From Taklimakanibacter deserti (GTDB lineage: Bacteria > Pseudomonadota > Alphaproteobacteria > Rhizobiales > Aestuariivirgaceae): a stretch of 64,000 bases of DNA. Under the pieces are notes generated by a model that was given only the letters and a program-made list of their open reading frames with translations, was not told the origin of the DNA and made no database searches. The first letter of the stretch is position 1; each line of letters starts with the position of its first letter. Both the position numbers and the translations under genes were made by a program. The stretch spans positions 1-64,000 of the forward strand of contig QORU01000015.1 of NCBI GenBank assembly GCA_003574785.1, written 5' to 3'. Below are positions 1 to 64,000 of this stretch, piece after piece.

Positions 1-88
1 CAGCGACTGTTCGGTTGTGCGTGAGAACAGCGAAGATCCCAAGCTCCCCGACGGTTGTAGCCGGAGGGTGGACGGGCGACATCGCCGA

Positions 89-120
89 GCGAGGGGCCTG
101 GCGGCCGCCAGGCCCCTCGC
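89..120. repeat. Perfect 32-bp GC-rich palindrome
   Basis: Each 16-base half is the exact reverse complement of the other, with NotI-like GCGGCCGC at the centre. No T-run follows on either side, so it is not a textbook intrinsic terminator. It could form a cruciform or an RNA hairpin in the untranslated region before the oxidoreductase gene. Function unknown. Confidence 0.6.
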
Positions 121-183
121 TACGTCGATCCTTGAACAGGATTCGACGACAGCTTCCAGATACAAGGGTGGCGCGAAGCGCCG

Positions 184-271
184 GGTGGGGTCTCTCCGCT
201 GGGAAGTCTTCAACGATTGGCCTGAACGAAACACCTTGCTTGAGAGATCTTCCTTGCGGAGACACCCCACC
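184..271. repeat. Imperfect inverted repeat upstream of oxidoreductase
   Basis: The arms at 184-199 (GGTGGGGTCTCTCCGC) and 256-271 (GCGGAGACACCCCACC) pair at 15 of 16 positions around a 56-base spacer. GGTGGC-type bases outside the arms extend partial complementarity. It resembles the other short palindromic intergenic repeats in the window. Apart from this repeat and the palindrome at 89-120, I see nothing in bases 1-337. Confidence 0.45.
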
Positions 272-343
272 CGTCGTGCTGACGCACGCCACCCTCCCCA
301 CGCTTCGCGTGGCGGAGGGAGAGACCAAGAGCGGAGCATGAGC

Positions 344-1468
344 ATGGAGCGTATCGGCGTCGGCCTGATCGGGACCGGATTCATGGGCAAGTGCCATGCC
401 ATGGCCTATGGCGCGGTGAAGGCGGTGTTCGGCGACGTGCCGGTCATCGACCGCGTCGCGCTCTGCGATGTCGATCAGGGCCATACACGCAAGCGAGCGG
501 AGGAATGGGGTTTTGCCCGGGCGACGACGGACTGGCGCGATCTTCTGGCCAACTCTGAGATCGCGCTCGTCTCGATCACCTCGCCCAACGGCCTCCATCG
601 CGAGATGGCGGTGGCCGCACTCGATGCGGGCAAGCATGTCTGGTGCGAGAAGCCGATGGCGCTGACGCTGGCCGATGCCGAGGCGATGACGCAAGCCGCG
701 GCAAAGGCGAACGGCCAGGCGACGGCCTTGGGCTATGGCTATTTGCGCAATCCGGCGCTGCAATATGCCAAGCGGCTCATCGAAGAAGGGGCGATCGGCG
801 AGGCCTTCGATTTCAGGGGCAGTGTGGATGAAGACTATATGGCCGATCCCGACCTCGCCTGGTCCTGGCGGCTCAAAGCGCGGGAGGCGGGGCTGGGGAC
901 GTTGGGTGATCTCACGGTTCACCTCATCTCGCTGGCGCAGGAATTGATGGGCCCGATCGCCAGCCTGACCGCGATGGTCGATGTGGTGCATGAGGAGCGG
1001 CCGGTGCCGGGCGGGCATGAGCGCGCCAAGGTCGAGAATGACGACATCGCCCATGCGCTCCTGCGTTTCGCCTCGGGCGCGCGCGGTGTCATGACCTCGA
1101 GCCGCGTGGCGCATGGACGCAAGAACGGTCTCAAGGTCGAGGTGCATGGCTCGAAGGGCATGCTGTGGCTCGACAATGAGCGGATGAACGAGCTCAATCT
1201 CTATCTGGCCGAAGGGCCGCCGGAGCGCCGCGGCTTCCGCCGCATCCTGTCGGCGCCGCATCATGCCGATTACGGCCGCTTGTGTCCGGCGCCCGGCCAT
1301 GGGCTCGGCTTCAACGAGCTCAAGGTGATCGAGCTCGCCGAGCTGCTCTATGGGGTGACGGGCCGGCCCTCGGCCTCCGTCACTTTCGCGCAAGGGCTCG
1401 AGATCGAGAAGGTGATCCACGCTTTCGCCCGCTCGGCCGCCAAAGGCCAGTGGGTGAGGGTGGGATAA
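344..1468 (+). CDS. Gfo/Idh/MocA family NAD(P)-dependent oxidoreductase
   Basis: A 374-residue cytoplasmic dehydrogenase of the glucose-fructose oxidoreductase / myo-inositol dehydrogenase superfamily. The N-terminal Rossmann motif (GLIGTGFMGKCHAMAYG) binds NAD(P), the family motif CEKPMALT follows near residue 100, and the C-terminal alpha/beta domain carries the substrate site. These enzymes usually oxidise a sugar or cyclitol hydroxyl; the substrate cannot be read here. I prefer the ATG at 344 over 338 because GGAG at 333-336 lies 7 bases from 344 but 1 base from 338. The reading frame extends upstream to base 17, but that part has no coding character. It stands alone, so the neighbours give no pathway clue. 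Confidence 0.9.
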   Translation: MERIGVGLIGTGFMGKCHAMAYGAVKAVFGDVPVIDRVALCDVDQGHTRKRAEEWGFARATTDWRDLLANSEIALVSITSPNGLHREMAVAALDAGKHVWCEKPMALTLADAEAMTQAAAKANGQATALGYGYLRNPALQYAKRLIEEGAIGEAFDFRGSVDEDYMADPDLAWSWRLKAREAGLGTLGDLTVHLISLAQELMGPIASLTAMVDVVHEERPVPGGHERAKVENDDIAHALLRFASGARGVMTSSRVAHGRKNGLKVEVHGSKGMLWLDNERMNELNLYLAEGPPERRGFRRILSAPHHADYGRLCPAPGHGLGFNELKVIELAELLYGVTGRPSASVTFAQGLEIEKVIHAFARSAAKGQWVRVG

Positions 1469-1469
1469 T

Positions 1470-1496
1470 CCCCTCTCCCCCGCTGGGGGCGAGGGG
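1470..1496 (+). terminator. GC-rich hairpin after oxidoreductase gene
   Basis: A CCCCTCTCCCCC arm pairs with GGGGGCGAGGGG two bases after the stop codon. There is no U-tract, so it may act as a Rho-independent-like stop or mRNA end stabiliser. The same hairpin design recurs at many gene ends in this window. Confidence 0.45.
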
Positions 1497-1655
1497 GTTC
1501 CGTGTGACATTTCCCACAGCCTGTGCCGCACAGTTCCTGTTATCATACTGTCATCCAACTTTAATTTGATGCCCGGCCAGTGCGCCGGCCCGGGGGCGCT
1601 TATCTGCTCTGCCGTGCCGGCGCGCTTTCGAGAGGGCGTTCCGAGGGAGGCTTCC

Positions 1656-3434
1656 ATGAGCACGTCCTTTCAAGTGACGGGCAGCAATGCCAATGCGCCC
1701 TTTACGCTGAAGATCCATCGCGGCGACGGCATGGTGCTGCTGGCGATGAACTGGCGGAACGGCAAGCCGCCGCGCGACTTCGTCGGCTTCGCCATCGAAT
1801 ATCGCGAGCCCGGCTCCGACCGCTTCTGGCCGCTCAAGAACCGCATCGGCTTTCCGGGCGAGCGGGTGAAATTCTCCGATCCCAGCATTCCCTCGACCAA
1901 GGCGCCGTTCCAGAAATTCCGCTGGGTGCATTTCCCGCGCCATTCCGAGAAGCCGGGCGACTTCCGCTATCGCGTGACGCCGATGTTCATGAACAGCGAA
2001 GGCGTGCTCGGCAAGGGTGAGGCGCAGACCGCCGATGTGCGCCTCAGGCGCGACACCATCCCCGGCCATCTCAATGTCGCTTTCACGAGGGGCTATGTGT
2101 CCTCGCAATCCTTCGCCGACAAATTCGCAGCTGACGGCAAACTCTCGACGCTCCTGCCCGACAAGGCGAAAGAAGGTCTCGCCTTCAAGGCGACGCATAA
2201 GGGGGCGAAGGCGGCGCATGAATGGATGGGCTTCGAGGCGCGCCAGGTGCTCCACGAGGTGCTGGACGAGGCGGTCGCCTCCAATGCGCAAGTGCGCATC
2301 ATCGCCTATGATTTCAACTTGCCGGAGCTTCTCGACAGGCTGGTCAAGCTCGGGCCCCGCCTCAAGATCATCATTGACGATTCGAAGGGCACCGGCGGCG
2401 GCCACCACGCCGAGGATTCGCCCGAGAGCATCGTCGCCAAGAAGCTCAAGGCGAGCGCCGGCGCCCAAAACGTCAAGCGCCAGCACATGGCCAATCTCCA
2501 GCATCACAAATCGATCGCCGTCTCGGGTGCCGGCCTCCACAAGGTCGTCTATGGCTCGACCAATTTCACCTGGCGCGGTTTCTATGTGCAGTCGAACAAT
2601 GCCGTGGTGGTGACGAGCGAAAAGGCAGCGGATCATTATTTCGATGTCTTCGACGCCTATTTCAACGCCGGCGATGCGGGCGACTTCCGCTCAGATGCGG
2701 CGGCGAAGGACTGGCAGGATCTCGAGCTGACGGATATTGACGCGAAAGTCGGCTTCTCGCCCCATGCCAAGGAGGAGGGCCTGCTCAAGGGCATTGGCGA
2801 GGATATCGACAAGGCGAAGACCTGCGTCTTCTTCTCGCTCGCCTTCTTAGGCCAAATGACCAAGGGGCCGATCGGCCCGGCCTTGGGCCGCGCCATCAGG
2901 AGCAAGACGGTGCATGCGCTCGGCATCGCCGATGCGCAAGTGAAGGCCGGCAATCTCGGCGTCACGGTGCTGAGCCCCGACAACAAGCGCCGCGTGGTAC
3001 GCGCTTCGGCGCTCACCGGCAATGTGCCCGCACCCTTCCGCACCGAGCCCACGGGTCTCTCGGGCTCGGGCGGCCAGCATCGCGGCACGCGCATGCATCA
3101 CAAGTTCCTGGTGATCGATTTCGACACCGCCGATGCCCGCGTCTATTTGGGCTCCTATAATTTCTCCGAGGATGCCGATCTCAACAATGGCGAGAATCTC
3201 CTCTGCATCAGGGACCGCACCGTGGCCACGAGCTACATGATCGAGGCCTTGCGCATCTATGATCACTATCGCTTCCGCTCGCTGCAGGAAGATGCGAAGA
3301 AGTCGAAGGGCAAAAGCGAGAGCAAGAAGGTGATCACGCTCAAGCTGCCGCCCAAGACGTCCGCCGAGAAGCCGTGGTGGCAGCGCGACTGGGACGATCC
3401 CATCCGCAAGCTGGACCGCGAATTGTTCGCTTGA
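1656..3434 (+). CDS. Phospholipase D-like protein with two HKD motifs
   Basis: A 592-residue protein with both half-sites of the PLD/nuclease superfamily: H283-x-K285 followed by GSTNF, and H481-x-K483 followed by GSYNFSED. The paired HxK(x)nGSxN sites form one catalytic centre in PLD, cardiolipin synthase and some nucleases. The first ~130 residues precede the catalytic part and look like a beta-sandwich (FN3-like: AIEYREPGSDRFW, YRVTPMFM); that fold call is inference. There is no signal peptide, so it is probably cytosolic. The start at 1656 has GAGGGAGG 5 bases upstream; an in-frame upstream extension to 1566 lacks one. Substrate (phospholipid or nucleic acid) is unresolved. Confidence 0.85.
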   Translation: MSTSFQVTGSNANAPFTLKIHRGDGMVLLAMNWRNGKPPRDFVGFAIEYREPGSDRFWPLKNRIGFPGERVKFSDPSIPSTKAPFQKFRWVHFPRHSEKPGDFRYRVTPMFMNSEGVLGKGEAQTADVRLRRDTIPGHLNVAFTRGYVSSQSFADKFAADGKLSTLLPDKAKEGLAFKATHKGAKAAHEWMGFEARQVLHEVLDEAVASNAQVRIIAYDFNLPELLDRLVKLGPRLKIIIDDSKGTGGGHHAEDSPESIVAKKLKASAGAQNVKRQHMANLQHHKSIAVSGAGLHKVVYGSTNFTWRGFYVQSNNAVVVTSEKAADHYFDVFDAYFNAGDAGDFRSDAAAKDWQDLELTDIDAKVGFSPHAKEEGLLKGIGEDIDKAKTCVFFSLAFLGQMTKGPIGPALGRAIRSKTVHALGIADAQVKAGNLGVTVLSPDNKRRVVRASALTGNVPAPFRTEPTGLSGSGGQHRGTRMHHKFLVIDFDTADARVYLGSYNFSEDADLNNGENLLCIRDRTVATSYMIEALRIYDHYRFRSLQEDAKKSKGKSESKKVITLKLPPKTSAEKPWWQRDWDDPIRKLDRELFA

Positions 3435-3488
3435 ACACGTGATCAGGAAAATTGGGCATCGGTTTTCCGTCCGATTACGCGCCTAAAC

Positions 3489-3503
3489 AGAGTTCGGAAC
3501 TCT
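3489..3503. repeat. Small palindrome AGAGTTCGGAACTCT
   Basis: A 15-base perfect palindrome in the 219-base gap between the PLD-like gene and the small exported protein gene. It could be an operator for the downstream gene or a weak hairpin; nothing else is evident in the gap. Confidence 0.3.
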
Positions 3504-3653
3504 AACCCGGCGGCAATACTATCCTCCTTGTCCATTTATGAATGGCGCTCAATAGCCCATGCAGCAAATGCGCGCTTGTCTGGAAAGGTGAGCATCACCA
3601 GATGAACACATAGAGGTCTTGCTTGTTTCAGATTCCAGACAAGGAACATCGCC

Positions 3654-4037
3654 ATGCGTAAGCTGATCTTTTCCACTCTCCTCATTCTTCCATTGCTGGC
3701 TGGCGCCGCGCTTGCCGCGAGCAGCAGCGGCACGGTGAGCGCCGTCAACACCAGGACGGGCACTTTGCAATTGTCCAACGGCGCCACCTATTATGTGCCC
3801 AACCGTGTGATGCTGTCGCGCTACCGCCAGGGCGACGTGGTGCGCATCCAGTATGAGCGCCGGGAAGGCTTGAGAGTCGCGGACGACGTCGTGAAGACGG
3901 GCAGCAGCGAAGGTGCCACAATCGTGACGCCGACGCGCGATGTCGGCGTGAACAAGAATTTCATGAATCAGAAGAGCGACATGTGCGAGCCGACGCCGAG
4001 CAACCGCAATCCGTGCTACGATATCGGCGGGCAGTGA
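3654..4037 (+). CDS. Small exported protein, DUF1344-like
   Basis: A 127-residue secreted protein. Residues 1-22 form a clear Sec signal peptide (MRKLIFSTLLILPLLAGAALA, cleavage after AxA). The mature part begins SSSGTVSAVNTRTGTLQLSNG, with the beta-rich GxVxxVdxxxGtlxLxdG pattern of the DUF1344 family, known from small periplasmic proteins of rhizobia. The C-terminal tail has two cysteines (CEPTPSNRNPC) that could form a disulphide. No function is established. It is monocistronic and convergent with the sulfhydrylase operon. Confidence 0.75.
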   Translation: MRKLIFSTLLILPLLAGAALAASSSGTVSAVNTRTGTLQLSNGATYYVPNRVMLSRYRQGDVVRIQYERREGLRVADDVVKTGSSEGATIVTPTRDVGVNKNFMNQKSDMCEPTPSNRNPCYDIGGQ

Positions 4038-4108
4038 TACGTCAGTAACGACCGCTTCCATCGTTCCCCTTCTCACGCGCGAAGCGTGGGAGAAGGTGGC
4101 CGATAGGC

Positions 4109-4150
4109 CGGATGAGGGCTCTTTGGTGTTGAAGAAAGAGCCCTCATCCG
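4109..4150. terminator. Perfect 16-bp stem-loop between convergent genes
   Basis: CGGATGAGGGCTCTTT (4109-4124) is exactly repeated in inverted form at 4135-4150 around a 10-base loop. It sits between the convergent ends of the exported-protein gene and metY, so it may stop transcription from both sides. It is part of a larger repeat-rich stretch (4070-4260). Confidence 0.5.
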
Positions 4151-4152
4151 CC

Positions 4153-4236
4153 CTCTCGCCTTCGCGAAGCCGGAGTTTCGTTTCGGCGCAGCAAGGTTGC
4201 TTCGCTTCGGCGGAGCAAGGTCGGGCCCCCTCTCCC
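4153..4236. repeat. Dispersed repeat, copy 1 (inverted partner at 7907-7999)
   Basis: A stretch running from CTCTCGCCTTCGCGAAGCC through CTTCGGCGGAGCAAGGTCG to CTCTCCC reappears in reverse complement at 7907-7999 with many identities (GCCTTCGCGAAGCC, CTTCGCTTCGGCGGAGCAAG). It has no reading frame and looks like a non-coding repeat unit. The two copies bracket the metY/araC block. Confidence 0.6.
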
Positions 4237-4287
4237 ATCCTTGCGGACGGGAGAGGGGGATAATTGAGCGATAGTAATCCGCCCGCT

Positions 4288-5601
4288 CTAGGCCGCGCGG
4301 GAGAGCCCGTCGGCTTGCTCCAGCGCCTGGTCGAGATCGGCGATGATGTCGTCGATATGCTCGATGCCGACCGAGAGCCGCACATAGCCGGGCGTGACGC
4401 CGGTGGCGCGCTGCTCGTCTTCCGAGAGCTGCGAATGCGTGGTCGAGGCCGGATGGATGGCGAGCGAGCGCGCATCGCCGATATTGGCGACATGGTAGAA
4501 AAGCTTCAGCGCATCGATGAAGCGCCGTCCCGCCGCCATGCCGCCCGCCAGCTCGAAGCCGACGAGGCCGCCGCGTCCGCCGTTCAGATAGACACTGGCG
4601 CGCCGGTCGATTTCCTTCGACTTGTGCATGCCGGGATAGATGACGCGCGTCACCGCGTCGTGGCGCGAGAGATATTCGGCCACGCTTTGCGCATTGCGGC
4701 AATGCTCGCGCATGCGCAAGGCGAGTGTCTCCAGCCCCTGGATGAACTGGAAGGCGCTGAACGGGCTCATGCAGGCGCCGATGTCACGCTGCACCGTCGT
4801 GCGGGCCTTGATCAGATAGGCGATCGGACCCAAGGGCTTCACCACCTCGGTCCAGACGAGGCCGTGATAGCTGGGATCGGGCTGGTTGAGCATCGGGAAG
4901 CGCTCGGCATGGGCTTCCCAGTCAAAATTGCCGCCATCGATGATGACGCCGCCGATCGAGGTGCCGTGGCCGCCGATATATTTCGTGGTCGAATAGACGA
5001 CGATCGCCGCGCCATGGTCGAAGGGCCGGCAGATGATCGGGGCCGCGGTATTGTCCATGATGAGCGGGATGCCGAGGCTCCGGCCGATGCGCGCCACTTC
5101 CGCGATCGGGAAGACCGCGAGCTTGGGGTTGGGCAAGGTCTCGGCATAGTAGGCGCGGGTGCGGGCGTCGCTGGCGCGGCGGAAGGCTTCCGGATCGGTG
5201 GGATCGACGAAGCGCACCTCGATGCCCATGGTCTGGAACGTATGGGCGAAGAGGTTCCACGAGCCGCCATAGAGATCGGTCGAGCTCACGATATTGTCGC
5301 CGGCATGGCAGATATTCTGGATGGCGAGCGCGCTCGCCGCTTGCCCCGAGCTCACCGTCATCGCCATGGCGCCGCCCTCGAGCGCCGTGAGCCTGAGCTC
5401 GAGCGCCTCGTTGGTCGGGTTGGTGATGCGGCTATAGATATGCGCCACTTCCTTGAGCGCGAAGAGATTGGCGGCGTGCTCGGTGTCGCGGAACTGGAAG
5501 GATGTCGTCTGGTAGATCGGCACCGCCACCGCGCCGGTTGCGGAATCGCTGCGCGGACCCGCGTGCAAGGCGAGCGTGGCGGCATGCTTCGAAGAAGTCA
5601 T
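4288..5601 (-). CDS. metY: O-acetylhomoserine aminocarboxypropyltransferase (sulfhydrylase)
   Basis: A 437-residue PLP enzyme of the Cys/Met-metabolism family. It makes homocysteine (or methionine) from O-acetylhomoserine and sulfide or methanethiol in the cytosol. Seen: the cofactor lysine in YSTTKYIGGHG (K207), the N-terminal YQTTSFQF and YSRITNPTN motifs, and SSGQAA. The length fits MetY better than the ~390-residue MetB/MetC group. The start at 5601 has GGAG 6 bases upstream; an ATG at 5613 overlaps that same ribosome site and has none of its own. It lies 35 bases after the alpha/beta hydrolase gene and is likely co-transcribed with it. Confidence 0.88.
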   Translation of the reverse strand: MTSSKHAATLALHAGPRSDSATGAVAVPIYQTTSFQFRDTEHAANLFALKEVAHIYSRITNPTNEALELRLTALEGGAMAMTVSSGQAASALAIQNICHAGDNIVSSTDLYGGSWNLFAHTFQTMGIEVRFVDPTDPEAFRRASDARTRAYYAETLPNPKLAVFPIAEVARIGRSLGIPLIMDNTAAPIICRPFDHGAAIVVYSTTKYIGGHGTSIGGVIIDGGNFDWEAHAERFPMLNQPDPSYHGLVWTEVVKPLGPIAYLIKARTTVQRDIGACMSPFSAFQFIQGLETLALRMREHCRNAQSVAEYLSRHDAVTRVIYPGMHKSKEIDRRASVYLNGGRGGLVGFELAGGMAAGRRFIDALKLFYHVANIGDARSLAIHPASTTHSQLSEDEQRATGVTPGYVRLSVGIEHIDDIIADLDQALEQADGLSRAA

Positions 5602-5636
5602 TGTCGTCTCCATATAATGAAAGAGTGTGATGAGGT

Positions 5637-6449
5637 TCAGGCCACGCGCGGTTTGGGGCGCGCGGCATGGGCTTCGGCGGCGAGAATATGCGTGTTGAGC
5701 ATTTTTGCCGCCGCCGCGGTATGGGTTACGGGCAGCATATGGCCGGCGGCGCTCACTTGCAGCACTTTCGCAGCTCCCATTGCGCCGGCGACGAGCCGCA
5801 TCAGATGCTGGACGAGAAGTGGTGAGTGCTCGCCGAAGACGCCGAGCGTCGGTGAGGACACGCGGGCGCAATCGGCCAAGGGCCAGGTCTCGAGGTCGAG
5901 CGCGGCGAAGTTCGCCAGGATCATCGGCAGCTTCGCCGTCACCTTCTGGCGGGTCTCCGGCGCATAGGCGGCAAAAGTGCCCGGGCCATTCCAGAAGTCG
6001 ATGAAATGCGCGACACCCACCTCGGGCGCGCCTGCCGCATCGGCTTCACGCAAGCGCTGCTCGACGCTCGCGATGTCGGCATGCATCTGGCGCTCGATCG
6101 GATGGCCGTCGCGCAGCAGATGGAACATCGCCGGCTCGAACATCGTCAGGCTGCGGACGAGGCTCGGCCATTCGATCGCGATCCGGAGCGCCAGCGCCCC
6201 GCCATAGGAGTGGCCGACGAGGTGGAAAGGCTGGCCCAAACCGCGCAACCGGTGGACGAGCGTCTGGGCTTCCTGTGAAAGGCTTCGCGGCGCGGAGCGA
6301 ATCTCATGCACGCCATAGTCCGGCAGATCGAGGGTGAAGATCTCGAACTGATGCGGCAGATGGCTGATGAGCTCGCGCCACTGGCGCGGGCTCGCCGCCG
6401 TGCCATGCAGGAAGACGATGGGTGCTACGGGGGTGCAACACATGGGCAT
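5637..6449 (-). CDS. Alpha/beta hydrolase
   Basis: A 270-residue cytoplasmic hydrolase of the alpha/beta fold. Seen: the oxyanion HG motif (FLHGTAASP), the nucleophile elbow GHSYGG, and a late SAAGHMLP histidine. Substrate unknown. I place the start at 6449 because this ATG lies one base beyond the stop of the DUF1127 gene (TGA-C-ATG), favouring translational coupling; another in-frame ATG at 6476 has no ribosome site. As it sits directly before metY, it could be an esterase or acyltransferase-type helper in O-acyl-homoserine chemistry, but homology to MetX is not apparent from motifs alone. Confidence 0.8.
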   Translation of the reverse strand: MPMCCTPVAPIVFLHGTAASPRQWRELISHLPHQFEIFTLDLPDYGVHEIRSAPRSLSQEAQTLVHRLRGLGQPFHLVGHSYGGALALRIAIEWPSLVRSLTMFEPAMFHLLRDGHPIERQMHADIASVEQRLREADAAGAPEVGVAHFIDFWNGPGTFAAYAPETRQKVTAKLPMILANFAALDLETWPLADCARVSSPTLGVFGEHSPLLVQHLMRLVAGAMGAAKVLQVSAAGHMLPVTHTAAAAKMLNTHILAAEAHAARPKPRVA

Positions 6450-6450
6450 G

Positions 6451-6660
6451 TCAATCACGGCGGTACACCTTTCCATGGGCGGCCGAGAGGATGTCGGCGC
6501 GCGTCAGGCCGATATCCTTCAGCATGAAGTCATTGAACCGACCGAGCCGGCTTGTATCGCACCGGGCCTTGCGGTGCCGTGCGAAAGCCCACAAAGCCTT
6601 GGCATTCAAGACAAAATCCGACAGGTGAGCGGTCAAGCTCCCGGGGGAAGCTTTGCTCAT
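6451..6660 (-). CDS. DUF1127 small protein
   Basis: A 69-residue basic protein whose C-terminal half matches the DUF1127 signature (RLGRFNDFMLKDIGLTRADI). DUF1127 proteins in alphaproteobacteria have been linked to RNA turnover and to phosphate or carbon balance; the exact role here is unknown. The start at 6660 is set by GGAG 6 bases upstream; an ATG at 6672 overlaps this Shine-Dalgarno. It is first in the operon with the hydrolase and metY. Its promoter region carries a direct repeat at 6691-6712. Confidence 0.8.
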   Translation of the reverse strand: MSKASPGSLTAHLSDFVLNAKALWAFARHRKARCDTSRLGRFNDFMLKDIGLTRADILSAAHGKVYRRD

Positions 6661-6690
6661 TGCAATCTCCATTCGCTGTGCTGTATCTGA

Positions 6691-6712
6691 GTAGTAACCT
6701 AGGGTAATAACC
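6691..6712. promoter_or_regulatory. Direct repeat, candidate AraC-type operator
   Basis: GTAGTAACC (6691-6699) and GTAATAACC (6704-6712) are direct repeats with a 13-base period, 31 bases upstream of the DUF1127 start. They lie in the 178-base divergent region shared with the AraC gene. AraC-family proteins often bind direct repeats, so this is the best local operator candidate; the link is inference. Confidence 0.45.
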
Positions 6713-6838
6713 CACCCATGCGGGACCGCTTCATCAGCGCCCCGTCTCGCGAGGGTGGTTCTACTCGAAGTTCTGCCGGGGCTTAATGACTGTGCCGCCG
6801 GATCAATTGACCGATCAGCCGGATATGGAGCACGTGCG

Positions 6839-7792
6839 TTGGAGGACACACTTTCCGATATCTTTCGCACTTTGCGGCTGAAGGGCGGCATATTCCTCGA
6901 TGCGCGTTTCACCGCCCCCTGGTGTGTCGCGTCCAAGGTTACGCCTCAGGACATCACGCCATTCCTCAAATCGCCGGCCGAGATCATCACCTTGCATTAT
7001 GTCGTTACCGGCCGGACCTATGTCGGGATCGGCGATGGCGAGCGCGTTGTGGTCAATAGCGGAGAACTTGTGCTCCTGCCGCGCAATGATGCCCATGTCA
7101 TGGGGAGCGGCGTCGATGGCGAGCCGATCAACTCGCATCATCTGATCGAACTCGCGCCCGAGGGCGGCCTGGCGCGCATCGTCCATGGCGGCCAGGGCGA
7201 GCTCTGTCATATCATTTGCGGCTTCCTCGCGACCGAGGAGCAGCGCAATCCGCTCATCCAGTCCCTGCCGCCGCTGCTCAAGGTCAATATCCGCGAGGCC
7301 GTGTCGCGCGACTGGATCGAATCTTCGGTGCGCTATGCCGCGGAGGGCTTGCATCATGGCGCCGTCGCCGCATCGCCGGTGATGGGCCGCTTGTCGGAAT
7401 TGCTCTTCGCCGAGGCGGTCCGCGCCTATGCCATGGGCCTGCCGGAAAGCGAGCGGAGCTGGCTCAAGGGGTTGAGCGATCAATATGTCGGGCGCGCCAT
7501 CGCGGCACTCAATGCCGATCTCGCGCATGACTGGACGGTCGATGAGATCGCCGCCAAGGCCGGCCTGTCGCGCTCGGCCTTCGTCGCGCGCTTCACCGAT
7601 GCCGTCGGCCTGCCGCCGATGAAATACCTGACCTTGTCGCGCCTGGCGCTCGCCAAGCAGTTGCTGCTCGACCGGCGCCAGCCGGTGGCGCAGGTCGCGG
7701 CCAAGGTCGGCTATGAGGCAGAGGAAGCCTTCAACCGCGCCTTCAAGCGCGAATTCGGCCAGCCGCCGGCCAAATGGCGGGACCTGCAGTAG
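6839..7792 (+). CDS. AraC-family regulator with N-terminal cupin domain
   Basis: A 317-residue transcription factor. Residues ~1-190 resemble the cupin ligand-binding domain of the AraC_binding type (FLDARFTAPW, DGERVVVNSGELVLLPRN). The last ~100 residues form two helix-turn-helix units (DEIAAKAGLSRSAFVARFTD and VAAKVGYEAEEAFNRAFKRE). I choose the TTG at 6839, preceded by GGAG at 8 bases, because homologues begin near EDTLSDIFRTLRLKGG; a GTG at 6755 would add 28 poor residues. It is divergent from the DUF1127/hydrolase/metY operon and is its likely regulator. Confidence 0.82.
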   Translation: MEDTLSDIFRTLRLKGGIFLDARFTAPWCVASKVTPQDITPFLKSPAEIITLHYVVTGRTYVGIGDGERVVVNSGELVLLPRNDAHVMGSGVDGEPINSHHLIELAPEGGLARIVHGGQGELCHIICGFLATEEQRNPLIQSLPPLLKVNIREAVSRDWIESSVRYAAEGLHHGAVAASPVMGRLSELLFAEAVRAYAMGLPESERSWLKGLSDQYVGRAIAALNADLAHDWTVDEIAAKAGLSRSAFVARFTDAVGLPPMKYLTLSRLALAKQLLLDRRQPVAQVAAKVGYEAEEAFNRAFKREFGQPPAKWRDLQ

Positions 7793-7906
7793 CGGCGACG
7801 TTCTCGCTCGGTCGTTCCGATATCGTCATCCCGGCGAAAGCTGCTATCACGTGGACACATCTCGCAGGCAAGCCTTTTACCCTCGCCCTGCAAGCGAAGC
7901 GCAGCG

Positions 7907-7999
7907 GGGAGAGGGTAGGGGCCCGCCGCGACCTTGCTCCGCCGAAGCGAAGTCTCCTTGCTCTACCGAAGTGAAATCTCGGCTTCGCGAAGGCGAGAG
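7907..7999. repeat. Dispersed repeat, copy 2 (inverted relative to 4153-4236)
   Basis: The reverse complement of this stretch matches 4153-4236 over most of its length, including CTTCGCTTCGGCGGAGCAAG and GCCTTCGCGAAGCC. Together the copies form long flanking inverted repeats around the metY/araC block. Confidence 0.6.
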
Positions 8000-8075
8000 C
8001 GGTGGGAGGGGCAATGGGCGTCGCAGGACTATTTTGCCTCCTTGATGAAGGAATCGAGTCCACTTCCCCACTAAG

Positions 8076-8140
8076 CCCCTCACCCTCCCATTGCTTCGCA
8101 ATGGGCCCCTCCCTCTCCCCGCTAAAGCGGGGGCGAGGGG
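8076..8140. repeat. Palindromic repeat unit (CCCTCACCCTCCCA family)
   Basis: A composite of a small hairpin (CCCATTGCTTCGCAATGGG) and a C-rich/G-rich hairpin (CTCCCCGCTAAAGCGGGG). Near-identical units occur at 14723-14783 and, inverted, at 18771-18831. It looks like a REP/BIME-like intergenic element. Confidence 0.65.
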
Positions 8141-8310
8141 AAGGCGGCAATCCGGCCCGATATGTGAATCAGACAACGGCTTTCGCCGGGGTGATGGAGC
8201 TGGTGAATCGTCTGTTCCCCAAAAGCATCAGAAAATTTTCAGAATTCGGCCGGGATTCGGAAGCGCCCTTTGCGTCATAAGGGCCCCGTTGGTTCTCCCC
8301 ACCAACCCTT

Positions 8311-8395
8311 CGCCTCCCCCAAGGCGTCCCTCGGCCGGCATGAGCCCTCCCGAAATCATGCCGGCCGAGCCCCTCGGAGGGTTTTCGCGAATATT
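8311..8395 (+). promoter_or_regulatory. Hairpin-rich leader of RND efflux operon
   Basis: Three hairpins in a row precede the adaptor gene: CGCCT/AGGCG (8311-8326), a perfect 13-bp stem TCGGCCGGCATGA / TCATGCCGGCCGA with a 12-base loop (8331-8368), and CCCTCGGAGGG followed by TTTT (8372-8386). The last resembles an intrinsic terminator ~25 bases before the start codon. This could be an attenuator or a protein-binding palindrome; it matches no riboswitch I recognise. Confidence 0.45.
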
Positions 8396-8409
8396 ACGAG
8401 GAGGCAAGA

Positions 8410-9540
8410 ATGCTGAAGAATTTCAATAGCTTGCTATCGAACCACCCGCTGGTGGCGGCAGTTCCCTTGCTGGCGGGCGCGGCTTTCCTTGCGGTGCTCG
8501 GCTGGCCTGAGAGCGAGGCCCGCGACATCGCCCCAGAGCCCCAGGCCGAACTGCACCTCGTCCGCACGACGACGGTCCGGGCCGAGCTCATCGGCGAAAG
8601 CTACAGCGCCATTGGCGAGATCCGCCCGAGGCAGGAGAGCGATTTCGGCTTCCGTGTTTCGGGAAAGCTCGTCGAGCGCCTGGTCGATGTCGGCGCCACG
8701 GTGGAGAAGGGAGCCCTTCTCGCCCGCATCGAGGATCAGGACTATCGCAACCGCCTGCTCAGCGCCAAGGCCGACCGCGCCGCCGCGGAAGCCGTCTTCG
8801 TCGAAGCCGAAGCCGCCGAAGCGCGCAGCAGCGCTTTGATCGTGAAGGGTTTTACGACCCGCGCCAATCACCAGCTGGCGGTGAAGAACCTGCGCTCGGC
8901 CGAGGCCAAGCTCGATTCCGCCAAGGTGGCCTATGCCATGGCCGAGGACCAGTTGCGCTACACCGAATTGCGCGCCGATTTTTCCGGCGTGGTGACGGAA
9001 GTCATGGCCGAGCCCGGGCAAATCGTCAATGTGGGGCAAATGATCCTGCGTATCGCCGACCCATCCGAGAAGGATGCGGTGTTCTCGATCGCCGAATCGG
9101 CCTTCGCGCATCCGCCGGAACCGGGCGAGACACCCAAGATCACCGTGTCGCTGTTGAGCAACCCCAACGTTGCCGTGACGGGCACGGTGCGCGAGATCGC
9201 ACCCGTCGCCGACGACACGACACGGACTTACAAGGTCAAGGTGGCGCTCATGGACGCCGGCGATGAGATGCGCTTCGGCGCCTCGGTTTCAGGCCGCGTC
9301 GAGCGCATGACCAAGCCCGTCATGGTCCTGCCCGGGAGCGCGCTCTTCGACCGCGCCGGCGCCCCCGCCGTGTGGGTCGTTGAGAAGGGATCCGAGGTCA
9401 GGCTCAAGCCCGTCACCGTGGCGCGCTACGAGACCGACCGTATCATCGTCAGTGACGGCCTCGCCCAAGGTGATATCGTGGTCACCGCCGGGGTCAACCG
9501 TCTGCGCGAAAACCAGAAGGTTAGATTGCAGGAGAAGTGA
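8410..9540 (+). CDS. RND efflux periplasmic adaptor (membrane fusion protein)
   Basis: A 376-residue HlyD/AcrA-type adaptor that links the inner-membrane RND pump to an outer-membrane channel. An N-terminal hydrophobic segment (VAAVPLLAGAAFLAVLGW) anchors or exports it. The lipoyl halves flank a coiled-coil hairpin rich in A/E/K (residues ~105-180), with ADFSGVVTEVMAEPGQIVNVGQ as the second lipoyl half, then beta-barrel and membrane-proximal domains. There is no lipobox cysteine. The ribosome site GAGGAGG lies 5 bases from the ATG. First gene of an operon with a flavin monooxygenase and the pump; no outer-membrane channel gene is adjacent. Confidence 0.9.
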   Translation: MLKNFNSLLSNHPLVAAVPLLAGAAFLAVLGWPESEARDIAPEPQAELHLVRTTTVRAELIGESYSAIGEIRPRQESDFGFRVSGKLVERLVDVGATVEKGALLARIEDQDYRNRLLSAKADRAAAEAVFVEAEAAEARSSALIVKGFTTRANHQLAVKNLRSAEAKLDSAKVAYAMAEDQLRYTELRADFSGVVTEVMAEPGQIVNVGQMILRIADPSEKDAVFSIAESAFAHPPEPGETPKITVSLLSNPNVAVTGTVREIAPVADDTTRTYKVKVALMDAGDEMRFGASVSGRVERMTKPVMVLPGSALFDRAGAPAVWVVEKGSEVRLKPVTVARYETDRIIVSDGLAQGDIVVTAGVNRLRENQKVRLQEK

Positions 9541-9541
9541 G

Positions 9542-11110
9542 ATGAACGCCCTCAACACGCAAGTGCTTATCGTCGGCGCGGGGCCTACCGGCCTCACTTT
9601 GGGCCTGTGGCTCAAGCGGCTCGGCGTGGACATCCGCATCATCGACAAGGGTTCGGGCCCCGGCGACACGTCGCGGGCGCTCGCCGTGCAGGCGCGCACG
9701 CTCGAATTCCATCGCCAGATCGGCATCGTCCAGGACGTGCTGTCGGCGGGCGTCAAGATCAAGCAGCTCACCATGCGCAGGCCCAAGGGCATCGCGGCCG
9801 AGATTGCCTTGAGCGAATTCGGCGCAGGCGTGACCCGCTATTCTTTCGCCTTCGCGCTGCCCCAGGATATTCATGAGCGCGTCCTCCTCGGCCATCTGCA
9901 GGAAGCGGGCGTCACGGTGGAGCGGCATACCGAACTCGTCGATTTCGAAGATGACGGCCAGGGCATCACCGCCAAGTTGCGCAAGGAAGACGTAACGAGC
10001 TTCGCCCGGGTGGATTATCTCGTAGGCTGCGACGGCGCCCGCAGCGCCGTACGTCATGGCATGAAGCTCGGATTTCCGGGTGGGACTTATGAACAGTCCT
10101 TCTATGTCGCCGACGTCAAAGGCCACGGCAATATCACGCATGAGGGCATCGACATTGTGCTCGGCGACTATGGCTTCGCGCTCATCATGCCGGTCAGGCA
10201 GTCCGGGTCGATCCGCCTGATCGGCGTTGTGCCGAAGCGCGTCGAGGCCGAGCCCAATCTCACTTTCGAGATGATCCGCGCGGATGTCGAGCGCGAGAGC
10301 GGCGTTAAGGTCGAGACGCTCAACTGGTTCTCCTCCTACCGCGTGCATCATCGCGTCGCCGATCATTTCCGCAGTGGTAGAGCCTTCATCGCCGGCGATG
10401 CCGGCCATATCCACAGCCCGGCCGGCGGCCAGGGTATGAATACGGGCATGGGCGATGCGGTGAACCTCGCTTGGAAGCTCGCCGCGGTGCTGCAGGGCCG
10501 GGCCAAGCCTGAGCTGCTCGACAGCTATGAGCCGGAGCGCATTGCCTTCGCTCATTCGCTGATCAAGGGTACCGACCAGGCCTTTCGCCTGGTGAGCGGC
10601 CGCTCCTGGCTCTCCGACGTGTGGCGGCGCTTCGTGATGCCGAACATCCTGGCGCGCCTGCTTCAGACGAAACTCGGCTCGCGCTTCTTCTTCGGGCTGA
10701 TCTCGCAGACGCGCATCAACTACCGCGGCAGCGCCCTGAGCCAGGGCAAGGCCGGCAAGGTCGAAGGCGGCGACCGCCTGCCCTGGGTCGACCATGAGCA
10801 GGGCGACAATTTCGCAGCCCTGTCGTCGCTCGACTGGCAAGTGCATGTCTATGGCGAGGCGCAACCGGCCCTTGCCGCGAACGTCGCCAAAGCAGGTCTT
10901 GCGCTCCACCGCTTCGAGTGGACTGCGGCGGCCGGCAAAGCCGGGCTCGTGCGTGATGCAGCCTATCTCGTCAGGCCCGACGGGCATGTCGGCCTCGTCA
11001 CCGAGACGCAGGATGCGCAAGCCTTCGCGAGCTATGTCGCCAGGCTCGGTATCAAGCCGCGCCACGTGAATGGCGGAAGCGGGAAACAAAGTCTCTCTTC
11101 CGCCGCCTAG
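9542..11110 (+). CDS. FAD-dependent aromatic-type monooxygenase
   Basis: A 522-residue flavoprotein of the PheA/TfdB (class A) hydroxylase family. Seen: the FAD dinucleotide motif G12-x-G14-x-x-G17, the DG motif GCDGARS, and the second FAD motif with G285-D286 (AGDAGHIHSPAGGQGMNTG). Such enzymes use NAD(P)H and O2 to hydroxylate aromatic or polyketide compounds; relatives inactivate rifampicin and tetracycline. The start is fixed by GGAG 7 bases upstream. The gene begins one base after the adaptor stop and is followed by the pump gene, so modification and efflux of the same compound is a fair inference. The C-terminal ~120 residues look like the family's thioredoxin-like domain. Confidence 0.88.
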   Translation: MNALNTQVLIVGAGPTGLTLGLWLKRLGVDIRIIDKGSGPGDTSRALAVQARTLEFHRQIGIVQDVLSAGVKIKQLTMRRPKGIAAEIALSEFGAGVTRYSFAFALPQDIHERVLLGHLQEAGVTVERHTELVDFEDDGQGITAKLRKEDVTSFARVDYLVGCDGARSAVRHGMKLGFPGGTYEQSFYVADVKGHGNITHEGIDIVLGDYGFALIMPVRQSGSIRLIGVVPKRVEAEPNLTFEMIRADVERESGVKVETLNWFSSYRVHHRVADHFRSGRAFIAGDAGHIHSPAGGQGMNTGMGDAVNLAWKLAAVLQGRAKPELLDSYEPERIAFAHSLIKGTDQAFRLVSGRSWLSDVWRRFVMPNILARLLQTKLGSRFFFGLISQTRINYRGSALSQGKAGKVEGGDRLPWVDHEQGDNFAALSSLDWQVHVYGEAQPALAANVAKAGLALHRFEWTAAAGKAGLVRDAAYLVRPDGHVGLVTETQDAQAFASYVARLGIKPRHVNGGSGKQSLSSAA

Positions 11111-11177
11111 AGCAGCCTAACTCACCACTGAATTCGTCGAGCGGACCGGCATGCGCCGATCCCTAGAGGATATCGTC

Positions 11178-14100
11178 ATGCTGTCTTTCAACCTCTCTGA
11201 CTGGGCTTTGCGCCACAAGAGCGTCGTCGTCTATCTGATGATCGCGGCGGCCGTCGCCGGTGCCTTCGCCTATGCGCGCCTGGGGCGCGAGGAAGATCCG
11301 GCCTTCACCATCAAGTCGATGGTGATCAAGACGACGTGGCCGGGCGCCACTACCGGCGATACGGTGAAGCAGGTCACCGACCGTATCGAGAAGAAGCTCG
11401 AGGAACTGCCTGATCTCGATTACGTCAAGAGCTACACCAAGCCTGGCGAATCCGTCGTCTTCGTCAATCTCAAGGACACGGTCAAGGGCGCCGATGTCGA
11501 GCCGCTGTGGTACCAGGTGCGCAAGAAGGTCGAGGACATCAAGTCGACCTTGCCGTCCGGCGTCCAGGGGCCGTTCTTCAATGACGAGTTCGGCGACACC
11601 TTCTCGCTGATCTATGCTCTCTCGTCCGACGGCCTCACCCATCGCGAGCTCAAGGACCTGGCGAGCGATCTTAGAGCCGAATTCCTGCACGTCCCCGATG
11701 TCGCCAAGGTCGAACTCATCGGCCAGCAGGATGAGAAGATCTATCTCGAATTCTCGACCCGCAAGGTGGCGGCGCTCGGCCTCGATGTCTCGTCCTTGTC
11801 GCAGGTGCTGCAGGCGCAGAACGCGCTCGCGCCGTCGGGCGCGGTCGATTCTGGGCCTGAGCGCATCGCCATCCGCGTCTCGGGCGAGTTCAAGTCCGAG
11901 GACAGCCTGCGTGCGATCAATTTCTACGCCAATGGCCGGTATTTCCGCCTGGGCGACATCGCCGAGGTGAAGCGCACCTATGCCGACCCGCCGCAGCCGA
12001 TGTTCCGCTTCAAGGGCGAGCCCGCGATCGGGCTTGCGATCTCGATGACAAAGGGCGGCGATGCCCTGGCGCTGGGCGAGCATGTCAAGGAAAAGGTCGC
12101 GGAGCTTAAGGCCGACCTGCCCCTTGGCGTCGATCTCGATCTCGTCGCCGACCAGTCGCAGGTCGTCGAGGAATCGGTCGGCGAGTTCACCAAGAGCCTC
12201 GCTGAGGCAATCGCCATCGTGCTGGTGGTGAGCTTCCTGGCCTTGGGCTTTAGGCCCGGCATCGTCGTCGCCGTCGCTATCCCGCTGGTGCTCGCCATCA
12301 CCTTCGTGGCGATGGACTATTTCGGCATCTCGCTGCAGCGCATCTCGCTCGGCGCGCTCATCATCGCGCTCGGCCTCCTGGTCGATGACGCCATGATCGC
12401 GGTCGAGATGATGATCTCCAAGATGGAGGAGGGCTTCGACAGGGTCAAGGCGGCAACCTTCGCCTATACATCGACCGCCTTCCCGATGCTCACCGGCACC
12501 TTGGTGACCATTGCGGGCTTCGTGCCGGTGGGATTCGCCAAGAGCGGGGCCGGCGAATATTGCTTCTCGCTCTTCGCCGTCGTCGGCATCGCCCTCGTGG
12601 TCTCCTGGGTCGTGGCCGTGCTGTTCACGCCCTTGACCGGCGTCGCCATCCTGCCCGCGAAGCTCAAGTACAAGGCACATCACCGCGGACAGGGCAGGTT
12701 CTCAAGGCTCCTCGACAAGGCGATGCGCGCCAAGTGGACGGTGCTTTCGGCGAGCGCCGGCCTCTTCGCGCTCTCGGTCGTCGCCGTGGGCTTCGTGCCG
12801 CAGGAATTTTTCCCGAAGTCGGACCGGCCGGAAGTCATGGTCGATCTCACTCTGCCGCGCACCGCCTCGATCTCGGCGACGCGAGAGGCGGTGGACCGGG
12901 TCGAGAAGCTGCTTGCCGCCGATCCCGATATCGAGCGCTGGAGCTTCTATATCGGCCGCGGCGCCATCCGCTTCTATCTGCCGCTCGATGCGCAGCTCGA
13001 GAACGACTTCTTCGCGCAGGGCGTGGTCGTGACCAAGGGCCATGCGGTGAGGGCCGCCGTCATCGACCGGCTCGAAAAGGCGCTGGCCACCGGCTTCGAT
13101 GACGTAATGGCGCGCGTGACGCCGCTCGAAATGGGCCCGCCCGTCGGCTGGCCGCTGAAATTCCGGGTGAGCGGCCGCGAGCCTGAGAAGACCAGGCAGA
13201 TCGCGCAGGATTTCGCGCAGGTGCTGGGCGCCAACGCCAAGGTGCGCAACATCAACTATGACTGGAACGAATCGGCCAAGGCGATCCGGGTCGAGGTCGA
13301 CCAGGACCGGGCGCGCGCATTGGGCCTCTCCTCGCAGCAGCTCGCCGACAATATCAATGCCGTGCTGTCGGGCGCCAAGATCACGCAGCTCAGGGACGAG
13401 ACCTATCTCATCGATGTCGTCGCCCGCGCGGTCAAGGAAGAGCGCGCCGATATCGATACGCTGAGGTCGCTGTCGCTCAGTCTGTCCAATGGGCAGCGCG
13501 TGCCGCTCGACCAGGTGGCTGAGCTTTCCTATGGCATCGAGCAGCCCTTGATCTGGCGCCGCGGCAGGCTGCCCACCATCACGGTCCAGGCCGATGTGGC
13601 AACGGGCGTCGCGGCCGCCTCGGTGGTCAAGGAGCTCGAGCCTGCCATCGCCCGATTCCGCGCCAAGCTGCCCGCGGGCTACAGCGTCGAGCTTGGCGGC
13701 GTCATGGAGGACAGCGCCAAGGCGCAGAAGAGCATCTTCGCCGTCTTCCCGCTGGTGCTGTTCCTCATGTTCACGCTGCTGATGGTGCAGCTCATGAGCT
13801 TCCAGCGCCTGCTGCTGGTGTTCATGACGGCGCCCTTGGCGCTGATCGGGGTCGCCGGAGCGCTCCTCGTCTCGGGCTCGCCCATGGGCTTCGTCGCTAT
13901 CCTCGGCGTCATGTCGCTGATCGGCATGGTGATCCGCAATTCGGTGATCTTGATCACCCAGATCGACCAGCATATCGCCGAAGGCGAGGAGCCGTGGTTG
14001 GCGGTGATCAGCGCCACCGAGCATCGGCTGCGGCCCATACTGCTCACCGCCGCGGCGGCGATCCTCGGCATGATCCCGATCGCGCCCACCGTCTTCTGGG

Positions 14101-14276
14101 GCCCGATGGCCTATGCGGTGATGGGCGGTCTGGTCTCGGCCACCGTGCTGACGCTGGTCTTCCTGCCCACACTCTATGTCGCCTGGTTCCGCATCAAGCC
14201 TTCCGATGTCCATCGGATGACGGATGCCGCTTCATCCGCGGCGCCCAGCCCCGCCGGCCTGCCGGCAATCGCCTGA
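11178..14276 (+). CDS. RND efflux pump, inner-membrane permease
   Basis: A 1032-residue AcrB/MexB-superfamily proton antiporter. It has the usual plan: TM1 (residues ~15-33), a large periplasmic porter domain, TM2-6, a second periplasmic loop and TM7-12. The proton-relay aspartates are present as D403-D404 in LLVDDAMIAVEMM. Length is normal. AGAGGA 7 bases upstream supports the ATG at 11178 over 11151. It is 67 bases downstream of the monooxygenase and in the same operon as its adaptor. Substrate is unknown; the operon context suggests an aromatic or hydrophobic xenobiotic. Confidence 0.92.
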   Translation: MLSFNLSDWALRHKSVVVYLMIAAAVAGAFAYARLGREEDPAFTIKSMVIKTTWPGATTGDTVKQVTDRIEKKLEELPDLDYVKSYTKPGESVVFVNLKDTVKGADVEPLWYQVRKKVEDIKSTLPSGVQGPFFNDEFGDTFSLIYALSSDGLTHRELKDLASDLRAEFLHVPDVAKVELIGQQDEKIYLEFSTRKVAALGLDVSSLSQVLQAQNALAPSGAVDSGPERIAIRVSGEFKSEDSLRAINFYANGRYFRLGDIAEVKRTYADPPQPMFRFKGEPAIGLAISMTKGGDALALGEHVKEKVAELKADLPLGVDLDLVADQSQVVEESVGEFTKSLAEAIAIVLVVSFLALGFRPGIVVAVAIPLVLAITFVAMDYFGISLQRISLGALIIALGLLVDDAMIAVEMMISKMEEGFDRVKAATFAYTSTAFPMLTGTLVTIAGFVPVGFAKSGAGEYCFSLFAVVGIALVVSWVVAVLFTPLTGVAILPAKLKYKAHHRGQGRFSRLLDKAMRAKWTVLSASAGLFALSVVAVGFVPQEFFPKSDRPEVMVDLTLPRTASISATREAVDRVEKLLAADPDIERWSFYIGRGAIRFYLPLDAQLENDFFAQGVVVTKGHAVRAAVIDRLEKALATGFDDVMARVTPLEMGPPVGWPLKFRVSGREPEKTRQIAQDFAQVLGANAKVRNINYDWNESAKAIRVEVDQDRARALGLSSQQLADNINAVLSGAKITQLRDETYLIDVVARAVKEERADIDTLRSLSLSLSNGQRVPLDQVAELSYGIEQPLIWRRGRLPTITVQADVATGVAAASVVKELEPAIARFRAKLPAGYSVELGGVMEDSAKAQKSIFAVFPLVLFLMFTLLMVQLMSFQRLLLVFMTAPLALIGVAGALLVSGSPMGFVAILGVMSLIGMVIRNSVILITQIDQHIAEGEEPWLAVISATEHRLRPILLTAAAAILGMIPIAPTVFWGPMAYAVMGGLVSATVLTLVFLPTLYVAWFRIKPSDVHRMTDAASSAAPSPAGLPAIA

Positions 14277-14304
14277 ACCTTAAACTCAGTCTTAGGAGAA
14301 ACCC

Positions 14305-14628
14305 ATGTCTGCCTCTGCTAAAAATCGTTTGCCCTTCGCCCTGGGCCTAGGCCTGGTACTGATCCTGGCCGATCTCGCGGCCTTGCCGCTATTGCCGGGC
14401 TTCACGAGCCCCGCCGAGGCACGGATCGGGCGGCCTCTGACGCCGCTCAGCGGCGCTGGCGTCGCGCGGCGCACGACGCGCCGGGTCATCACCCGCTCGG
14501 CCATCTATGTCGCGTCCCTGCCGGCGGCTTGCGCGCGCGTCACAGTGAACGGCACAACGGTGTGGCGTTGCGGCGGCACCTACTACCAGGCCTATAATGG
14601 CCGCTATGTCGTCGTCTATGTGAAGTGA
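14305..14628 (+). CDS. Small exported protein of unknown function
   Basis: A 107-residue protein with an N-terminal hydrophobic segment (FALGLGLVLILADLAALPLL) and a probable signal cleavage near EARIG. The mature region is basic (RRTTRRVITR) and ends with a conserved-looking pattern: C-x16-C within ACARVTVNGTTVWRCGG, then YYQAYNGRYVVVYVK. Similar short Cys-rich periplasmic proteins occur in rhizobia, without known function. AGGAG lies 6 bases from the ATG. It follows the RND pump by 28 bases and may be the last gene of that operon. Confidence 0.7.
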   Translation: MSASAKNRLPFALGLGLVLILADLAALPLLPGFTSPAEARIGRPLTPLSGAGVARRTTRRVITRSAIYVASLPAACARVTVNGTTVWRCGGTYYQAYNGRYVVVYVK

Positions 14629-14635
14629 CTCAATC

Positions 14636-14660
14636 CCCTCTCCCCCTTCGGGGGAGAGGG
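14636..14660 (+). terminator. Perfect hairpin after RND operon
   Basis: CCCTCTCCCCC (14636-14646) pairs exactly with GGGGGAGAGGG (14650-14660) around TTC. It closes the RND operon. No U-tract follows except a short TTA. Confidence 0.5.
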
Positions 14661-14722
14661 TTAGGGTGAGGGAGAGCCGGCGGGCAATGTTGTCTCAGAA
14701 TGGAAACACTTCACTGTCGGTT

Positions 14723-14783
14723 CCCCCTCACCCTCCCAATGCTGCGCATTGGGCCCCTCCCTCTCCCCCGTAGGGGGCGAGGG
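14723..14783. repeat. Palindromic repeat unit, second copy
   Basis: Same organisation as 8076-8140: CCCAATGCTGCGCATTGGG hairpin followed by CTCTCCCCCGTAGGGGGCGAG hairpin parts. It lies between the convergent ends of the RND operon and the winged-helix regulator. Confidence 0.65.
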
Positions 14784-14793
14784 TATTCCGGCA

Positions 14794-16296
14794 TCAGCTC
14801 TTCTCCCCCAGCGCCAGCAGGACGCCTTCCTCGAAATGCGCCGCATCGGCGGGACTCTCGAAGGGGATGATCTTCATATAGGCGCGGGCCGAGAATTTCC
14901 CGCCCATGTCGTCGATGAGCGCGATCTGCCGCCGCGCTTCGTCGATCTCGCCGAGTTGCGCATAGCAGGCGGCGAGCCTGGTCCTGATCCAGGGTGTCTG
15001 CTTGGTCGATTGCTCGAGGGTTTCCGCAGCGGCGCGATAATCGCCAATGAGATAGAGCGCCAGAGAACGGTCGAACTCAAACCAGTAAGGCTGCAGCGGA
15101 TCGATGCGCTGGGCACGCGCCAGCCACGCCAGGCCGTCGACAGGCTTGCCGCGCATCACCAGGAGATAGCCCATCTGCTCGATGCAATCGGCGTCGAAGG
15201 GATTGAGCTCGAGCGCGATGCGCAGATAATGTTCGGCCGCCTCATGCTGGCGCATGAAGGCGCGGACCAGCGATTGGATGCGTCGGGAGGTGGCCTGGTC
15301 GGGCGCCAGTTGCGCGCCCTTGTCGGCGAAATCGCGGGCCTGGGCCAGGATCTCGGGCTCGACCGGATAGAATTCGGCATTGAGCGAGCGCGCCAGCGCC
15401 AGATAAGTATAAGCGAGGCCATAGGCCGGATCGCGGGCGATCGCCGCGTTGAACAAGGCTTCGGCGCCCTCGAGGTCCGCCTGGGCCGGGTCGCGCAAGA
15501 GGGTCACGCCTTTCAGCACCAGCTCGTAGGTGGCGAGGCTGGTGATCGGCTTGCGCGACGAGCGCTTCAGCCCGGTGGCGGTGACCCGGTGGACGAGCCG
15601 GCCGATGATCGCCTCGACGATGTCGCGTTCGATGGCGAAGAAGCCTTCGCCTTCCGCCTGGTAGCGCTCGCCCCAGAGCTGGCTGCCGACCTTGGCGTCG
15701 ATGAGATTGACGGCGGCCAGCACCCGATCCTCCTGTCGCCGGACCGAGCCTTCGACAAGGAAGTCGGCGCCGATGCGCGAACGGATTTCGCCCCATTCGG
15801 CGGCGGCGTGCGAGGCGAAGGAGAAGCTGGTATTGCGCGCCAGCACGGTCAGCGTGCCGAAGCGGGCGAGGCCGTTGATGATGTCCTCGGCGAGGCCGTC
15901 GACGATCGCCTCATTGGCAGGATCGCCGCCTTCATTGCGGAAGCGCAGCACCGCGACGATCGGCTGGTTGCCGATCTCGGGCAGGGCTTGCGGTCCGGTC
16001 CCGGCTGCCAGCATGTAGCCGCGCTTCGACACCGTGCGCACCAGCTCATCGCCCAGCACCTTGCGGATCTCCCGGATCGACTGGGTAAGCGAATCCTCGG
16101 TGACATAGACGCCGGGCCAGACGGTTTCGAGAAGCTCGCCCTTGGGGACGACACGGCCCATATTGCGGGCGAGATGGGTGAGGCACGCATAGGCCTTGGG
16201 CCTGAGAAATAAGGGCTCGTCGTCCTGCTCGATCGTGCCCTTGCGCAGATCGAGCGTGAACCGGCCAAAGCGAAAGACCTCATCCGCGACCGACAT
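14794..16296 (-). CDS. Winged-helix (OmpR-type) regulator with TPR domain
   Basis: A 500-residue regulator of the CadC/HilA-like layout. Residues ~8-105 form the OmpR/PhoB-type winged helix (RFGRFTLDLRKG, PKAYACLTHLARN, SIREIRKVLGDELVRTVSKR, GYML). Next comes the beta/alpha region typical of adenylate-cyclase-associated TPR regulators (AVLRFRNEGGDPANEAIVDG, FLVEGSVRR). From about residue 265 there are tetratricopeptide-like repeats (AEALFNAAIARDP, AEHYLRIALELNP, AWLARAQRIDP). No transmembrane segment, unlike CadC. It lies 58 bases downstream of bacA on the same strand. Ligand or partner unknown. Confidence 0.82.
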   Translation of the reverse strand: MSVADEVFRFGRFTLDLRKGTIEQDDEPLFLRPKAYACLTHLARNMGRVVPKGELLETVWPGVYVTEDSLTQSIREIRKVLGDELVRTVSKRGYMLAAGTGPQALPEIGNQPIVAVLRFRNEGGDPANEAIVDGLAEDIINGLARFGTLTVLARNTSFSFASHAAAEWGEIRSRIGADFLVEGSVRRQEDRVLAAVNLIDAKVGSQLWGERYQAEGEGFFAIERDIVEAIIGRLVHRVTATGLKRSSRKPITSLATYELVLKGVTLLRDPAQADLEGAEALFNAAIARDPAYGLAYTYLALARSLNAEFYPVEPEILAQARDFADKGAQLAPDQATSRRIQSLVRAFMRQHEAAEHYLRIALELNPFDADCIEQMGYLLVMRGKPVDGLAWLARAQRIDPLQPYWFEFDRSLALYLIGDYRAAAETLEQSTKQTPWIRTRLAACYAQLGEIDEARRQIALIDDMGGKFSARAYMKIIPFESPADAAHFEEGVLLALGEKS

Positions 16297-16354
16297 TTCC
16301 TTCCCCAGGAAGCTTACCGGCCTCTTCTTCGTAACACAGTCCCGCCCTGCCACT

Positions 16355-17602
16355 CTAGGGCGCCTGCGGCTGCGGCACCTCATGCTCGATCGGAGCGAGT
16401 TCCTCACCACCGATCGCCGCCTCGAAAGTGCGCAGGCGCTTATAGATCGACTGCAATTCGACGATGGTCGTCCAGGCTCTGACGAGATACTGGAAGGACT
16501 GGCTCACCTGCGAGAAGACGTTGAGGATCTGCTGCATCGGCCCGAGCGTGAGCTTGCCGGCGACAATCGAGGGGATCAGAACAAAGTAGCCGAAGATATT
16601 GTCAGTCTGCAGATAGAGGATACGACCGACATTGAAATAGCAGTAGTGCAGGTAGAGGCGGAAGTAATTGGCTCTGACCGCCCGGAACAATTCGGCAAGT
16701 GTCGGCGGCTGGGCGCGCTCGGCATGATCCTCGCCGAAGACGAGCTCCTTACGATAGGCAGCCTCGACCCGCTGATTGCGGAAATAGAGCCCCGGCAGCT
16801 TGATGCCGAGAAACGCCAGAAAGGTCGTGCCAAAAACCGACCACAGAACGGCGGCAATCACCAGCGCATTCGGCACGGCTCCGACGACCGGGAGCTCCGT
16901 GACGAGGGTGGAATACTGCGCGAGTATTGGAAGGAAGGCGATGAGTGTCATGACGCTGTCGATCAGGTTCACACCCAGGCTTTCCATGGTCTGGGAGAAG
17001 CGCATCGTGTCGTCCTGAACGCGCTGCGCCGCACCTTCGATCCTCCGCAGCGTCGGCCAATGAGAGACATAATAGTCGTTCATGGCGGTGCGCCACCTGA
17101 AGATATAATGACTGGCGAAAAAATGCGTCAGAGTCCCGATTACCACATAGACGAAGGCCAGCTTGAGGAAGCCCCAGAGCCCTTCAAAATATTGTACGGG
17201 CGTCACCGGCGCCGTCTTGGCAAGGCCGGCCTGGATCAGGTCGAAGAACGGGCCATACCATTTGTTGATGGCAACGCTCACTTGCACCTGGAAATAGACA
17301 ACGAAAATGATGAGGGCTGAACCCAGGATCGACCAGCGCGCCCAGGGATGCGGCGCGTAGATCAGCCAGAAGGCGGCAAAGATCCCGATCACGACGACAT
17401 AATAGATGTAGAACCAGATGAAGCCGCGAGACCAGAACACATTGATGGTGGCCGGATCCACCGCATCAGGCGTCGTGGGCAGGACGCCGAGCATGAGGCC
17501 GAGCGCGCTGCCGAAGCGGTACCAGACCGCGACCGCGAGCAAGGTCCAGACGAGCACCGACCAGAAGAACAGCCTGGGCTGCGGAAAGAAGGAAACGAAC
17601 AT
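16355..17602 (-). CDS. bacA: SbmA/BacA-family peptide transporter
   Basis: A 415-residue inner-membrane protein, close to the ~406-420 residues usual for SbmA/BacA. It has about eight hydrophobic segments and the family stretch around the TM4-5 linker ([19 protein letters not shown]), which aligns with ABC-exporter membrane domains but without an ATPase. SbmA/BacA uses the proton gradient to import proline-rich peptides, bleomycin and microcins, and is needed for chronic infection in Brucella and Sinorhizobium. A ribosome site AAAGGA lies 7-8 bases from the ATG at 17602. The adjacent winged-helix/TPR gene downstream may be co-transcribed. Confidence 0.9.
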
Positions 17603-17679
17603 GGGGGATCCTTTCGCCGGGGAAGCCTCACTAGAAAGCAGCGGAAACGGCGAAACAAGGGCGAAGGCGATTACATTGT

Positions 17680-17691
17680 CTTAAGCTTAAG
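17680..17691. repeat. 12-bp palindrome CTTAAGCTTAAG upstream of bacA
   Basis: A perfect AT-rich palindrome in the 91-base gap between the ABC ATPase stop and the bacA start. It could be an operator for bacA; no supporting copy was found nearby. Confidence 0.3.
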
Positions 17692-17693
17692 GC

Positions 17694-18749
17694 CTATTTC
17701 CCTCTGATCCGCGCGCCGGATGCCGTCTCGAACAGGAATACGGCCGGATCGGCGAAATCGATGCCGATCGGCTCATCCATCTGATATTGCGCCGACTTGT
17801 CGGCCTTGACCGTGATCGTCCGCTCGCCGATCTGGGCCGAGATCAGCGTATGGTCGCCGATGAGCTCGAGCGCATAGACGCGCGCCTTGATCTTGCCTTT
17901 GTCGGGCGCCGTCACCCGGCAGTCCTCAGGGCGCAGGCCCGCGGTGACCTTCTGCTGCGATTGCGCGATGCCGGTCGCGAATCTTCCTTCCGGCCAGGTG
18001 AATTGCCCATTGGCGAGCTCGCCCTCGAGGAAATTCATCGGCGGCGAGCCGATGAAGCCCGCGACGAAGAGATTGGCGGGATCGTCATAGATGCGCCGGG
18101 GCTCGGCGATCTGCTGCACCACGCCCTTGTTCATGATGGCGACGCGATGGGCGAGCGTCATCGCCTCCACCTGGTCATGGGTCACATAGATGGTGGTGAC
18201 GCCGAGCTCGGCCTGGAGGCGCTTCAGCTCGGAGCGCATGGCGCCGCGCAATTTGGCGTCGAGATTGGAGAGCGGCTCGTCCATGAGAAAGACCGACGGC
18301 CGTCTGACCATGGCGCGGGCGAGCGCCACGCGCTGGCGCTGGCCGCCCGAGAGCTGGCGCGGATAGCGTCCGAGGAATTCCTCAAGGTGCACTTTCGTGG
18401 CGGCACTCGTGATCGCGGCATCGCGCGCCCTGGGCGCCACTTTGCGCATCTTGAGCGGATAGCCGATATTCTCCGCCACCGTCATATGCGGATAGAGCGC
18501 ATAGGACTGGAACACCATGGCGACGTCGCGGTATTTGGGCAGCACCTGGGTGACGTCGCGCTCGCCGATGAGGATGCGTCCCGATGTCACCGATTCGAGT
18601 CCCGCCACCATGCGCAAGGCCGTCGTCTTGCCGCAGCCCGAAGGCCCGAGCAGCACCAGGAACTCGCCGTCGGCAATGGTAAGGTCGAGGCCCTTCACCA
18701 CCTCGACCGGTCCGAAAGACTTATATATCTGTGCAAGCGTGACCTTCAT
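17694..18749 (-). CDS. ugpC: Carbohydrate ABC transporter ATPase (MalK/UgpC type)
   Basis: A 351-residue ATP-binding subunit. Seen: Walker A GPSGCGKTT (K41), signature [14 protein letters not shown], Walker B VFLMDEPLSNLDAKLR, H-loop THDQVEAM, then the C-terminal TOBE/MalK regulatory domain (GLRPEDCR). It energises the importer made by the two upstream permeases. The start at 18749 begins the family sequence MKVTLAQIYKSFG; the upstream extension in frame runs through a repeat and is rejected. It is separated from the permease gene by 190 bases of hairpin repeats, which may lower its expression relative to the rest of the operon. Confidence 0.92.
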   Translation of the reverse strand: MKVTLAQIYKSFGPVEVVKGLDLTIADGEFLVLLGPSGCGKTTALRMVAGLESVTSGRILIGERDVTQVLPKYRDVAMVFQSYALYPHMTVAENIGYPLKMRKVAPRARDAAITSAATKVHLEEFLGRYPRQLSGGQRQRVALARAMVRRPSVFLMDEPLSNLDAKLRGAMRSELKRLQAELGVTTIYVTHDQVEAMTLAHRVAIMNKGVVQQIAEPRRIYDDPANLFVAGFIGSPPMNFLEGELANGQFTWPEGRFATGIAQSQQKVTAGLRPEDCRVTAPDKGKIKARVYALELIGDHTLISAQIGERTITVKADKSAQYQMDEPIGIDFADPAVFLFETASGARIRGK

Positions 18750-18770
18750 GCGAACGGCTTTCGTAGAACA

Positions 18771-18911
18771 CCCTCGCCCCCAACGGGGGAGAGGGAGGGG
18801 CCCATTGCGCAGCAATGGGAGGGTGAGGGGGAACGGGCCGCAATTATCCGGATTGTGTCGTGCCGCCGGTTCCCCGTCACCCTAGCCCTCTCCCCCGTGG
18901 GGGGAGAGGGG
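18771..18911. repeat. Two GC-rich palindromic repeat units within the ABC operon
   Basis: 18771-18831 is an inverted copy of the unit at 8076-8140 (GGGGGAGAGGGAGGGG, CCCATTGCGCAGCAATGGG). 18886-18911 is a further CCCTCTCCCCC/GGGGGAGAGGG hairpin. They occupy the gap between permease and ATPase genes. Confidence 0.65.
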
Positions 18912-18939
18912 ATTGAGAAGAGAGCCATAAACATCCCGC

Positions 18940-19989
18940 TCACCCTTTCACCGCGCCGACCAGGAGCCCGCGCGCAATGTGTTTCTGCAGCACGCTCGCG
19001 ATCGCGATGACGGGCGCGATCATGACCACGATCAGCACCGACATGTTCCACCATTGCGGACCCCGCGTCGTGTTCTGCGCCGAGACCAGGACCGGCATGG
19101 TCTGCGCCTTGGCGTTGGAAAGGAAGAGAGCGAGCAGATATTCGTTCCAGGCGAGGATCAGCACCAGGAGGAAGGTGGCGACGAGGCCCGAGCGCACCAA
19201 AGGCAGCGCGATGGTGGCGAAGACCCGCAGCTTCGAGGCGCCGTCGATCTCCGCACTCTCCTCGAGATCGCGCGGGATGGCGGCGAAGAAATCACGCGTC
19301 AGCCACACGACGATCGGAAGGTTGACCGCGGTATAGGTGGCGATCAGCGCTGCTTGCGTGTCGAGGAGGCGGAGCTGCTGGAACATCACATAGATCGGCA
19401 GCACCGCGACGATCGGCGGCATGATGCGGTTGGAGATGATCCAGAATTCGACGTCATTGTTGCCGACGGCGGCTTGCGTGCGGTTGACCAAAGTGACGAG
19501 GGCGATGACGAAGAGGGCGAGCGCCACCATCGCGGCGCTCGGCCATTGGACGCCCAAGCCCGCCACCGCGACGATGACGGCGATGAGGAGCAGGATGAAG
19601 AGGGCGACGCCCAGAAGTTTTACCTGGAAGCGGATGCGCACCAGCGCGTAAGCCGCGAGCGCGCCGATCAGAACGCTGAGGATGGTGCTCATGAGCGCCA
19701 CGACGACCGAATTGAGATAGGGACCGAGCGTATAGTTCTGCAGCAGCATGAAGTCCCAGGCGGCGAGCGAGGGCTGGAAATCGATGAAGGGAATATAGAA
19801 CGGCCCGTTGTCGACCTCGCCTACGCCCTTGAAGGAGGTGATCAGCACCCAATAGAGCGGCACCAGCACGACGAGCGCCCAGAGAAAGAGCAGCGCATAG
19901 GTGATGACGAAGGCGACAGGCGACTGCTTGTCGATTGCAGCGGGCTCGAACAGGCGCTGGGCGAGGCTCCTTTCGGGTGCAGCGCTCAT
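18940..19989 (-). CDS. Carbohydrate ABC permease (MalG-like), enlarged
   Basis: A 349-residue inner-membrane permease, roughly 65 residues longer than the ~280 usual for MalG-type proteins. The EAA loop that docks the ATPase is clear (EESAEIDGASKLRVFATIALP). The extra length lies around residues 125-190 and contains two hydrophobic stretches (LLGVALFILLLIAVIVAVAG and AAMVALALFVIALVTLV) between the usual AAYAL and NRIMPP segments. The start overlaps the upstream permease stop by four bases (ATGA), indicating coupled translation. Confidence 0.88.
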   Translation of the reverse strand: MSAAPERSLAQRLFEPAAIDKQSPVAFVITYALLFLWALVVLVPLYWVLITSFKGVGEVDNGPFYIPFIDFQPSLAAWDFMLLQNYTLGPYLNSVVVALMSTILSVLIGALAAYALVRIRFQVKLLGVALFILLLIAVIVAVAGLGVQWPSAAMVALALFVIALVTLVNRTQAAVGNNDVEFWIISNRIMPPIVAVLPIYVMFQQLRLLDTQAALIATYTAVNLPIVVWLTRDFFAAIPRDLEESAEIDGASKLRVFATIALPLVRSGLVATFLLVLILAWNEYLLALFLSNAKAQTMPVLVSAQNTTRGPQWWNMSVLIVVMIAPVIAIASVLQKHIARGLLVGAVKG

Positions 19990-21116
19990 GCTTCATGCCT
20001 CCGCGCCGGGCGCACGACGAAATTGAAGAAGGACACGCAGAAGACGGTCGAGATGAAGAGCAGCATATAGCCGACGGCGGCCGAGCCGCCGAGATCCTGG
20101 GTGCGCCAGGCGATGAAGGAATGGAGCGTCAGGGATTCGGTGGCAAGCCCCGGGCCGCCGCCGGTCAAGACATTCGGCAAATCGATGATCTTGAAGGCTT
20201 CGATGAGGCGGATGAGCACGACGGTCGCGGCGATGGGCGCGATGGCGGGCCAGGTGATGTCGCGAAAGATCTGGAAGCCGTTGGCGCCGTCGAGCTTCGC
20301 CGCCTCGACCTGGTCGCGCGGCTGGTTCTCGACCGCGGCCAGGAGCACGATGAACATGAAGGGCGTCCATTGCCAGGTGTCGCCGACCAGCACCATGAGT
20401 CGCGCCGACCAGGCTTCCGTCGCCCATGACCATTCGGTGATGCCGAAGGCCTGGGTTAAGGGCGCGAAAGGCCCTTTCTGCATGTCGGCCAGCATGCGGA
20501 AGGTGTAGGCGATGCCGACCGGCGTCACCATCAGCGGGATGAAGAACAGGACGCGGAAGAAATTGCGCCCGCGGATCGGCTGGCCGCAGAGGAGGGCGAG
20601 ACCGAGGCCCAGCGCGAATTGGATGGCGACGCCGACGACGACATAGAGCAGCGTGTTGACGACCGTCCCTGGCACGCCGCCTTGCGCCGTGGTGAGGATC
20701 ACGACGAGGGCGAGACCCATGGCGGTCGCAGCCGCGATCAGCCGGCCGAGCGTGCCGCCGATCGTCGGCTGGCCCGACGTGAAATAGCGATAGAGCAGAT
20801 AGAGCAGGAGGCCCGCGATGAGAAGGACGAGCAGCCACTGGAAGACACTCAACCGTCCGAAAGCACCGAGCAGATGATATTGCTGCGAGCCGAAGAGGAG
20901 TTTTCTGAAATTGGCCAGCCCGATGAAGCGCAAGGTGAAGCCGCCGGGTGCCAGAGCGAAGCGCGACAGCGCGAGGTAGGCGGAGATGATGAGCGGGAAG
21001 AGCGCGAAAGCGAGGATGACGATTACCGCCGGCAGCACCATCACCGGTCCGCAATTGCGGTCGAGCCATTCCGCGAAGCCGCGGGGGGAGGTGGCGTGAT
21101 CAGCGGTCGCGGTCAA
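19986..21116 (-). CDS. Carbohydrate ABC permease (MalF/UgpA-like), enlarged
   Basis: A 376-residue inner-membrane permease, longer than the ~290-310 typical of UgpA-like proteins. TM1 is at residues ~25-50. An insertion of about 80 residues with two hydrophobic segments (WLLVLLIAGLLLYLLY and LIAAATAMGLALVVIL) sits between NFRKLLF and the conserved NTLLYVVVG. The EAA loop (DQVEAAKLDGANGFQIFRDI) is intact. It partners the MalG-like subunit, which has a comparable insertion. Confidence 0.88.
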   Translation of the reverse strand: MTATADHATSPRGFAEWLDRNCGPVMVLPAVIVILAFALFPLIISAYLALSRFALAPGGFTLRFIGLANFRKLLFGSQQYHLLGAFGRLSVFQWLLVLLIAGLLLYLLYRYFTSGQPTIGGTLGRLIAAATAMGLALVVILTTAQGGVPGTVVNTLLYVVVGVAIQFALGLGLALLCGQPIRGRNFFRVLFFIPLMVTPVGIAYTFRMLADMQKGPFAPLTQAFGITEWSWATEAWSARLMVLVGDTWQWTPFMFIVLLAAVENQPRDQVEAAKLDGANGFQIFRDITWPAIAPIAATVVLIRLIEAFKIIDLPNVLTGGGPGLATESLTLHSFIAWRTQDLGGSAAVGYMLLFISTVFCVSFFNFVVRPARRHEA

Positions 21117-21149
21117 AAGCCCTTCTCAATTCTTTCTCCGTCCTCCCGT

Positions 21150-21247
21150 CGTCCCGGCGAAAGCCGGGATCCATTGAATTCTTTCAAGGGGCGCAATGCC
21201 GCCCGCTTGCTCTTATTCAGGGGGCCCCGGCTTTCGCCGGGTTGACG
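21150..21247. repeat. ~98-bp MITE-like repeat, copy 1
   Basis: Terminal inverted repeats CCCGGCGAAAGCCGGGATCC and its complement CCCCGGCTTTCGCCGGG enclose a centre containing AATTCTTTC and CTTATTCA. The same layout occurs at 62537-62635. No coding potential. Confidence 0.6.
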
Positions 21248-21281
21248 TTCTTTCGCCGGAATGACGGCATGGCGATGATAA

Positions 21282-21313
21282 TCCGGCGCGGCTCTCGAAG
21301 CAGCCGCGCCGGA
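21282..21313 (-). terminator. Hairpin after substrate-binding protein gene
   Basis: TCCGGCGCGGCT (21282-21293) pairs perfectly with AGCCGCGCCGGA (21302-21313). On the minus strand it follows the binding-protein stop codon. Such intercistronic hairpins commonly allow more binding protein than permease to be made. Confidence 0.55.
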
Positions 21314-21324
21314 TCAGGCGTCCC

Positions 21325-22794
21325 CTACTTCGCGCCAATCGTCGCCTTGTAGAATTCGAGCTGCTGGTCCTTGCCGATCTCGTCATTGAGCTCGTTCCAG
21401 CCGTCGACGACCGCTTTCACCGTCGCCTCCTTGTCGATCTCGCCCGCGAGGAAGCGCGACACCGCCTCGTCGAGCACCACTTGCTGGTATTTCTGGTTCT
21501 GCGGGATGCGCAGATCGAGGATCATGTTCGGGCTGCTCATGCTCTGATTGATGGCGCCGAGATAGACCTTGGCCTCGTCCTCGCTCATGCCGGCATTCTT
21601 CCACAGGTCGCTATAGGAGAGCTGCGAAGTGCGATAGGGGTTGAAGCCGGTGCCGCCGATGGTCACGTCGGAGTTCGACTGCGCCGGCTGCGTCATAAAG
21701 GAGAAATAGGCATAGGCCGCGTCCTTGACCTTGTCGCTCGCCTTGGCGTTGATGCCGCCGCCCCAGCCGCCGAAGGCCGCGAAGGGCGCATGATTGACGC
21801 CGTCGATGGCATGCGGGCAGGTCTCGGCCGAGCAGGCCTCGAGCTTGCCTGAATCCCAGTTGAGCACTTCCTTGGCGCCCGGCATGATCGCCGCACCCCA
21901 TTTGCCCATGACCTTGGACTGCTTGGGATCGATCGAGATGGTGCCGACATCGCCCCAGTCGAGATTGAGGGCGCAGCGTCCCGAAGCGAAGAGCGGACGG
22001 GTATCCGAGACGTCGAGATTGAGCTCGTCCGGCGGCCCGTATTGGGTCGAGTCCTTGAGGAAGTCGAGCGCCTTGCGGAAGGCCTCGTTGTCGACGAGCG
22101 GCGTCATGTCCTTGGTGTTGAAGAAGGTGCCCTGGCTCGTGCCCTTGGACTGGGTCATCGAGCCGACCACGTCCGAGACGAACCAGTAGCTCTGGGCATT
22201 GCGCTTCTTGGCGATGCAGGAGCCGAAATCGGGCGTGCCGTCGCCATTCATGTCCTTGCCATGGGTGGCCTTGGCGACCGCGAGATACTCGTCCCAGGTC
22301 GTCGGCACTTTCTGGCCGGCTTCTTCCAGGACGTCCTTCCGGTAATACATCATGTGGAAGTCCCCATCGAGGGTAATCATATAGGTCTTGCCGTTGTACT
22401 TCTCGGAGAAGTCGCGGAAGAACGCACCCACGTCATCCTGCTTGATGTCCTTGTCGGCATCGACGCGTGGGGTGAGGTCCTCGAGAAAACCACCGGCGAT
22501 ATAGTCGACCATCCATTGCGGCGCGAAGACCGCGGCGTCGACCGAATTGGTGCCGCTCGACCAGTCGGTGAGGATCTTCTGATAGAGATCGGAGAAGGGC
22601 ACGGCGACGACATTGATCTTGGCGCCGGTCAGCTTCTCGAAGTCGGGGGCGCGCCGCTGCAGCGGCTCCTGGATGGCGCCGGTCTGGGTGATGACATTGA
22701 CCGTCACCCCTTCAAAGGGCTTGTCCTGCGCCACGGCCGGCGTCGCAAAAGCACACAAGGCCGAAACGCCGGCCAGCAACCAACCAAGTCTCAT
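21325..22794 (-). CDS. Carbohydrate ABC transporter substrate-binding protein
   Basis: A 489-residue periplasmic protein of the family 1 extracellular solute-binding type. Residues 1-21 are a Sec signal peptide (MRLGWLLAGVSALCAFATPAVA). The mature part shows the usual GVTVNVITQTGAIQEP start, WDEYLAVAKA and a tryptophan-rich hinge region. Ligand is probably a sugar, polyol or glycoside; longer than average for MalE-type proteins. GGGAGG 7 bases before the ATG at 22794 fixes the start. First gene of the operon with two permeases and UgpC-type ATPase. Confidence 0.88.
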   Translation of the reverse strand: MRLGWLLAGVSALCAFATPAVAQDKPFEGVTVNVITQTGAIQEPLQRRAPDFEKLTGAKINVVAVPFSDLYQKILTDWSSGTNSVDAAVFAPQWMVDYIAGGFLEDLTPRVDADKDIKQDDVGAFFRDFSEKYNGKTYMITLDGDFHMMYYRKDVLEEAGQKVPTTWDEYLAVAKATHGKDMNGDGTPDFGSCIAKKRNAQSYWFVSDVVGSMTQSKGTSQGTFFNTKDMTPLVDNEAFRKALDFLKDSTQYGPPDELNLDVSDTRPLFASGRCALNLDWGDVGTISIDPKQSKVMGKWGAAIMPGAKEVLNWDSGKLEACSAETCPHAIDGVNHAPFAAFGGWGGGINAKASDKVKDAAYAYFSFMTQPAQSNSDVTIGGTGFNPYRTSQLSYSDLWKNAGMSEDEAKVYLGAINQSMSSPNMILDLRIPQNQKYQQVVLDEAVSRFLAGEIDKEATVKAVVDGWNELNDEIGKDQQLEFYKATIGAK

Positions 22795-22831
22795 GTGATG
22801 TCCTCCCATATGGCCTGAATTTATCCAGTGT

Positions 22832-22842
22832 TTGTCATACAA
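22832..22842. promoter_or_regulatory. TTGTcatACAA palindrome upstream of sugar ABC operon
   Basis: An inverted repeat with 4-base arms and a 3-base centre, 38 bases upstream of the binding-protein start. Similar motifs serve as operators for GntR/FCD regulators. No GntR gene is adjacent, so assignment is tentative. Confidence 0.35.
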
Positions 22843-22919
22843 TACCGGCATCCACGGGTGAGTCCAGACGGTAAAAGTGGGCGGTGTCCCTGCCTCATGT
22901 TTGTGCAGATGCGAGTCAG

Positions 22920-22948
22920 CCCTCTCCCCCGCTTTTGCGGGGCGAGGG
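22920..22948 (-). terminator. GC-rich hairpin after AraC gene
   Basis: CCCTCTCCCCCGC and GCGGGGCGAGGG pair around TTTT, just beyond the stop codon of the minus-strand AraC gene. It belongs to the recurrent hairpin family of this genome. Confidence 0.5.
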
Positions 22949-22959
22949 TAAGGAAGTGC

Positions 22960-23913
22960 TCACCCGTTCGCGCGCAGATTGCTGGGGGCGGTGCCGATCA
23001 CGCGCTTGAAGGCGCGGCTGAAGGACGCTTCCGATTCATAGCCGAGCTTGCGGGCGACGACCGAGATGCGCATGCGGTCGCGCATCAGCCATTGCCGCGC
23101 CTGGTGCATGCGGACCTGCGCCACATAGCGCGCCGGCGTCTCGCCGACGATCTCGGTGAAGCGTTCGGCGAAGCCCGAGCGCGAGGCGCCCATCAGCCTG
23201 GCCAGCGCCTCGACCGACCAGTCGCGGCTCGGATCGAGATGGATCTGGGCGAGGACGCGCCCGACCTCGGGATTGCGCGCCGCGGCGATCCAGCCCGTGG
23301 CATCGCCGCAGGCCCGCTCGACCCAGGCCCTGATGATGCCGGCGGCCAGCACATCGGCGAGCCGTGCCAGGATGCCGCTCGAGCCGATGCGGTTCATCGT
23401 CACCTCGCAGGCCATCGCCTCGAGGAGATGAGGAATGGCGGGCTCGCTCAAGGCGAGTTCGCAGGACCGCATGAGCTCGGGCATGGCCTTGAGCAGGGGA
23501 TGCGCGCGGTCGACATTGAAAGTGAGGCTGCCGCAGAAAAGGAGCGTGCTCTCGCCCTCGCCGCCGCCCTTCACATCGAAGATGTTACCGGAGACCGGTG
23601 CGATCTCGTAATGGGCGAGCGGCATCGGCTCGACGCCGGGGGCGCTGGCGAGCTGATGCTCGGCGCCGCGCGGCAAGAGGGCCGCATCGCCCGGTTTGAT
23701 CGCGATCCACTCCTTGTCGGGTGTGAGAAGCCAGCAGCCGTTGCGGCCGATGAAATGGAAGCGCGCCGCTTCCTGCGCCGGCATCAGGATGGCCCAGGGC
23801 GCCTTGAGCTCGCAGCGGCCGTAATCGACGCCGTCGAGCCGCAAGCCGCGCAGCATGTCGCTCAAAGGATCGCTCGCGCTGCGCAGAATTCGTTTGGACG
23901 ATCGGTCAAGCAT
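22960..23913 (-). CDS. AraC-family regulator with cupin domain (AraC_binding type)
   Basis: A 317-residue transcription factor. The N-terminal ~190 residues resemble the cupin-like domain of the family (SDMLRGLRLDGVDYGRCELK, WIAIKPGDAALLPRG). The C-terminus has two helix-turn-helix units (VEALARLMGASRSGFAERFT; VARKLGYESEASFSRAFKR). I start at 23913, where the family-like MLDRSSKR region begins; a clear ribosome site is not visible, and a longer form is possible. It is divergent from the MFS exporter with a 73-base gap and probably controls it. Confidence 0.82.
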   Translation of the reverse strand: MLDRSSKRILRSASDPLSDMLRGLRLDGVDYGRCELKAPWAILMPAQEAARFHFIGRNGCWLLTPDKEWIAIKPGDAALLPRGAEHQLASAPGVEPMPLAHYEIAPVSGNIFDVKGGGEGESTLLFCGSLTFNVDRAHPLLKAMPELMRSCELALSEPAIPHLLEAMACEVTMNRIGSSGILARLADVLAAGIIRAWVERACGDATGWIAAARNPEVGRVLAQIHLDPSRDWSVEALARLMGASRSGFAERFTEIVGETPARYVAQVRMHQARQWLMRDRMRISVVARKLGYESEASFSRAFKRVIGTAPSNLRANG

Positions 23914-23986
23914 TATGGCGTTTCTATCATAGAAGCCCCAAGGGGGCACAACTATCTCCAGCATCTCTGCATGTTGGAGATTGCAT

Positions 23987-25207
23987 ATGTCCGATTCCGC
24001 TTCTTGTGCCGCGACCATGGAACAGGTCGCTACGTCAGCGTCCGACGAATTCTCGCCGGTGTGGCCCGCCGTCGTCTCCTTGTCGCTCGGCGTCTTCGGC
24101 CTGGTCACCGCCGAGTTCCTGCCGGCGAGCCTGCTCACGCCCATGGCGAAGGATCTCGCCATCAGCGACGGCTCTGCCGGCCAGGCGGTGACGGCAACGG
24201 CGATCGTGGGCGCGATCGCGGCACCCTTGATGGCGATCCTCACCCGCGGCATCGACCGCCGAACCGTGCTGTGGGCCTTCTCCGTCCTCCTCATCGTCTC
24301 CAATATCATCGCCGCGACGGCGAGCGGCCTCGCCATGCTGCTCATCGCCCGCATCATGCTGGGCGTGGCGCTGGGCGGCTTCTGGTCGATGTCGGCGGCG
24401 ATGGTGATGCGCCTCGTGCCGATGCGCCTGGTGCCGCGCGGCATGTCCCTCATGATGACCGGCGTTTCGGTCGCCACCGTCACCGCGGCACCGGTCGGCG
24501 CCTATATCGGCGAGCTCTGGGGATGGCGCACGGCTTTCTTCACCGCTGCCGGCGTCGGGCTTCTCGCGCTACTGGTGCAGATGCTCACTTTGCCGAAGCT
24601 GCCGGCTCTCGGCGCCGCCAATCTGCGCACGCTCTTCGATCTCTTGAAACGGCCGAGCCTCAGCGTTGCGGTGCTGACCGTGCTGCTCGCCATCTCCGGC
24701 CATTTCGCCGGCTTCACCTATGTGCGTCCGTTCCTCGAGCAGGTGCCGCATCTGTCGATCGAGGCGATCGCGCTGACGCTGCTCGCTTATGGCATTGGCG
24801 GCTTCTTCGGCAATTTCGCCGGCGCTTTCCTGGTCGAGAGGAGCCTCAAGGCCAATATGGTGCTGGGCATTCTTTTCATCAGCCTCATGGCCCTTGTCCT
24901 CATCCTCTTCGGATCGGCGCAAGGGATTGCCGCGGCCGCGGTGGCCTTCTGGGGCTTTGCTTTCGGTCTGCTGCCCGTCGGATTCCAGAGCTGGATCATA
25001 CGCGCGGCACCCGATGAAGCGGAAAGTGCGGGCGGTCTCCTGGTCGCGACCTTCCAGGTCGCCATCGCCTCGGGTGCCATATTGGGCGGCGTGCTCGTCG
25101 ATAACGCCGGTGCCACCGGTGCGGTCGGCTTTTCCGCCATCGCGACGCTTCTCGGCGCCGCTTTGGTCTTTGCCGCAACGGGCAAGGCGGCCGCGCCCGA
25201 GAGGTGA
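23987..25207 (+). CDS. MFS drug/metabolite exporter (DHA1, AraJ/PbuE-like)
   Basis: A 406-residue inner-membrane antiporter with twelve predicted helices. It has the DHA1 features: VTAEFLPASLLTPMAKDLAI in TM1 and the following loop, the A-motif-like region TRGIDRRTVL, and motif-C-like APVGAYIGELWGWRTAFF in TM5. Members export purines, arabinose or drugs. GGAG 7 bases upstream selects the ATG at 23987. It is paired divergently with an AraC regulator, an arrangement typical of inducible efflux. Substrate unknown. Confidence 0.87.
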   Translation: MSDSASCAATMEQVATSASDEFSPVWPAVVSLSLGVFGLVTAEFLPASLLTPMAKDLAISDGSAGQAVTATAIVGAIAAPLMAILTRGIDRRTVLWAFSVLLIVSNIIAATASGLAMLLIARIMLGVALGGFWSMSAAMVMRLVPMRLVPRGMSLMMTGVSVATVTAAPVGAYIGELWGWRTAFFTAAGVGLLALLVQMLTLPKLPALGAANLRTLFDLLKRPSLSVAVLTVLLAISGHFAGFTYVRPFLEQVPHLSIEAIALTLLAYGIGGFFGNFAGAFLVERSLKANMVLGILFISLMALVLILFGSAQGIAAAAVAFWGFAFGLLPVGFQSWIIRAAPDEAESAGGLLVATFQVAIASGAILGGVLVDNAGATGAVGFSAIATLLGAALVFAATGKAAAPER

Positions 25208-25258
25208 CGGCCGTCATGCCTCTTGCCAGGCGCGCATGAAAGCCTGCAACATCGGGGG

Positions 25259-26020
25259 ATGATCGACAGGCTATTCTCGCTCGGGGGGAAGCGGGCACTG
25301 GTCACGGGCGCCAGCCGCGGCATCGGCCGCGCTCTGGCCGAAGGCCTGGCGGCCGCCGGCGCCGACATGGCTGTCGCCGCCAGGCGGCTCGAATCCCTCG
25401 ACGGCACCGTCGCCGCCATTCGCGAGCTCGGCCGCAAGGCGATGCCCATTGCCATGGACGTCACCCAGATCGCCAGCATCCGCGCCGGTGTGGCGGAAGC
25501 CGCCGTCACTCTGGGCGGGCTCGACATCCTCATCAACAATGCCGGCATCGAGCAAGTGGCGCCCTCGCTCGATATCGAGGAGTCGCTCTGGAACCGCATC
25601 GTCGACACCAATCTCAAGGGCGCCTTCTTCACCGCGCAATCGGCCGCCCGGCTCATGAAGAAAGGCGGCGTCATCCTCAATATCTGCTCGCTCACCTCCG
25701 AGCGCGGCGTGCCGACGGCCGCCCCCTATGGCTCGTCCAAATCGGGGCTCCTCGGCGCCACGCGGACGCTGGCCGCGGAATGGGCCCAGATCGGCATCAG
25801 GGTCAATGCCCTGGCGCCCGGCTATTTCCGCACCGATTTGACCGAGGTTTTCTATCAGAGCGAGGACTGGCAGGCCTCCATGCTCGGCAAGATCCCCATG
25901 GGCCGCTTCGGCGAGCTTGACGACCTTATCGGCGCCAGCGTGTTCCTGTGCTCCGATGCGTCGCGCTATGTGACGGGCGTGTGCCTGCCGGTCGATGGCG
26001 GCACGCTCGCCGCCCTGTAA
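25259..26020 (+). CDS. Short-chain dehydrogenase/reductase (SDR)
   Basis: A 253-residue classical SDR. Seen: cofactor motif TGASRGIG (residues ~16-23), NNAG (NNAGIEQV), the catalytic serine in ICSLTSERG and Y-x-x-x-K in YGSSK, and the C-terminal RYVTGVCLPVDGG. It resembles gluconate 5-dehydrogenase/FabG-like enzymes; substrate unresolved. The start at 25259 follows a run of G bases but spacing is tight. It lies 51 bases after the MFS gene and may be co-transcribed. A decayed copy of its C-terminal coding sequence is visible at 36579-36626. Confidence 0.88.
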   Translation: MIDRLFSLGGKRALVTGASRGIGRALAEGLAAAGADMAVAARRLESLDGTVAAIRELGRKAMPIAMDVTQIASIRAGVAEAAVTLGGLDILINNAGIEQVAPSLDIEESLWNRIVDTNLKGAFFTAQSAARLMKKGGVILNICSLTSERGVPTAAPYGSSKSGLLGATRTLAAEWAQIGIRVNALAPGYFRTDLTEVFYQSEDWQASMLGKIPMGRFGELDDLIGASVFLCSDASRYVTGVCLPVDGGTLAAL

Positions 26021-26023
26021 ACC

Positions 26024-26038
26024 CGGCCCTCCGGGCCG
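26024..26038 (+). terminator. Short hairpin after SDR gene
   Basis: CGGCCC-TCC-GGGCCG begins 4 bases after the SDR stop. No T-run follows, so termination strength is uncertain. Confidence 0.35.
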
Positions 26039-26139
26039 CCATGCAATGCAATATTGTCAGTCGGGCGAACCCATGTCAGATGTTGTATCCGGCGTGTCGG
26101 ACCTGCGAACAGGCCGTTGCGCCGGATGGGGAACGGGGA

Positions 26140-27996
26140 ATGTTCCGCGATCTTAGCACCAGCACAAAGCTTCTGCTTTTGTGCGGCCTTTTCATCCTTT
26201 CGCTCGCCGTAACGACCTACAGTCTCGTTACGGAGAAGCAGATAGCTATTCAATTCGCGCGAAAGGAGCTCATCGGCAGTCAGTACATTGCCGCTCTGCG
26301 CCCGACCTACGAGGTTGTCCTTGCCCAGCAGGGGGAGCGGGGGACGGTTGCCCTCATTCGCACCGACGAGCTCATCCGTGTGCTTACCTCGGGGCGGGCC
26401 GGGAGTGCCGTCGGACTGGAGACTGCCGAGCTCGAGCAGGCGCTTGTCAAGGCCTTGCGTGATCTGCCGCTGACCATGGCTGAAAGCGCCAATGGCAATG
26501 ATCCCGTGCAAAACGTGCTCGCCAAGGCGCGAAGCCTGATCGTGCGCGCCGCCGACGATTCCAACCTGACGCTCGATCCCGATATCGACAGCTACTATCT
26601 TCAGACGATCGTCACCACCAAGCTGCCGGCATGGCTTGCCCAGCTGGCCCGGATGCAGGCTCTGTTTAGCCGCTCCGTTCCATCAGGCACCTCGGTCGAG
26701 GAACACAGGGTCCGCTTTCAGGTGCTGGAAGGCGTCCTGCAGTCGCTCCTGGACGACACGGCAGAGGATCTCAAAGCGGCGTTTCGAGGGAACAACGGCG
26801 ACAGCGTGAAGAAGGCGACCGAGGGCGCGCTCTATACCGCCATCGCCGCTTCACGTTCCTATCTCGATGACTTGAAAGCCGGCATGAACGACAGCCCAGC
26901 CGACCCGGCCTCAGATCTTCTCGACCAGAGCTTTGCAAGGGCCACGAGCAGCGCAACCGCCGCGTGGACGGCCGTTCAAGGCGAGCTCGATCGTATTCTG
27001 CGGCAGCGTATCGACGGGCTGCTGGCCAGGCTGCGCGGCGGTGTCGGAGCGACGGGTGTGCTGGCAGCGCTCAGCCTTCTGGTCGCGTATCTGACCCTTC
27101 GCTATATCGTGACGCCGCTCAGGCGGCTCGAGGCGGTGGCGACAAACGTGCGCGAAACCAAGGACTATCGCCTGCGCGTCAACTATGACGGCAAGGACGA
27201 AATCGGACAGGTGGCGGTTGCGTTCAACGACATGTTGTCCGAGCTTTCCGCGACGCGTGAGCGGGAGAAGGCCGAGCAGACGGAACTGGCGCGCACCAGC
27301 AAGCTGATGACCATCGGGGCGATGACCGCCTCGATCGCCCATGAGGTCAATCAGCCGCTGGCCGCCGTCGTGACGAACAGCAACGCGGCGTTGCGCTGGC
27401 TGGCAAACCAGGAGCCCAATCTCGATGAGGCCCGCGCCGCGCTGAAGCGCATCATCGACAACGGCCATCGCGCGAGCAAGGTGATCGGCAGCATACGCGC
27501 GATGTTCAAAAAGGATCTTGCCGAACGAACCCGTTTCAATGTCAACGACCTGACGCGCGAAGTCCTGATCCTCGCTCAGGACAGTCTTCAGGCTCATCAG
27601 GTGACGCTGCGCACCGAGTTGCGTGAGGGGGTCCCCGAGGTGCTTGCCGACCGCGTGCAGCTGCAGCAGGTCCTGCTCAATTTGATCATCAACGGGGCCG
27701 AGGCAATGGCTGGGGTCACGGATCGCGAGCGCCTGTTGCAGGTGTCGTCCGCCGTCCACGATGCCGATGGGGTCGTCATAACGGTGACCGATTCGGGCAC
27801 GGGCATCGACCCCAAGGACATCAACCAGATTTTCGAGCCCTTCTATACGACGAAGGCGAGCGGGATGGGGATGGGATTGGCGATCTGCAAGTCCATTGTC
27901 GAGTCGCATGGCGGCCGGCTATGGGTGACGCCCGCAAATCCATGCGGAACGGCGTTTCACGTCGCGATGCCTGGTTATATGGTTGGCGAGGGATGA
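26140..27996 (+). CDS. Membrane sensor histidine kinase
   Basis: A 618-residue kinase. TM1 (KLLLLCGLFILSLAVTTYSL) is followed by a ~270-residue periplasmic sensor region, TM2 (GVLAALSLLVAYLTLRYI), and a HAMP linker (TPLRRLEAVATNVRETKDYR). The HisKA box holds the phospho-acceptor H401 (SIAHEVNQPLAAVVTNSNAA), and the ATPase part has NLIINGAEAM, DSGTGI and GMGMGLAICKSIVESHGG. The H-box type (HEVNQPLAAV) is that of FixL/TodS-like kinases that pair with NarL/FixJ regulators, which fits the overlapping next gene. The signal sensed is unknown. The start at 26140 has GGGGAA just upstream. Confidence 0.88.
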   Translation: MFRDLSTSTKLLLLCGLFILSLAVTTYSLVTEKQIAIQFARKELIGSQYIAALRPTYEVVLAQQGERGTVALIRTDELIRVLTSGRAGSAVGLETAELEQALVKALRDLPLTMAESANGNDPVQNVLAKARSLIVRAADDSNLTLDPDIDSYYLQTIVTTKLPAWLAQLARMQALFSRSVPSGTSVEEHRVRFQVLEGVLQSLLDDTAEDLKAAFRGNNGDSVKKATEGALYTAIAASRSYLDDLKAGMNDSPADPASDLLDQSFARATSSATAAWTAVQGELDRILRQRIDGLLARLRGGVGATGVLAALSLLVAYLTLRYIVTPLRRLEAVATNVRETKDYRLRVNYDGKDEIGQVAVAFNDMLSELSATREREKAEQTELARTSKLMTIGAMTASIAHEVNQPLAAVVTNSNAALRWLANQEPNLDEARAALKRIIDNGHRASKVIGSIRAMFKKDLAERTRFNVNDLTREVLILAQDSLQAHQVTLRTELREGVPEVLADRVQLQQVLLNLIINGAEAMAGVTDRERLLQVSSAVHDADGVVITVTDSGTGIDPKDINQIFEPFYTTKASGMGMGLAICKSIVESHGGRLWVTPANPCGTAFHVAMPGYMVGEG

Positions 27997-28634
27997 ACAA
28001 GAAAACATCGGAAACACAACCGGTCGTGTTCGTCATCGACGATGACCCGTCGGTGCGCGAGGCGCTCAGCAGCCTGTTTCGGTCCATCGGCCTGAGAGTC
28101 GAGCTGTTCGCATCGACCGCGGAGTTCCTGAGCACGGAACCATCGACCGCCCCCAGTTGCCTCGTGCTCGACGTCAGATTGCCAGGATTGAGCGGGCTCG
28201 ATTTTCAGACCGAACTGGCGAAAGCCAATATGCACATTCCCATCATATTCATAACGGGGCATGGCGATATTCCGATGACGGTCAAGGCGATGAAGGCGGG
28301 GGCGGTCGAATTCCTCACCAAGCCGTTTCGCGATCAGGATATGCTGGACGCCGTCCAGCTTGCATTTGCGAAGGATCGCCAACGCCGCGAGAGCGAGAAG
28401 ACGACGACCGACCTCAGGGCCAATTTCGAAACGCTCACCTCTCGCGAGCAAGAGGTCATGGCGCTGGTGACGGCGGGACTCATGAACAAGCAAATCGCGG
28501 CGGAAATCGGCGTCAGCGAGATTACGGTGAAGTTCCATCGCGGCAACGTCATGCGCAAGATGGGCGCTCGCTCATTCGCCGATCTGGTGAAAATGGCGGG
28601 CGTCCTCGGGGTGCGCCGTGCCAAAGCACAGTGA
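27993..28634 (+). CDS. FixJ/NarL-family response regulator
   Basis: A 213-residue DNA-binding regulator. The receiver domain has the acidic DDD cluster (residues 16-18), phospho-acceptor D60 in CLVLDVRLPGLSG and the lysine in FLTKPF. The LuxR-type HTH is near the C-terminus (LTSREQEVMALVTAGLMNKQ, ISEITVKFHR-like helix). The ATG overlaps the kinase stop (ATGA), so the two are translationally coupled and are a cognate pair. NarL-like heptamers at 28639, 29171 and 29251 are candidate targets. Confidence 0.9.
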   Translation: MNKKTSETQPVVFVIDDDPSVREALSSLFRSIGLRVELFASTAEFLSTEPSTAPSCLVLDVRLPGLSGLDFQTELAKANMHIPIIFITGHGDIPMTVKAMKAGAVEFLTKPFRDQDMLDAVQLAFAKDRQRRESEKTTTDLRANFETLTSREQEVMALVTAGLMNKQIAAEIGVSEITVKFHRGNVMRKMGARSFADLVKMAGVLGVRRAKAQ

Positions 28635-28636
28635 TT

Positions 28637-28650
28637 TATACCTATGTATA
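28637..28650. promoter_or_regulatory. TATACCTATGTATA palindrome with NarL-like heptamer
   Basis: A 14-base element, TATAC-CTAT-GTATA, directly after the response-regulator stop and about 85 bases before the single-domain receiver gene. It contains TACCTAT (28639-28645), which fits the NarL heptamer consensus TACYYMT. Candidate binding site for the adjacent regulator. Confidence 0.5.
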
Positions 28651-28734
28651 GTTTCACTCGCGCCGCCAATTGCTCAAATGTGAGGCAGTCACGGGGTCGA
28701 CCTGCGACCACGCCTTCAAAAAGGATAATCAATC

Positions 28735-29115
28735 TTGCCGGAGCCTGTCGTGATTTCGATTGTCGATGATGATGAATCCGTACGCGAAGCCACGAAAGGC
28801 CTTGTGAGGTCACTCGGTTACACCGCCGCGACATTCGAATCGGCTGAGGAATTCCTCAACTCGGAGCGCCGATACGATACGTCCTGCGTCATTGCTGACG
28901 TTCAGATGCCGGGTTTGAGCGGGGTCGAGATGCAGAGGCGCCTGATCGAGGAAGGCCACGATCTGCCCATGATATTCGTCACCGCTTTTCCCGAAGATCG
29001 GGTCCGGGCAACCGCAATGGAGGCCGGCGCGGTGGGCTTTCTGAGCAAGCCTTTCAATGAAGAGCATCTGATCGGCTGCCTCGATAGCGCGCTCGGGCGC
29101 CGCAGCGCCGACTGA
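28735..29115 (+). CDS. Single-domain response regulator (receiver only)
   Basis: A 126-residue receiver of the FixJ/NtrC-like type without an output domain. Seen: DDDES (11-15), phospho-acceptor D55 in CVIADVQMPGLSG, and FLSKPF. Stand-alone receivers act as phosphate sinks or bind partner proteins. The TTG start at 28735 has AAGGA about 9 bases upstream. It follows the kinase/regulator pair by 100 bases but has its own upstream heptamer site, so it is probably a target as well as a component of the same circuit. Confidence 0.85.
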   Translation: MPEPVVISIVDDDESVREATKGLVRSLGYTAATFESAEEFLNSERRYDTSCVIADVQMPGLSGVEMQRRLIEEGHDLPMIFVTAFPEDRVRATAMEAGAVGFLSKPFNEEHLIGCLDSALGRRSAD

Positions 29116-29166
29116 TGGACCGCCGGTTCATGCCGGCGGCCGCGGCCAAGACCCCATACAATCAGT

Positions 29167-29184
29167 CCTATACCTAAGCATAGG
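29167..29184. promoter_or_regulatory. CCTATACCTAAGCATAGG inverted repeat (NarL/FixJ-like site)
   Basis: CCTAT and ATAGG arms around ACCTAAGC, with TACCTAA at 29171-29177, a near match to TACYYMT. It lies 115 bases upstream of the small membrane peptide gene. It shares TATACCTA with 28637 and 29249. Confidence 0.5.
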
Positions 29185-29248
29185 CGTGCCCCGCACTTTC
29201 GAGGTCGCCGCTTTCCCTGCGTATCATTGAGCGATTGCGGGCCGGCGC

Positions 29249-29257
29249 TATACCTAT
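29249..29257. promoter_or_regulatory. TATACCTAT motif, third copy
   Basis: Contains TACCTAT (29251-29257), a second heptamer 80 bases after the first in the same intergenic region and 42 bases before the ATG at 29299. Confidence 0.4.
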
Positions 29258-29298
29258 CGCCAAAATTCCAAGAAGGAATTGGCTATAGGGAGGTCTTG

Positions 29299-29424
29299 AT
29301 GACCAACGTGCGGTTCTTTCATTCAGTTCTCATCGGGCTCATCGCTGCGACGTTCTTGTCCGGCGCGATGATGGTTGGGCTGGCCATGACAACCGATCCC
29401 TCCGGCTATGAGCGGTTATATTAA
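29299..29424 (+). CDS. Small membrane peptide (41 aa)
   Basis: A 41-residue peptide with a single hydrophobic helix (FFHSVLIGLIAATFLSGAMMVGLAM) and a short polar end (TTDPSGYERLY). GGGAGG lies 5 bases before the ATG, a strong ribosome site for such a short frame, and two NarL-like boxes lie upstream. I do not recognise a family. The next small frame begins one base after its stop. Confidence 0.55.
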   Translation: MTNVRFFHSVLIGLIAATFLSGAMMVGLAMTTDPSGYERLY

Positions 29425-29425
29425 G

Positions 29426-29623
29426 ATGACCCGGTCCCTCAAGCTTCACAGCTGCGCTCTTTTCCTTGCATTTTGCATGCTCACGGTGCTTCCGGTGGCT
29501 TCCCGCGCCCCCTTCATCAGCGCAGCGGATCAGCGCGGCGAATCGACAATCCACAAGAACGGGCCCACGCCCATGTGGATGGCAGGAACATCCGCCCCGG
29601 CCAAAGCGAAGGCCTGGAGCTGA
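29426..29623 (+). CDS. Small exported peptide (65 aa)
   Basis: A 65-residue frame beginning one base after the stop of the 41-residue peptide. It starts with a plausible signal peptide (MTRSLKLHSCALFLAFCM, then VLPVASRAP) and ends with a polar region rich in P, K and A. No family recognised. Tight spacing suggests translation coupled to the upstream peptide; without that the frame would be doubtful. Confidence 0.4.
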   Translation: MTRSLKLHSCALFLAFCMLTVLPVASRAPFISAADQRGESTIHKNGPTPMWMAGTSAPAKAKAWS

Positions 29624-29688
29624 CCAGCATTATGGCCGCTCCTCCTCCCCAGGGCGGCCAGCCCGGGCGTTTTCCCCTCACGCCCGCT

Positions 29689-29726
29689 AAAGCGTGATGG
29701 CGACTTAGAAAAAGCCATCACGCTTT
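29689..29726 (+). terminator. Stem-loop terminator upstream of LacI locus
   Basis: AAAGCGTGATGGC (29689-29701) pairs perfectly with GCCATCACGCTTT (29714-29726) around a 12-base loop, followed by ATCTTTGTT. It insulates the peptide genes from the LacI operon. Confidence 0.7.
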
Positions 29727-29900
29727 ATCTTTGTTCGAACCTGATCTGGCCGGTTTAAGCCCGGCCATACCCTTTGCGAGCCGAAGCTCCCATCCGGATT
29801 CGAATGACCGCGATGCGCCGGCGTCAAGCGCCGGGTGAGAAAGCTCCGAATCAACACCCAAAATTGTCCTTGCGCTTGTCACAGACATCTGAATAGACTG

Positions 29901-29925
29901 CAAAGCGCTTTGGCAAAGCGCTTTG
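29901..29925. promoter_or_regulatory. Tandem LacI-type operators
   Basis: Two perfect 12-base palindromes CAAAGCGCTTTG lie at 29901-29912 and 29914-29925, separated by one base. The central GCGC-type palindrome is typical of LacI/GalR operators. They lie 18 bases upstream of the lacI-type start codon, so autorepression of the whole operon is likely. Confidence 0.75.
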
Positions 29926-29943
29926 GTAACTTTGGGTTGAGAT

Positions 29944-30969
29944 ATGTCTGTTGTCTCAATAGCGGATGTGGCTGCTGCAGCGGGGGTCAGCCCGACGACC
30001 GTTTCGCACGCGCTCAGCGGCAAGCGGAAGGTGAGCCCTGACATCGTAAGGCGCGTCAGGGAAGCGATGGATCGCCTTGGCTACCAGCCCAGCCGCACCG
30101 CGCAGAACCTGGCGCGCGGGACCACGCGGATCCTGGCAATCGTGGTGCCGGATATCGGCAACAGCTATTTCGCCGAGCTCGCCAAGGGCGTCGAGGCGGC
30201 GGCGGTGGAGCGCGGCTACAATGTGATCCTGTGCACCACCGGCTTCGATCACGAAAGAGAGATGCAATATCTCCAGATGATCAAGTCGCGCGCGGTGGAC
30301 GGCATCATCTACTCGGCGGGCGCGCCGCCCACGAATAGCGAGCTCCACCGCCTGCTCGGCGACGTGCCGTTGGTATTCGTGGACGAAGAGATCGTGGGCA
30401 CCGACTTCACCTCGGTTGTCTCGGACAGCGAAAATGGCGCCAAGCTGGTCGCCCGTCATCTGCTCGATCTCGGTCACCGCTCCGCCTTGCTGCTCGACAT
30501 ACAGGGCAATGGCGCAACGAGCATCCGCCGTGTCGGCGGCTTTCGCGCGGCATGGCGCGCCGGCGGCGGTGGCGATTTTCCGATCGTCAAATCGGATCTC
30601 ACCGAACAAGGCGGCCGCGCCGCCGTGATCCCCTATATCGAGGCGATGCGCACCGGCGAGATCACCGCGATCTTCGCGCTCAACGATTTCATGGCGATCG
30701 GCGCCATCAATCAGCTGCGCAAGGCGGGAATAGACGTACCACGCAGTGTCTCGGTCGTGGGATTCGACGACGTCTCGGCCGGCGCCTACAGCTACCCTCC
30801 CCTCACCACGATACGCCAGAATGTTCTGGGCCTGGGTGCTGCGGCGACGGCGGCCCTCATCGACTCCCTTGATGATCGTAAGCCGCTCAGCGGCGAACAG
30901 GTGGTGCTTCCCGTCGAGCTGGTCATTCGCGAATCGACCAGCACCGCTCCGCGCCGGGAGGCGAGATAG
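29944..30969 (+). CDS. LacI/GalR-family transcriptional regulator
   Basis: A 341-residue repressor. The N-terminal HTH (VSIADVAAAAGVSPTTVSHA) and hinge helix (RTAQNLARG) are intact. The periplasmic-binding-protein-like ligand domain follows (ILAIVVPDIGNSYFAELAKG, DGIIYSAG, VSVVGFDDVSAGAYS). Effector unknown; relatives sense sugars or nucleosides. First gene of the operon with the kinase and ECF transporter and placed right behind the tandem operators. The downstream kinase gene starts one base after its stop. Confidence 0.92.
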   Translation: MSVVSIADVAAAAGVSPTTVSHALSGKRKVSPDIVRRVREAMDRLGYQPSRTAQNLARGTTRILAIVVPDIGNSYFAELAKGVEAAAVERGYNVILCTTGFDHEREMQYLQMIKSRAVDGIIYSAGAPPTNSELHRLLGDVPLVFVDEEIVGTDFTSVVSDSENGAKLVARHLLDLGHRSALLLDIQGNGATSIRRVGGFRAAWRAGGGGDFPIVKSDLTEQGGRAAVIPYIEAMRTGEITAIFALNDFMAIGAINQLRKAGIDVPRSVSVVGFDDVSAGAYSYPPLTTIRQNVLGLGAAATAALIDSLDDRKPLSGEQVVLPVELVIRESTSTAPRREAR

Positions 30970-30970
30970 C

Positions 30971-31951
30971 ATGTCGAAATATTCGGTGTTCTTCGGCGAC
31001 GTGGCGGAGGACGAGTATTACGCCGCGCCGTTCTTTCCGGCCCCCGGCGACAAGATCATCGTCAAGGCGCTGGAGCCCCAGTTCGGCGGCATGGTCGCGA
31101 ACGCCGCCTCGATTTTCGCTCATTACGGGATGGCGACTTCCTTCATCTCGCAATTGAATTCGGGCCCCTTGACCCAGAAGCTGCTCGGTCAATTGCGCGC
31201 TGCCGGACTCAACACCGATCACGTCATCTTCGACGATGCGGTTCCCGATTCCAAATGCATCATTCTCATTTCCGGCAATCAGCACATCGTCATCATTCCG
31301 AAGCTGGGCATCACCAGGTCCGAGATCACGCCCGCGATGTTCGAGCACATGGCCGGCGCGGAATTCCTCTTCACCACCTTGACCGACGCGCGGCCGTTCC
31401 GGATGCGGGACCTGACGGCGCCGGGCGTACTGTCGGCATTGCGCCGGCGCGGCACCAAGATCGTGATGGATGTGGATGTTTACAACCTGGAAAACCATCC
31501 CTCCGGCTTGATCGAATATTGCGACATCCTGTTCATGAATTCCCTCGGCAAGCGGCGCTTCACCCAGGTCGGCAATGATATAGATGCGCTTCTCGAGGCC
31601 GGCGCGACCGCGATCGTCGTGACCAAGGACAGCGACGGCTGCGATCTCCATACGGCGAAGGGCATCAGGAGCATTCCCGGCTACAAGGTCGACGTCGTCG
31701 ACGTGACCGGTGCCGGAGACACGTTCTCGAGCTCATTTCTCTATGCCTATTCGCAATCGGCAGATCTCGTGGCTGCCGCCGAATTCGCCAATGCGGCGGC
31801 GGCACTTTCCGTCGGCAAGGTCGGCGCCCGCGGCGGAATGACGACCGATAAGGCGGTGCGGGCCTTCATGAAGGAACACGGCGGTGCTCGTATGAACGAC
31901 CAACAACCAAGATCAAACCAGGGAGGAAAGGAAGACCATGTCACAGGATAA
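30971..31951 (+). CDS. PfkB-family carbohydrate/nucleoside kinase
   Basis: A 326-residue ribokinase-fold kinase. The C-terminal PfkB signature with the catalytic base is present (VDVTGAGDTFSSSF), as is an N-terminal GG motif (QFGGMVANAASIFAHYG). Family members phosphorylate sugars, sugar phosphates, nucleosides or vitamin B6, so the incoming ECF substrate may be trapped by phosphorylation. GGAGG precedes the ATG. The final ~15 residues overlap the S-component gene by 14 bases. Confidence 0.9.
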   Translation: MSKYSVFFGDVAEDEYYAAPFFPAPGDKIIVKALEPQFGGMVANAASIFAHYGMATSFISQLNSGPLTQKLLGQLRAAGLNTDHVIFDDAVPDSKCIILISGNQHIVIIPKLGITRSEITPAMFEHMAGAEFLFTTLTDARPFRMRDLTAPGVLSALRRRGTKIVMDVDVYNLENHPSGLIEYCDILFMNSLGKRRFTQVGNDIDALLEAGATAIVVTKDSDGCDLHTAKGIRSIPGYKVDVVDVTGAGDTFSSSFLYAYSQSADLVAAAEFANAAAALSVGKVGARGGMTTDKAVRAFMKEHGGARMNDQQPRSNQGGKEDHVTG

Positions 31952-32579
31952 TACTTTGTCGAAGACCATGCAGGGCTATGGGCGCCTGACGATATTCATG
32001 ATTCCCATCGGCATCGCCATCAACTTCGTGGGCGGCCAGTTCGCGCTGTTGCTGAAGCTGCCGGTCTATCTCGACAGCATCGGAACGATCCTGGTCGGCG
32101 CCACATGCGGCGGCCTGCCCGGCGCGCTGGTGGGAGCCGTCTCGAACGTCCTCAATTCGATCACGTCGCCGCCCACCATGGTGTTCGGCATCCTCAGCAT
32201 CATGTTCGGATTGCTGGCGGGGTGGCTCGCCAAGCGGGGCGTGTTCACCAGCCTGACGCTGACGCTGCTGAGCGCCATTCCCTTTGCCTTCATCGGCGGC
32301 GTGCTGGGCGCTCTGCTCACGATATGGGTGTTCGGCGGCCTCGCCGTCGGTGGCGGCGCGCTGGTGGTCGGAGCCTTGACCGCGGCCGGGTTCGACATCA
32401 ATACGGCGAACTTCCTGGCGCAAGTGCCCATGGATGTGCTCGACAAGGTCCCGACGGTTCTCGTCGTCTATGCGATCCTGAAGGGCATGCCGAAGCGGCT
32501 CTTCGCCAAGCTGCCATTGGGCTATATCTATCTCGACAAACGCTCAGCGACGACGGCCGCCCAAAAGCCGACGGCGTGA
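31938..32579 (+). CDS. ECF transporter S component (substrate-binding membrane protein)
   Basis: A 213-residue hydrophobic protein with about six helices (TIFMIPIGIAINFVGGQFAL; YLDSIGTILVGATCGGLPGA; LTLLSAIPFAFIGGVLGALL). The pattern of a Gly/Ala-rich TM1 entering FVGGQF and an extended LDSIGT loop is that of energy-coupling-factor S components, which bind the vitamin-like substrate. It is followed by the T and both A subunits, making a dedicated group I system. AGGAAAGGA precedes the start. Which substrate family it belongs to I cannot tell; it does not look like BioY or ThiT. Confidence 0.8.
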   Translation: MSQDNTLSKTMQGYGRLTIFMIPIGIAINFVGGQFALLLKLPVYLDSIGTILVGATCGGLPGALVGAVSNVLNSITSPPTMVFGILSIMFGLLAGWLAKRGVFTSLTLTLLSAIPFAFIGGVLGALLTIWVFGGLAVGGGALVVGALTAAGFDINTANFLAQVPMDVLDKVPTVLVVYAILKGMPKRLFAKLPLGYIYLDKRSATTAAQKPTA

Positions 32580-32582
32580 GCC

Positions 32583-33407
32583 ATGCAGCAAGACGCCACG
32601 AAGGAGCGTGCCGAGATCGACCGGGAGTTCGTCGAAGCTTTTCGACGCCCGGTAAGCCAGGGAAATTGGGTTCGGGATATCAACCCCCTCATCGCCTTCC
32701 TGGTGCTCGGCTGCCTCGCGATCATCCCCATCTGGATAGAAGGGCTGATCGCGCCGCTCGCGATGTGCGCGGCATTCGTGGCGATCTCGCTGTTGGCCGG
32801 CGTCGGCCGCCCCTTCATCCCGGGCTATCTGAAGCTGTTCCTGGCGGTCGGGCTGATCCTGTTCGTCCTCAGGGCGGCATTCGAGCCGGGCGATCTCGTG
32901 TTGTTCGAATTCGGCCCCTTGTCTCCGACCTGGGAAGGCGTGCAGAGCGGCGCCCGCTTCGCTCTTGTCGTGATGGTCCTGTGCGGGGCGCTGACGCTCT
33001 ATGCCGCACTGATACCGGCAAAATACCTGATGCTGGCGCTCGAGCAGCAGGGCCTGACGCCGCGCGCAACCTATGTCCTGCTGGCCTCGTTCCAGGCGAT
33101 CACCGATCTCGGAAAGAATGTCCGGGTCGTCATGGACGCGCAGAAATCACGCGGGATCGAGACGGAAGGTTCGATCCTGACGCGCAGCAAGGCGTTCTTC
33201 CCGATCATTGCGCCGGCCTTCCTGGCCGCGATGAACCAGACGGAAGAAAGAGCGGTCGCTCTCGATGCCCGCGCTTTCAGCTCCAAGACGCCGCATACGC
33301 GCCTCATATCGCTGCGCGGTCCGCGTCCGTGGGAGTTCGGGCTTTTGCTCGTCGCTGTGGCGGGTACGGTCGTCTCGATCATGGGAGCCTATCTGTCATG
33401 GCTCTAG
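32583..33407 (+). CDS. ecfT: ECF transporter T component
   Basis: A 274-residue transmembrane coupling protein. Helices surround NPLIAFLVLGCLAIIPIWIE and LYLAVGLILFVL-like segments. The two cytoplasmic coupling-helix motifs that contact the ATPases are visible as AQKSRGIE and LDARAFS, variants of the A-R-G/A motifs. It joins the S component to the two ATPases. The stop lies inside the start of the first ATPase gene (10-base overlap). The N-terminal ~30 residues are polar and longer than in many EcfT proteins. Confidence 0.88.
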   Translation: MQQDATKERAEIDREFVEAFRRPVSQGNWVRDINPLIAFLVLGCLAIIPIWIEGLIAPLAMCAAFVAISLLAGVGRPFIPGYLKLFLAVGLILFVLRAAFEPGDLVLFEFGPLSPTWEGVQSGARFALVVMVLCGALTLYAALIPAKYLMLALEQQGLTPRATYVLLASFQAITDLGKNVRVVMDAQKSRGIETEGSILTRSKAFFPIIAPAFLAAMNQTEERAVALDARAFSSKTPHTRLISLRGPRPWEFGLLLVAVAGTVVSIMGAYLSWL

Positions 33408-34246
33408 TGTCGATGAACGACGTCAGCTTCACCTATGCCTATTCCGAGCAGCCTGCCTTGCGCGACGTCTCGCTGCAGCTGGAGGAAGGCCTCCTCTATG
33501 GCGTCATCGGCACCAATGCGAGCGGCAAGACCACCCTCTGCAGCCTCATCCGCGGCCTCATTCCCCTGTTCCACCCAGGCACCTTGACGGGCAAGGTCGA
33601 GATCAGAGGACGCAATCTCCTGGATTGGGATCCTGCGCACCTCGCCCGCGCCATCGGTTGCGTATTCGAGAATCCGTTCACCCAGATCAGCGGCATCAAG
33701 GACACCATCTTCGAGGAGATCGCCTTCGGCCTGGAGAATATCGGCGTGCCGCGCGAGGAGATGATCACACGCGTGCTGGGCGTGGTCGAGCGGCTGGAAC
33801 TCCAGTCCCTCATAAAGAAGAATCCGAACGAGCTGTCCGGCGGTCAGCGCCAGAAAGTCGCGTTCGCGGCGATCGTCGCCATGGAAGCGGACTTCATCGT
33901 CATCGATGAGCCGACGTCCCAGCTCGACCCCGAGGCTTCCGATGCGGTGTTCGGCATCATCGGCGACTTGCGCAAGCAGGGCAAGTCGATCGTCCTCGTC
34001 GAGCATAAGATCGATCTGATGGCGCAGCATGCCGACCGGATCATCGTCATGAAGGACGGCAAAGTGTTGGCCGAGGGCCCGACCGGAGACATTCTCACCT
34101 CCGAGATCATGGACGTGGCGGACGTTCCCCGCCCGGAAGTGACGGATCTGGCCTTGGCGCTCAAAGGCACCGCCAAGGCCCTTCCCACCTTGCCCATCAC
34201 CCGGGCGCAGGCCTTTGACGCCATTTCACCGCGATTGTCCGGCTGA
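33398..34246 (+). CDS. ecfA1: ECF transporter ATPase A (EcfA1-like)
   Basis: A 282-residue ABC ATPase. Walker A is GTNASGKTT (G38-K44-T45), the Q-loop region is CVFENPFTQISG, signature [20 protein letters not shown], Walker B DFIVIDEPTSQLDPE, and H-loop LVEHKIDLM. The F-E-N-P Q-loop variant is typical of ECF ATPases (Q replaced by E). All catalytic motifs are intact. It pairs with the second ATPase, whose signature is degenerate. Confidence 0.9.
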   Translation: MALVSMNDVSFTYAYSEQPALRDVSLQLEEGLLYGVIGTNASGKTTLCSLIRGLIPLFHPGTLTGKVEIRGRNLLDWDPAHLARAIGCVFENPFTQISGIKDTIFEEIAFGLENIGVPREEMITRVLGVVERLELQSLIKKNPNELSGGQRQKVAFAAIVAMEADFIVIDEPTSQLDPEASDAVFGIIGDLRKQGKSIVLVEHKIDLMAQHADRIIVMKDGKVLAEGPTGDILTSEIMDVADVPRPEVTDLALALKGTAKALPTLPITRAQAFDAISPRLSG

Positions 34247-34251
34247 GCGGC

Positions 34252-35070
34252 ATGCCCATCACCTTCTCACATGTCTCCTTCGCTTACCCCAACGGCTCGC
34301 TCGCCGTGGACGACGTCAGCTTCACCGTCAATGCCGGCGAGCGGCTGGCCATTGTCGGTCAGAACGGCGCGGGCAAGACGACCACGGTCAAGCTGATGAA
34401 CGGGCTGCTCAAGCCGACCAGCGGCACCGTCATGGTCGATGGCGTGGCGACGGCGGACCGCTCGACCGCCAGCATCGCCGAAACGGTCGGCTATGTGTTC
34501 CAAAATCCGGACGACCAGATCTTCGCCAGTACCGTGCGGGCGGAAATGGAGTACATGCCCCGCTATCGCAAATGGGACGATGCGAAGCGCGACGAGCGGG
34601 TAGCGCGCGCGGCGCGGCTGGCCGGTATCGAGGCATTTTTCGACGGCAACCCCAATGACCTGCCGCTGGTCATTCGGAAATTCGTGGCGATCGCCGCCAT
34701 CCTCGTCGGCGAATGCAAATATATCGTGCTCGACGAGCCCACGGCCGGATTGGACCGTCCGGGACAGCGCCGGCTGATCGGCATGATCGACCAACTGGAG
34801 GCCGAGGGTATTTCGGTCGTCACCATAACCCATGACATGCGCTTCGTGGCCCAGGCCTTCACGCGGGTGATCGCGATGGCAAACTGCCGGATCGTCGCTG
34901 ACGGGACCTGTTCCAGCCTGTTCTCCAGCGACGGGCTTCTCAGGCAAGCCAGCATCCGCCGGCCCGAGCTCGCCCAATTGGCGAAGGATCTCGGGCTCAG
35001 CGACACCGCCTATGGGCTCAACGACGTCGCCGCCCTCATCCCCGACATGCCTCGGGCGTCGCAACGCTGA
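34252..35070 (+). CDS. ecfA2: ECF transporter ATPase A' (EcfA2-like), degenerate signature
   Basis: A 272-residue ABC ATPase. Walker A GQNGAGKTT (K42), Q-loop YVFQNPDDQIF, Walker B YIVLDEPTAGLD with catalytic E162, and H-loop TITHDMRF are intact. Instead of LSGGQ the signature region reads NPNDLPLVIRKFVAIAAIL (residues 133-151), lacking both glycines. This would disable one of the two ATP sites in the heterodimer while leaving the other intact. It starts 5 bases after the first ATPase stop. Confidence 0.88.
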   Translation: MPITFSHVSFAYPNGSLAVDDVSFTVNAGERLAIVGQNGAGKTTTVKLMNGLLKPTSGTVMVDGVATADRSTASIAETVGYVFQNPDDQIFASTVRAEMEYMPRYRKWDDAKRDERVARAARLAGIEAFFDGNPNDLPLVIRKFVAIAAILVGECKYIVLDEPTAGLDRPGQRRLIGMIDQLEAEGISVVTITHDMRFVAQAFTRVIAMANCRIVADGTCSSLFSSDGLLRQASIRRPELAQLAKDLGLSDTAYGLNDVAALIPDMPRASQR

Positions 35071-35095
35071 CCGACAACAAACAGGGTAGCCCCGC

Positions 35096-35857
35096 ATGAC
35101 CGCGAACGACTTTCTTTCGGCCTTCACCAATCCCATCCCCATATTCGCCATGCTGCATCTCAAGGGCGGATCGTCGCCTGAGAAGCTCGACATCGCGCGC
35201 CGGGAAACGGAGATCCTGTGGAGCAGCGGCATCGACGCGGTGATCGTGGAGAATTATTTCGGTTCCACCGATGATGTCGTCGCTATGTGCCAATGGCTGA
35301 AGGACAAGGCTCCGGAAGTGGTTTTCGGCGTCAACATTCTCAAGGACGACAAGCGGGCCTTCGAGGTCGCGAATGCCTTCGGGGCGCGCTTCATACAGCT
35401 CGACTCCGTCTCCGGTCATCTTACGATAGAAGCGGATGTCGAGTTCGGTGACTGGCTGAACCAGGAAAGGGCCAGGTCGGATGCCTTCGTGCTTGGCGGG
35501 GTGCGCTTCAAGTATCAGCCTTATCTGTCGGGCCGACCGCTGACCGAGGATCTTGTCATCGGAAAGTCGCGCTGCGATGCCGTTGTCGTCACCGGCGAGG
35601 GCACCGGGCTTCAGACGCCTTCCGACAAGACAGCGCAGTTCCGCGCCATTCTCGGGCCCGAATTTCCCATCGTGATCGGGGCTGGTGTCACACCGGAAAG
35701 CGCCGCGAGAGATCTCGCGAACGCCAATGCGGTCATCGTCGGCAGCTATCTCAAGGACAGTCATGTCGACACCGGTGACGTGGACAGGGATCACACTCTC
35801 CACTTCGTCCGAGCCATCCGTGCGCTCGGCGCGCAGAGAACAATTTCGAGGAATTGA
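35096..35857 (+). CDS. BtpA/SgcQ-family TIM-barrel protein
   Basis: A 253-residue protein of the BtpA/SgcQ family. It begins PIFAMLHLKGGSSPE, includes IDAVIVENYFGS and VFGVNILKDDKRAFEVANAFG, and has VVTGEGTGLQTP and PIVIGAGVTPESA near the C-terminus, phosphate-binding-like Gly loops of a (beta/alpha)8 barrel. Biochemistry is poorly defined: BtpA was linked to photosystem I stability in cyanobacteria and SgcQ to a sugar operon in E. coli. In this operon it is a candidate lyase, phosphorylase or epimerase for the phosphorylated substrate; that is inference. Confidence 0.85.
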   Translation: MTANDFLSAFTNPIPIFAMLHLKGGSSPEKLDIARRETEILWSSGIDAVIVENYFGSTDDVVAMCQWLKDKAPEVVFGVNILKDDKRAFEVANAFGARFIQLDSVSGHLTIEADVEFGDWLNQERARSDAFVLGGVRFKYQPYLSGRPLTEDLVIGKSRCDAVVVTGEGTGLQTPSDKTAQFRAILGPEFPIVIGAGVTPESAARDLANANAVIVGSYLKDSHVDTGDVDRDHTLHFVRAIRALGAQRTISRN

Positions 35858-35868
35858 GGGGCACAGAT

Positions 35869-36540
35869 ATGGCAGCAGACATCAGCAAAGACGCACCACC
35901 GGCCGGCCTCATCGAGGCGCAGAGATTGGCGATAAGGATCGCGGAGGCCATCGCGGCAGATGCGCGTCCCGGCGAAACCGAAATAGAGGTGCGCGATCGC
36001 GCTGACCGGTATGTGCGTGAATTCGGCGGCACGGCCCTATGGACGCCGACCACGATCGGCTTCGGGATCGGAACGCTCAGCTGCTTTCCGACCGATCGGC
36101 CAAGCACTCGCCAGCTGTGGAACCTGGACCTCGGCATCATCGACATTCATCCGATCACCAAGGACGGCTGGTGGGGCGATTGCACGCGAACATTCCAGCG
36201 AGGCGACAATGTCGCCCAGCGAAAGGCCCTGGAAACGGTGGAAGCGATTCACGAAGCTGTCCTTGCTTCGGTGCGGCCCGGCATGCGGGCCTGCGATCTC
36301 TTCGCCGTCTTCAAGGCGCGGCTGCAGCAGACGCCCTATCTTTTGCTGGATCGCCTGTCGAATATCGGCCACTCGCTGAGCGCCCATTCATCCTACGATG
36401 CCGGCTATATAGACGAGTGGAACGAGACTCCGATGACCGGGGCCTGGGCGATCGAGCCCTTCATCGGTAATCATCTCTATGGGGTGAAGAAGGAGGACGT
36501 CGTGTGGTTCGGGCCAACGGCCTGCACCCTCGTCAGGTAA
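35869..36540 (+). CDS. M24-family metallohydrolase (aminopeptidase P/creatinase fold)
   Basis: A 223-residue pita-bread-fold protein containing only the catalytic domain. The five metal ligands can be placed: D87 (LDLG), D104 (GDCTRTF), H168 (IGHS), E196 (AIEPF) and E209 (KKED). M24 enzymes cleave Xaa-Pro or N-terminal Met bonds, or hydrolyse C-N bonds in creatine and ectoine derivatives. GAGGGG 8 bases upstream favours the ATG at 35869; a TTG at 35854 overlaps the previous stop. Last gene of the ECF operon. Confidence 0.85.
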   Translation: MAADISKDAPPAGLIEAQRLAIRIAEAIAADARPGETEIEVRDRADRYVREFGGTALWTPTTIGFGIGTLSCFPTDRPSTRQLWNLDLGIIDIHPITKDGWWGDCTRTFQRGDNVAQRKALETVEAIHEAVLASVRPGMRACDLFAVFKARLQQTPYLLLDRLSNIGHSLSAHSSYDAGYIDEWNETPMTGAWAIEPFIGNHLYGVKKEDVVWFGPTACTLVR

Positions 36541-36578
36541 GGGCCTCCCGCGGGAAACCCAGGATCGGCGCCGCTCCG

Positions 36579-36626
36579 CTGTCTCTTCCTTGCTGCGATG
36601 CTCCGCGCTATGTGACAGGCGTGTGC
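36579..36626 (+). pseudogene. Remnant of an SDR gene C-terminus
   Basis: In the gap before the HisD-like gene, the frame at 36570 reads LSLPCCDAPRYVTGVC, the tail motif of classical SDRs (compare FLCSDASRYVTGVC of the SDR ending at 26020). At DNA level 36604-36627 matches 25962-25985 at 23 of 24 bases. There is no complete gene around it, so this is a deletion scar of a former SDR gene. Confidence 0.5.
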
Positions 36627-36649
36627 CACGCTCCATTCTTGGATTTCCC

Positions 36650-37975
36650 ATGACCCGAACCGTCAACTTTCACGAGCTTTCGAAGCTGTCGCCGGCCGAG
36701 CGCCGGAAGCTGCTCCAGCGCACCGAGGCCGATCTCTCGTCCTATGAGGAGAAGGTCAAGGCGATCATCGATGCGGTGCGCCGGGAGGGCGATGAGGCGC
36801 TGGCCCGCTTCGCGCGTGATTTCGACAAGGCGCAGGTCGAAGCCTCCGAGATCGCCGCGACGGAAGCGGATTTCGCCCGCGCCGAGAAGACGCTCGCTTC
36901 CGAGGTCAAGGCGGCGATGGACTATGCCGCCGTCCAGATCCGCAAATTCCATGAGGACCAGAAGCCGGAAGAGATGTGGCTCTCCGAAATGCGGCCCGGC
37001 GCTTTTGCCGGCGACCGCATGCGCGCCATCCCGTCCGCCGCCTGCTATGTCCCACGCGGAAAAGGGGCATTTCCCTCCGTAGCGCTGATGACCTCGATCC
37101 CGGCCAAGGTCGCGGGCGTCAAGGACCTGATCATCGTGACGCCGCCCGGCCCCGACGGGAAGATCGACGATGCGACTTTGGTGGCGGCGCGCATGGCGGG
37201 TGTCGGCGGCGTGTTCAAGGCGGGCGGCGCGCAAGCCATTGCCGCGGTCGCCTATGGCACGGAGACAATACCGAAAGTGGCAAAGGTGATCGGTCCCGGC
37301 AGTCCGTGGGTGGCGGCGGCCAAGCGGCAGGTGAGCCATGTGATCGACACCGGCACGCCCGCCGGGCCCAGCGAACTGATCGTGTTCGCCGACGATACGA
37401 TCGACGGCCGGCTTGCCGCCCTCGATCTCCTGATCGAGAGCGAGCATGGGCCCGACAGCTCCGTCTATCTCGTGACCTGGAGCCGGCGTGTCGCCGAGGA
37501 GGCGCGGGCGGCGATCCCGCTTTATTGGGAGAAGATGAGCGCCCAGCGTTCGGGCTTCTCATCGACCGTGCTTGGGGGTCCGATCGGCGGCATCGTGCTG
37601 GCGCGCGATGAGGACGAGGCGATCGCCTTCGTCAATGACTATGCGCCCGAGCATCTCGAGGTCTTGGCCAAGGAGCCTTTCCAATATCTCGGCCGCCTCG
37701 ATCATGCGGGCGAGATCCTTTTGGGCGAGCACACGCCGACGACACTCGGCAATTTCGTGCTCGGGCCCAATCACGTCCTGCCGACATCGGGCTGGGCCAG
37801 GACCGCCTCGCCCGTCTCGGTCTTCGATTTCATGAAGCGCACCTCGATCGCCTATGTGACGGGGAAGGCCTATCCGGAGCTGGCGAAGAACGCGAAAGTT
37901 CTCGCGACCTATGAAGGCTTCGACGGCCATGCCAATGCCGTCTCGGAATTGCGGGAGGAGATTCTCAAGAAATAA
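36650..37975 (+). CDS. hisD: Histidinol dehydrogenase-family protein (HisD paralogue)
   Basis: A 441-residue NAD-dependent dehydrogenase of the HisD fold. The catalytic Glu-His pair is in YAPEHLEVL, the NHVLPTSGWA region and the final GHANAV histidine are kept, and AGPSELIVFAD is conserved. Compared with the E. coli enzyme as I recall it, two zinc ligands differ: Q259 becomes E (LIESEHGPDSS) and D360 becomes N (GNFVLGPNHVLP). With an ABC transporter downstream and no other his genes, oxidation of a different alcohol is plausible. The start at 36650 is chosen by family length; its ribosome site is weak. Confidence 0.85.
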   Translation: MTRTVNFHELSKLSPAERRKLLQRTEADLSSYEEKVKAIIDAVRREGDEALARFARDFDKAQVEASEIAATEADFARAEKTLASEVKAAMDYAAVQIRKFHEDQKPEEMWLSEMRPGAFAGDRMRAIPSAACYVPRGKGAFPSVALMTSIPAKVAGVKDLIIVTPPGPDGKIDDATLVAARMAGVGGVFKAGGAQAIAAVAYGTETIPKVAKVIGPGSPWVAAAKRQVSHVIDTGTPAGPSELIVFADDTIDGRLAALDLLIESEHGPDSSVYLVTWSRRVAEEARAAIPLYWEKMSAQRSGFSSTVLGGPIGGIVLARDEDEAIAFVNDYAPEHLEVLAKEPFQYLGRLDHAGEILLGEHTPTTLGNFVLGPNHVLPTSGWARTASPVSVFDFMKRTSIAYVTGKAYPELAKNAKVLATYEGFDGHANAVSELREEILKK

Positions 37976-37977
37976 TC

Positions 37978-38002
37978 CTCTCTCCCGCGTCGGGGGCGAG
38001 GG
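37978..38002 (+). terminator. GC-rich hairpin after HisD-like gene
   Basis: CCTCTCTCCCG and CGGGGGCGAGG pair around a short loop right after the stop codon. It belongs to the recurrent family and may separate the dehydrogenase from the ABC genes. Confidence 0.4.
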
Positions 38003-38083
38003 TATGACATTGACGCCCGCTGAGGTTTGTCGTTTGATCCCGCGCGCAGATCGATCGGAAAAACAACAGGAGAGGGTACGTCC

Positions 38084-39091
38084 ATGGTCTCATTTCTCAA
38101 TCGTCGCGACATCATCAAGGCGGGGGCAGTCGCCGCCTTCGCCGGCGCCGGCCTGCGCGCCGCGCATGCCCAGGACATTCCGTCCAAGCCCGAGGCAGGT
38201 GCCGTAAAAATGGGCATCGAGCCCTGGCTCGGCTACGGCCAATGGCACATCGCCGCCAAGAAGGACCTGTTCAAGGCGCAAGGCCTCGAAAGCGTCGAGG
38301 TCATCAATTTCAACACCGATGCCGACATCAATGCGGCGCTCGCCGCGGGCCAGCTCAATTGCGGCAACATCGCCACCCATACGGCGATGAATTTCATCGC
38401 TGCCGGCCTGCCGCTCAAGATCGTGGCCCTGCTCGATGTCTCGAAAACCGCGGATGCGATCGTCTCGGACGGCTCGGTCACCGACATCAAGGGGCTCAAG
38501 GGCAAGCAGGTCGCCTATGAGGAAGGCACGACCAGCGACATTCTCTTGAACTATGCGCTGAGCCAGAACGGCATGACGATCGCCGATATCGAGAAGGTGC
38601 CGATGCCGGCCTCCGATGCGGGCTCGGCGCTGATCGCCGGCAAGGTGCCGGTCGCCGTCACTTATGAGCCCTATCTGACGCTCGCCATGCAGCAGAATCC
38701 CAAGGTGAAGATGATCTACAGCGCCGGCGAGAATCCGGGACTGATCTCCGACGTCTTCGTGGTGCGCGACGAGTTCCTGGCCGAGAAGCCGGGCCAGATC
38801 GTCGCTCTGCTCAAGGCCTGGGATGCGGCTTTGGCAGATTACCGCAAGGATACGGCGGGCGGCCGCGCCATCATCTCGGCGGCAGTGGGGGCGAAGCCGG
38901 AAGAGCTCGCCACGGCTTTCGACGGCGTCGTTTTTTATTCGCTGGCCGAGAACAAGACCGAGATGGCGAATTTCACCGGCAAGGTCATCCCCGAGGTGCA
39001 CAAGGCGGCGCGCACCGCCGGCATCCTGCAGAAGGATGTCGATCTTTCGAGCGCCATCGATCCAAGGTTCGTGGATGCCGCGACCAAGTAA
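38084..39091 (+). CDS. ABC substrate-binding protein (TauA/SsuA/NMT1 type)
   Basis: A 335-residue periplasmic protein with a twin-arginine signal (NRRDIIKAGAVAAFAG, cleavage after AHA). The mature part shows the TauA/SsuA pattern: MGIEPWLGYGQWHIAAKKDL, ADINAALAAGQLNCGNI, LKGKQVAYEEGTTSDILL, and VPVAVTYEPYL. Such proteins bind sulfonates, nitrate, pyrimidines or polyamines. GGAGAGGG lies 9 bases upstream. The stop overlaps the permease start by 17 bases. Confidence 0.88.
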   Translation: MVSFLNRRDIIKAGAVAAFAGAGLRAAHAQDIPSKPEAGAVKMGIEPWLGYGQWHIAAKKDLFKAQGLESVEVINFNTDADINAALAAGQLNCGNIATHTAMNFIAAGLPLKIVALLDVSKTADAIVSDGSVTDIKGLKGKQVAYEEGTTSDILLNYALSQNGMTIADIEKVPMPASDAGSALIAGKVPVAVTYEPYLTLAMQQNPKVKMIYSAGENPGLISDVFVVRDEFLAEKPGQIVALLKAWDAALADYRKDTAGGRAIISAAVGAKPEELATAFDGVVFYSLAENKTEMANFTGKVIPEVHKAARTAGILQKDVDLSSAIDPRFVDAATK

Positions 39092-39890
39092 GGCAAGCGG
39101 CTTCGGCCGCTTGTTCACTCTCGGCGGACGCATCAGGACGGTGGAGTTCCTCGGCATCGCTGCCGCGGTCTTCGCCGTGCTCGGCATCCTGTGGTTCGCC
39201 AGCACCGCCGCAGGATTGGTGCGGCCGCTCTTTTTGCCGTCGCCCGGCCAGGTCGTGGCGCGGCTCGGCGAGCTCTGGGCATCGGGCCAGCTCCTCGCCG
39301 ATATGGGCATCAGCATCTATCGCATCACGCTGGGCTTCCTCATCTCGACCGCCATCGCTCTGCCGATCGGCATTCTCATCGGCAGCTATCGCGGCTGGGA
39401 GGCGGCGATCGAGCCTTTCGTCGATTTCATCCGCTATATGCCGGTCGTCGCCTTCGTGCCGCTCACCATCCTGTGGACCGGCACCGGCGATGCGCAGAAA
39501 TTCCTCATCATCTTCATCGGCACCTTCTTCCAGCAGGTGCTCCTGGTGATGGACAATGTGAAGGGGGTGCCGCGCGACTTCATCAATCTCGGCCGCACGC
39601 TGGAAATGCCGGAATGGCGCATCCTCAAGGGCATCGTGCTCCCGTCCGCCATGCCGGCGATCTGGGATTCGATGCGCATCAGCCTCGGCTGGGCCTGGAC
39701 CTGGCTCGTGGTCGCCGAGCTCGTCGCCGCCACGTCGGGCTTGGGTTATCGCATCACCACCGCGCAGCGCTTCTTCCAGACCGATCTCATCTTCGGCTAT
39801 CTCCTCATTCTTGGGCTTTTGGGCCTCTTGACCGACCAGGCGATGAAATATCTGGGCCGCCGGCTGTTCCGCTATCTCGAGGTCAGGTGA
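39075..39890 (+). CDS. ABC permease (TauC/SsuC type)
   Basis: A 271-residue inner-membrane permease with six helices. It contains the family patterns LPSPGQVVARLGELW, GFLISTAIALPIGILIGSYR and the EAA-like loop VPRDFINLGRTLEMPEWRIL. The start lies inside the end of the binding-protein gene, and its stop overlaps the ATPase start (TGATG), so all three are coupled. Confidence 0.9.
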   Translation: MPRPSKASGFGRLFTLGGRIRTVEFLGIAAAVFAVLGILWFASTAAGLVRPLFLPSPGQVVARLGELWASGQLLADMGISIYRITLGFLISTAIALPIGILIGSYRGWEAAIEPFVDFIRYMPVVAFVPLTILWTGTGDAQKFLIIFIGTFFQQVLLVMDNVKGVPRDFINLGRTLEMPEWRILKGIVLPSAMPAIWDSMRISLGWAWTWLVVAELVAATSGLGYRITTAQRFFQTDLIFGYLLILGLLGLLTDQAMKYLGRRLFRYLEVR

Positions 39891-40687
39891 TGGCGGAGGC
39901 GAAACTTTCCATTCGGAACTTGAGCAAGACCTTCGTCACCGACCGCGGCGAGACCGTGGCGCTGAGGGGCGTCGATCTCGATATCGGCGACAATGAGTTC
40001 GTGGCCCTGGTCGGCACGTCGGGTTGCGGCAAGTCCACTTTGCTTTCGATCGCGGCAGGGCTCGAGACCGCGAGCGAAGGCACGATCCGGATGGATGGCG
40101 CCGATATCGAAGGCCCCGGCCTCGATCGCGGCGTCGTCTTCCAGAGCTACACCTTGCTGCCCTGGCTCACGGCGCAGGCGAATGTCGAATTCGCTCTCAA
40201 GGCATCGGGGAAATCCTCGAAGGAGGCTGCCGCGATCGCCCGCGACCACATGCATCTGGTCGGGCTCGACGGTTTCGAGAAGGCCTATCCGGCCGAATTG
40301 TCGGGCGGCATGAAGCAGCGTGTCGCCATTGCCCGCGCCCTTGCCTATCGCCCGAAGATGCTGCTGATGGACGAGCCTTTCGGCGCGCTCGATGCCCTGA
40401 CCCGCCATCACATGCAGGAGCTTCTGACCGGCATCTGGGAAAAGCACCGGCTTACCGTGCTCTTCATCACCCACGATGTCGAAGAGGCGGTCTATCTCTC
40501 CGACCGGGTGGCGGTGATGACCAACCGGCCGGGGCGCATCAAGCTCGTGGTGCCGATCACCCTGGAGCGGCCCCGGCGCTACATGATGACCGCGAGCCCG
40601 GAATTCCAGGCGCTCCACCGCGAGGTGATGGAGGCGATCCGCAGCGAGTCGCTGGTAGCGGCTGGCTTTGGCGCGGAGCTGGGATGA
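39890..40687 (+). CDS. ABC transporter ATPase (TauB/SsuB type)
   Basis: A 265-residue ATP-binding subunit. Walker A GTSGCGKST (K48), Q-loop VVFQSYTLLPWL, signature ELSGGMKQRVAIARAL, Walker B LLMDEPFGALDALTR, and H-loop ITHDVEEAVYLSDR. SGGMKQR is typical of the nitrate/sulfonate/taurine group. Last gene of the transporter operon, translationally coupled to the permease. Confidence 0.92.
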   Translation: MAEAKLSIRNLSKTFVTDRGETVALRGVDLDIGDNEFVALVGTSGCGKSTLLSIAAGLETASEGTIRMDGADIEGPGLDRGVVFQSYTLLPWLTAQANVEFALKASGKSSKEAAAIARDHMHLVGLDGFEKAYPAELSGGMKQRVAIARALAYRPKMLLMDEPFGALDALTRHHMQELLTGIWEKHRLTVLFITHDVEEAVYLSDRVAVMTNRPGRIKLVVPITLERPRRYMMTASPEFQALHREVMEAIRSESLVAAGFGAELG

Positions 40688-40694
40688 TTCAACG

Positions 40695-40807
40695 TCCTCA
40701 CGCTGAGGTGCCCGGCGCAGCCGGGCCTCGAAGCGTCCTTCAGGATAAAGTGAGCCTGTTGCAACACACCCTTCGAGGCTCGCTGCGCTCGCACCTCAGG
40801 GTGAGGG
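40695..40807. repeat. Palindromic repeat between convergent operons
   Basis: CCTCACGCTGAGGTGC and CGGGCCTCGAAG on the left mirror CTTCGAGGCTCGCTGCGCTC and GCACCTCAGGGTGAGG on the right, separated by about 35 bases. It lies between the convergent ATPase and binding-protein genes and could form a long hairpin in either transcript. It differs from the other repeat families in the window. Confidence 0.55.
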
Positions 40808-40832
40808 CATTGCTCCCTGTATCCCGCGTGCT

Positions 40833-42377
40833 TTACGCGAACCACCAGCGGTCTGCCGCGCGGCCGCCGTCCATGTTGAGGTTGCCGGCGACGGTGCCGG
40901 TGGCGATCTTGTCCGATGTCGCATCGATCATTGCCGGGAAGAAGGGCACGATGGTGCCGCCCTCGTCATGCAGGATGCGCTGCATCTCGCCATAGATCTC
41001 CTTGCGCTTGGTCTCGTCGAGCTGGGCACGGCCCTGTTTCATCAGCTCGTCGAAGCGGCTGTTGGACCAGAAGGTCTCGTTCCACGGCGCATTGGTGCCA
41101 TAGGCGAGCGAGAAGATCGCGTCAGGCGTGGGGCGCGCGCCGAAATAGCTCTCGCAGAAGGGCTTCTTCTGCCACACATTGGACCAGTAGCCGTCGGCCG
41201 GTTCCTGCACCACCTGGATGTCGATGCCGGCCTTGGCGGCGCTTTCGCGGTAGAGCGAGGCTGCATCCGAGCCGATGTCGAGAATGACATTGGAGGCGCT
41301 GAGCGGCACGGTAAGCTTGTCGAGCCCCGCTTTCTTCAAGTGGAAGCGCGATTTCTCCGGGTCGAAGCCGCGCTGCGGCAGGTCGGCGGCGAAATAGGGC
41401 GTGCCGGGCGCGATCGGATGGTCGTTGCCGATCACCGCATTGCCGCGCAGCAGCTTGTCGACCAACTCCTGCCGGTCGATGGCGAATTTGAGCGCCAGGC
41501 GCACGTCGTTATTGTCGAAGGGCGCCGTCGTGGACAGCATCGGCAGCGTCATATGGCTGCCGCTCTGCACCTTGATGACCTTGAGGCCGGGCGCGCGCTC
41601 GATCATGTTCAGCGTCTTGGTGTCGACGAACATCACCGCGTCGAGATCGCCGGTGACGAGGCCGTTCATCCGCGCCGTGCTGTCGGCGATGGCGAAACAT
41701 TCGACCTCGTCGAAATTGCCGTGCCCCTCCTTCCAGTAATTGCCGAAGCGCGTGCCGGTGCAGCGCACACCCGGATCGAAGCTCTTCATCACATAGGGGC
41801 CGGTGCCGATGCCGTCATTGAAATTGGTGGTGCCGTCGGGAACGATCTGGGCGTGATAGTCGGCGAGCGCGAAGGGGAAGTCGGCATTGGGCTCCTTGAG
41901 CGTGATCACCAGCACGTCCTTGCCGTCGGCCTTCATCTCGGCGATGCCGTCGAGCGTCGGCTTGATCGAGGATTTGGAATCGGGGCGGGTGTGGAGCTTG
42001 AGCGAATAGATGACGTCCTCGACGGTGAGGCTCTTGCCGTTGTGGAACTCGACGCCCTTGCGCAACCGGAAGACCCATTTGCGCGCACCCTCGGTTCCCT
42101 CGAAGCTTTCGGCCAGCTCCGGCTTGAGCTTGAGGTCGGGGCCGAGCTCGACGAGATTGCTGCGGCTCTGCCAGCTCATCATGCCGGGCGCGATATCGGC
42201 AAAGGTCGAAGGATCGAAGGCATCGGAGGTCGATGCGCCGACGATCGCATAGCGGAACTTGCCGCCCTTGCGCGGTGTCTGCGCCAGAGCCGGCGCTTCA
42301 GGCAGAAGGCTCGCCGCGGCGGCGGCCGACAGGCCGGCCAGGAATTGCCGGCGATTGGCCGCGATGAAACGGGTCAT
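40833..42377 (-). CDS. Peptide/nickel-type ABC substrate-binding protein (orphan)
   Basis: A 514-residue family 5 solute-binding protein. A Tat signal is present (NRRQFLAGLSAAAAASLL, cleavage near ALA). The mature protein has the family marks: ELGPDLKLKPELAESFEG, WVFRLRKGVEFHNGKSLT and DVIYSLKLHT. No permease or ATPase is adjacent, so it must share a transporter encoded elsewhere or act alone. GGGGAG precedes the ATG. It follows the deiminase-like gene by 81 bases and is likely in its operon, which hints at a guanidino or peptide ligand. Confidence 0.87.
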   Translation of the reverse strand: MTRFIAANRRQFLAGLSAAAAASLLPEAPALAQTPRKGGKFRYAIVGASTSDAFDPSTFADIAPGMMSWQSRSNLVELGPDLKLKPELAESFEGTEGARKWVFRLRKGVEFHNGKSLTVEDVIYSLKLHTRPDSKSSIKPTLDGIAEMKADGKDVLVITLKEPNADFPFALADYHAQIVPDGTTNFNDGIGTGPYVMKSFDPGVRCTGTRFGNYWKEGHGNFDEVECFAIADSTARMNGLVTGDLDAVMFVDTKTLNMIERAPGLKVIKVQSGSHMTLPMLSTTAPFDNNDVRLALKFAIDRQELVDKLLRGNAVIGNDHPIAPGTPYFAADLPQRGFDPEKSRFHLKKAGLDKLTVPLSASNVILDIGSDAASLYRESAAKAGIDIQVVQEPADGYWSNVWQKKPFCESYFGARPTPDAIFSLAYGTNAPWNETFWSNSRFDELMKQGRAQLDETKRKEIYGEMQRILHDEGGTIVPFFPAMIDATSDKIATGTVAGNLNMDGGRAADRWWFA

Positions 42378-42458
42378 TGTTCTCTCCCCAGTTGTTTCCC
42401 ATGCGCTTGTGATGCCGGCTGAGCCGGTCTTTTATGCTGTGCAGCTTTGGTGCGCGCC

Positions 42459-43352
42459 CTATTCCGGAAGGCGGCGCAATTCGTGGCAGGAGCAGTGAAC
42501 CCCGCCGCCGCCTTGCGCGAACATGTCGTAGTCGACGGCGACCACCTCGAATCCGGCGGCCTTGAGATCGCGGTTCACATTCACATTGTGGCTCATCGAC
42601 AGGACGCGCTTCTTGCCGAGGCTGACGACATTGCCGCCGAGCTTCACGCAGTCGGCATAGGCGACCGTGATGACCTCGATCTTGTGCCGCTTCTTCATAT
42701 AGTCGAGCGCATAGGGCTGCAGCGCATCCTCGCAGACCAGCGCCAGGCCCTGTTCGAGCATGACGACGACCGCATCCATATGCACGAATTGCGGCGGTAT
42801 CGGCGCGATGAGAACCTCCCAGCCCTTTTCCTTGAGCCAGCTCTGGACCTGTTCGGCGCCTTCCTTGCTCGAGCGGTCGCCCGACCAGCCGAGCAGCGCC
42901 ACGCCGGGCTTGAGGATGACGAAATCGCCGCCTTCGAAATGCCCGGCGGTCACCCATTTCCAGATCGGGATCCCCGCCTTGCGGTAGAATTCGGAAGCCA
43001 CGGCATAATCGCGCCGCCGCGGCGGCGTCTGAATGGAGGCGATGACGGCGCCCCACGGCGTCATGAAGCTCGAATCGCGCGTGAACACGCTCGACGGCAG
43101 GCCCTCGTCGGCGTCGGCGAAGTGACAGCGTATGCCGGCCTTCTCATAGGCATCCACCATCTCGCGATGCTGGCGCATCGCTTTCTGCTTGTCGAAGCGA
43201 TAGCCCATCTGATCCTGATTGGCGAAGGTCACCGCCGATATGGAATTGAGCGGCACCCAGCGGAAATGATCGGGCTTGCCGAGCAGGACGTCGGTCAGTT
43301 CGCCGGTCTGGGCGGTGACGCCCCAGGCAATCGCGCCGCTCGCTCCATCCAT
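42459..43352 (-). CDS. Arginine deiminase/DDAH-like amidino hydrolase
   Basis: A 297-residue enzyme of the guanidino-group-modifying superfamily (penteins). Motifs: FTRDSSFMT, the acidic GHFEGGDF, the catalytic-histidine region HMDAVVVML and the nucleophile C287 in GGGVHCSCHEL. Members hydrolyse arginine, methylarginines or agmatine, or transfer amidino groups. The length fits DDAH or short arginine deiminases rather than the ~400-residue ArcA. GGGGAG is 8 bases upstream. It is the first gene of a likely two-gene operon with the binding protein and is divergent from a LysR regulator. Confidence 0.83.
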   Translation of the reverse strand: MDGASGAIAWGVTAQTGELTDVLLGKPDHFRWVPLNSISAVTFANQDQMGYRFDKQKAMRQHREMVDAYEKAGIRCHFADADEGLPSSVFTRDSSFMTPWGAVIASIQTPPRRRDYAVASEFYRKAGIPIWKWVTAGHFEGGDFVILKPGVALLGWSGDRSSKEGAEQVQSWLKEKGWEVLIAPIPPQFVHMDAVVVMLEQGLALVCEDALQPYALDYMKKRHKIEVITVAYADCVKLGGNVVSLGKKRVLSMSHNVNVNRDLKAAGFEVVAVDYDMFAQGGGGVHCSCHELRRLPE

Positions 43353-43436
43353 GTATTTTCTCCCCGCATATGTTGAGTTGAATTATTATTGGCGATGCTC
43401 CCATTATTGGTTTCGGTTGCAAATGGAGAATTGTTC

Positions 43437-43469
43437 TGCCCTAATATGAAATAAATTCACAATAGGGCA
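43437..43469. promoter_or_regulatory. Inverted repeat TGCCCTA-N19-TAGGGCA
   Basis: Arms at 43437-43443 and 43463-43469 in the 126-base divergent region between the deiminase-like and LysR genes, ending 9 bases before the LysR ATG. Direct repeats ATTATTGG are also present at 43385 and 43403. Candidate LysR operator. Confidence 0.5.
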
Positions 43470-43478
43470 ATCGCGATC

Positions 43479-44381
43479 ATGTCCCGCCAGATCAAGCGAA
43501 GCCGTTTGCCGCTGACCGCGCTGCGCGCCTTCGAGGCGGCGGCGCGCCACCGCAACCTGCTGCGCGCCGCCGATGAGCTGGCGGTGACCCACGGCGCCGT
43601 CTCGCATCAGATCCGCAGTCTCGAGACGGAGCTCAAGGCGCCGCTCTTCGACCGGAGGCGGCGGCCGATCGAGCTCACCCAGGCCGGCGAGCAGCTGCTG
43701 GCCGCCGTCCATGAGTCCTTCGAGCGGTTGACGCGCGTGGCGAGCGCCATCCAGAATGGCGAGATCGAAGGCGAGATCACGCTCTCCTGCGTGCCGGGCC
43801 TCGCCGCCAACTGGCTCGTCCCGCGTCTCGGCCGGTTCCTGTCGCTGCATGCCAATGTCGCCGTCCATGTCGTGACCGAATATTGGCGCCATCCGAAGAT
43901 CGCCGATCAGTCGGATCTCGCCATCGCCTATGGCAGCGCCGAGCATCCCGGACGGCGCGTGGTGCGCCTGGCGCATGCGGAATTCTTCCCGGTCTGCAGC
44001 CCGGCGCTGCGCCAGCGCAAACCGGCGCTCCGGCGGCCGCAGGATATCGCCAGCCACACGCTGCTTCATGAATATACGGACGAGGCATGGTCACGCTGGC
44101 TTGCCGCAGCGGGGCTTGCCGGTCTCAAGCCCGCGCGCAATGTGTATTTCGACGGCGCGCATTTGTCGCTCGAGGCGGCGCGCGCCGGCTATGGCATCGC
44201 CATGGGCGACCTGGCGACGGTTCGCGACGATCTGGCCGAGCGGCGGCTGGTCAGGCTGTTTGAGCAGACAGTGCCGGCGGCCTTCCCCTATTACCTCGTG
44301 GCCCCACCCGAAGCCGAGCAGCCGGCCGCGGCGCGGGCCCTGGAGCAATGGCTCGTCGCCGAGTTCGCCAAGGAGATGTAG
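43479..44381 (+). CDS. LysR-family regulator (GcvA-like)
   Basis: A 300-residue transcription factor. The N-terminal winged HTH is LTALRAFEAAARHRNLLRAA...VTHGAVSHQIRSLE in outline, with DRRRRPIELTQAGEQLL as the wing; the effector domain follows. The GcvA subgroup is suggested by the RLPLTALRAFEAAARH start. It is divergent from the deiminase-like gene and is its probable activator. Effector unknown. Confidence 0.88.
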   Translation: MSRQIKRSRLPLTALRAFEAAARHRNLLRAADELAVTHGAVSHQIRSLETELKAPLFDRRRRPIELTQAGEQLLAAVHESFERLTRVASAIQNGEIEGEITLSCVPGLAANWLVPRLGRFLSLHANVAVHVVTEYWRHPKIADQSDLAIAYGSAEHPGRRVVRLAHAEFFPVCSPALRQRKPALRRPQDIASHTLLHEYTDEAWSRWLAAAGLAGLKPARNVYFDGAHLSLEAARAGYGIAMGDLATVRDDLAERRLVRLFEQTVPAAFPYYLVAPPEAEQPAAARALEQWLVAEFAKEM

Positions 44382-44390
44382 CTCATAGCC

Positions 44391-45086
44391 TCACGCCGCT
44401 GCCGGCCTGAGATGCGCCGACAACCGATATTCGATAAGGCCGAGGATGCGGGTGATCAGGAAATTGAGCGCCAGATAGATGGCGCCGGCGCAGGCGAAGA
44501 CCTCGATGGCGCGATAGGTTTGCGAGATGATGCCATGGGCGATGCCGGTGATCTCCATCAGCGTGATGATCGAGGCGAGCGAGGTGCCCTTGACCATCAG
44601 GATGATCTCATTGCCGTAGGCCGGCAGCGCCTGGCGCAGCGCCACCGGCATGATGATCCGTCGCAGCACCAGGAAGGGCGACATGCCGGCCGCTTGCGCC
44701 GCTTCCACCTGGCCCTTCGGCACCGATCCCAGCCCGCCGCGGATGATCTCGCTGCCATAGGCCGCGGTATTGAGGGTGAGCGCCAGGATGGCGCACCAAT
44801 AGGGCTCGCGGAACAGTCCCCACAGGCCCAACGCCTGCAGGGAGGGGCGGAACTGGCCGAGGCCATAATAGATGAGGAAGATCTGGACGAGGAGCGGCGT
44901 GCCGCGGAAGAGGGCGACGAAGCTCCGGATAGGCCAGTCGATGACCGGCATTTCAAGGCGCCGCGCCAGAGCGAGGAGGAAAGCCAGAATGGCACCATAG
45001 AGGATCGAGAAACCGGCAAGCTGCAAGGTCAATGGCAGGCCGGCCAGCAGCTTGGGAATGATCTCGGCGAAGAAGCTCACATCCAT
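44391..45086 (-). CDS. Amino-acid ABC permease (HisM/ArtM type)
   Basis: A 231-residue permease of the polar amino-acid family with five helices. It has LLVQIFLIYYGLGQF and the coupling loop GSVPKGQVEAAQAAGMSPFL. Its start overlaps the stop of the HisQ-type gene (TGATG). Last gene of the operon; no ATPase gene follows, the next gene downstream is the convergent LysR. Confidence 0.9.
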   Translation of the reverse strand: MDVSFFAEIIPKLLAGLPLTLQLAGFSILYGAILAFLLALARRLEMPVIDWPIRSFVALFRGTPLLVQIFLIYYGLGQFRPSLQALGLWGLFREPYWCAILALTLNTAAYGSEIIRGGLGSVPKGQVEAAQAAGMSPFLVLRRIIMPVALRQALPAYGNEIILMVKGTSLASIITLMEITGIAHGIISQTYRAIEVFACAGAIYLALNFLITRILGLIEYRLSAHLRPAAA

Positions 45087-45796
45087 CAGCCGCTCCTGAA
45101 GCCGCGCGCGGTCAGGCGCTCGGCCTTCCCAAAGAAAACCCCGGTTGCGGAGGCGATGGCGAAATAGAGGAGGGCGGCGGCGATATAGAAAATGAAGGGC
45201 TGGCGCGTCGATCCGGCGCCGATCTGCGCCTGACGCATCAATTCGATGAGCCCGATGACCGAGATCAGGGCCGAGTCCTTGAGCACCAATTGCCAGACAT
45301 TGCCGAGCCCGGGAAGGGCATGACGCAAGAGCTGCGGTGCGACGATGCGCCGGAGCATCAGGAGTCTCGTCATGCCGAAGGCCTGGGCTGAATCGAACTG
45401 GCCTTTTTCGACGGCGAGATAGGCGCCGCGATAGGCTTCCGCCTGATAGGCGCCTGAGATGATGCCGAGCGCCACCGTCCCGGTGGCGAAGGCCGGCAGC
45501 CCGAGAAAGCCTTGCGCGCCGAACCAGTGGCCCACAGCGGTGAGCGCCAGGCTGCCGCCGAAATAGAGGAAATAGATGGTGAGGAGATCGGGAACGCCCC
45601 TGAACACCGTCGCATAGGCATCGGCGATGAGGCTGAGGAAGAGCCTGCCGCTCAATCGCGCCGCCGCCGCGAGAGCGCCTAAAAGAGCGCCCAGCGCGAA
45701 GCCCGCGACCGAGAGGGCAAGCGTGACCGCGGCGGCCTTGAGCAGCGCCAGAGCCCAGCCCTCACCGCCGAAGCCGAGCAGCCCTAATCCATCCAC
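45086..45796 (-). CDS. Amino-acid ABC permease (HisQ/ArtQ type)
   Basis: A 236-residue permease partner of the HisM-type subunit. It carries FRGVPDLLTIYFLYFGG and the loop GAYLAVEKGQFDSAQAFGM. It lies 11 bases after the binding-protein gene. The pair would form the membrane channel of a cationic or opine-type amino-acid importer. Confidence 0.9.
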   Translation of the reverse strand: MDGLGLLGFGGEGWALALLKAAAVTLALSVAGFALGALLGALAAAARLSGRLFLSLIADAYATVFRGVPDLLTIYFLYFGGSLALTAVGHWFGAQGFLGLPAFATGTVALGIISGAYQAEAYRGAYLAVEKGQFDSAQAFGMTRLLMLRRIVAPQLLRHALPGLGNVWQLVLKDSALISVIGLIELMRQAQIGAGSTRQPFIFYIAAALLYFAIASATGVFFGKAERLTARGFRSG

Positions 45797-45807
45797 GCCT
45801 CAAAACC

Positions 45808-46641
45808 TTACTTCGCCGGCGTCACATCCGCTTTCAGCCATTTGAGCGACAGCGTCTTGATCGTGCCATCGGCAATGGCCTCGTCGATCGCCTTGTTGAG
45901 CTTGTCCTTGAGGGCCTTGTCTTCCTTGCGCAGGCCCGCTCCCGTGCCGCGGCCGAAGAGGCCGGCATAGAAGCCCGGACCGGCGACGGCATAATTGGCG
46001 TATTCGGGCTTGGCCATTGTCGCGGCGAGCGCCGTCTGCTGCGCGAAGATACCGTCGATGCGCCCGGCGGCGAGATCGAGATCATGCTGCTCGGTGGTCT
46101 TGTATTCGCGGACCTCGACCGTGTCGCCGAAATAGGTTTTCACGAATTCGAGATTGACGGTCGCGGCCTGCGCGCCGATCACCTTGCCTTTGAGCATGGG
46201 CTTCATCTTCTCGATCGCCGCCTTGGCCTTGGCTTCGTCGGCGAGCGAAATTTTCTCGGCGGCAAGCCCGGCGAGCGGGCTGTCCTTGGCGACGGCGAAG
46301 CCCGCCGGATCGACGGCATAGGGCTGTGTGAAGTCGATGACTTCGAGCCGCTTGTCGGTGATGTACATGCTGGCCATGATCACGTCGAACTTGCCGACGG
46401 TCAAAGCCGGGATGAGGCCGTCCCAGTCCTGGGTCACCACCGTGCATTCGATCTTCATGCGCCCGCAGAGATTCTGCGCGAGCTCGACCTCCATGCCGTC
46501 GGGCTTGCCGTCGGCGGTGGTGAAGTTCCACGGCGCATAGGCGCCTTCCGTCGCGATGGTGATCTTCTCTTGCGCGGCGGCGGGCGACAGCGCCGCCATC
46601 GCGAGCCCTAAGCCCAGGCACGCCGTCGATAGTATCCTCAT
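45808..46641 (-). CDS. Amino-acid ABC substrate-binding protein (HisJ/ArgT type)
   Basis: A 277-residue periplasmic family 3 binding protein. A Sec signal is present (ending SPAAAQE). The mature part shows TIATEGAYAPWNFTTADGK, GMEVELAQNLCGRM, CTVVTQDWDGLIPAL and ASMYITDKRLEVIDF, typical of Lys/Arg/Orn/His/octopine binders. Two ATGs are adjacent; 46641 is preferred because the GGGAGG site is only two bases from 46644. It lies 34 bases after the GntR gene. Confidence 0.9.
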   Translation of the reverse strand: MRILSTACLGLGLAMAALSPAAAQEKITIATEGAYAPWNFTTADGKPDGMEVELAQNLCGRMKIECTVVTQDWDGLIPALTVGKFDVIMASMYITDKRLEVIDFTQPYAVDPAGFAVAKDSPLAGLAAEKISLADEAKAKAAIEKMKPMLKGKVIGAQAATVNLEFVKTYFGDTVEVREYKTTEQHDLDLAAGRIDGIFAQQTALAATMAKPEYANYAVAGPGFYAGLFGRGTGAGLRKEDKALKDKLNKAIDEAIADGTIKTLSLKWLKADVTPAK

Positions 46642-46675
46642 CATGTCCTCCCTGTTGCCGCGGCTTTTCGCCTTG

Positions 46676-47341
46676 TCAGTACTTCTTCTTGCTGGCGAAC
46701 TCGGCCAGCATCGGCGCCGTGCCGAGAATATGGTTACGCATCACCGTCTCGGCATGATCGGCATCGCCGCTGCGCAAGGCGTCGATGACGATGCGGTGCT
46801 CCTGCTCGGCGCTGAGCGGCTTCGCGGCATAATCGAACCAGATGCGCAAATAGGGCTCGATCACCACATGCAATTGCACGATCTGGCGGATGAGCTTCGG
46901 CCGGCCGCTGAGCGTGACGATCTGGCTGTGGAATTCCTGATGCCGCGCCACCCAGTCGCCGCTGCCGCTCAAGCCGCTCTCCTCCATCCTGCCAAGGATG
47001 CGCTCGAGCTCGCCCAAAACCTCGCCGCCGATCCGGGGCATCGCCAGGCGCACGGCGAGACCTTCGAGCACCGAGCGGATCTCGAAGGTCTCGTAGATCT
47101 CGTCGAGCGACAGGCCGGCGACGATGCAGCCGCGATTGGGCCTGATGGTCACGAGGCCGTCCGCAGCGAGGCGCTGGAAGGCTTCCCTGACCGGCATGCG
47201 GCTCATGCCGAGCTCGATCGCGATCTCTTCCGGGATCAGCCGGTCGCCGGCGCGGTAGCGGCCGAAGCGGATGGCGGAATGCAAATGCAGATAGGCTTCC
47301 TGCTCGGCGGTCGCCGGCGCAGGTGAAACGACCTGGGACAC
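46676..47341 (-). CDS. GntR-family (FCD) transcriptional regulator
   Basis: A 221-residue regulator. The winged HTH is in IPEEIAIELGMSRMPVREAF and ADGLVTIRPNRGCIVAGL. The C-terminal all-helical FCD ligand domain follows (YETFEIRSVLEGLAVRLA, HQEFHSQIVTLSGRP, MRNHILGT). I choose the GTG at 47341, which has GAGGA 3-4 bases upstream and lies just after a probable operator; the in-frame ATG at 47398 would place the operator inside the gene. First gene of the amino-acid ABC operon and its likely autoregulated controller. Confidence 0.85.
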   Translation of the reverse strand: MSQVVSPAPATAEQEAYLHLHSAIRFGRYRAGDRLIPEEIAIELGMSRMPVREAFQRLAADGLVTIRPNRGCIVAGLSLDEIYETFEIRSVLEGLAVRLAMPRIGGEVLGELERILGRMEESGLSGSGDWVARHQEFHSQIVTLSGRPKLIRQIVQLHVVIEPYLRIWFDYAAKPLSAEQEHRIVIDALRSGDADHAETVMRNHILGTAPMLAEFASKKKY

Positions 47342-47364
47342 GTTTCCTCGCTGGATATTTGTAT

Positions 47365-47378
47365 TTGTGTATCCACAA
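47365..47378. promoter_or_regulatory. TTGTGTATCCACAA palindrome, GntR operator candidate
   Basis: TTGTG and CACAA arms around TATC form a perfect inverted repeat 24 bases upstream of the GTG start of the GntR gene. It matches the TNGTNNNACNA-like sites of the FadR/FCD group. Confidence 0.6.
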
Positions 47379-47474
47379 CTACAGCCTGCTTTCGGCACAG
47401 AGTCAAGCAGGCGCCGCCCCTCTCGGGACGGCGCTCACGGGATAGGCCGGTGATGGCTTGAACGGGCCGGATTT

Positions 47475-48560
47475 TCAGCCGTGATCGCGCACGGCGTGGA
47501 AGATCTTGCCGGCGGGCTCGTTGATGCCCTTGAGATAGAAGGATTCGAAATCCCCGGCGCCGGAATTCTGGATGAGCATGATGGTGGTGCCGGTCTTCTC
47601 GTCGCGGCCCATGATGCTGGTATGGCCCGGGATCTGGCCGAGATGGCCTTTGACGTCGATATCGCCATAGCGCATGACCAGCACGCCATGGCCATTGGCG
47701 ACGGTGTTCGATCCTGGGAACTGCGCCGGCTTGATATTGTCCTTCATCTCGGCGAGCTGCTTGCGCCCGAGAATGCGTCCGTCGAACAGAGCATTGAGGA
47801 AGGTCACCACGTCGCGCGGCGTCGAGACCATGTCGCCCGCCGCATTGGCGCCCGACAAGGGGAACCATTCGGTCGAATCCCACACGCCCTCGACCGGAGC
47901 GCCCGCACCGCTCACATCCCATTGCGGCTTGTCGTCATCGTCATTGTGCATGTAGCCGCGCGCCTCGCGCGCCTTGGGGAATTTCTCGTCGGTTCCGACC
48001 CAGGTGTCGTTCATGCCGAGCGGCGTGAAGATGCGCCGGCGCAGATGATCGGAATAGGGCTTGCCGGTCTCATGCGCGATGATGAGGCCCGACAATACAT
48101 AGCCGGTGTTGGAATATTCCATGCCGTGCCACGGCTCCTTCTGGACGCCGTGCTTGAAGGCGAAATCGACGACCTCCTGGCCCGTCCACACCTTGTCCGA
48201 GATCATCGGCATCGCGGTCTCGAAATCAGGGAGGCCGCTCCTGTGATTGAGCAGGATGCGCACCGGCATCTTGTCGCCCTTGGGGATCTTGGGGAACCAG
48301 CGGGTGATCGGCTCGTCGAGATCCACCTTGCCGTCCTCGACCAGGAGATGGAGACCGGTGGCGATGAAGCTCTTGGTGCAGCTCGCGATGCGGAACAGAT
48401 GGTCGCCGCGCAGCGGCGTCTTCTTGAACTTGTCGGCGAGCCCGCTCTGATAGAGAGCGATGTCCTTGCCCGGCCGCCCGACCGCCAGCGACAGGCCGAC
48501 GACGCCGCGCTTCACATGATCATCGAGGATGGTCTGGATTTTCTTGTCGAGTTCGCTCAT
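47475..48560 (-). CDS. Serine beta-lactamase-family hydrolase (S12), cytoplasmic
   Basis: A 361-residue protein of the class C beta-lactamase/DD-peptidase/D-aminopeptidase family. The nucleophile is S60 in S60-C-T-K63, the second motif Y149-S-N151, and a GHLG in place of KTG near residue 310. No signal peptide, unlike exported beta-lactamases. The start overlaps the stop of the upstream Dpp ATPase gene by four bases (ATGA), so it is translationally coupled to the peptide importer. An intracellular D-aminopeptidase or esterase acting on imported peptides fits the context; this is inference. Confidence 0.85.
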   Translation of the reverse strand: MSELDKKIQTILDDHVKRGVVGLSLAVGRPGKDIALYQSGLADKFKKTPLRGDHLFRIASCTKSFIATGLHLLVEDGKVDLDEPITRWFPKIPKGDKMPVRILLNHRSGLPDFETAMPMISDKVWTGQEVVDFAFKHGVQKEPWHGMEYSNTGYVLSGLIIAHETGKPYSDHLRRRIFTPLGMNDTWVGTDEKFPKAREARGYMHNDDDDKPQWDVSGAGAPVEGVWDSTEWFPLSGANAAGDMVSTPRDVVTFLNALFDGRILGRKQLAEMKDNIKPAQFPGSNTVANGHGVLVMRYGDIDVKGHLGQIPGHTSIMGRDEKTGTTIMLIQNSGAGDFESFYLKGINEPAGKIFHAVRDHG

Positions 48561-49540
48561 GGCTCTCTCCTTCCCTGAAAAGTAAAATGACAGCGTGACA
48601 TGTGGCCTTCGCCGACCGTCATCTGCGGCGGCTCGGTCTTGCAGATTTCCTGCGCCATGGCGCAGCGCGTCCTGAACCGGCAGCCGGTCGGAATATTGAG
48701 CGGGCTCGGTATGTCGCCCTGGGTGACGGGCTGGCGCTGGCGCTTGGTGAGCTCCATCTTCGGCACCGCGCTCAACAGCGCCCGCGTGTAAGGGTGCCGC
48801 GGATCGTCGAAGATCGCCTTGGCCGGCCCCGTCTCCATGATCTGGCCGAGATACATGACCGCGATATGGTCGGACATGTGGCGCACGACGCCGAGCTCAT
48901 GGGCGATGAACAGCATGGTGAGGCCGAGCTCCTGGCGCAGGTCGGAGAGGAGATTGAGGATCTGCGCCTGGATGGAGACATCGAGGGCTGCGACCGGCTC
49001 GTCGAGAACCAGGAACACCGGCCTGACCGCGAGCGCCCGCGCCAGCCCGGCGCGCTGGCGCTGGCCGCCCGACAATTCGCGCGGCCGGCGCTCGGCCATG
49101 GCGCCGGGCAGGCCGACGAGCGACAAGAGGCGCCGCACCTCCTGCGGCACCTCGGCCTTGGCGACGATATTGTGGAAGGAGAGCACTTCGGCAATGGCGG
49201 TGCCGATGGTGAGGCGCGGATTGAGCGAGGAATAGGGATCCTGGAACACCATCTGCAGGCGCCGCCTGAGCTTGTCGCGTTGGACGATGGGCTCGCCTTC
49301 GAAGCTGATCGTTCCGCGCACCGGCCGGTTGAGCCCGAGAATGGCCCGGCCGATGGTCGATTTGCCGCTGCCCGATTCGCCGACGAGCCCCAGCGTCTCG
49401 CCCGCATGGATGGCGAAGGAGACGCCATCGACGGCGCGCACCGCCCGCGGCCGCGCCCCGGTCACGACATCGGTGAGGCTGCGCGGCTTGGCGAATTCGA
49501 CGACGACATCGTCGACCTTGAGTGTCGGGATCGGGCTCAT
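48557..49540 (-). CDS. Dipeptide/oligopeptide ABC ATPase (DppF type)
   Basis: A 327-residue ATP-binding subunit. Walker [13 protein letters not shown]-loop [13 protein letters not shown], signature [17 protein letters not shown], Walker [13 protein letters not shown], and H-loop [10 protein letters not shown]. The C-terminal oligopeptide domain has the four-cysteine cluster region ([20 protein letters not shown]) that holds an iron-sulfur cluster in some relatives. ATGA overlaps with both neighbours show tight coupling. Confidence 0.92.
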
Positions 49541-50544
49541 GAGGCGCGCTTCCGGTCGAGCTCCTCGACCCGTTCGGGAAAGAAGCAGGCTGTCTGGTGA
49601 TTGCCCTGGACGGAGGCCAAGGCGATGGGGCGCTCGCGGCATTCGGCACTGGCGACGGCGCAGCGCTCGGCGAAGGGACAGCCGAGGCCGAGCCTTGCGA
49701 GATCGGGCGGCTGGCCCGGGATCGAGGCGAGTCGCGCGGCCTTGCCATGCACATGCGGGATCGAGCGCAAGAGCCCATGCGTATAGGGATGCGCCGGCCT
49801 TCGGAAGATATCGGCGGTGCGCCCGGTCTCGACGATGTGGCCCGCATACATGACGGCGACGTGGTCGCAGGTTTCCGAGATGACGCTCATGTCATGCGAG
49901 ACGAGGATGATCGCCATGCCCGTCTGGCGCTGCAGCTCCATCAGGAGAGACAGGATCTGGTCCTGGATGGTGACGTCGAGTGCCGTCGTCGGCTCATCGG
50001 CGAGCAGCAATTTGGGCTCGCTCACCATGGCCATGGCGATGACGGCGCGCTGCATCATGCCGCCCGACCACTGATAAGGATAATCATCGACCCTGATCTC
50101 GGGGCTCGCAATGCCGACCCGCTTGAGGACGGCGATGGCCGCCTTGCGCGACTGCGCCCGGCTGAAGCCTTTGTGGACACGCAAGCCTTCGGCGATCTGA
50201 TCGCCGATCGGCCAGACCGGATTGAGGCTGCTCATCGGGTTCTGGAACACCATGGCGATGTCCTGGCCGCGCACCTGGCGCAGATCCTGCGCCGAGGCGG
50301 CAGCGAGATCGCGTCCGGCGAAGCGGATTTCCCGGGCGCGGACAGTGGCCGGCGGCGACGGCAGCAGGCCGAGCAGTGCCCGGCACAGCACCGATTTGCC
50401 GCTGCCCGATTCGCCGACGATGCCGAGCGTCGCCCCTGCATCGACGGTGAGCGACAGCGCATTGTTGGCGATGACGGTGCCGCGTTTCGTCTTGAACTCG
50501 ACGGTGAGGCCGGAAACCGAAAGCAAGGGTGAAGCGGATGTCAT
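49537..50544 (-). CDS. Dipeptide/oligopeptide ABC ATPase (DppD type)
   Basis: A 335-residue ATP-binding subunit paired with the DppF-type one. Walker [12 protein letters not shown]-loop [12 protein letters not shown], signature [17 protein letters not shown], Walker [14 protein letters not shown], and H-loop [10 protein letters not shown]. The C-terminal Cys-containing domain is present ([17 protein letters not shown]). It follows the DppC-type permease by four bases. Confidence 0.92.
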
Positions 50545-50548
50545 CGGT

Positions 50549-51424
50549 TCAGACCATGGTGTGGTGGCGTTCGCCGAGCCTTTGCGCCAGCCCGTCGCCG
50601 ATCAAGGCGAGCGCGATGCCGGTGACGACAATGGCGAGGCCGGGCAGAGTGGCGATCCACCAGGCCTGGCGCATGAAATCTCGGCCTTCGGCGATCATCG
50701 ATCCCCATTCGGGCAGCGGCGGCTGGATGCCGAGGCCGAGGAAGCTCAAGCCAGAGACCAGGAGGATGTTGAGCACGAAATCCGACGCCGAGAAGACGAT
50801 CGACGAGTTGATCACATTGGGGAGCCCGTGGCGGAAGATGATGCGAGAGCGCGGGAAGCCCAGCACTTCGGCCGCGGTGATGTAGTCCTTGGTGCGCTCG
50901 ACCAGCATCTCGGCGCGCGCCAGGCGCGCATACATGGTCCAGGCCAGGATGAAGATCGAGATGTAGATGTTCTGCACGCCGGGCCCGAGGATCGCCAGGA
51001 TCACGATGATCAGCACCAGGAAGGGAAAGGCCATCGCCACGTCGATGATGCGCATGAGGATGGCATCGAAGCGTCCGCCGACATAGCCGGCATAGGCGCC
51101 GAGCACGACGCCATAGGTCATCGGCACATAGGTGGTGACGACGCCGATGACGAGATCGATGCGGGCGCCATAGAGCACGCGCGAGAAGATGTCGCGTCCG
51201 AGGCTGTCGGTGCCGAAGAGATGCGGGAAGCCCGGCGGCATCAATATGGCGTTGAAATCCTGCTCATAGGGATCGAAGGGTGCGATCCAGGGCGCGAAGA
51301 TTGCGGCGAGCACGATCAGCGCCATGAGGGCGCTGCCGATCTTGAGCGACGGGCTCCAGGAGGCGATCTCGCGGAAAAACCTTTGGCTGAGCGATGCTTG
51401 CGGATGGTAGGCGGTCTCGCTCAT
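50549..51424 (-). CDS. Dipeptide ABC permease (DppC type)
   Basis: A 291-residue permease. The N-terminal polar segment, the HLFGTDSLGRDIFSRVLYGA motif and the coupling loop near TAAEVLGFPRSRIIFRHGLP are those of DppC/OppC. It lies three bases after the DppB-type gene. Confidence 0.92.
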   Translation of the reverse strand: MSETAYHPQASLSQRFFREIASWSPSLKIGSALMALIVLAAIFAPWIAPFDPYEQDFNAILMPPGFPHLFGTDSLGRDIFSRVLYGARIDLVIGVVTTYVPMTYGVVLGAYAGYVGGRFDAILMRIIDVAMAFPFLVLIIVILAILGPGVQNIYISIFILAWTMYARLARAEMLVERTKDYITAAEVLGFPRSRIIFRHGLPNVINSSIVFSASDFVLNILLVSGLSFLGLGIQPPLPEWGSMIAEGRDFMRQAWWIATLPGLAIVVTGIALALIGDGLAQRLGERHHTMV

Positions 51425-51427
51425 GGC

Positions 51428-52369
51428 TCAAGCCTTCAGCACGCGCCGGTCGACCAGCATATAGCTCAGATCGGCGATGAGATTGACGATGACGACCAAG
51501 ACGGCGAAGACGAAGGAGAGGCCCTGGATCAGCGGATAGTCGCGATAGCCGACCGAGCGCACGAGGAGCGAGCCCAGTCCCGGCAGGCCGAAGACATATT
51601 CGACGATGACGGCACCGCTCAGCAGCCAGCTGATATTGACGGCGAGCACGGTGATCACCGGGATCAGCGCATTGCGCAGCACATGCTTGGTGAGGATGCG
51701 CCATTCCGACAGGCCCTTGGCGCGCGCCACCTCGATATATTCGGAGGTCAGCACGTCGAGCATCGAGGAACGCATGGACTGGATGAGGATGGGGCTCAAG
51801 AACAGCGATATGGTCAGAGCCGGCATGGTGAGATGATGCAGCTTCTCGAGCGGCGTGCTGCCGAGCCCCGAGATCGGGAACCAGCCGAGCCACAGGCCGA
51901 AGCACAGCATGAGCAGCAGCCCGATCCAGTATGAGGGCATGGCGAAGCCGAAGATGCTGCCGAGGCGGATGACATGGTCCGGCCAGCGATTACGGTAGAA
52001 GGCGGCGACGAGCACCAGCGGCACGGCGATGAGGATCGAGAAGATGGTGGAGAGGCCGAGCAGCATCAGCGTCGGCCACAGCTTTTCGAGCACCAGCGCG
52101 GTAACCGGCGCCTTCTGGATCAGGCTGGTGCCGAGATCGCCCATCACCGCATGGCGCAGGAAGTCGAGATATTGCACGATGAGCGGGCGGTCCATGCCGA
52201 GCTGGCGATAGATCTCGGCGACTTGCGCATCGTCGATCCGGCCATGCATCATGATGCGGATCGGATCGCCCGGCACGAGATGGATGGTGAGGAACACGAA
52301 GACCGTCACGCCGAGCATGACGGGAATGGCGTGTATCAGCCGCGCCAGGCAATATCTGAGAACCAGCAT
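51428..52369 (-). CDS. Dipeptide ABC permease (DppB type)
   Basis: A 313-residue permease with six helices. It begins YCLARLIHAIPVMLGVTVFV and carries GDPIRIMMHGRIDD and the coupling loop VLTSEYIEVARAKGLSEWRI. It is the membrane partner of DppC in this importer. Confidence 0.92.
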   Translation of the reverse strand: MLVLRYCLARLIHAIPVMLGVTVFVFLTIHLVPGDPIRIMMHGRIDDAQVAEIYRQLGMDRPLIVQYLDFLRHAVMGDLGTSLIQKAPVTALVLEKLWPTLMLLGLSTIFSILIAVPLVLVAAFYRNRWPDHVIRLGSIFGFAMPSYWIGLLLMLCFGLWLGWFPISGLGSTPLEKLHHLTMPALTISLFLSPILIQSMRSSMLDVLTSEYIEVARAKGLSEWRILTKHVLRNALIPVITVLAVNISWLLSGAVIVEYVFGLPGLGSLLVRSVGYRDYPLIQGLSFVFAVLVVIVNLIADLSYMLVDRRVLKA

Positions 52370-52383
52370 TGCTGCTCCGGATC

Positions 52384-52409
52384 AGGCGCCCGCCGCGAAG
52401 CGGGCGCCT
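52384..52409 (-). terminator. Intercistronic hairpin between binding protein and DppB genes
   Basis: AGGCGCCCGC and GCGGGCGCCT form a perfect 10-bp stem with a 6-base loop. It follows the binding-protein stop on the minus strand and probably protects or partly terminates the first part of the operon transcript. Confidence 0.6.
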
Positions 52410-52425
52410 CCTGGATCGTCATCCG

Positions 52426-53964
52426 TTACTTGTTGAGCCACACATCGCGCAGCCACCACCAGCCGACCGCGATGTTCTTCCAGTTCTGGACGTGGTTCTT
52501 ATGGCCATTGACATAGGGCAGGAAGTTGAGCGGCACGCTGTAGCCGTCATTATACACGATGCCCTGCACCTTGCCGTAGAGCTCGGCGCGCTTCGCCTTG
52601 TCGGAGGTCTGGCGCGCTTCGGCGAGGAGCTTCGTCACTTCCTCGTTCTTGTAGTTCGAGAAGAAGGCCGCGGTGGCACCGGTGCCGTCGGCCTGGATGC
52701 TCGCCAGCTCGTCATCGTCATTGATGTCGGAGGTGATGTAGCTGACATAGGCCTGGTATTCGCCCTTCTGTGTCATGCTGAAGGCGGTGCCGACGTCGAA
52801 CTCGACGATCTCGACCTTGAGCCCGGCCTGCGACCAGCCCTGCTGCAGGATCGTCGCCACGGTGCGGAACGGCGCATTGCCGGTATCGACCATGAGCTGG
52901 ATCGGCGTGCCGTCATAGCCCGCCTCCTGCACCAGCGCCTTCGCCTTCTCGATGTCATAGGGAAGCTTCTCGACCTTGTCGGACCAGAAGCTGACCTTGG
53001 GCATATAGGAGTTGGGGACCTCGCCATAGCCGAAATAGACGGCCTTCATGATCGCGTCGCGATTGGCGGCATAGTTGAGCGCCAGCCTGATGCGCTTGTC
53101 GTCGAAGGGCTTCTTGGCGTGGTTGAGATAGACATAGTCGAGCCGGAAGGAGGGCGAGACTTCGAGCGTCGTGTCCGGCATCGCCTTCACCGCTTCCGCC
53201 TGGTTGAGCGGCACGGCGAGAATGGCGTCGAAATCGCCGTTCTGCAGACCGAGCACGCGCGAATTGCTTTCCGGCACATATTTGAGGATCGCCTTGTCGA
53301 CATAGGGCAGAGGCTTGCCGTCGGCGCCCATGCGCCAATAATGCGGATTGGGGACCATCACCACTTGCGTCCCGCGCTCATAGCTTTCGACCTGGAACGG
53401 CCCGGTGCAGACGGGCTTCGAGCCGAAGGCGGTCGGGTCCTTCTCGTAGTCGGCCTTCGACACGATCGAGGCCGCGAACAGCGATAAGGCCGATTCGAGC
53501 GCCGCATAGGGCTGCTTGAAGCTGAGCTTCACCGTCGCATCGTCGATCTTGTCGATCGCCTTCACCGGATCGAAGGCGAAGCCATAGGAGGCCTTCGGAT
53601 CGGCGACCTTCTTCAAGGAGAAGATCACATCCTCGGCGGTGAGCGGGTTGCCGTTGCTGAATTTGACACCGGGGCGCAATTTGAGCTCGATCGACAGGCC
53701 GTCATCGGCCATCTTCCAGGATTCCGCGAGGCCGGGCTCGAGACCCGTGCCCGAGGCATCGGCGGAGATCAGCGACTCGCAGATCTGCGTGATGTTGTAG
53801 ATCGAGCCGTTGTCCGACGGCGTGAAGGGATCGAGCGTCAAGGGCTCGTCGGGCCTGGCGACGGTGAGCGTTCCGCCGCGCTTGACGTCGGCCGCCGAGG
53901 CCTGATGCATGCCGGCGATCAGGCCGAGCATGGCGGCGCCGAATACCAGATACTTTGCTTTCAT
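52426..53964 (-). CDS. Peptide ABC substrate-binding protein (DppA/OppA type)
   Basis: A 512-residue family 5 periplasmic binding protein. Sec signal at residues 1-24 (FGAAMLGLIAGMHQASA). Mature features: GGTLTVARPDEPLTLDPF, ESLISADASGTGLEPGLAES, LKLRPGVKFSNGNPLTAEDV and the C-terminal DGYSVPLNFLP. AGGGAG 6 bases upstream supports the ATG at 53964; the in-frame region beyond has no start signal and overlaps the oxidase gene. It follows the FAD oxidase gene by 50 bases in the same operon. Confidence 0.9.
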   Translation of the reverse strand: MKAKYLVFGAAMLGLIAGMHQASAADVKRGGTLTVARPDEPLTLDPFTPSDNGSIYNITQICESLISADASGTGLEPGLAESWKMADDGLSIELKLRPGVKFSNGNPLTAEDVIFSLKKVADPKASYGFAFDPVKAIDKIDDATVKLSFKQPYAALESALSLFAASIVSKADYEKDPTAFGSKPVCTGPFQVESYERGTQVVMVPNPHYWRMGADGKPLPYVDKAILKYVPESNSRVLGLQNGDFDAILAVPLNQAEAVKAMPDTTLEVSPSFRLDYVYLNHAKKPFDDKRIRLALNYAANRDAIMKAVYFGYGEVPNSYMPKVSFWSDKVEKLPYDIEKAKALVQEAGYDGTPIQLMVDTGNAPFRTVATILQQGWSQAGLKVEIVEFDVGTAFSMTQKGEYQAYVSYITSDINDDDELASIQADGTGATAAFFSNYKNEEVTKLLAEARQTSDKAKRAELYGKVQGIVYNDGYSVPLNFLPYVNGHKNHVQNWKNIAVGWWWLRDVWLNK

Positions 53965-54014
53965 GTGCGTCTCCCTTGCTTTTCGTTGTTCACGGGTAGG
54001 CTTGTCATGCCCCC

Positions 54015-55157
54015 TTACGCAGCCGGCCGCTGCGGTTCGCCGAAGCGGGCCGGACTCAGCATATCGAGCGTCAGACCGAGATCGCGCAATCGCGCCGGGA
54101 ACGGCCGTCCGGCCACCAGATCGGCGGCAAGCCCGGCAAGCGCCGGCGATGTCTGAAACCCGTAGCCGCCTTGCCCGGCGAGCCAGAAGAAATCGGGTAC
54201 CGCGGAATCGAAGCCGATGACCGGCGTCTTGTCGGTTGCGAAAGTGCGCAGGCCCGCCCAACTGTGGCTGATGTGACGGATATCGAAATGGGTCATGGCC
54301 ATCACCCGGTCGGCGGCGATGGCGATGTCGATCTCCTCGGCTTGCGCATCGGTGGCGGTGCTCGGCGTCTCGTCGGCGGGCGACACCAGGAGATTTCCGG
54401 CGTCGGGCTTGAAATAGAAATCCTCGCGGGCGCCGATCGACAGCGGCCACTTCGCGATGTCATAGGCGGACGGCGGCTGGAACAGGAATGCGGTACGCCT
54501 TTTGGGCGCAAGGCCGCGCGGCGCCGCACCCGCGAGGTGCGCGACGTCGTCGGCCCAGGCGCCCGCCGCATTGACGATGATCTGGGCGGTGATGGCCCCG
54601 GCGCGCGTCTCGATGTGCCAGCCGGAGGGCTTGCGGGTGAGGGCCATCACATCGCTGTCGGTGACGAGCCTGCCGCCCTCGCCGCGCAACTGCCGAAGAA
54701 ACCCGTGCAGCAGGCCGTTGGTGTCGATGTCCATGGCGTCCGGCTCGAAGACGCCGCCCGCCACTTTGTCGCGCCGGAAGGCCGGAACCTTGGCCAAGAC
54801 ATCGTCTGCCGTCACCCGCCTGACCGAAGGGACAAGGCGATGGGCGGTTTGATGGATTTCCTCGAGCAGATCGCGCTCCGCTTCGCCGCCCACGAACATC
54901 GCGCCGCGCTCGGCGAGTATCGGAGCCTGGGCGAAGCCTACGGGCGGGCTCGCGAGGAAGGGCCGGCTCGCGATCGTCAAGGCGCGGATCGCGGCATTGC
55001 CATAGGTCTCGGTGAACAGCGCCGCCGAGCGGCCACTCGCATGGTAGCCGGGCTGCGTCTCGCGCTCGATGAGGATGGTGGATCGCGTCTTGGCGATTGC
55101 GGCAGCGGCGGAAGCGCCGGCAATCCCTGCTCCGATCACGGCGACCTCATACTCCAC
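54015..55157 (-). CDS. FAD-dependent amine/D-amino-acid oxidase (DAO family)
   Basis: A 380-residue flavoenzyme of the DAO superfamily (glycine oxidase, DadA, sarcosine oxidase). FAD-binding motif AVIGAGIAGASAA near the N-terminus, YHASGRSAALFTETYG after it, NAAGAWADDVA in the middle, and GQGGYGFQTSPA at the C-terminus. These enzymes oxidise C-N bonds of amino acids. I take the GTG at 55157 (AAGGAA 8-9 bases upstream); an ATG at 55214 would run into the operator. It is first in the operon with a peptide importer and a beta-lactamase-family hydrolase, suggesting oxidation of released (D-)amino acids. Confidence 0.86.
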   Translation of the reverse strand: MEYEVAVIGAGIAGASAAAAIAKTRSTILIERETQPGYHASGRSAALFTETYGNAAIRALTIASRPFLASPPVGFAQAPILAERGAMFVGGEAERDLLEEIHQTAHRLVPSVRRVTADDVLAKVPAFRRDKVAGGVFEPDAMDIDTNGLLHGFLRQLRGEGGRLVTDSDVMALTRKPSGWHIETRAGAITAQIIVNAAGAWADDVAHLAGAAPRGLAPKRRTAFLFQPPSAYDIAKWPLSIGAREDFYFKPDAGNLLVSPADETPSTATDAQAEEIDIAIAADRVMAMTHFDIRHISHSWAGLRTFATDKTPVIGFDSAVPDFFWLAGQGGYGFQTSPALAGLAADLVAGRPFPARLRDLGLTLDMLSPARFGEPQRPAA

Positions 55158-55218
55158 CGACGAAATTCCTTGCCACTGACGGATGATTGGATTTATGCCA
55201 GGGGACATTCGCATGTGG

Positions 55219-55247
55219 TTTTCCTATCAGTCAAGTAATTTTCCTAT
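55219..55247. promoter_or_regulatory. Direct repeats TTTTCCTAT in divergent promoter
   Basis: TTTTCCTAT occurs at 55219-55227 and 55239-55247, a 20-base period (two helical turns), in the 96-base gap between the FAD oxidase and XRE-cupin genes. The second copy ends 6 bases before the XRE start codon. Candidate XRE operator, controlling both directions. Confidence 0.5.
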
Positions 55248-55253
55248 ACGAAA

Positions 55254-55901
55254 ATGGCGAGCAAAGTTGCAGGAAACGCGAAGCGCAACGGCAGGCGGCC
55301 CTTGCTGGGCGAAAGACTGCTCGAGTTGCGCAAGCGCCATAACTGGACGTTGAAGGATGTGAGCCGCAGGACCGGCGTGTCCGTCGCCACTCTGTCCAAG
55401 GTCGAGCGCAACAAGATGTCGCTCACCTATGACAAGATGCTGCAGGTCGCCGAAGGCCTCAAGCTCACCCTGGCGGAGCTGGTGGCGCCGCCGCCGGTCA
55501 GGCCCACGGCACGGCGCTCGATCGCGCGGCGCAAGGACGGACTGCTGCAGCTCACGCCGAACTACGAATATATCTACCTGTCGCCCGATCTCTCCAACAA
55601 GCGGATGATCCCCATCCTCACCCGCATCAAGACCCGCACCATCGAGAAGTTCGGTCCGCTGATACGGCATTCAGGCGAGGAGTTCATCTATGTGCTCGAA
55701 GGCGAGATCATGGTCCACACCGATCATTACGAGCCGACTCGCATCAAGGCGGGCGAAGGCGTCTATATCGACAGCACCATGGGCCATGCTTTCCTGTCGG
55801 TGAGCAAGAAGGATGCCCTGGTCCTCGGCATCTGCTCCAGCGAGGACCCGCATCATGCCGACAAGCTGCGCTCGCTCTTCGCCAAGCGTCAACGCAAGTA
55901 G
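55254..55901 (+). CDS. XRE-family regulator with cupin domain
   Basis: A 215-residue DNA-binding protein. The HTH_3 domain is at residues ~18-75 (LGERLLELRKRHNWTLKDVS, TGVSVATLSKVERNKMSLTY). The C-terminal cupin is at ~125-200 (HSGEEFIYVLEGEIMVHTDH, GEGVYIDSTMGHAFLS). XRE-cupin proteins often sense amino acids or polyamines. No Shine-Dalgarno precedes the ATG, which lies only 6 bases from a repeat; the mRNA may be leaderless or start later. Divergent from the FAD oxidase operon and convergent with the next gene, overlapping it by 13 bases. Confidence 0.87.
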   Translation: MASKVAGNAKRNGRRPLLGERLLELRKRHNWTLKDVSRRTGVSVATLSKVERNKMSLTYDKMLQVAEGLKLTLAELVAPPPVRPTARRSIARRKDGLLQLTPNYEYIYLSPDLSNKRMIPILTRIKTRTIEKFGPLIRHSGEEFIYVLEGEIMVHTDHYEPTRIKAGEGVYIDSTMGHAFLSVSKKDALVLGICSSEDPHHADKLRSLFAKRQRK

Positions 55902-58210
55902 TCTTCACTCGCGCGCGGCAGCCGGTTGTGCTTGTCGGCGCGGAATTGCAGGACGAAATAAGGCGGGATGCAGGTGCCTTGCGCGATCTTGCCGTACCAG
56001 CTCGCATCCGGCGCGCCGCAGGAATCGGGCGCCTGCTGACCCTTGGCGTCATTGAGCGTGATGGCCCGCAAGGTCCGAACCGACTCGCCGCGCTCGAGCG
56101 CCCCTCGCACGCAGATATAGTCCTCGCGGCAGGGATGGGCTGAATCGCAGGCCCGCAAGCCCGCATAGGTCACATATTTGTTGAAGCACACCGGCAGCGG
56201 TTGCCGCAAATCATCGAGACAGTCGTTGAAGCCGGTCGCCGCGACCTTGCCGCAGGTCGCCGAGCCCGGCAGGCTGCGGCAGCATTTCACCCTGACCATG
56301 CCGCCCGGAAAGCCGCCGGATTTGTCCTGCGCCCAGAATTGCTGCTGCGCGCCCAGATAGGTCGCGGCATTGGCGATGTTGAGATCGCCGAGGCGCTTGC
56401 GCAAATAGGGCGAGAGCTTGGTGCTCATCGGCGTTGAATCATAGGGATCGGCCTGCGCGCCATTGCGGCTGTAGGGCGGGAAGTCGCGCCGATAGACATC
56501 CCTGGCGATCTGGCCTTCAGCCCAGGTGACGGATCCTTCTTCGAGAATATCGCCGATCTCGACGCCGGAGGCGGAAACGCACAAGCCTCGTTCCGGATTG
56601 ATCGGCGATTTCATGAAGGGTCGGCAGACGAGTCCCTTGGCGCAGGACCACGGGGCGAAGCTCGCATCGGCATTCGCCGTGCCGGCCAGCGTGTCGCAAG
56701 GCGCACCCCAGCCGTCGAAGAGGGCCGTGTCCGCGAGATCGCCGCGGAAGCGCATCTGCGGCCGCGCCGCGAAGCCGCGCGAAAAATCGATTGCGTGGAG
56801 GCTCGTGCCTTTGCCGATCTCGGCCATGATGGCGCGTCTTCGCGGCAGGTCGGAAAAGAAATGCGCCGATCCCGGCACCAGGATCTCATTGGCCCGCATA
56901 TTGCCGGCGGTGTCGGCGCCGGTGAAATGGAAGCCGGCAATGGCGCGCGTCTGGTGGCAGCCGGTGCAGCTCATATCATTGAGGCGGGCGATGAGGCCGC
57001 GCGGCGACTTGATGAGGCCGGCGCGGCCCGCAATCTTGTCGAGCGCCGCGAGCGCCTGATCGAGCTCGTCCGGACAGATGAACGAGCTCCTGGCCTTGCC
57101 GGCACATTGGCTCGTGGAGCCGAGGAAGGGATTGATCGGTCCGTTGCGGAAGCGGCTCTCGCCGCCCGGCGCCACCGAGACGCCGGAGAAGCTTAAGTAT
57201 TGCGACGGGATGATGAGCGTGCCCTGATCGAGGTCATAGAGACCGCGGTCGCTGAACAGGAACTGCTTGAGCTTGGCGAGCCTCTGCTTGAAGCGCGGGT
57301 TCTGCAGGATAAGGGCCCGGCACAGTTTGTCGGTCGTGCGACAGACACCCAGATAGCGGTCGATCTGGTTCTCGAGCTTCGTTTCGACGAACTGTTTCGT
57401 GTCCGAATCGAAATTGAAGACCATGAGCAGATACTCGGCATGGGTGCCGAAATCCTTCTTTTCCGCCGCCGGGATGCGCATGATCTGCATGTTGAGCTCG
57501 ATGCGGTCGAAATTGGCCCGAGAAATTTGAGCCAAAGGCCCCGCGACCAGGGAGGTCGCGACGGTCGCGGCGGTATCGGCATCGGCGACGAAGCTCAGCG
57601 GCTGAACGGACCCGAAACGATCCCAGCTTTGCGCGATCTGGGCGCAAGAGAGCAGGTTCTCCCTGGTCTTCGCGCGCATGACGACATTGAGGGTCAAAGG
57701 CAGCCTTGAGGCATATTGGGCACCCGAGCGCGCCTCGACATAGCCGAAGCGGTAGATGAAGCGCACCTCGCCGCAGAAATCCTCGCGCTTGGCCGATTTG
57801 ATCCGGGGCGGGCGGAAGCTGCGGTCGAGCCGGTTGACGACGCCGACCAGCGCCAAAGTGGCGCGCGGGTCGTCGAAGAAATTGACCGGGAAGCCGTAGT
57901 CATTGGCGACGCCACGCGCTTCGAGCGAGTCCGCCTGGGCTTCGAGGATGCGCTCTTTGATCGTGCCTGCGACCTGCTTCAGCGGCGGATGGAGGAAGGG
58001 ATTGCCGATCGCATCCGAGGTACTGCCGTGCGTGCATTCATCCGGGCTCGACACATGGGGGATGAGGCAGTCGATGCGAAAGCCATGCGATTCGAGATGG
58101 CGCATGACGAGCGGATCGGACACGGCGAGGCCGCGCTCCAGGGGATCGGCCGCAGCCGCTTCATTGAGCAGAGCCAGCGCCAGGCTTGCAAGAACAACCA
58201 TCCAGCGCAT
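55889..58210 (-). CDS. Large exported Cys-rich protein with c-type haem motif
   Basis: A 773-residue protein with a Sec signal (MRWMVVLASLALALLNEAAA). It contains one haem c motif C415-T-G-C418-H419-Q, within an ~SCTGCHQ-AxxGFHF region. I count 24 cysteines, so up to 11 disulphides besides the haem pair; many cluster after residue 500 (VKCCRS, RACDSAHPCREDYICVRG). No transmembrane helix after the signal. I do not recognise a characterised family. Its 3' end overlaps the XRE-cupin gene by 13 bases in convergent orientation. Confidence 0.8.
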   Translation of the reverse strand: MRWMVVLASLALALLNEAAAADPLERGLAVSDPLVMRHLESHGFRIDCLIPHVSSPDECTHGSTSDAIGNPFLHPPLKQVAGTIKERILEAQADSLEARGVANDYGFPVNFFDDPRATLALVGVVNRLDRSFRPPRIKSAKREDFCGEVRFIYRFGYVEARSGAQYASRLPLTLNVVMRAKTRENLLSCAQIAQSWDRFGSVQPLSFVADADTAATVATSLVAGPLAQISRANFDRIELNMQIMRIPAAEKKDFGTHAEYLLMVFNFDSDTKQFVETKLENQIDRYLGVCRTTDKLCRALILQNPRFKQRLAKLKQFLFSDRGLYDLDQGTLIIPSQYLSFSGVSVAPGGESRFRNGPINPFLGSTSQCAGKARSSFICPDELDQALAALDKIAGRAGLIKSPRGLIARLNDMSCTGCHQTRAIAGFHFTGADTAGNMRANEILVPGSAHFFSDLPRRRAIMAEIGKGTSLHAIDFSRGFAARPQMRFRGDLADTALFDGWGAPCDTLAGTANADASFAPWSCAKGLVCRPFMKSPINPERGLCVSASGVEIGDILEEGSVTWAEGQIARDVYRRDFPPYSRNGAQADPYDSTPMSTKLSPYLRKRLGDLNIANAATYLGAQQQFWAQDKSGGFPGGMVRVKCCRSLPGSATCGKVAATGFNDCLDDLRQPLPVCFNKYVTYAGLRACDSAHPCREDYICVRGALERGESVRTLRAITLNDAKGQQAPDSCGAPDASWYGKIAQGTCIPPYFVLQFRADKHNRLPRASEDYLR

Positions 58211-58283
58211 GAAGGCTCCACGGGTTTCCTGAGGCCTGGATCATGCCACTCGAATACAGGCGAGAAAAGATGCGACGCTTATA

Positions 58284-58310
58284 CCCTCTCCCGCTCTCGC
58301 GGGGCGAGGG
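58284..58310. terminator. GC-rich hairpin in the gap after the BKACE gene
   Basis: CCCTCTCCCGC and GCGGGGCGAGGG pair around TCTC, three bases beyond the BKACE stop codon (minus strand). The large exported gene starts at 58210, so the hairpin can separate the two minus-strand genes. Confidence 0.5.
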
Positions 58311-58313
58311 TAG

Positions 58314-59171
58314 CTAGGAAAGCTTCGCCCAGGATTCTCTCAACGCCTCGGCGCTCAGAAGCTTGACGCCGCTGGACCTAAGGATGTCCGCGACCGCGCG
58401 CACGAGATCGGCATTGCTCTCGGCGCGGGAGCCATCGGGGAGATGAAGATTGTTCTCGAAGCCGACGCGCGCATGGCCGCCGAGGAGAGCGCCGAGGCTT
58501 ACCGCGGCCGCTTCATGCCGGCCGAAGGCGCATGTGGTCCAGTGCCCGAAGCGGGGAATGTCCGGCGCCAGAAAGGCGAGCAGGTCTTCAGGCTTCGAGA
58601 GCTGGTCCCTCACATAGCGGCCGAGCACATAAAGCACCGGCACATCCCTCCACGGAAGGATGCCGCGCTCACGCAATCGCGCAAGATGTACGGCCTCTTC
58701 CGGCGAATAGAGGATGATCTGCGGCATGACATGCTCGCGTTTCAGCCACAGGAGAAACGCGGCGAAGGCGGCTTCGGCGGCAGCATCCGGAACGAATTCG
58801 CGCAAAGCCAGCGACACGGCTTCGGGACGCGCCGCCTTGGTGACGGCCATCTGCTCTGCCGGCTTATAGAGGCCGAGCGCTTCCGTGGTGATCTGGATCA
58901 CCAGCCGGTCCCGGGTCCGGGCCCTGATTTCGCCGATGGCCTCGCGATAGGCAGTCCCATCGAGAAGATGGCGGCCTTGCGCGTCGCGGACGTGGAGATG
59001 AAGCATCGCGGCGCCCGCGGCGAGGCACCGGGCGGCGCAATCGGAAAGCTCGGCCAGGCTCAAGGGTAATGCCGGGTGGTCGGATTTGCCGCGCCTGCCG
59101 CCATTGGGCGCAACGGCAATCGAGACCAGTGGCAGGGAAGGGCTTGGATTTCCTGATATTTTTTCGTTCAT
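58314..59171 (-). CDS. BKACE-family beta-keto acid cleavage enzyme (DUF849)
   Basis: A 285-residue TIM-barrel zinc enzyme of the 3-keto-5-aminohexanoate cleavage (Kce/BKACE) family. The zinc ligands H58 and H60 lie in the signature MLHLHVRD. Family members condense a beta-keto acid with acetyl-CoA, yielding acetoacetate and a CoA ester. Specificity here is unknown. It is divergent from RpiR, which shares a promoter with two operator-like palindromes, and next to an aminotransferase and TRAP importer. Confidence 0.88.
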   Translation of the reverse strand: MNEKISGNPSPSLPLVSIAVAPNGGRRGKSDHPALPLSLAELSDCAARCLAAGAAMLHLHVRDAQGRHLLDGTAYREAIGEIRARTRDRLVIQITTEALGLYKPAEQMAVTKAARPEAVSLALREFVPDAAAEAAFAAFLLWLKREHVMPQIILYSPEEAVHLARLRERGILPWRDVPVLYVLGRYVRDQLSKPEDLLAFLAPDIPRFGHWTTCAFGRHEAAAVSLGALLGGHARVGFENNLHLPDGSRAESNADLVRAVADILRSSGVKLLSAEALRESWAKLS

Positions 59172-59216
59172 GATCCAAGTGTATCATGAATTAAGATATG
59201 TGAAACACTTGTTGCA
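59171..59216. promoter_or_regulatory. Two 16-bp palindromes 30 bp apart, RpiR operator candidates
   Basis: TGATCCAAGTGTATCA (59171-59186) and TGAAACACTTGTTGCA (59201-59216) share TGA-N2-CA-N2-TG-N2-xCA with a 30-base (three-turn) spacing. They lie in the 74-base divergent region between BKACE and RpiR genes, the first touching the BKACE start codon. CAAGTGT/ACACTTG also form a long-range inverted repeat. Confidence 0.55.
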
Positions 59217-59245
59217 TCATACCTCGGACGGCGCTATCCTGCCTC

Positions 59246-60136
59246 ATGGATCCGGGGCTTCTTTCAGAGCGCGTCGTCGCCCAGTTTGACGGCCTATCCG
59301 CCCAGCTTCAGGTGGCGGCGCGCTATGTTCTCGATCATCCGCGCGACGTGGCGCTGCTCTCGATGCGCGAGCAGGCACGCAAGGCTGGCGTCCGTCCGGC
59401 GACGATGACGCGCTTCGCCAAAAGCCTGGGTCTTTCCGGTTATGATGCGATCCGCAGCACCTATGCGGACGCCTTGCGTGGCGGCGCGCTTGATTTCGCC
59501 AACAAGGCGGGCGCCCAGCTCGAAAGCCAGAAACTGCGCGGCGACAAGGCGCTGGCGGCCGAGATGATCGCGATATTGTCAGCCCAGCTTGCGCGCCTGG
59601 CCGAGCCCGGCGCGCTCGACCGGCTGGTCACCGTCGCCGATCATCTGGTCGAGGCGCGCCGGATCTATTGCTTAGGTCTGCGCTCCAGCCATTCGGTCGC
59701 CTGGCACGCACATTATATCTTGTCCTTCTTCGGCGACCGCAGCGTCTTCCTCGATGCGATCGCGGGCGTCGGCGCCGATCAGTTGCGCGACGCCACGAAA
59801 GAGGACGTGCTCCTGGTCGTGAGCATCGCGCCCTATACCAAGGCGACGGTCGAGATCGCCCAATATGCGGCATCCCTCGGCGTGACGGTGATCGCCATCA
59901 CCGACAGTCCGGTGGCGCCGCTGGCCCAGCTCGCGAAATCGGCCATTCTCGTTCCGACGGAGAGCCCGTCCTTCTTCCACACCATGTCGCCGGCTTTCGT
60001 CATGGCGGAGATATTGACCGCTCTGGTGGCGGGACGCGGCGGCCATGCGGCATTGAACACGGTGCGCCAGATGGAGCGCCAGCTCATCGCTCTCGATGTG
60101 CATCTGAAGCCGCGTCCGGCAAGGCCAGCACCATGA
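59246..60136 (+). CDS. RpiR/MurR-family regulator
   Basis: A 296-residue regulator. The N-terminal HTH_6 (VLDHPRDVALLSMREQARKA, GVRPATMTRFAKSLGLSGYD) is followed by the SIS sugar-isomerase domain (RRIYCLGLRSSHSVAWHAHY, DVLLVVSIAPYTKATVEIAQ). SIS-domain regulators typically sense phosphorylated sugars, but members near amino-acid transporters are known. First gene of the operon with aminotransferase and TRAP genes; its stop overlaps the aminotransferase start (ATGA). Confidence 0.9.
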   Translation: MDPGLLSERVVAQFDGLSAQLQVAARYVLDHPRDVALLSMREQARKAGVRPATMTRFAKSLGLSGYDAIRSTYADALRGGALDFANKAGAQLESQKLRGDKALAAEMIAILSAQLARLAEPGALDRLVTVADHLVEARRIYCLGLRSSHSVAWHAHYILSFFGDRSVFLDAIAGVGADQLRDATKEDVLLVVSIAPYTKATVEIAQYAASLGVTVIAITDSPVAPLAQLAKSAILVPTESPSFFHTMSPAFVMAEILTALVAGRGGHAALNTVRQMERQLIALDVHLKPRPARPAP

Positions 60137-61479
60137 CCCATATCCTGCATCGGCGGATCCGCGAGACACTGCCCGCGGCCGTCAGGGGCCTGGGCATCGA
60201 GATCATCGACGATGCCGGGCGCCGTTATATCGACGCCTCGGGCGGCGCCGCGGTCTCCTGCCTTGGCCACGGCCACAAGGATGTGTTGGCCGCGATGCAG
60301 GCCCAGATGGAGAAGATCGCTTACGCTCACACCGCCTTCTTCACCACCGACGTCGCCGAGCGTCTCGCCGATCGGTTGGTCGAAGAGGCGCCGGCGGGGC
60401 TCGATCATGTCTATTTGGTGAGCGGCGGTTCCGAAGCGATCGAAGCGGCCTTGAAGATGGCGCGGCAATATTTCGTCGAGAAAGGTGAGACGAAGCGCCG
60501 CCATATCATCGCCAGGCGCCAGAGCTATCACGGCAACACGCTGGGCGCGCTCGCGGCGGGCGGCAACGAATGGCGCAGGACCCAGTTCTCGCCGCTCCTG
60601 ATCGAGACGCATCATATCAATCCCTGCTACGCCTATCGCTATCAAAACCTGAGCGAGAGCGATGAGGCTTATGGCTTGCGCGCCGCTCAAGCGCTCGAGC
60701 GGAAGATTGAAGAGCTCGGGCCCTCGACGGTCATGGCCTTCATTGCCGAGACCGTCGTCGGCGCGACGGCGGGCGCCGTGCCGCCGGTCGGCGAATATTT
60801 CAAGCATATCCGAGCCATTTGCGATCGCCATGGCGTGCTCTTGATCCTCGATGAGGTGATGTGCGGCATGGGCCGCACCGGCACGCTCCATGCCTGCATG
60901 CAGGAGGGCATCGCACCCGACCTCCTCGCCATGGCGAAAGGGTTGGGCGGCGGTTATCAGCCGATCGGCGCGGTTCTCCTGAGCGCGCGCATCTTCGAGG
61001 CTTTCGCCAAGGGCTCGGGCCTCTTCCAGCATGGCCATACTTATATGGGTCATCCGATGGCGGCCGCCGCGGCGCTGGCCGTTCAGGACGTCATCCGCCG
61101 CGACCGGCTTCTCGACAATGTGAAGACCATGGGCCGGCATCTCGAGCGGCGCCTGCGCGAGCGTTTCGGCAATCATCACCATATCGGCGACATCAGGGGA
61201 CGTGGCCTGTTCATGGGTCTCGAGCTCGTCGCCGATCGCGCCGGCAAGACGCCCTTTGCGCTCGAGCTCAAGCTCAATGCCGCGGTGAAGCGCGAGGCCT
61301 TTGCGCGTGGGCTCATCGTCTATCCGATGGGCGGCACGATCGACGGTGTGCTGGGCGATCATGTGCTGCTGGCGCCGCCTTTCATCATCGATGCCCGATC
61401 CATCGACACCATCGTCGAGCGCCTGGGCGATGCCGTCGATGCGGCCGTCGCGACGGCCGCAACCCGTCACGTGGCGTGA
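60133..61479 (+). CDS. Class III (omega) aminotransferase
   Basis: A 448-residue PLP enzyme of the ornithine/omega-amino-acid aminotransferase class. The cofactor lysine is K269 in AMAKGLGGGYQPIGAV. Also seen: SGGSEAIEAALKMARQYF, YHGNTLGALA and the acidic LILDEVMCGMGRTG. It moves an amino group from an amine, omega- or alpha-amino acid to a keto acid. Coupled to RpiR by a 4-base overlap. Next to BKACE and a TAXI importer, it may prepare a keto substrate for BKACE cleavage. Confidence 0.9.
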   Translation: MTHILHRRIRETLPAAVRGLGIEIIDDAGRRYIDASGGAAVSCLGHGHKDVLAAMQAQMEKIAYAHTAFFTTDVAERLADRLVEEAPAGLDHVYLVSGGSEAIEAALKMARQYFVEKGETKRRHIIARRQSYHGNTLGALAAGGNEWRRTQFSPLLIETHHINPCYAYRYQNLSESDEAYGLRAAQALERKIEELGPSTVMAFIAETVVGATAGAVPPVGEYFKHIRAICDRHGVLLILDEVMCGMGRTGTLHACMQEGIAPDLLAMAKGLGGGYQPIGAVLLSARIFEAFAKGSGLFQHGHTYMGHPMAAAAALAVQDVIRRDRLLDNVKTMGRHLERRLRERFGNHHHIGDIRGRGLFMGLELVADRAGKTPFALELKLNAAVKREAFARGLIVYPMGGTIDGVLGDHVLLAPPFIIDARSIDTIVERLGDAVDAAVATAATRHVA

Positions 61480-61537
61480 AATAAACGGAGAGGCTGCCCG
61501 TATTGATAGGGCAACCGGTTAGCAAGGAGGAAGTGAG

Positions 61538-62509
61538 ATGAGTAGAGGTTTCAGTGTTCTCGCCAGTCTTGGCATGATTGCGCTCCTGGCCGCAGGCCCG
61601 GCGGCCGCACAGGACCAGCGCTTCATCACCATTGGCACCGGCGGCGTGACCGGCGTCTATTATGCCGCGGGCGGCGCCATCTGCCGTTTGCTCAACAAGG
61701 ACAGAAAGACGCATGGCATCCGCTGCTCGGTCGAATCGACCGGCGGCTCGGCCTTCAACATCAACACCATCAAGGAAGGCGAGCTCGATTTCGGCATGTC
61801 GCAGTCGGACGTGCAGTTCAATGCGCTGAACGGCAAGGGCGACTATGACGGCAAGGCCTTCCCCGAATTGCGTGCCGTCTTCGCCATCCACCCCGAGCCT
61901 TTCACGGTCCTGGTGCGTGCTGATGCGGGCGTCACCAAATTCGACGACCTGAAAGGCAAGCGCTTCAATGTCGGCAATCCGGGCTCAGGCACCCGCTCTT
62001 CGATGGAACGGTTGCTTGCCGCCATGGGCTGGACGCTCGGCGATTTCTCGCTCGCCTCCGAGCTCAAGGCCGACGAGCACGGGCCGGCTTTGTGCGATGG
62101 CAAGATCGACGGCTTCTTCTATGGCGTGGGTCACCCTTCCGCCAATATCCAGGACCCGACGACGACCTGCGGCGCCAAGCTCGTCTCGCTCACCGGACCC
62201 GTCATCGACAAGCTCGTCGCCGACAATGTCTATTATGCCAAGGCGACGATCCCGGGCGGCATGTACAATGCCAATCCCGATCCGACCGAGACCTTCGGCG
62301 TCACCGCGACTCTCGTCACTTCCGCCAAGGCGCCGGACGAAGTCGTCTATCAGCTGGTGAAATCGACCTTCGAGAATTTCGACGAGTTCAAGAAGCTGCA
62401 TCCGGCCTTCGCCGGTCTCGAGCCTGAGAACATGATCAAGAACGGCCTGTCGGCGCCGCTGCATCCCGGTGCTGAGAAATACTACAAGGAGAAAGGCTGG
62501 CTGAAGTAA
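61538..62509 (+). CDS. TAXI-family TRAP transporter substrate-binding protein
   Basis: A 323-residue periplasmic binding protein. Sec signal ([15 protein letters not shown]). The TAXI hallmark [20 protein letters not shown] starts the mature protein, followed by [20 protein letters not shown] and [24 protein letters not shown] proteins feed fused TRAP permeases and bind organic acids or amino acids such as glutamate. AAGGAGG lies 8 bases before the ATG. It follows the aminotransferase by 58 bases. Confidence 0.92.
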
Positions 62510-62536
62510 GCCACTCTTGTTGCATGTGGATTCTCC

Positions 62537-62635
62537 GCCCTCCGGCGCAAGCCGGGATCCCCTAAATTCTTTCCACGCGATCAACATTGCCCGCGTGAAC
62601 TTATTCAATGGATCCCGGCTTTCGCCGGGATGACG
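62537..62635. repeat. ~98-bp MITE-like repeat, copy 2
   Basis: Terminal parts CCGGCGCAAGCCGGGATCC and GGATCCCGGCTTTCGCCGGG, with AATTCTTTC and CTTATTCA inside, match the element at 21150-21247. It lies in the gap between the TAXI gene and the TRAP permease gene. Confidence 0.6.
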
Positions 62636-62724
62636 ATTGTGGAGGATGGCGGGCATTAGAGACGAGGCCGCGAGGCGAAAATGCTGGCGGCCCTTTCGGG
62701 GCTGAGATTTCCGGGGAGGGAATG

Positions 62725-64000
62725 ATGCAGGTCAAAGCCGAGGCGGCCACGACGCAAGTCGATCTCGAGCAGCTTGTCGCGGAAGCCGATACGGGCGGGC
62801 GCAAGCCCAAGGGCTTGGCCGGCAAGCTCCTCCTGTGGGTGGCGATCGCCTGGTCACTGTTCCAGCTCTGGTATGCTTCCCCCTTGCCCTTCATGCTGGG
62901 CTTCGGCGTCCTCAACGACACCGAAGCGCGCTCGATCCATCTGGCCTTCGCGCTCTTCCTCGCTTTCACCGCCTATCCGGCCTTCAGCTCCTCCTCGCGC
63001 CGGCATATCCCGGTGGGCGACTGGGTCCTGGCGCTCGCCGGCGCTTTTGCCGGCGGTTATCTCTTTCTCTTTTACGACCAGCTCGCGATGCGGCCGGGCC
63101 AGCCGACCACGCTCGATCTCGTGACCGCCGGCGTCGGCATCATCCTGCTGCTCGAGGCGACGCGCCGCTCGCTCGGGCTTCCCATGGTGATCGTGGCGAT
63201 CGCCTTCATCCTGTTCACTTTCGCCGGCCCCTATATGCCCGCCGTGCTCCAGCACAAGGGCGCCTCGCTCAGCCGCTTCCTCACCCATCAATGGCTCGTC
63301 ACCGAGGGCGTCTTCGGCATAGCGCTCGGCGTCTCGACGAGCTTCGTCTTCCTCTTCGTGCTGTTCGGCACGCTGCTCGACAAGGCGGGCGCCGGCAACT
63401 GGATGATGCAGATCTCGATAGCCCTTCTCGGCCATTTGCGCGGCGGGCCGGCCAAGGTGGCGGTCATCTCATCGGCCCTCAATGGCGTCGTCTCCGGCTC
63501 CTCGGTGTCGAATGTCGTCTCGGGCGGCATCTTCACCATCCCCTTGATGAAGCGCACCGGCCTTTCCGGCGTGAAGGCCGGCGCCATCGAGGCCTCGTCC
63601 TCGATCAACGGCCAGATCATGCCGCCGGTCATGGGGGCGGCCGCCTTCCTGATGGTCGAATATGTCGGCATTCCCTATTCCGAGATCATCAAGCACGCGG
63701 CCTTGCCGGCGATCCTGTCCTATGTATCGCTGCTCTATATCGTTCATCTCGAGGCGGTGAAGCTCGGCTCGCGGCCGATCCCGCGCGAGAAGGTCGACCG
63801 CAGGACGCGGGCTCTGCGCTCAGGCCTCGGCCTTGCCGGCACGATCGCCGTGCTTTGCCTGCTCTATTACGGCATCCAGGCGGCCAAGACGATCTTCGGC
63901 GCCAACGCGCCCTGGATATTGGGCATTGCCGGCATCGCGCTTTATGTGTGGACGGTCTGGTATGCGGCGCGCTTTCCCGATCTCGAGCTCGACGATCCCA
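62725..64000 (+). CDS. TRAP transporter fused permease (DctQM), truncated by window end
   Basis: An open frame of 425 codons running off the window. It encodes the fused small/large TRAP membrane subunits used with TAXI proteins: an N-terminal four-helix DctQ-like part, then the DctM core (ISSALNGVVSGSSVSNVVSG, SSSINGQIMPPVMGAAAF). GGAGG 5 bases upstream favours the second of two adjacent ATGs (62722, 62725). The full protein is expected at ~650-700 residues, so about the last third is missing. It completes the importer of the operon. Confidence 0.9.
   Translation, partial: MQVKAEAATTQVDLEQLVAEADTGGRKPKGLAGKLLLWVAIAWSLFQLWYASPLPFMLGFGVLNDTEARSIHLAFALFLAFTAYPAFSSSSRRHIPVGDWVLALAGAFAGGYLFLFYDQLAMRPGQPTTLDLVTAGVGIILLLEATRRSLGLPMVIVAIAFILFTFAGPYMPAVLQHKGASLSRFLTHQWLVTEGVFGIALGVSTSFVFLFVLFGTLLDKAGAGNWMMQISIALLGHLRGGPAKVAVISSALNGVVSGSSVSNVVSGGIFTIPLMKRTGLSGVKAGAIEASSSINGQIMPPVMGAAAFLMVEYVGIPYSEIIKHAALPAILSYVSLLYIVHLEAVKLGSRPIPREKVDRRTRALRSGLGLAGTIAVLCLLYYGIQAAKTIFGANAPWILGIAGIALYVWTVWYAARFPDLELDDP

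Follow-up and report, generated by a model that had tools for sequence, protein, structure and literature searches.

A LacI-linked ECF transporter operon with a BtpA/SgcQ-family barrel: a possible scavenging route for a nucleoside-like N-glycosyl compound

A stretch of 64,000 nucleotides from Taklimakanibacter deserti (hereafter the window) contains an eight-gene operon on the + strand (29944-36540), in which a LacI-family regulator, a PfkB-family kinase, the S, T, A and A' components of an ECF importer, a BtpA/SgcQ-family barrel and an M24 hydrolase are encoded in this order. Our preferred reading, to which we give a probability of about 0.43, is that LacI represses an operon by which a nucleoside-like N-glycosyl compound is scavenged. 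As judged from gene neighborhoods and protein families, the pathway would phosphorylate its substrate first and then attack a sugar-nitrogen bond, and in this operon the substrate is most likely nucleoside-like.

Operon structure, conservation and regulator

The genes are tightly packed (Table 1). lacI and pfkB are separated by 1 base, S and T by 3 bases, A and A' by 5 bases, and A' and btpA by 25 bases, while pfkB and S overlap by 14 bases and T and A by 10 bases. For M24, the ATG at 35869, which leaves an 11-base gap to btpA, is more likely the start than the TTG at 35854, which gives a 4-base overlap. A first-pass annotation of this DNA had described eight genes in one direction and in this order, with gaps or overlaps of at most 26 bases; reading frames and family matches confirm the order, the limit and all eight gene calls. 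With S, T and both ATPase genes of its own in one operon, the importer is a group I ECF system, and the gene and family matches also support the earlier view that such a system is linked here to LacI and dedicated enzymes.

Table 1. Positions of the operators and the eight genes in the window, with the matches on which each assignment is based.
Feature	Position	Strand	Evidence
Tandem LacI-type operators	29901..29925	+	Two perfect 12-bp palindromes CAAAGCGCTTTG, central CpG, 13 bp apart
LacI-family repressor (RbsR-like)	29944-30969	+	Pfam LacI 55 bits, Peripla_BP_3 103.6 bits
PfkB-family kinase	30971-31951	+	Pfam PfkB 117.1 bits; GAGD motif
ECF S component, CD3073-like family	31938-32579	+	NCBIfam NF045596 105.9 bits (cut-off 180); Pfam PF12822 25.8 bits (cut-off 30.7)
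ECF T component (CbiQ family)	32583-33407	+	Pfam CbiQ 81.2 bits
ECF ATPase A	33398-34246	+	NCBIfam ECF_ATPase_1 211.5 bits (cut-off 315)
ECF ATPase A'	34252-35070	+	NCBIfam ECF_ATPase_2 203.9 bits (cut-off 330)
BtpA/SgcQ-family TIM barrel, phosphosugar-enzyme type	35096-35857	+	Pfam BtpA 74.1 bits
Stand-alone M24 metallohydrolase domain	35869-36540 (alternative start TTG 35854)	+	Pfam Peptidase_M24 73.9 bits

The complete set recurs in identical order in two Rhizobiales loci (L001 and L002, 80-88% identity) and in eight actinobacterial loci (48-76% identity), and the arrangement is therefore not a product of chance. An extension of the operon into hisD and the ABC genes downstream was rejected, as hisD, the binding protein and the permease have no match in L001 or L002; the downstream ABC ATPase is 38-39% identical to its counterpart there. 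A sigma-70 scan returned no promoter-like site on the + strand and one on the - strand, with 1.3 expected, and terminator-like sites were near chance (six found against 4.6 expected), one of them 3' of M24 at 36566-36581; no weight was placed on either result.

The tandem operators begin at 29901, the very base at which the first-pass annotation had started its region. The operator pattern, with at most one mismatch, gives two matches against 0.23 expected, and 2 of 100 shuffles reach two. Of 12 related LacI loci, 9 have the 25-bp composite operator close to the called start of lacI with no position mismatched, the best of 200 shuffles in those loci having six mismatches; the ambiguity pattern was drawn up after inspection of the same related loci on which it was scored. 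The best NCBIfam match of the LacI protein is RbsR (243.5 bits, under the cut-off of 382). Both repression and induction of the operon would be expected to act through these sites.

Importer and S-component family

The best Foldseek matches of the AF2 model of S (pLDDT 79.8) are ECF S components. The 13 top matches are BioY, RibU, ThiT and FolT chains except for one entry, whose title says no more than that it is a transporter. Their probabilities are 0.95-1.00, but the E values are 0.02-0.44, none being 0.001 or better; support for a predicted ECF S fold is moderate. The first-pass annotation had left the S family to be assigned, and it comes out as CD3073-like, although below the equivalog cut-off (Table 1). 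A literature search on CD3073 returned nothing relevant.

The neighbors of S were counted in 44 loci taken from a longer list of S matches. In this S-centred sampling, 31 of the 40 loci with distant S relatives have a nucleoside hydrolase nearby. One S at 61% identity is accompanied by a nucleoside hydrolase in the absence of BtpA. Together these neighbors suggest a nucleoside-like substrate. As 9 of the 40 distant loci hold neither a nucleoside hydrolase nor BtpA, the S family may extend beyond nucleosides. Against the possibility raised in the first-pass annotation, that a homologous S belongs to a known vitamin and most relatives lack BtpA and M24 genes, BtpA is so far found near three of the four close S relatives, one of which (L132) is probably the L020 record of the BtpA survey.

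Pfam detects no IU nucleoside hydrolase among the window's eight genes, while sister systems contain one. The Bacillales LacI-nucleoside hydrolase-S-T-A-A'-ribokinase operons (L088 etc., with two ATPase genes verified in L087 and L088 only) share with the window the S family (34-37% identical), the ECF layout, LacI and a PfkB-family kinase. However, a nucleoside hydrolase replaces BtpA in these operons, and no BtpA or M24 was found in the sampled stretches.

ECF S components of solved structure bind vitamins, and import of a vitamin or cofactor precursor that the accompanying enzymes salvage would be in line with the BioY, RibU, ThiT and FolT matches of the S model. We consider this very unlikely, as matches at such E values show the fold only, the sister S genes have nucleoside hydrolases nearby, and Pfam identifies none of nine scanned proteins as a vitamin biosynthesis enzyme. 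Additionally, an Rfam scan of 28600-38100 gave no family at gathering score and no known riboswitch upstream. If the scavenging reading is right, this ECF transporter would feed catabolism rather than supply a vitamin. In queuosine salvage, likewise, ECF systems with QueT/QrtT import compounds of nucleoside or base type that are handled by dedicated enzymes, according to the available sections of PMC11130926. It was rejected as a model, as BtpA is absent from those sections and no queuosine-named family is among the Pfam and NCBIfam matches listed for the window proteins.

Kinase and importer types in BtpA loci

The window kinase contains VTGAGDTF, in which we take GAGD to be the PfkB kinase motif, and together with the family match this places it in the PfkB family. 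Its closest PDB relatives are sulfofructose kinase and ribokinase. No NCBIfam cut-off is reached, the ribokinase equivalog (99.5 bits, cut-off 299.65) scoring above nucleoside kinase (52.9 bits), which counts against our preferred reading. In the pseudouridine pathway, PsuK phosphorylates first and the PsuG glycosidase then cleaves a bond of the phosphorylated compound, an order that resembles the route proposed here. That pathway was nevertheless rejected, since the 80 BtpA loci described below contain no PsuG homologue at E 1e-4; PsuK aligns with the window kinase over 43 residues only.

The BtpA survey covered the best 80 of 236 matches, ranked by similarity to the window BtpA. Locus classes were assigned with HMMs trained on these very 80 loci and with mechanical reading frames, and the set includes near-duplicates (L001/L002, L005-L007, L061/L069 and L067/L072) and short contigs (L057, L026 and L038, with 4100, 8079 and 5541 bases); p-values from these counts take no account of kinship among the loci. 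ECF S and T genes were found near BtpA in 20 loci and amino-acid-type ABC importers (SBP family 3) in 19. A PfkB kinase accompanies non-phosphorylating importers (ECF, amino-acid ABC or FrlA permease) in 43 of 44 loci among these 80, the sole exception being L057, whereas only 1 of 10 loci with a phosphorylating PTS importer has one. The latter is L068, scored as kinase-bearing, whose kinase is 41% identical to E. coli RbsK and adjoins a nucleoside hydrolase. Given this complementarity, the substrate of BtpA is probably a sugar compound that has been imported and phosphorylated. No importer was recognised in 26 of the 80 loci, of which just 8 have PfkB within 6 kb; either BtpA also acts outside the importer-kinase module or the scan missed parts of it, a further point against our preferred reading.

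The BtpA protein

The window BtpA exceeds the PF03437 gathering score of 30 (Table 1) and falls below the stricter TIGR00259 cut-off (71.3 against 153.4 bits). Its subfamily is marked by the motifs VENYFG, QLDSVxGH and GGVRFKYQ, and the near-invariant polar residues form an enzyme-like set. Among the closest known systems, the sgc cluster of E. coli combines the BtpA-family protein SgcQ with PTS genes and SgcX (annotated Zn-dependent exopeptidase domain), but SgcQ is only 24% identical to the window BtpA over 237 residues and is without many of the near-invariant residues. E52, D103, R137 and K139 are among those that differ in SgcQ.

The AF2 model of BtpA (pLDDT 94.1) has KDPGal/KDPG aldolase, TrpA and RPE as its nearest folds, and PDB sequence searches yielded no more than low-scoring barrels (LBCATS-a at 26.4 bits, tryptophan synthase alpha at about 21 and IMPDH at 19). 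KDPGal/KDPG aldolases cut C-C bonds, and these being the closest folds also counts against our preferred reading. LacI and PfkB proteins commonly go with sugar operons. They, and the aldolase folds with ribulose-phosphate epimerase near them, would suit a reading in which BtpA acts on a nitrogen-free phosphosugar as an aldolase, isomerase or epimerase, and the operon serves ordinary catabolism of a sugar or sugar acid, its importer alone being unusual. We find this unlikely: it fits badly with the amino-acid-type importers, the FrlA-type permease and the nucleoside hydrolase neighbors of the S family, and AllA and M24 are families that act on C-N bonds.

The cyanobacterial BtpA, a distant relative, belongs to PF03437 as well. 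It has been linked to thylakoids and to the initial step of tetrapyrrole synthesis (title of reference 96 in PMC11433714, an article that mentions the BtpA family only in passing). By analogy, the window BtpA could be a partner protein that leaves the chemistry to M24 or PfkB. This is highly improbable given its 56.5 bits on the photosystem I biogenesis equivalog NF045918, with a cut-off of 400, its enzyme-like polar residues and the regular pairing of BtpA with a phosphorylating step.

M24 and the AllA-like partner

Aligned to the dipeptidase PepE, the M24 protein keeps the Asp, Asp, His, Glu and Glu positions, which we take to be metal ligands, in agreement with its M24 family assignment. 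M24 occurs in 15 of the 80 BtpA loci, 10 of these being among the 11 LacI-ECF loci, and never together with an AllA-like gene. M24 belongs mainly to one clade, the AllA-like gene taking its place in others, so that BtpA systems do not depend on M24 as a core step.

FrlA loci and glycated amines

The frl operon of E. coli K-12 (frlA frlB frlC frlD frlR) resembles the system proposed here in its importer, PfkB-family kinase and enzyme acting on a phosphorylated conjugate, and resembles BtpA loci elsewhere in its permease type and GntR-UTRA regulator. In contrast, the eight genes of the window encode BtpA, an ECF importer and LacI instead of FrlA, FrlB, FrlC and FrlR, and include no SIS deglycase FrlB or relative. 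Relatives of the fructoselysine permease FrlA lie near BtpA in five loci, in which FrlB was not found at E 0.01 and FrlC gave no match. The nucleoside hydrolase neighbors of the S family and these FrlA-BtpA loci without FrlB suggest a sugar-nitrogen bond as the target.

The substrate could then be an Amadori-type glycated amine (a fructosyl- or ribulosyl-amino acid or peptide), for which PfkB would act like FrlD, BtpA would stand in for FrlB, the SIS deglycase, and either M24 or AllA would act on the carbinolamine or peptide part. Besides the five FrlA loci and the amino-acid-type importers, this is favored by FrlR-like GntR-UTRA regulators in 36 of the 80 loci, by FrlB/FrlC adjoining BtpA in L053, and by a row of amidohydrolase, M20 and M24 genes in L050. 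Additionally, the BtpA of the FrlA locus L029 groups with those of PTS loci L044/L048 (97/92), and a BtpA-family gene is present in L120, a locus sampled around FrlA. However, the S family of the window points to nucleosides, the window kinase is nearer E. coli ribokinase (58.5 bits) than FrlD (32.7 bits), and the FrlA proteins linked to BtpA form a clade of their own, which may carry another substrate. We therefore regard a glycated amine as somewhat unlikely here. The nucleoside context of the S family and the Amadori context of FrlA point to different compounds, and this also speaks against our preferred reading.

In the FrlA-centred loci, FrlB scores are low (38-78 bits), and the proteins matched may be SIS proteins of another kind. 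Neighbors in cluster 14 (380-390 residues) were considered as xylose-isomerase-type, FrlC-like barrels and dropped, the Pfam, NCBIfam and PDB profile searches being empty.

Proposed pathway

In the nucleoside-like scavenging route, ECF S-T-A-A' would bring the compound in intact and PfkB would phosphorylate its sugar, presumably at the primary hydroxyl. The TIM barrel of BtpA would bind the phosphosugar and cut or rearrange the C1-N bond. BtpA, acting after phosphorylation, would thus be the counterpart of the nucleoside hydrolase that acts before phosphorylation in sister systems, and of FrlB in fructoselysine degradation. M24 may hydrolyse the released or ring-opened nitrogen compound, a slot that the AllA-like protein may take elsewhere, and the phosphosugar would enter central metabolism.

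More tentatively, the BtpA subfamily could be a new enzyme class, with no relation to either nucleoside hydrolases or SIS deglycases, whose members cleave or rearrange the bond between sugar and nitrogen in phosphorylated conjugates. It would replace nucleoside hydrolase in ECF systems and FrlB in FrlA systems, with an AllA-like or M24 partner resolving the carbinolamine. If so, kinase, BtpA and partner would form a portable module used with at least four importer kinds in several phyla. The scavenging reading would add a further bacterial route for breaking down glycated amines or nucleoside-like compounds, of relevance to gut and soil nitrogen, and the neighbor data narrow the candidates for BtpA assays to nucleosides, N-glycosides and ketosamines, together with the kinase.

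The first-pass annotation is partly supported as a whole. Its general idea of import followed by phosphorylation of a glycosyl-type compound holds, and the co-occurrence of PfkB, BtpA and ECF-S genes that it proposed to search for is seen in the survey. M24 is indeed in the operon, but the amide hydrolysis ascribed to it is a guess. Its view that BtpA has no clear reaction stands for this subfamily, though not for the cyanobacterial protein, as far as a title ties that to tetrapyrrole synthesis. The tandem operators, the nucleoside hydrolase neighbors of the S family, the importer-swapped BtpA module and the FrlA link had been missed.

For this BtpA subfamily, literature searches turned up no member with a known substrate, product or activity, and for BtpA/SgcQ proteins outside cyanobacteria they turned up no reaction. 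Within the literature covered, mostly titles and abstract openings, nothing connects BtpA to ECF, PfkB, AllA or Amadori compounds, and no pathway with this gene set is described, as previously stated. The name BtpA in the literature often refers to an unrelated Brucella protein or to chemicals.

The operon and its control region

All eight genes of the operon reported in the first-pass annotation are present as described. Neighbouring genes are separated by no more than 25 bases, and two pairs overlap, by 14 and 10 bases; a third overlap, of 4 bases, is added if M24 starts at TTG 35854. Just 5' of lacI lie two perfect palindromes, CAAAGCGCTTTG, 13 bp apart. Nine of 12 related LacI loci (Rhizobiales and Actinomycetota) have a mismatch-free copy of a composite pattern, CAAAGCGNTTTGSCAAAGCGNTTTG, close to the position at which lacI is called to start; the pattern was composed after inspection of the loci. 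L012 carries the composite minus one base, L009 a degenerate composite and L008 one variant palindrome only. We infer that this putative operator is bound by the operon's own LacI. No known RNA family reached gathering score within 28600-38100.

Features of the operon and of related loci
Feature	Location	Match or content
Putative operator	window 29901-29925	paired palindromes
LacI		family match
PfkB kinase		117 bits
ECF S		PF12822 25.8 bits (cut-off of 30.7 not reached); NCBIfam CD3073 family 105.9 bits (cut-off 180)
ECF T		CbiQ-type
ECF ATPases		two genes
BtpA		74 bits
M24		74 bits
Two-component-like frames	window 25948-29115	resemble, by eye, a sensor histidine kinase and two response regulators
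Block following the operon	window 36650-40687	histidinol dehydrogenase homologue, then NMT1-type binding protein, permease, ATPase
GATase1-like gene	L020:6272-7135	PF07090
PTS-BtpA operons	L044, L048, about 6.7-12.8 kb	Enterobacteriaceae, mannose/sorbose-type PTS
Bacillales S clusters	L088, L137, L140, L141, L148, L149, S at ~7 kb	LacI, nucleoside hydrolase, S, T, ribokinase
CD3073-like S, Buttiauxella	L086:9132-10175	adjoins PCC-domain protein, T and A genes
Cluster 14 family	L029:9998-11938; L013:12554-13699; L040:10936-12105	380-390 residues, near BtpA and FrlA
Hydrolase row, ECF-BtpA operon	L050:10736-13917	consecutive amidohydrolase-superfamily gene, M20 deacylase/peptidase, M24

Conservation and spread

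From a BtpA-centred scan of genome contigs, the best 80 of 236 loci were retained. The whole set recurs at 80-88% identity in L001 and L002 (Rhizobiales bacterium Y(2018), Aestuariivirga) and also in eight actinobacterial loci (L004-L007, L009, L012, L017, L020), while L003 is complete except for M24. The BtpA tree places the window together with L001 and L002 in a 13-row set whose remainder is actinobacterial (100/99), with a nested 5-row set of these three, L008 and L009 (97/87). Among 297 genomes from the order of genome G002, S at 89% identity was found in G002 itself alone, the remaining matches being 29-36% identical. The set has probably moved horizontally between Rhizobiales and Actinomycetota.

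A GATase1-like gene follows BtpA in L009, L012, L017 and L020 (Pfam run on the L020 gene alone). The block following the operon is not kept beside it in L001 and L002, and the two-component-like frames had no tblastn match there. The translated leaders of the frames at 25948 and 36590 start alike (MLRCxALCDxRVP) and may represent a short repeat between genes; when up to 3 mismatches were allowed, a search gave only the copy at 36594.

A BtpA module with exchangeable importers

Importers were classified by neighbours within 6 kb of BtpA in the best 80 of 236 loci, giving 20 ECF, 19 amino-acid ABC (SBP family 3), 5 FrlA-type permease and 10 mannose/sorbose-type PTS loci, and 26 with none recognised. 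PfkB lies within 6 kb of BtpA in 20/20 ECF loci. It also does so in 18/19 amino-acid ABC and 5/5 FrlA-type loci, the sole non-PTS importer locus without it being a 4100-base contig, against 1/10 PTS loci (none in L044 and L048; Fisher p 1.8e-8 for non-PTS against PTS importers, uncorrected for kinship). Of the loci without a recognised importer, 8/26 have it. This pattern is expected if BtpA requires a phosphorylated substrate, provided by either PfkB or the PTS.

Importer types are intermixed on the BtpA tree: ECF loci come from Bacilli, Clostridia and Actinomycetota, and L029, an FrlA locus, branches with L044 and L048, both of the PTS type (97/92). L044 and L048 also carry a gene that clusters with a sigma-54 activator containing a PRD domain, for which Pfam was run on the member in L030.

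Substrate clues

The S-centred sample held 44 hits, 40 of them distant (<45% identity) and 4 close. An inosine-uridine nucleoside hydrolase lies within the fetched stretch of 31/40 distant loci and BtpA in 0/40; 9/40 have neither. In all 33 S loci having a nucleoside hydrolase, at least one such gene is on the S strand, within 540 bases of S in 26, and many also carry LacI and ribokinase. Pfam confirmed the hydrolase in L085, L087 and L088. Three of the four close S genes lie near BtpA; at the fourth (L098, 61% identity) a nucleoside hydrolase is present and BtpA absent. Both occur in L132, probably the same record as L020. The S family favours a nucleoside-like substrate for the window's operon. 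The Bacillales S clusters (ATPases checked in L088) are predicted to be ECF nucleoside importers with CD3073-like S components.

The second clue comes from FrlA, the fructoselysine permease of E. coli: 5 of the best 80 of 236 BtpA loci encode a permease sharing 53-56% identity with it. Against the NCBIfam FrlA model the three scanned permeases scored 538-572 bits, all missing its cut-off of 800, and against the next family 184-202. At E 0.01, neither FrlB nor FrlC was detected in the five loci, and FrlD scored 12-26 bits in three only. Eight FrlA-centred loci all carry FrlB-like (38-78 bits) and FrlD-like (174-279 bits) genes, the former on the opposite strand about 5 kb off in L121; in one of them, L120, a distant BtpA-family gene is present as well. 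In L053, BtpA stands beside FrlB and FrlC homologues. The BtpA-linked FrlA proteins form one clade and may therefore carry a compound related to fructoselysine.

Partner enzymes and a proposed mechanism

Among the best 80 of 236 BtpA loci, an AllA-like gene occurs in 28, M24 in 15 and both together in none. The 44 loci with non-PTS importers divide into 11 with M24, 27 with AllA and 6 with neither. This split and the mutual exclusion fit the idea that M24 and AllA may occupy one slot. In P0088, BtpA and an AllA-like domain of the ureidoglycolate lyase family are naturally fused.

We propose that the compound is imported, its sugar is phosphorylated, and BtpA would then open or isomerise the phosphosugar at the C-N bond, yielding a free amine and a phosphosugar, or an open-chain carbinolamine. 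The reaction is placed at the sugar-nitrogen bond because nucleosides, N-glycosides and ketosamines all have one. Final release would fall to AllA or, in the window's clade, to M24; the enzyme after which AllA is named splits ureidoglycolate, a carbinolamine.

The original observation is real, and it is more informative than could be seen in the first-pass annotation. The gene families were already known; their combination is new as far as the literature was searched, as is, in a search mostly of listings, the evidence for BtpA in a kinase-first breakdown module. Kinase-primed breakdown of sugar conjugates is a known kind of pathway, of which the BtpA module is a putative variant.

The orphan neighbour family cluster 14 is conserved, is fused to the BtpA C-terminus in L029, and has no Pfam, NCBIfam or PDB sequence matches. 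The hydrolase row of L050 perhaps opens an amide or ureide stepwise.
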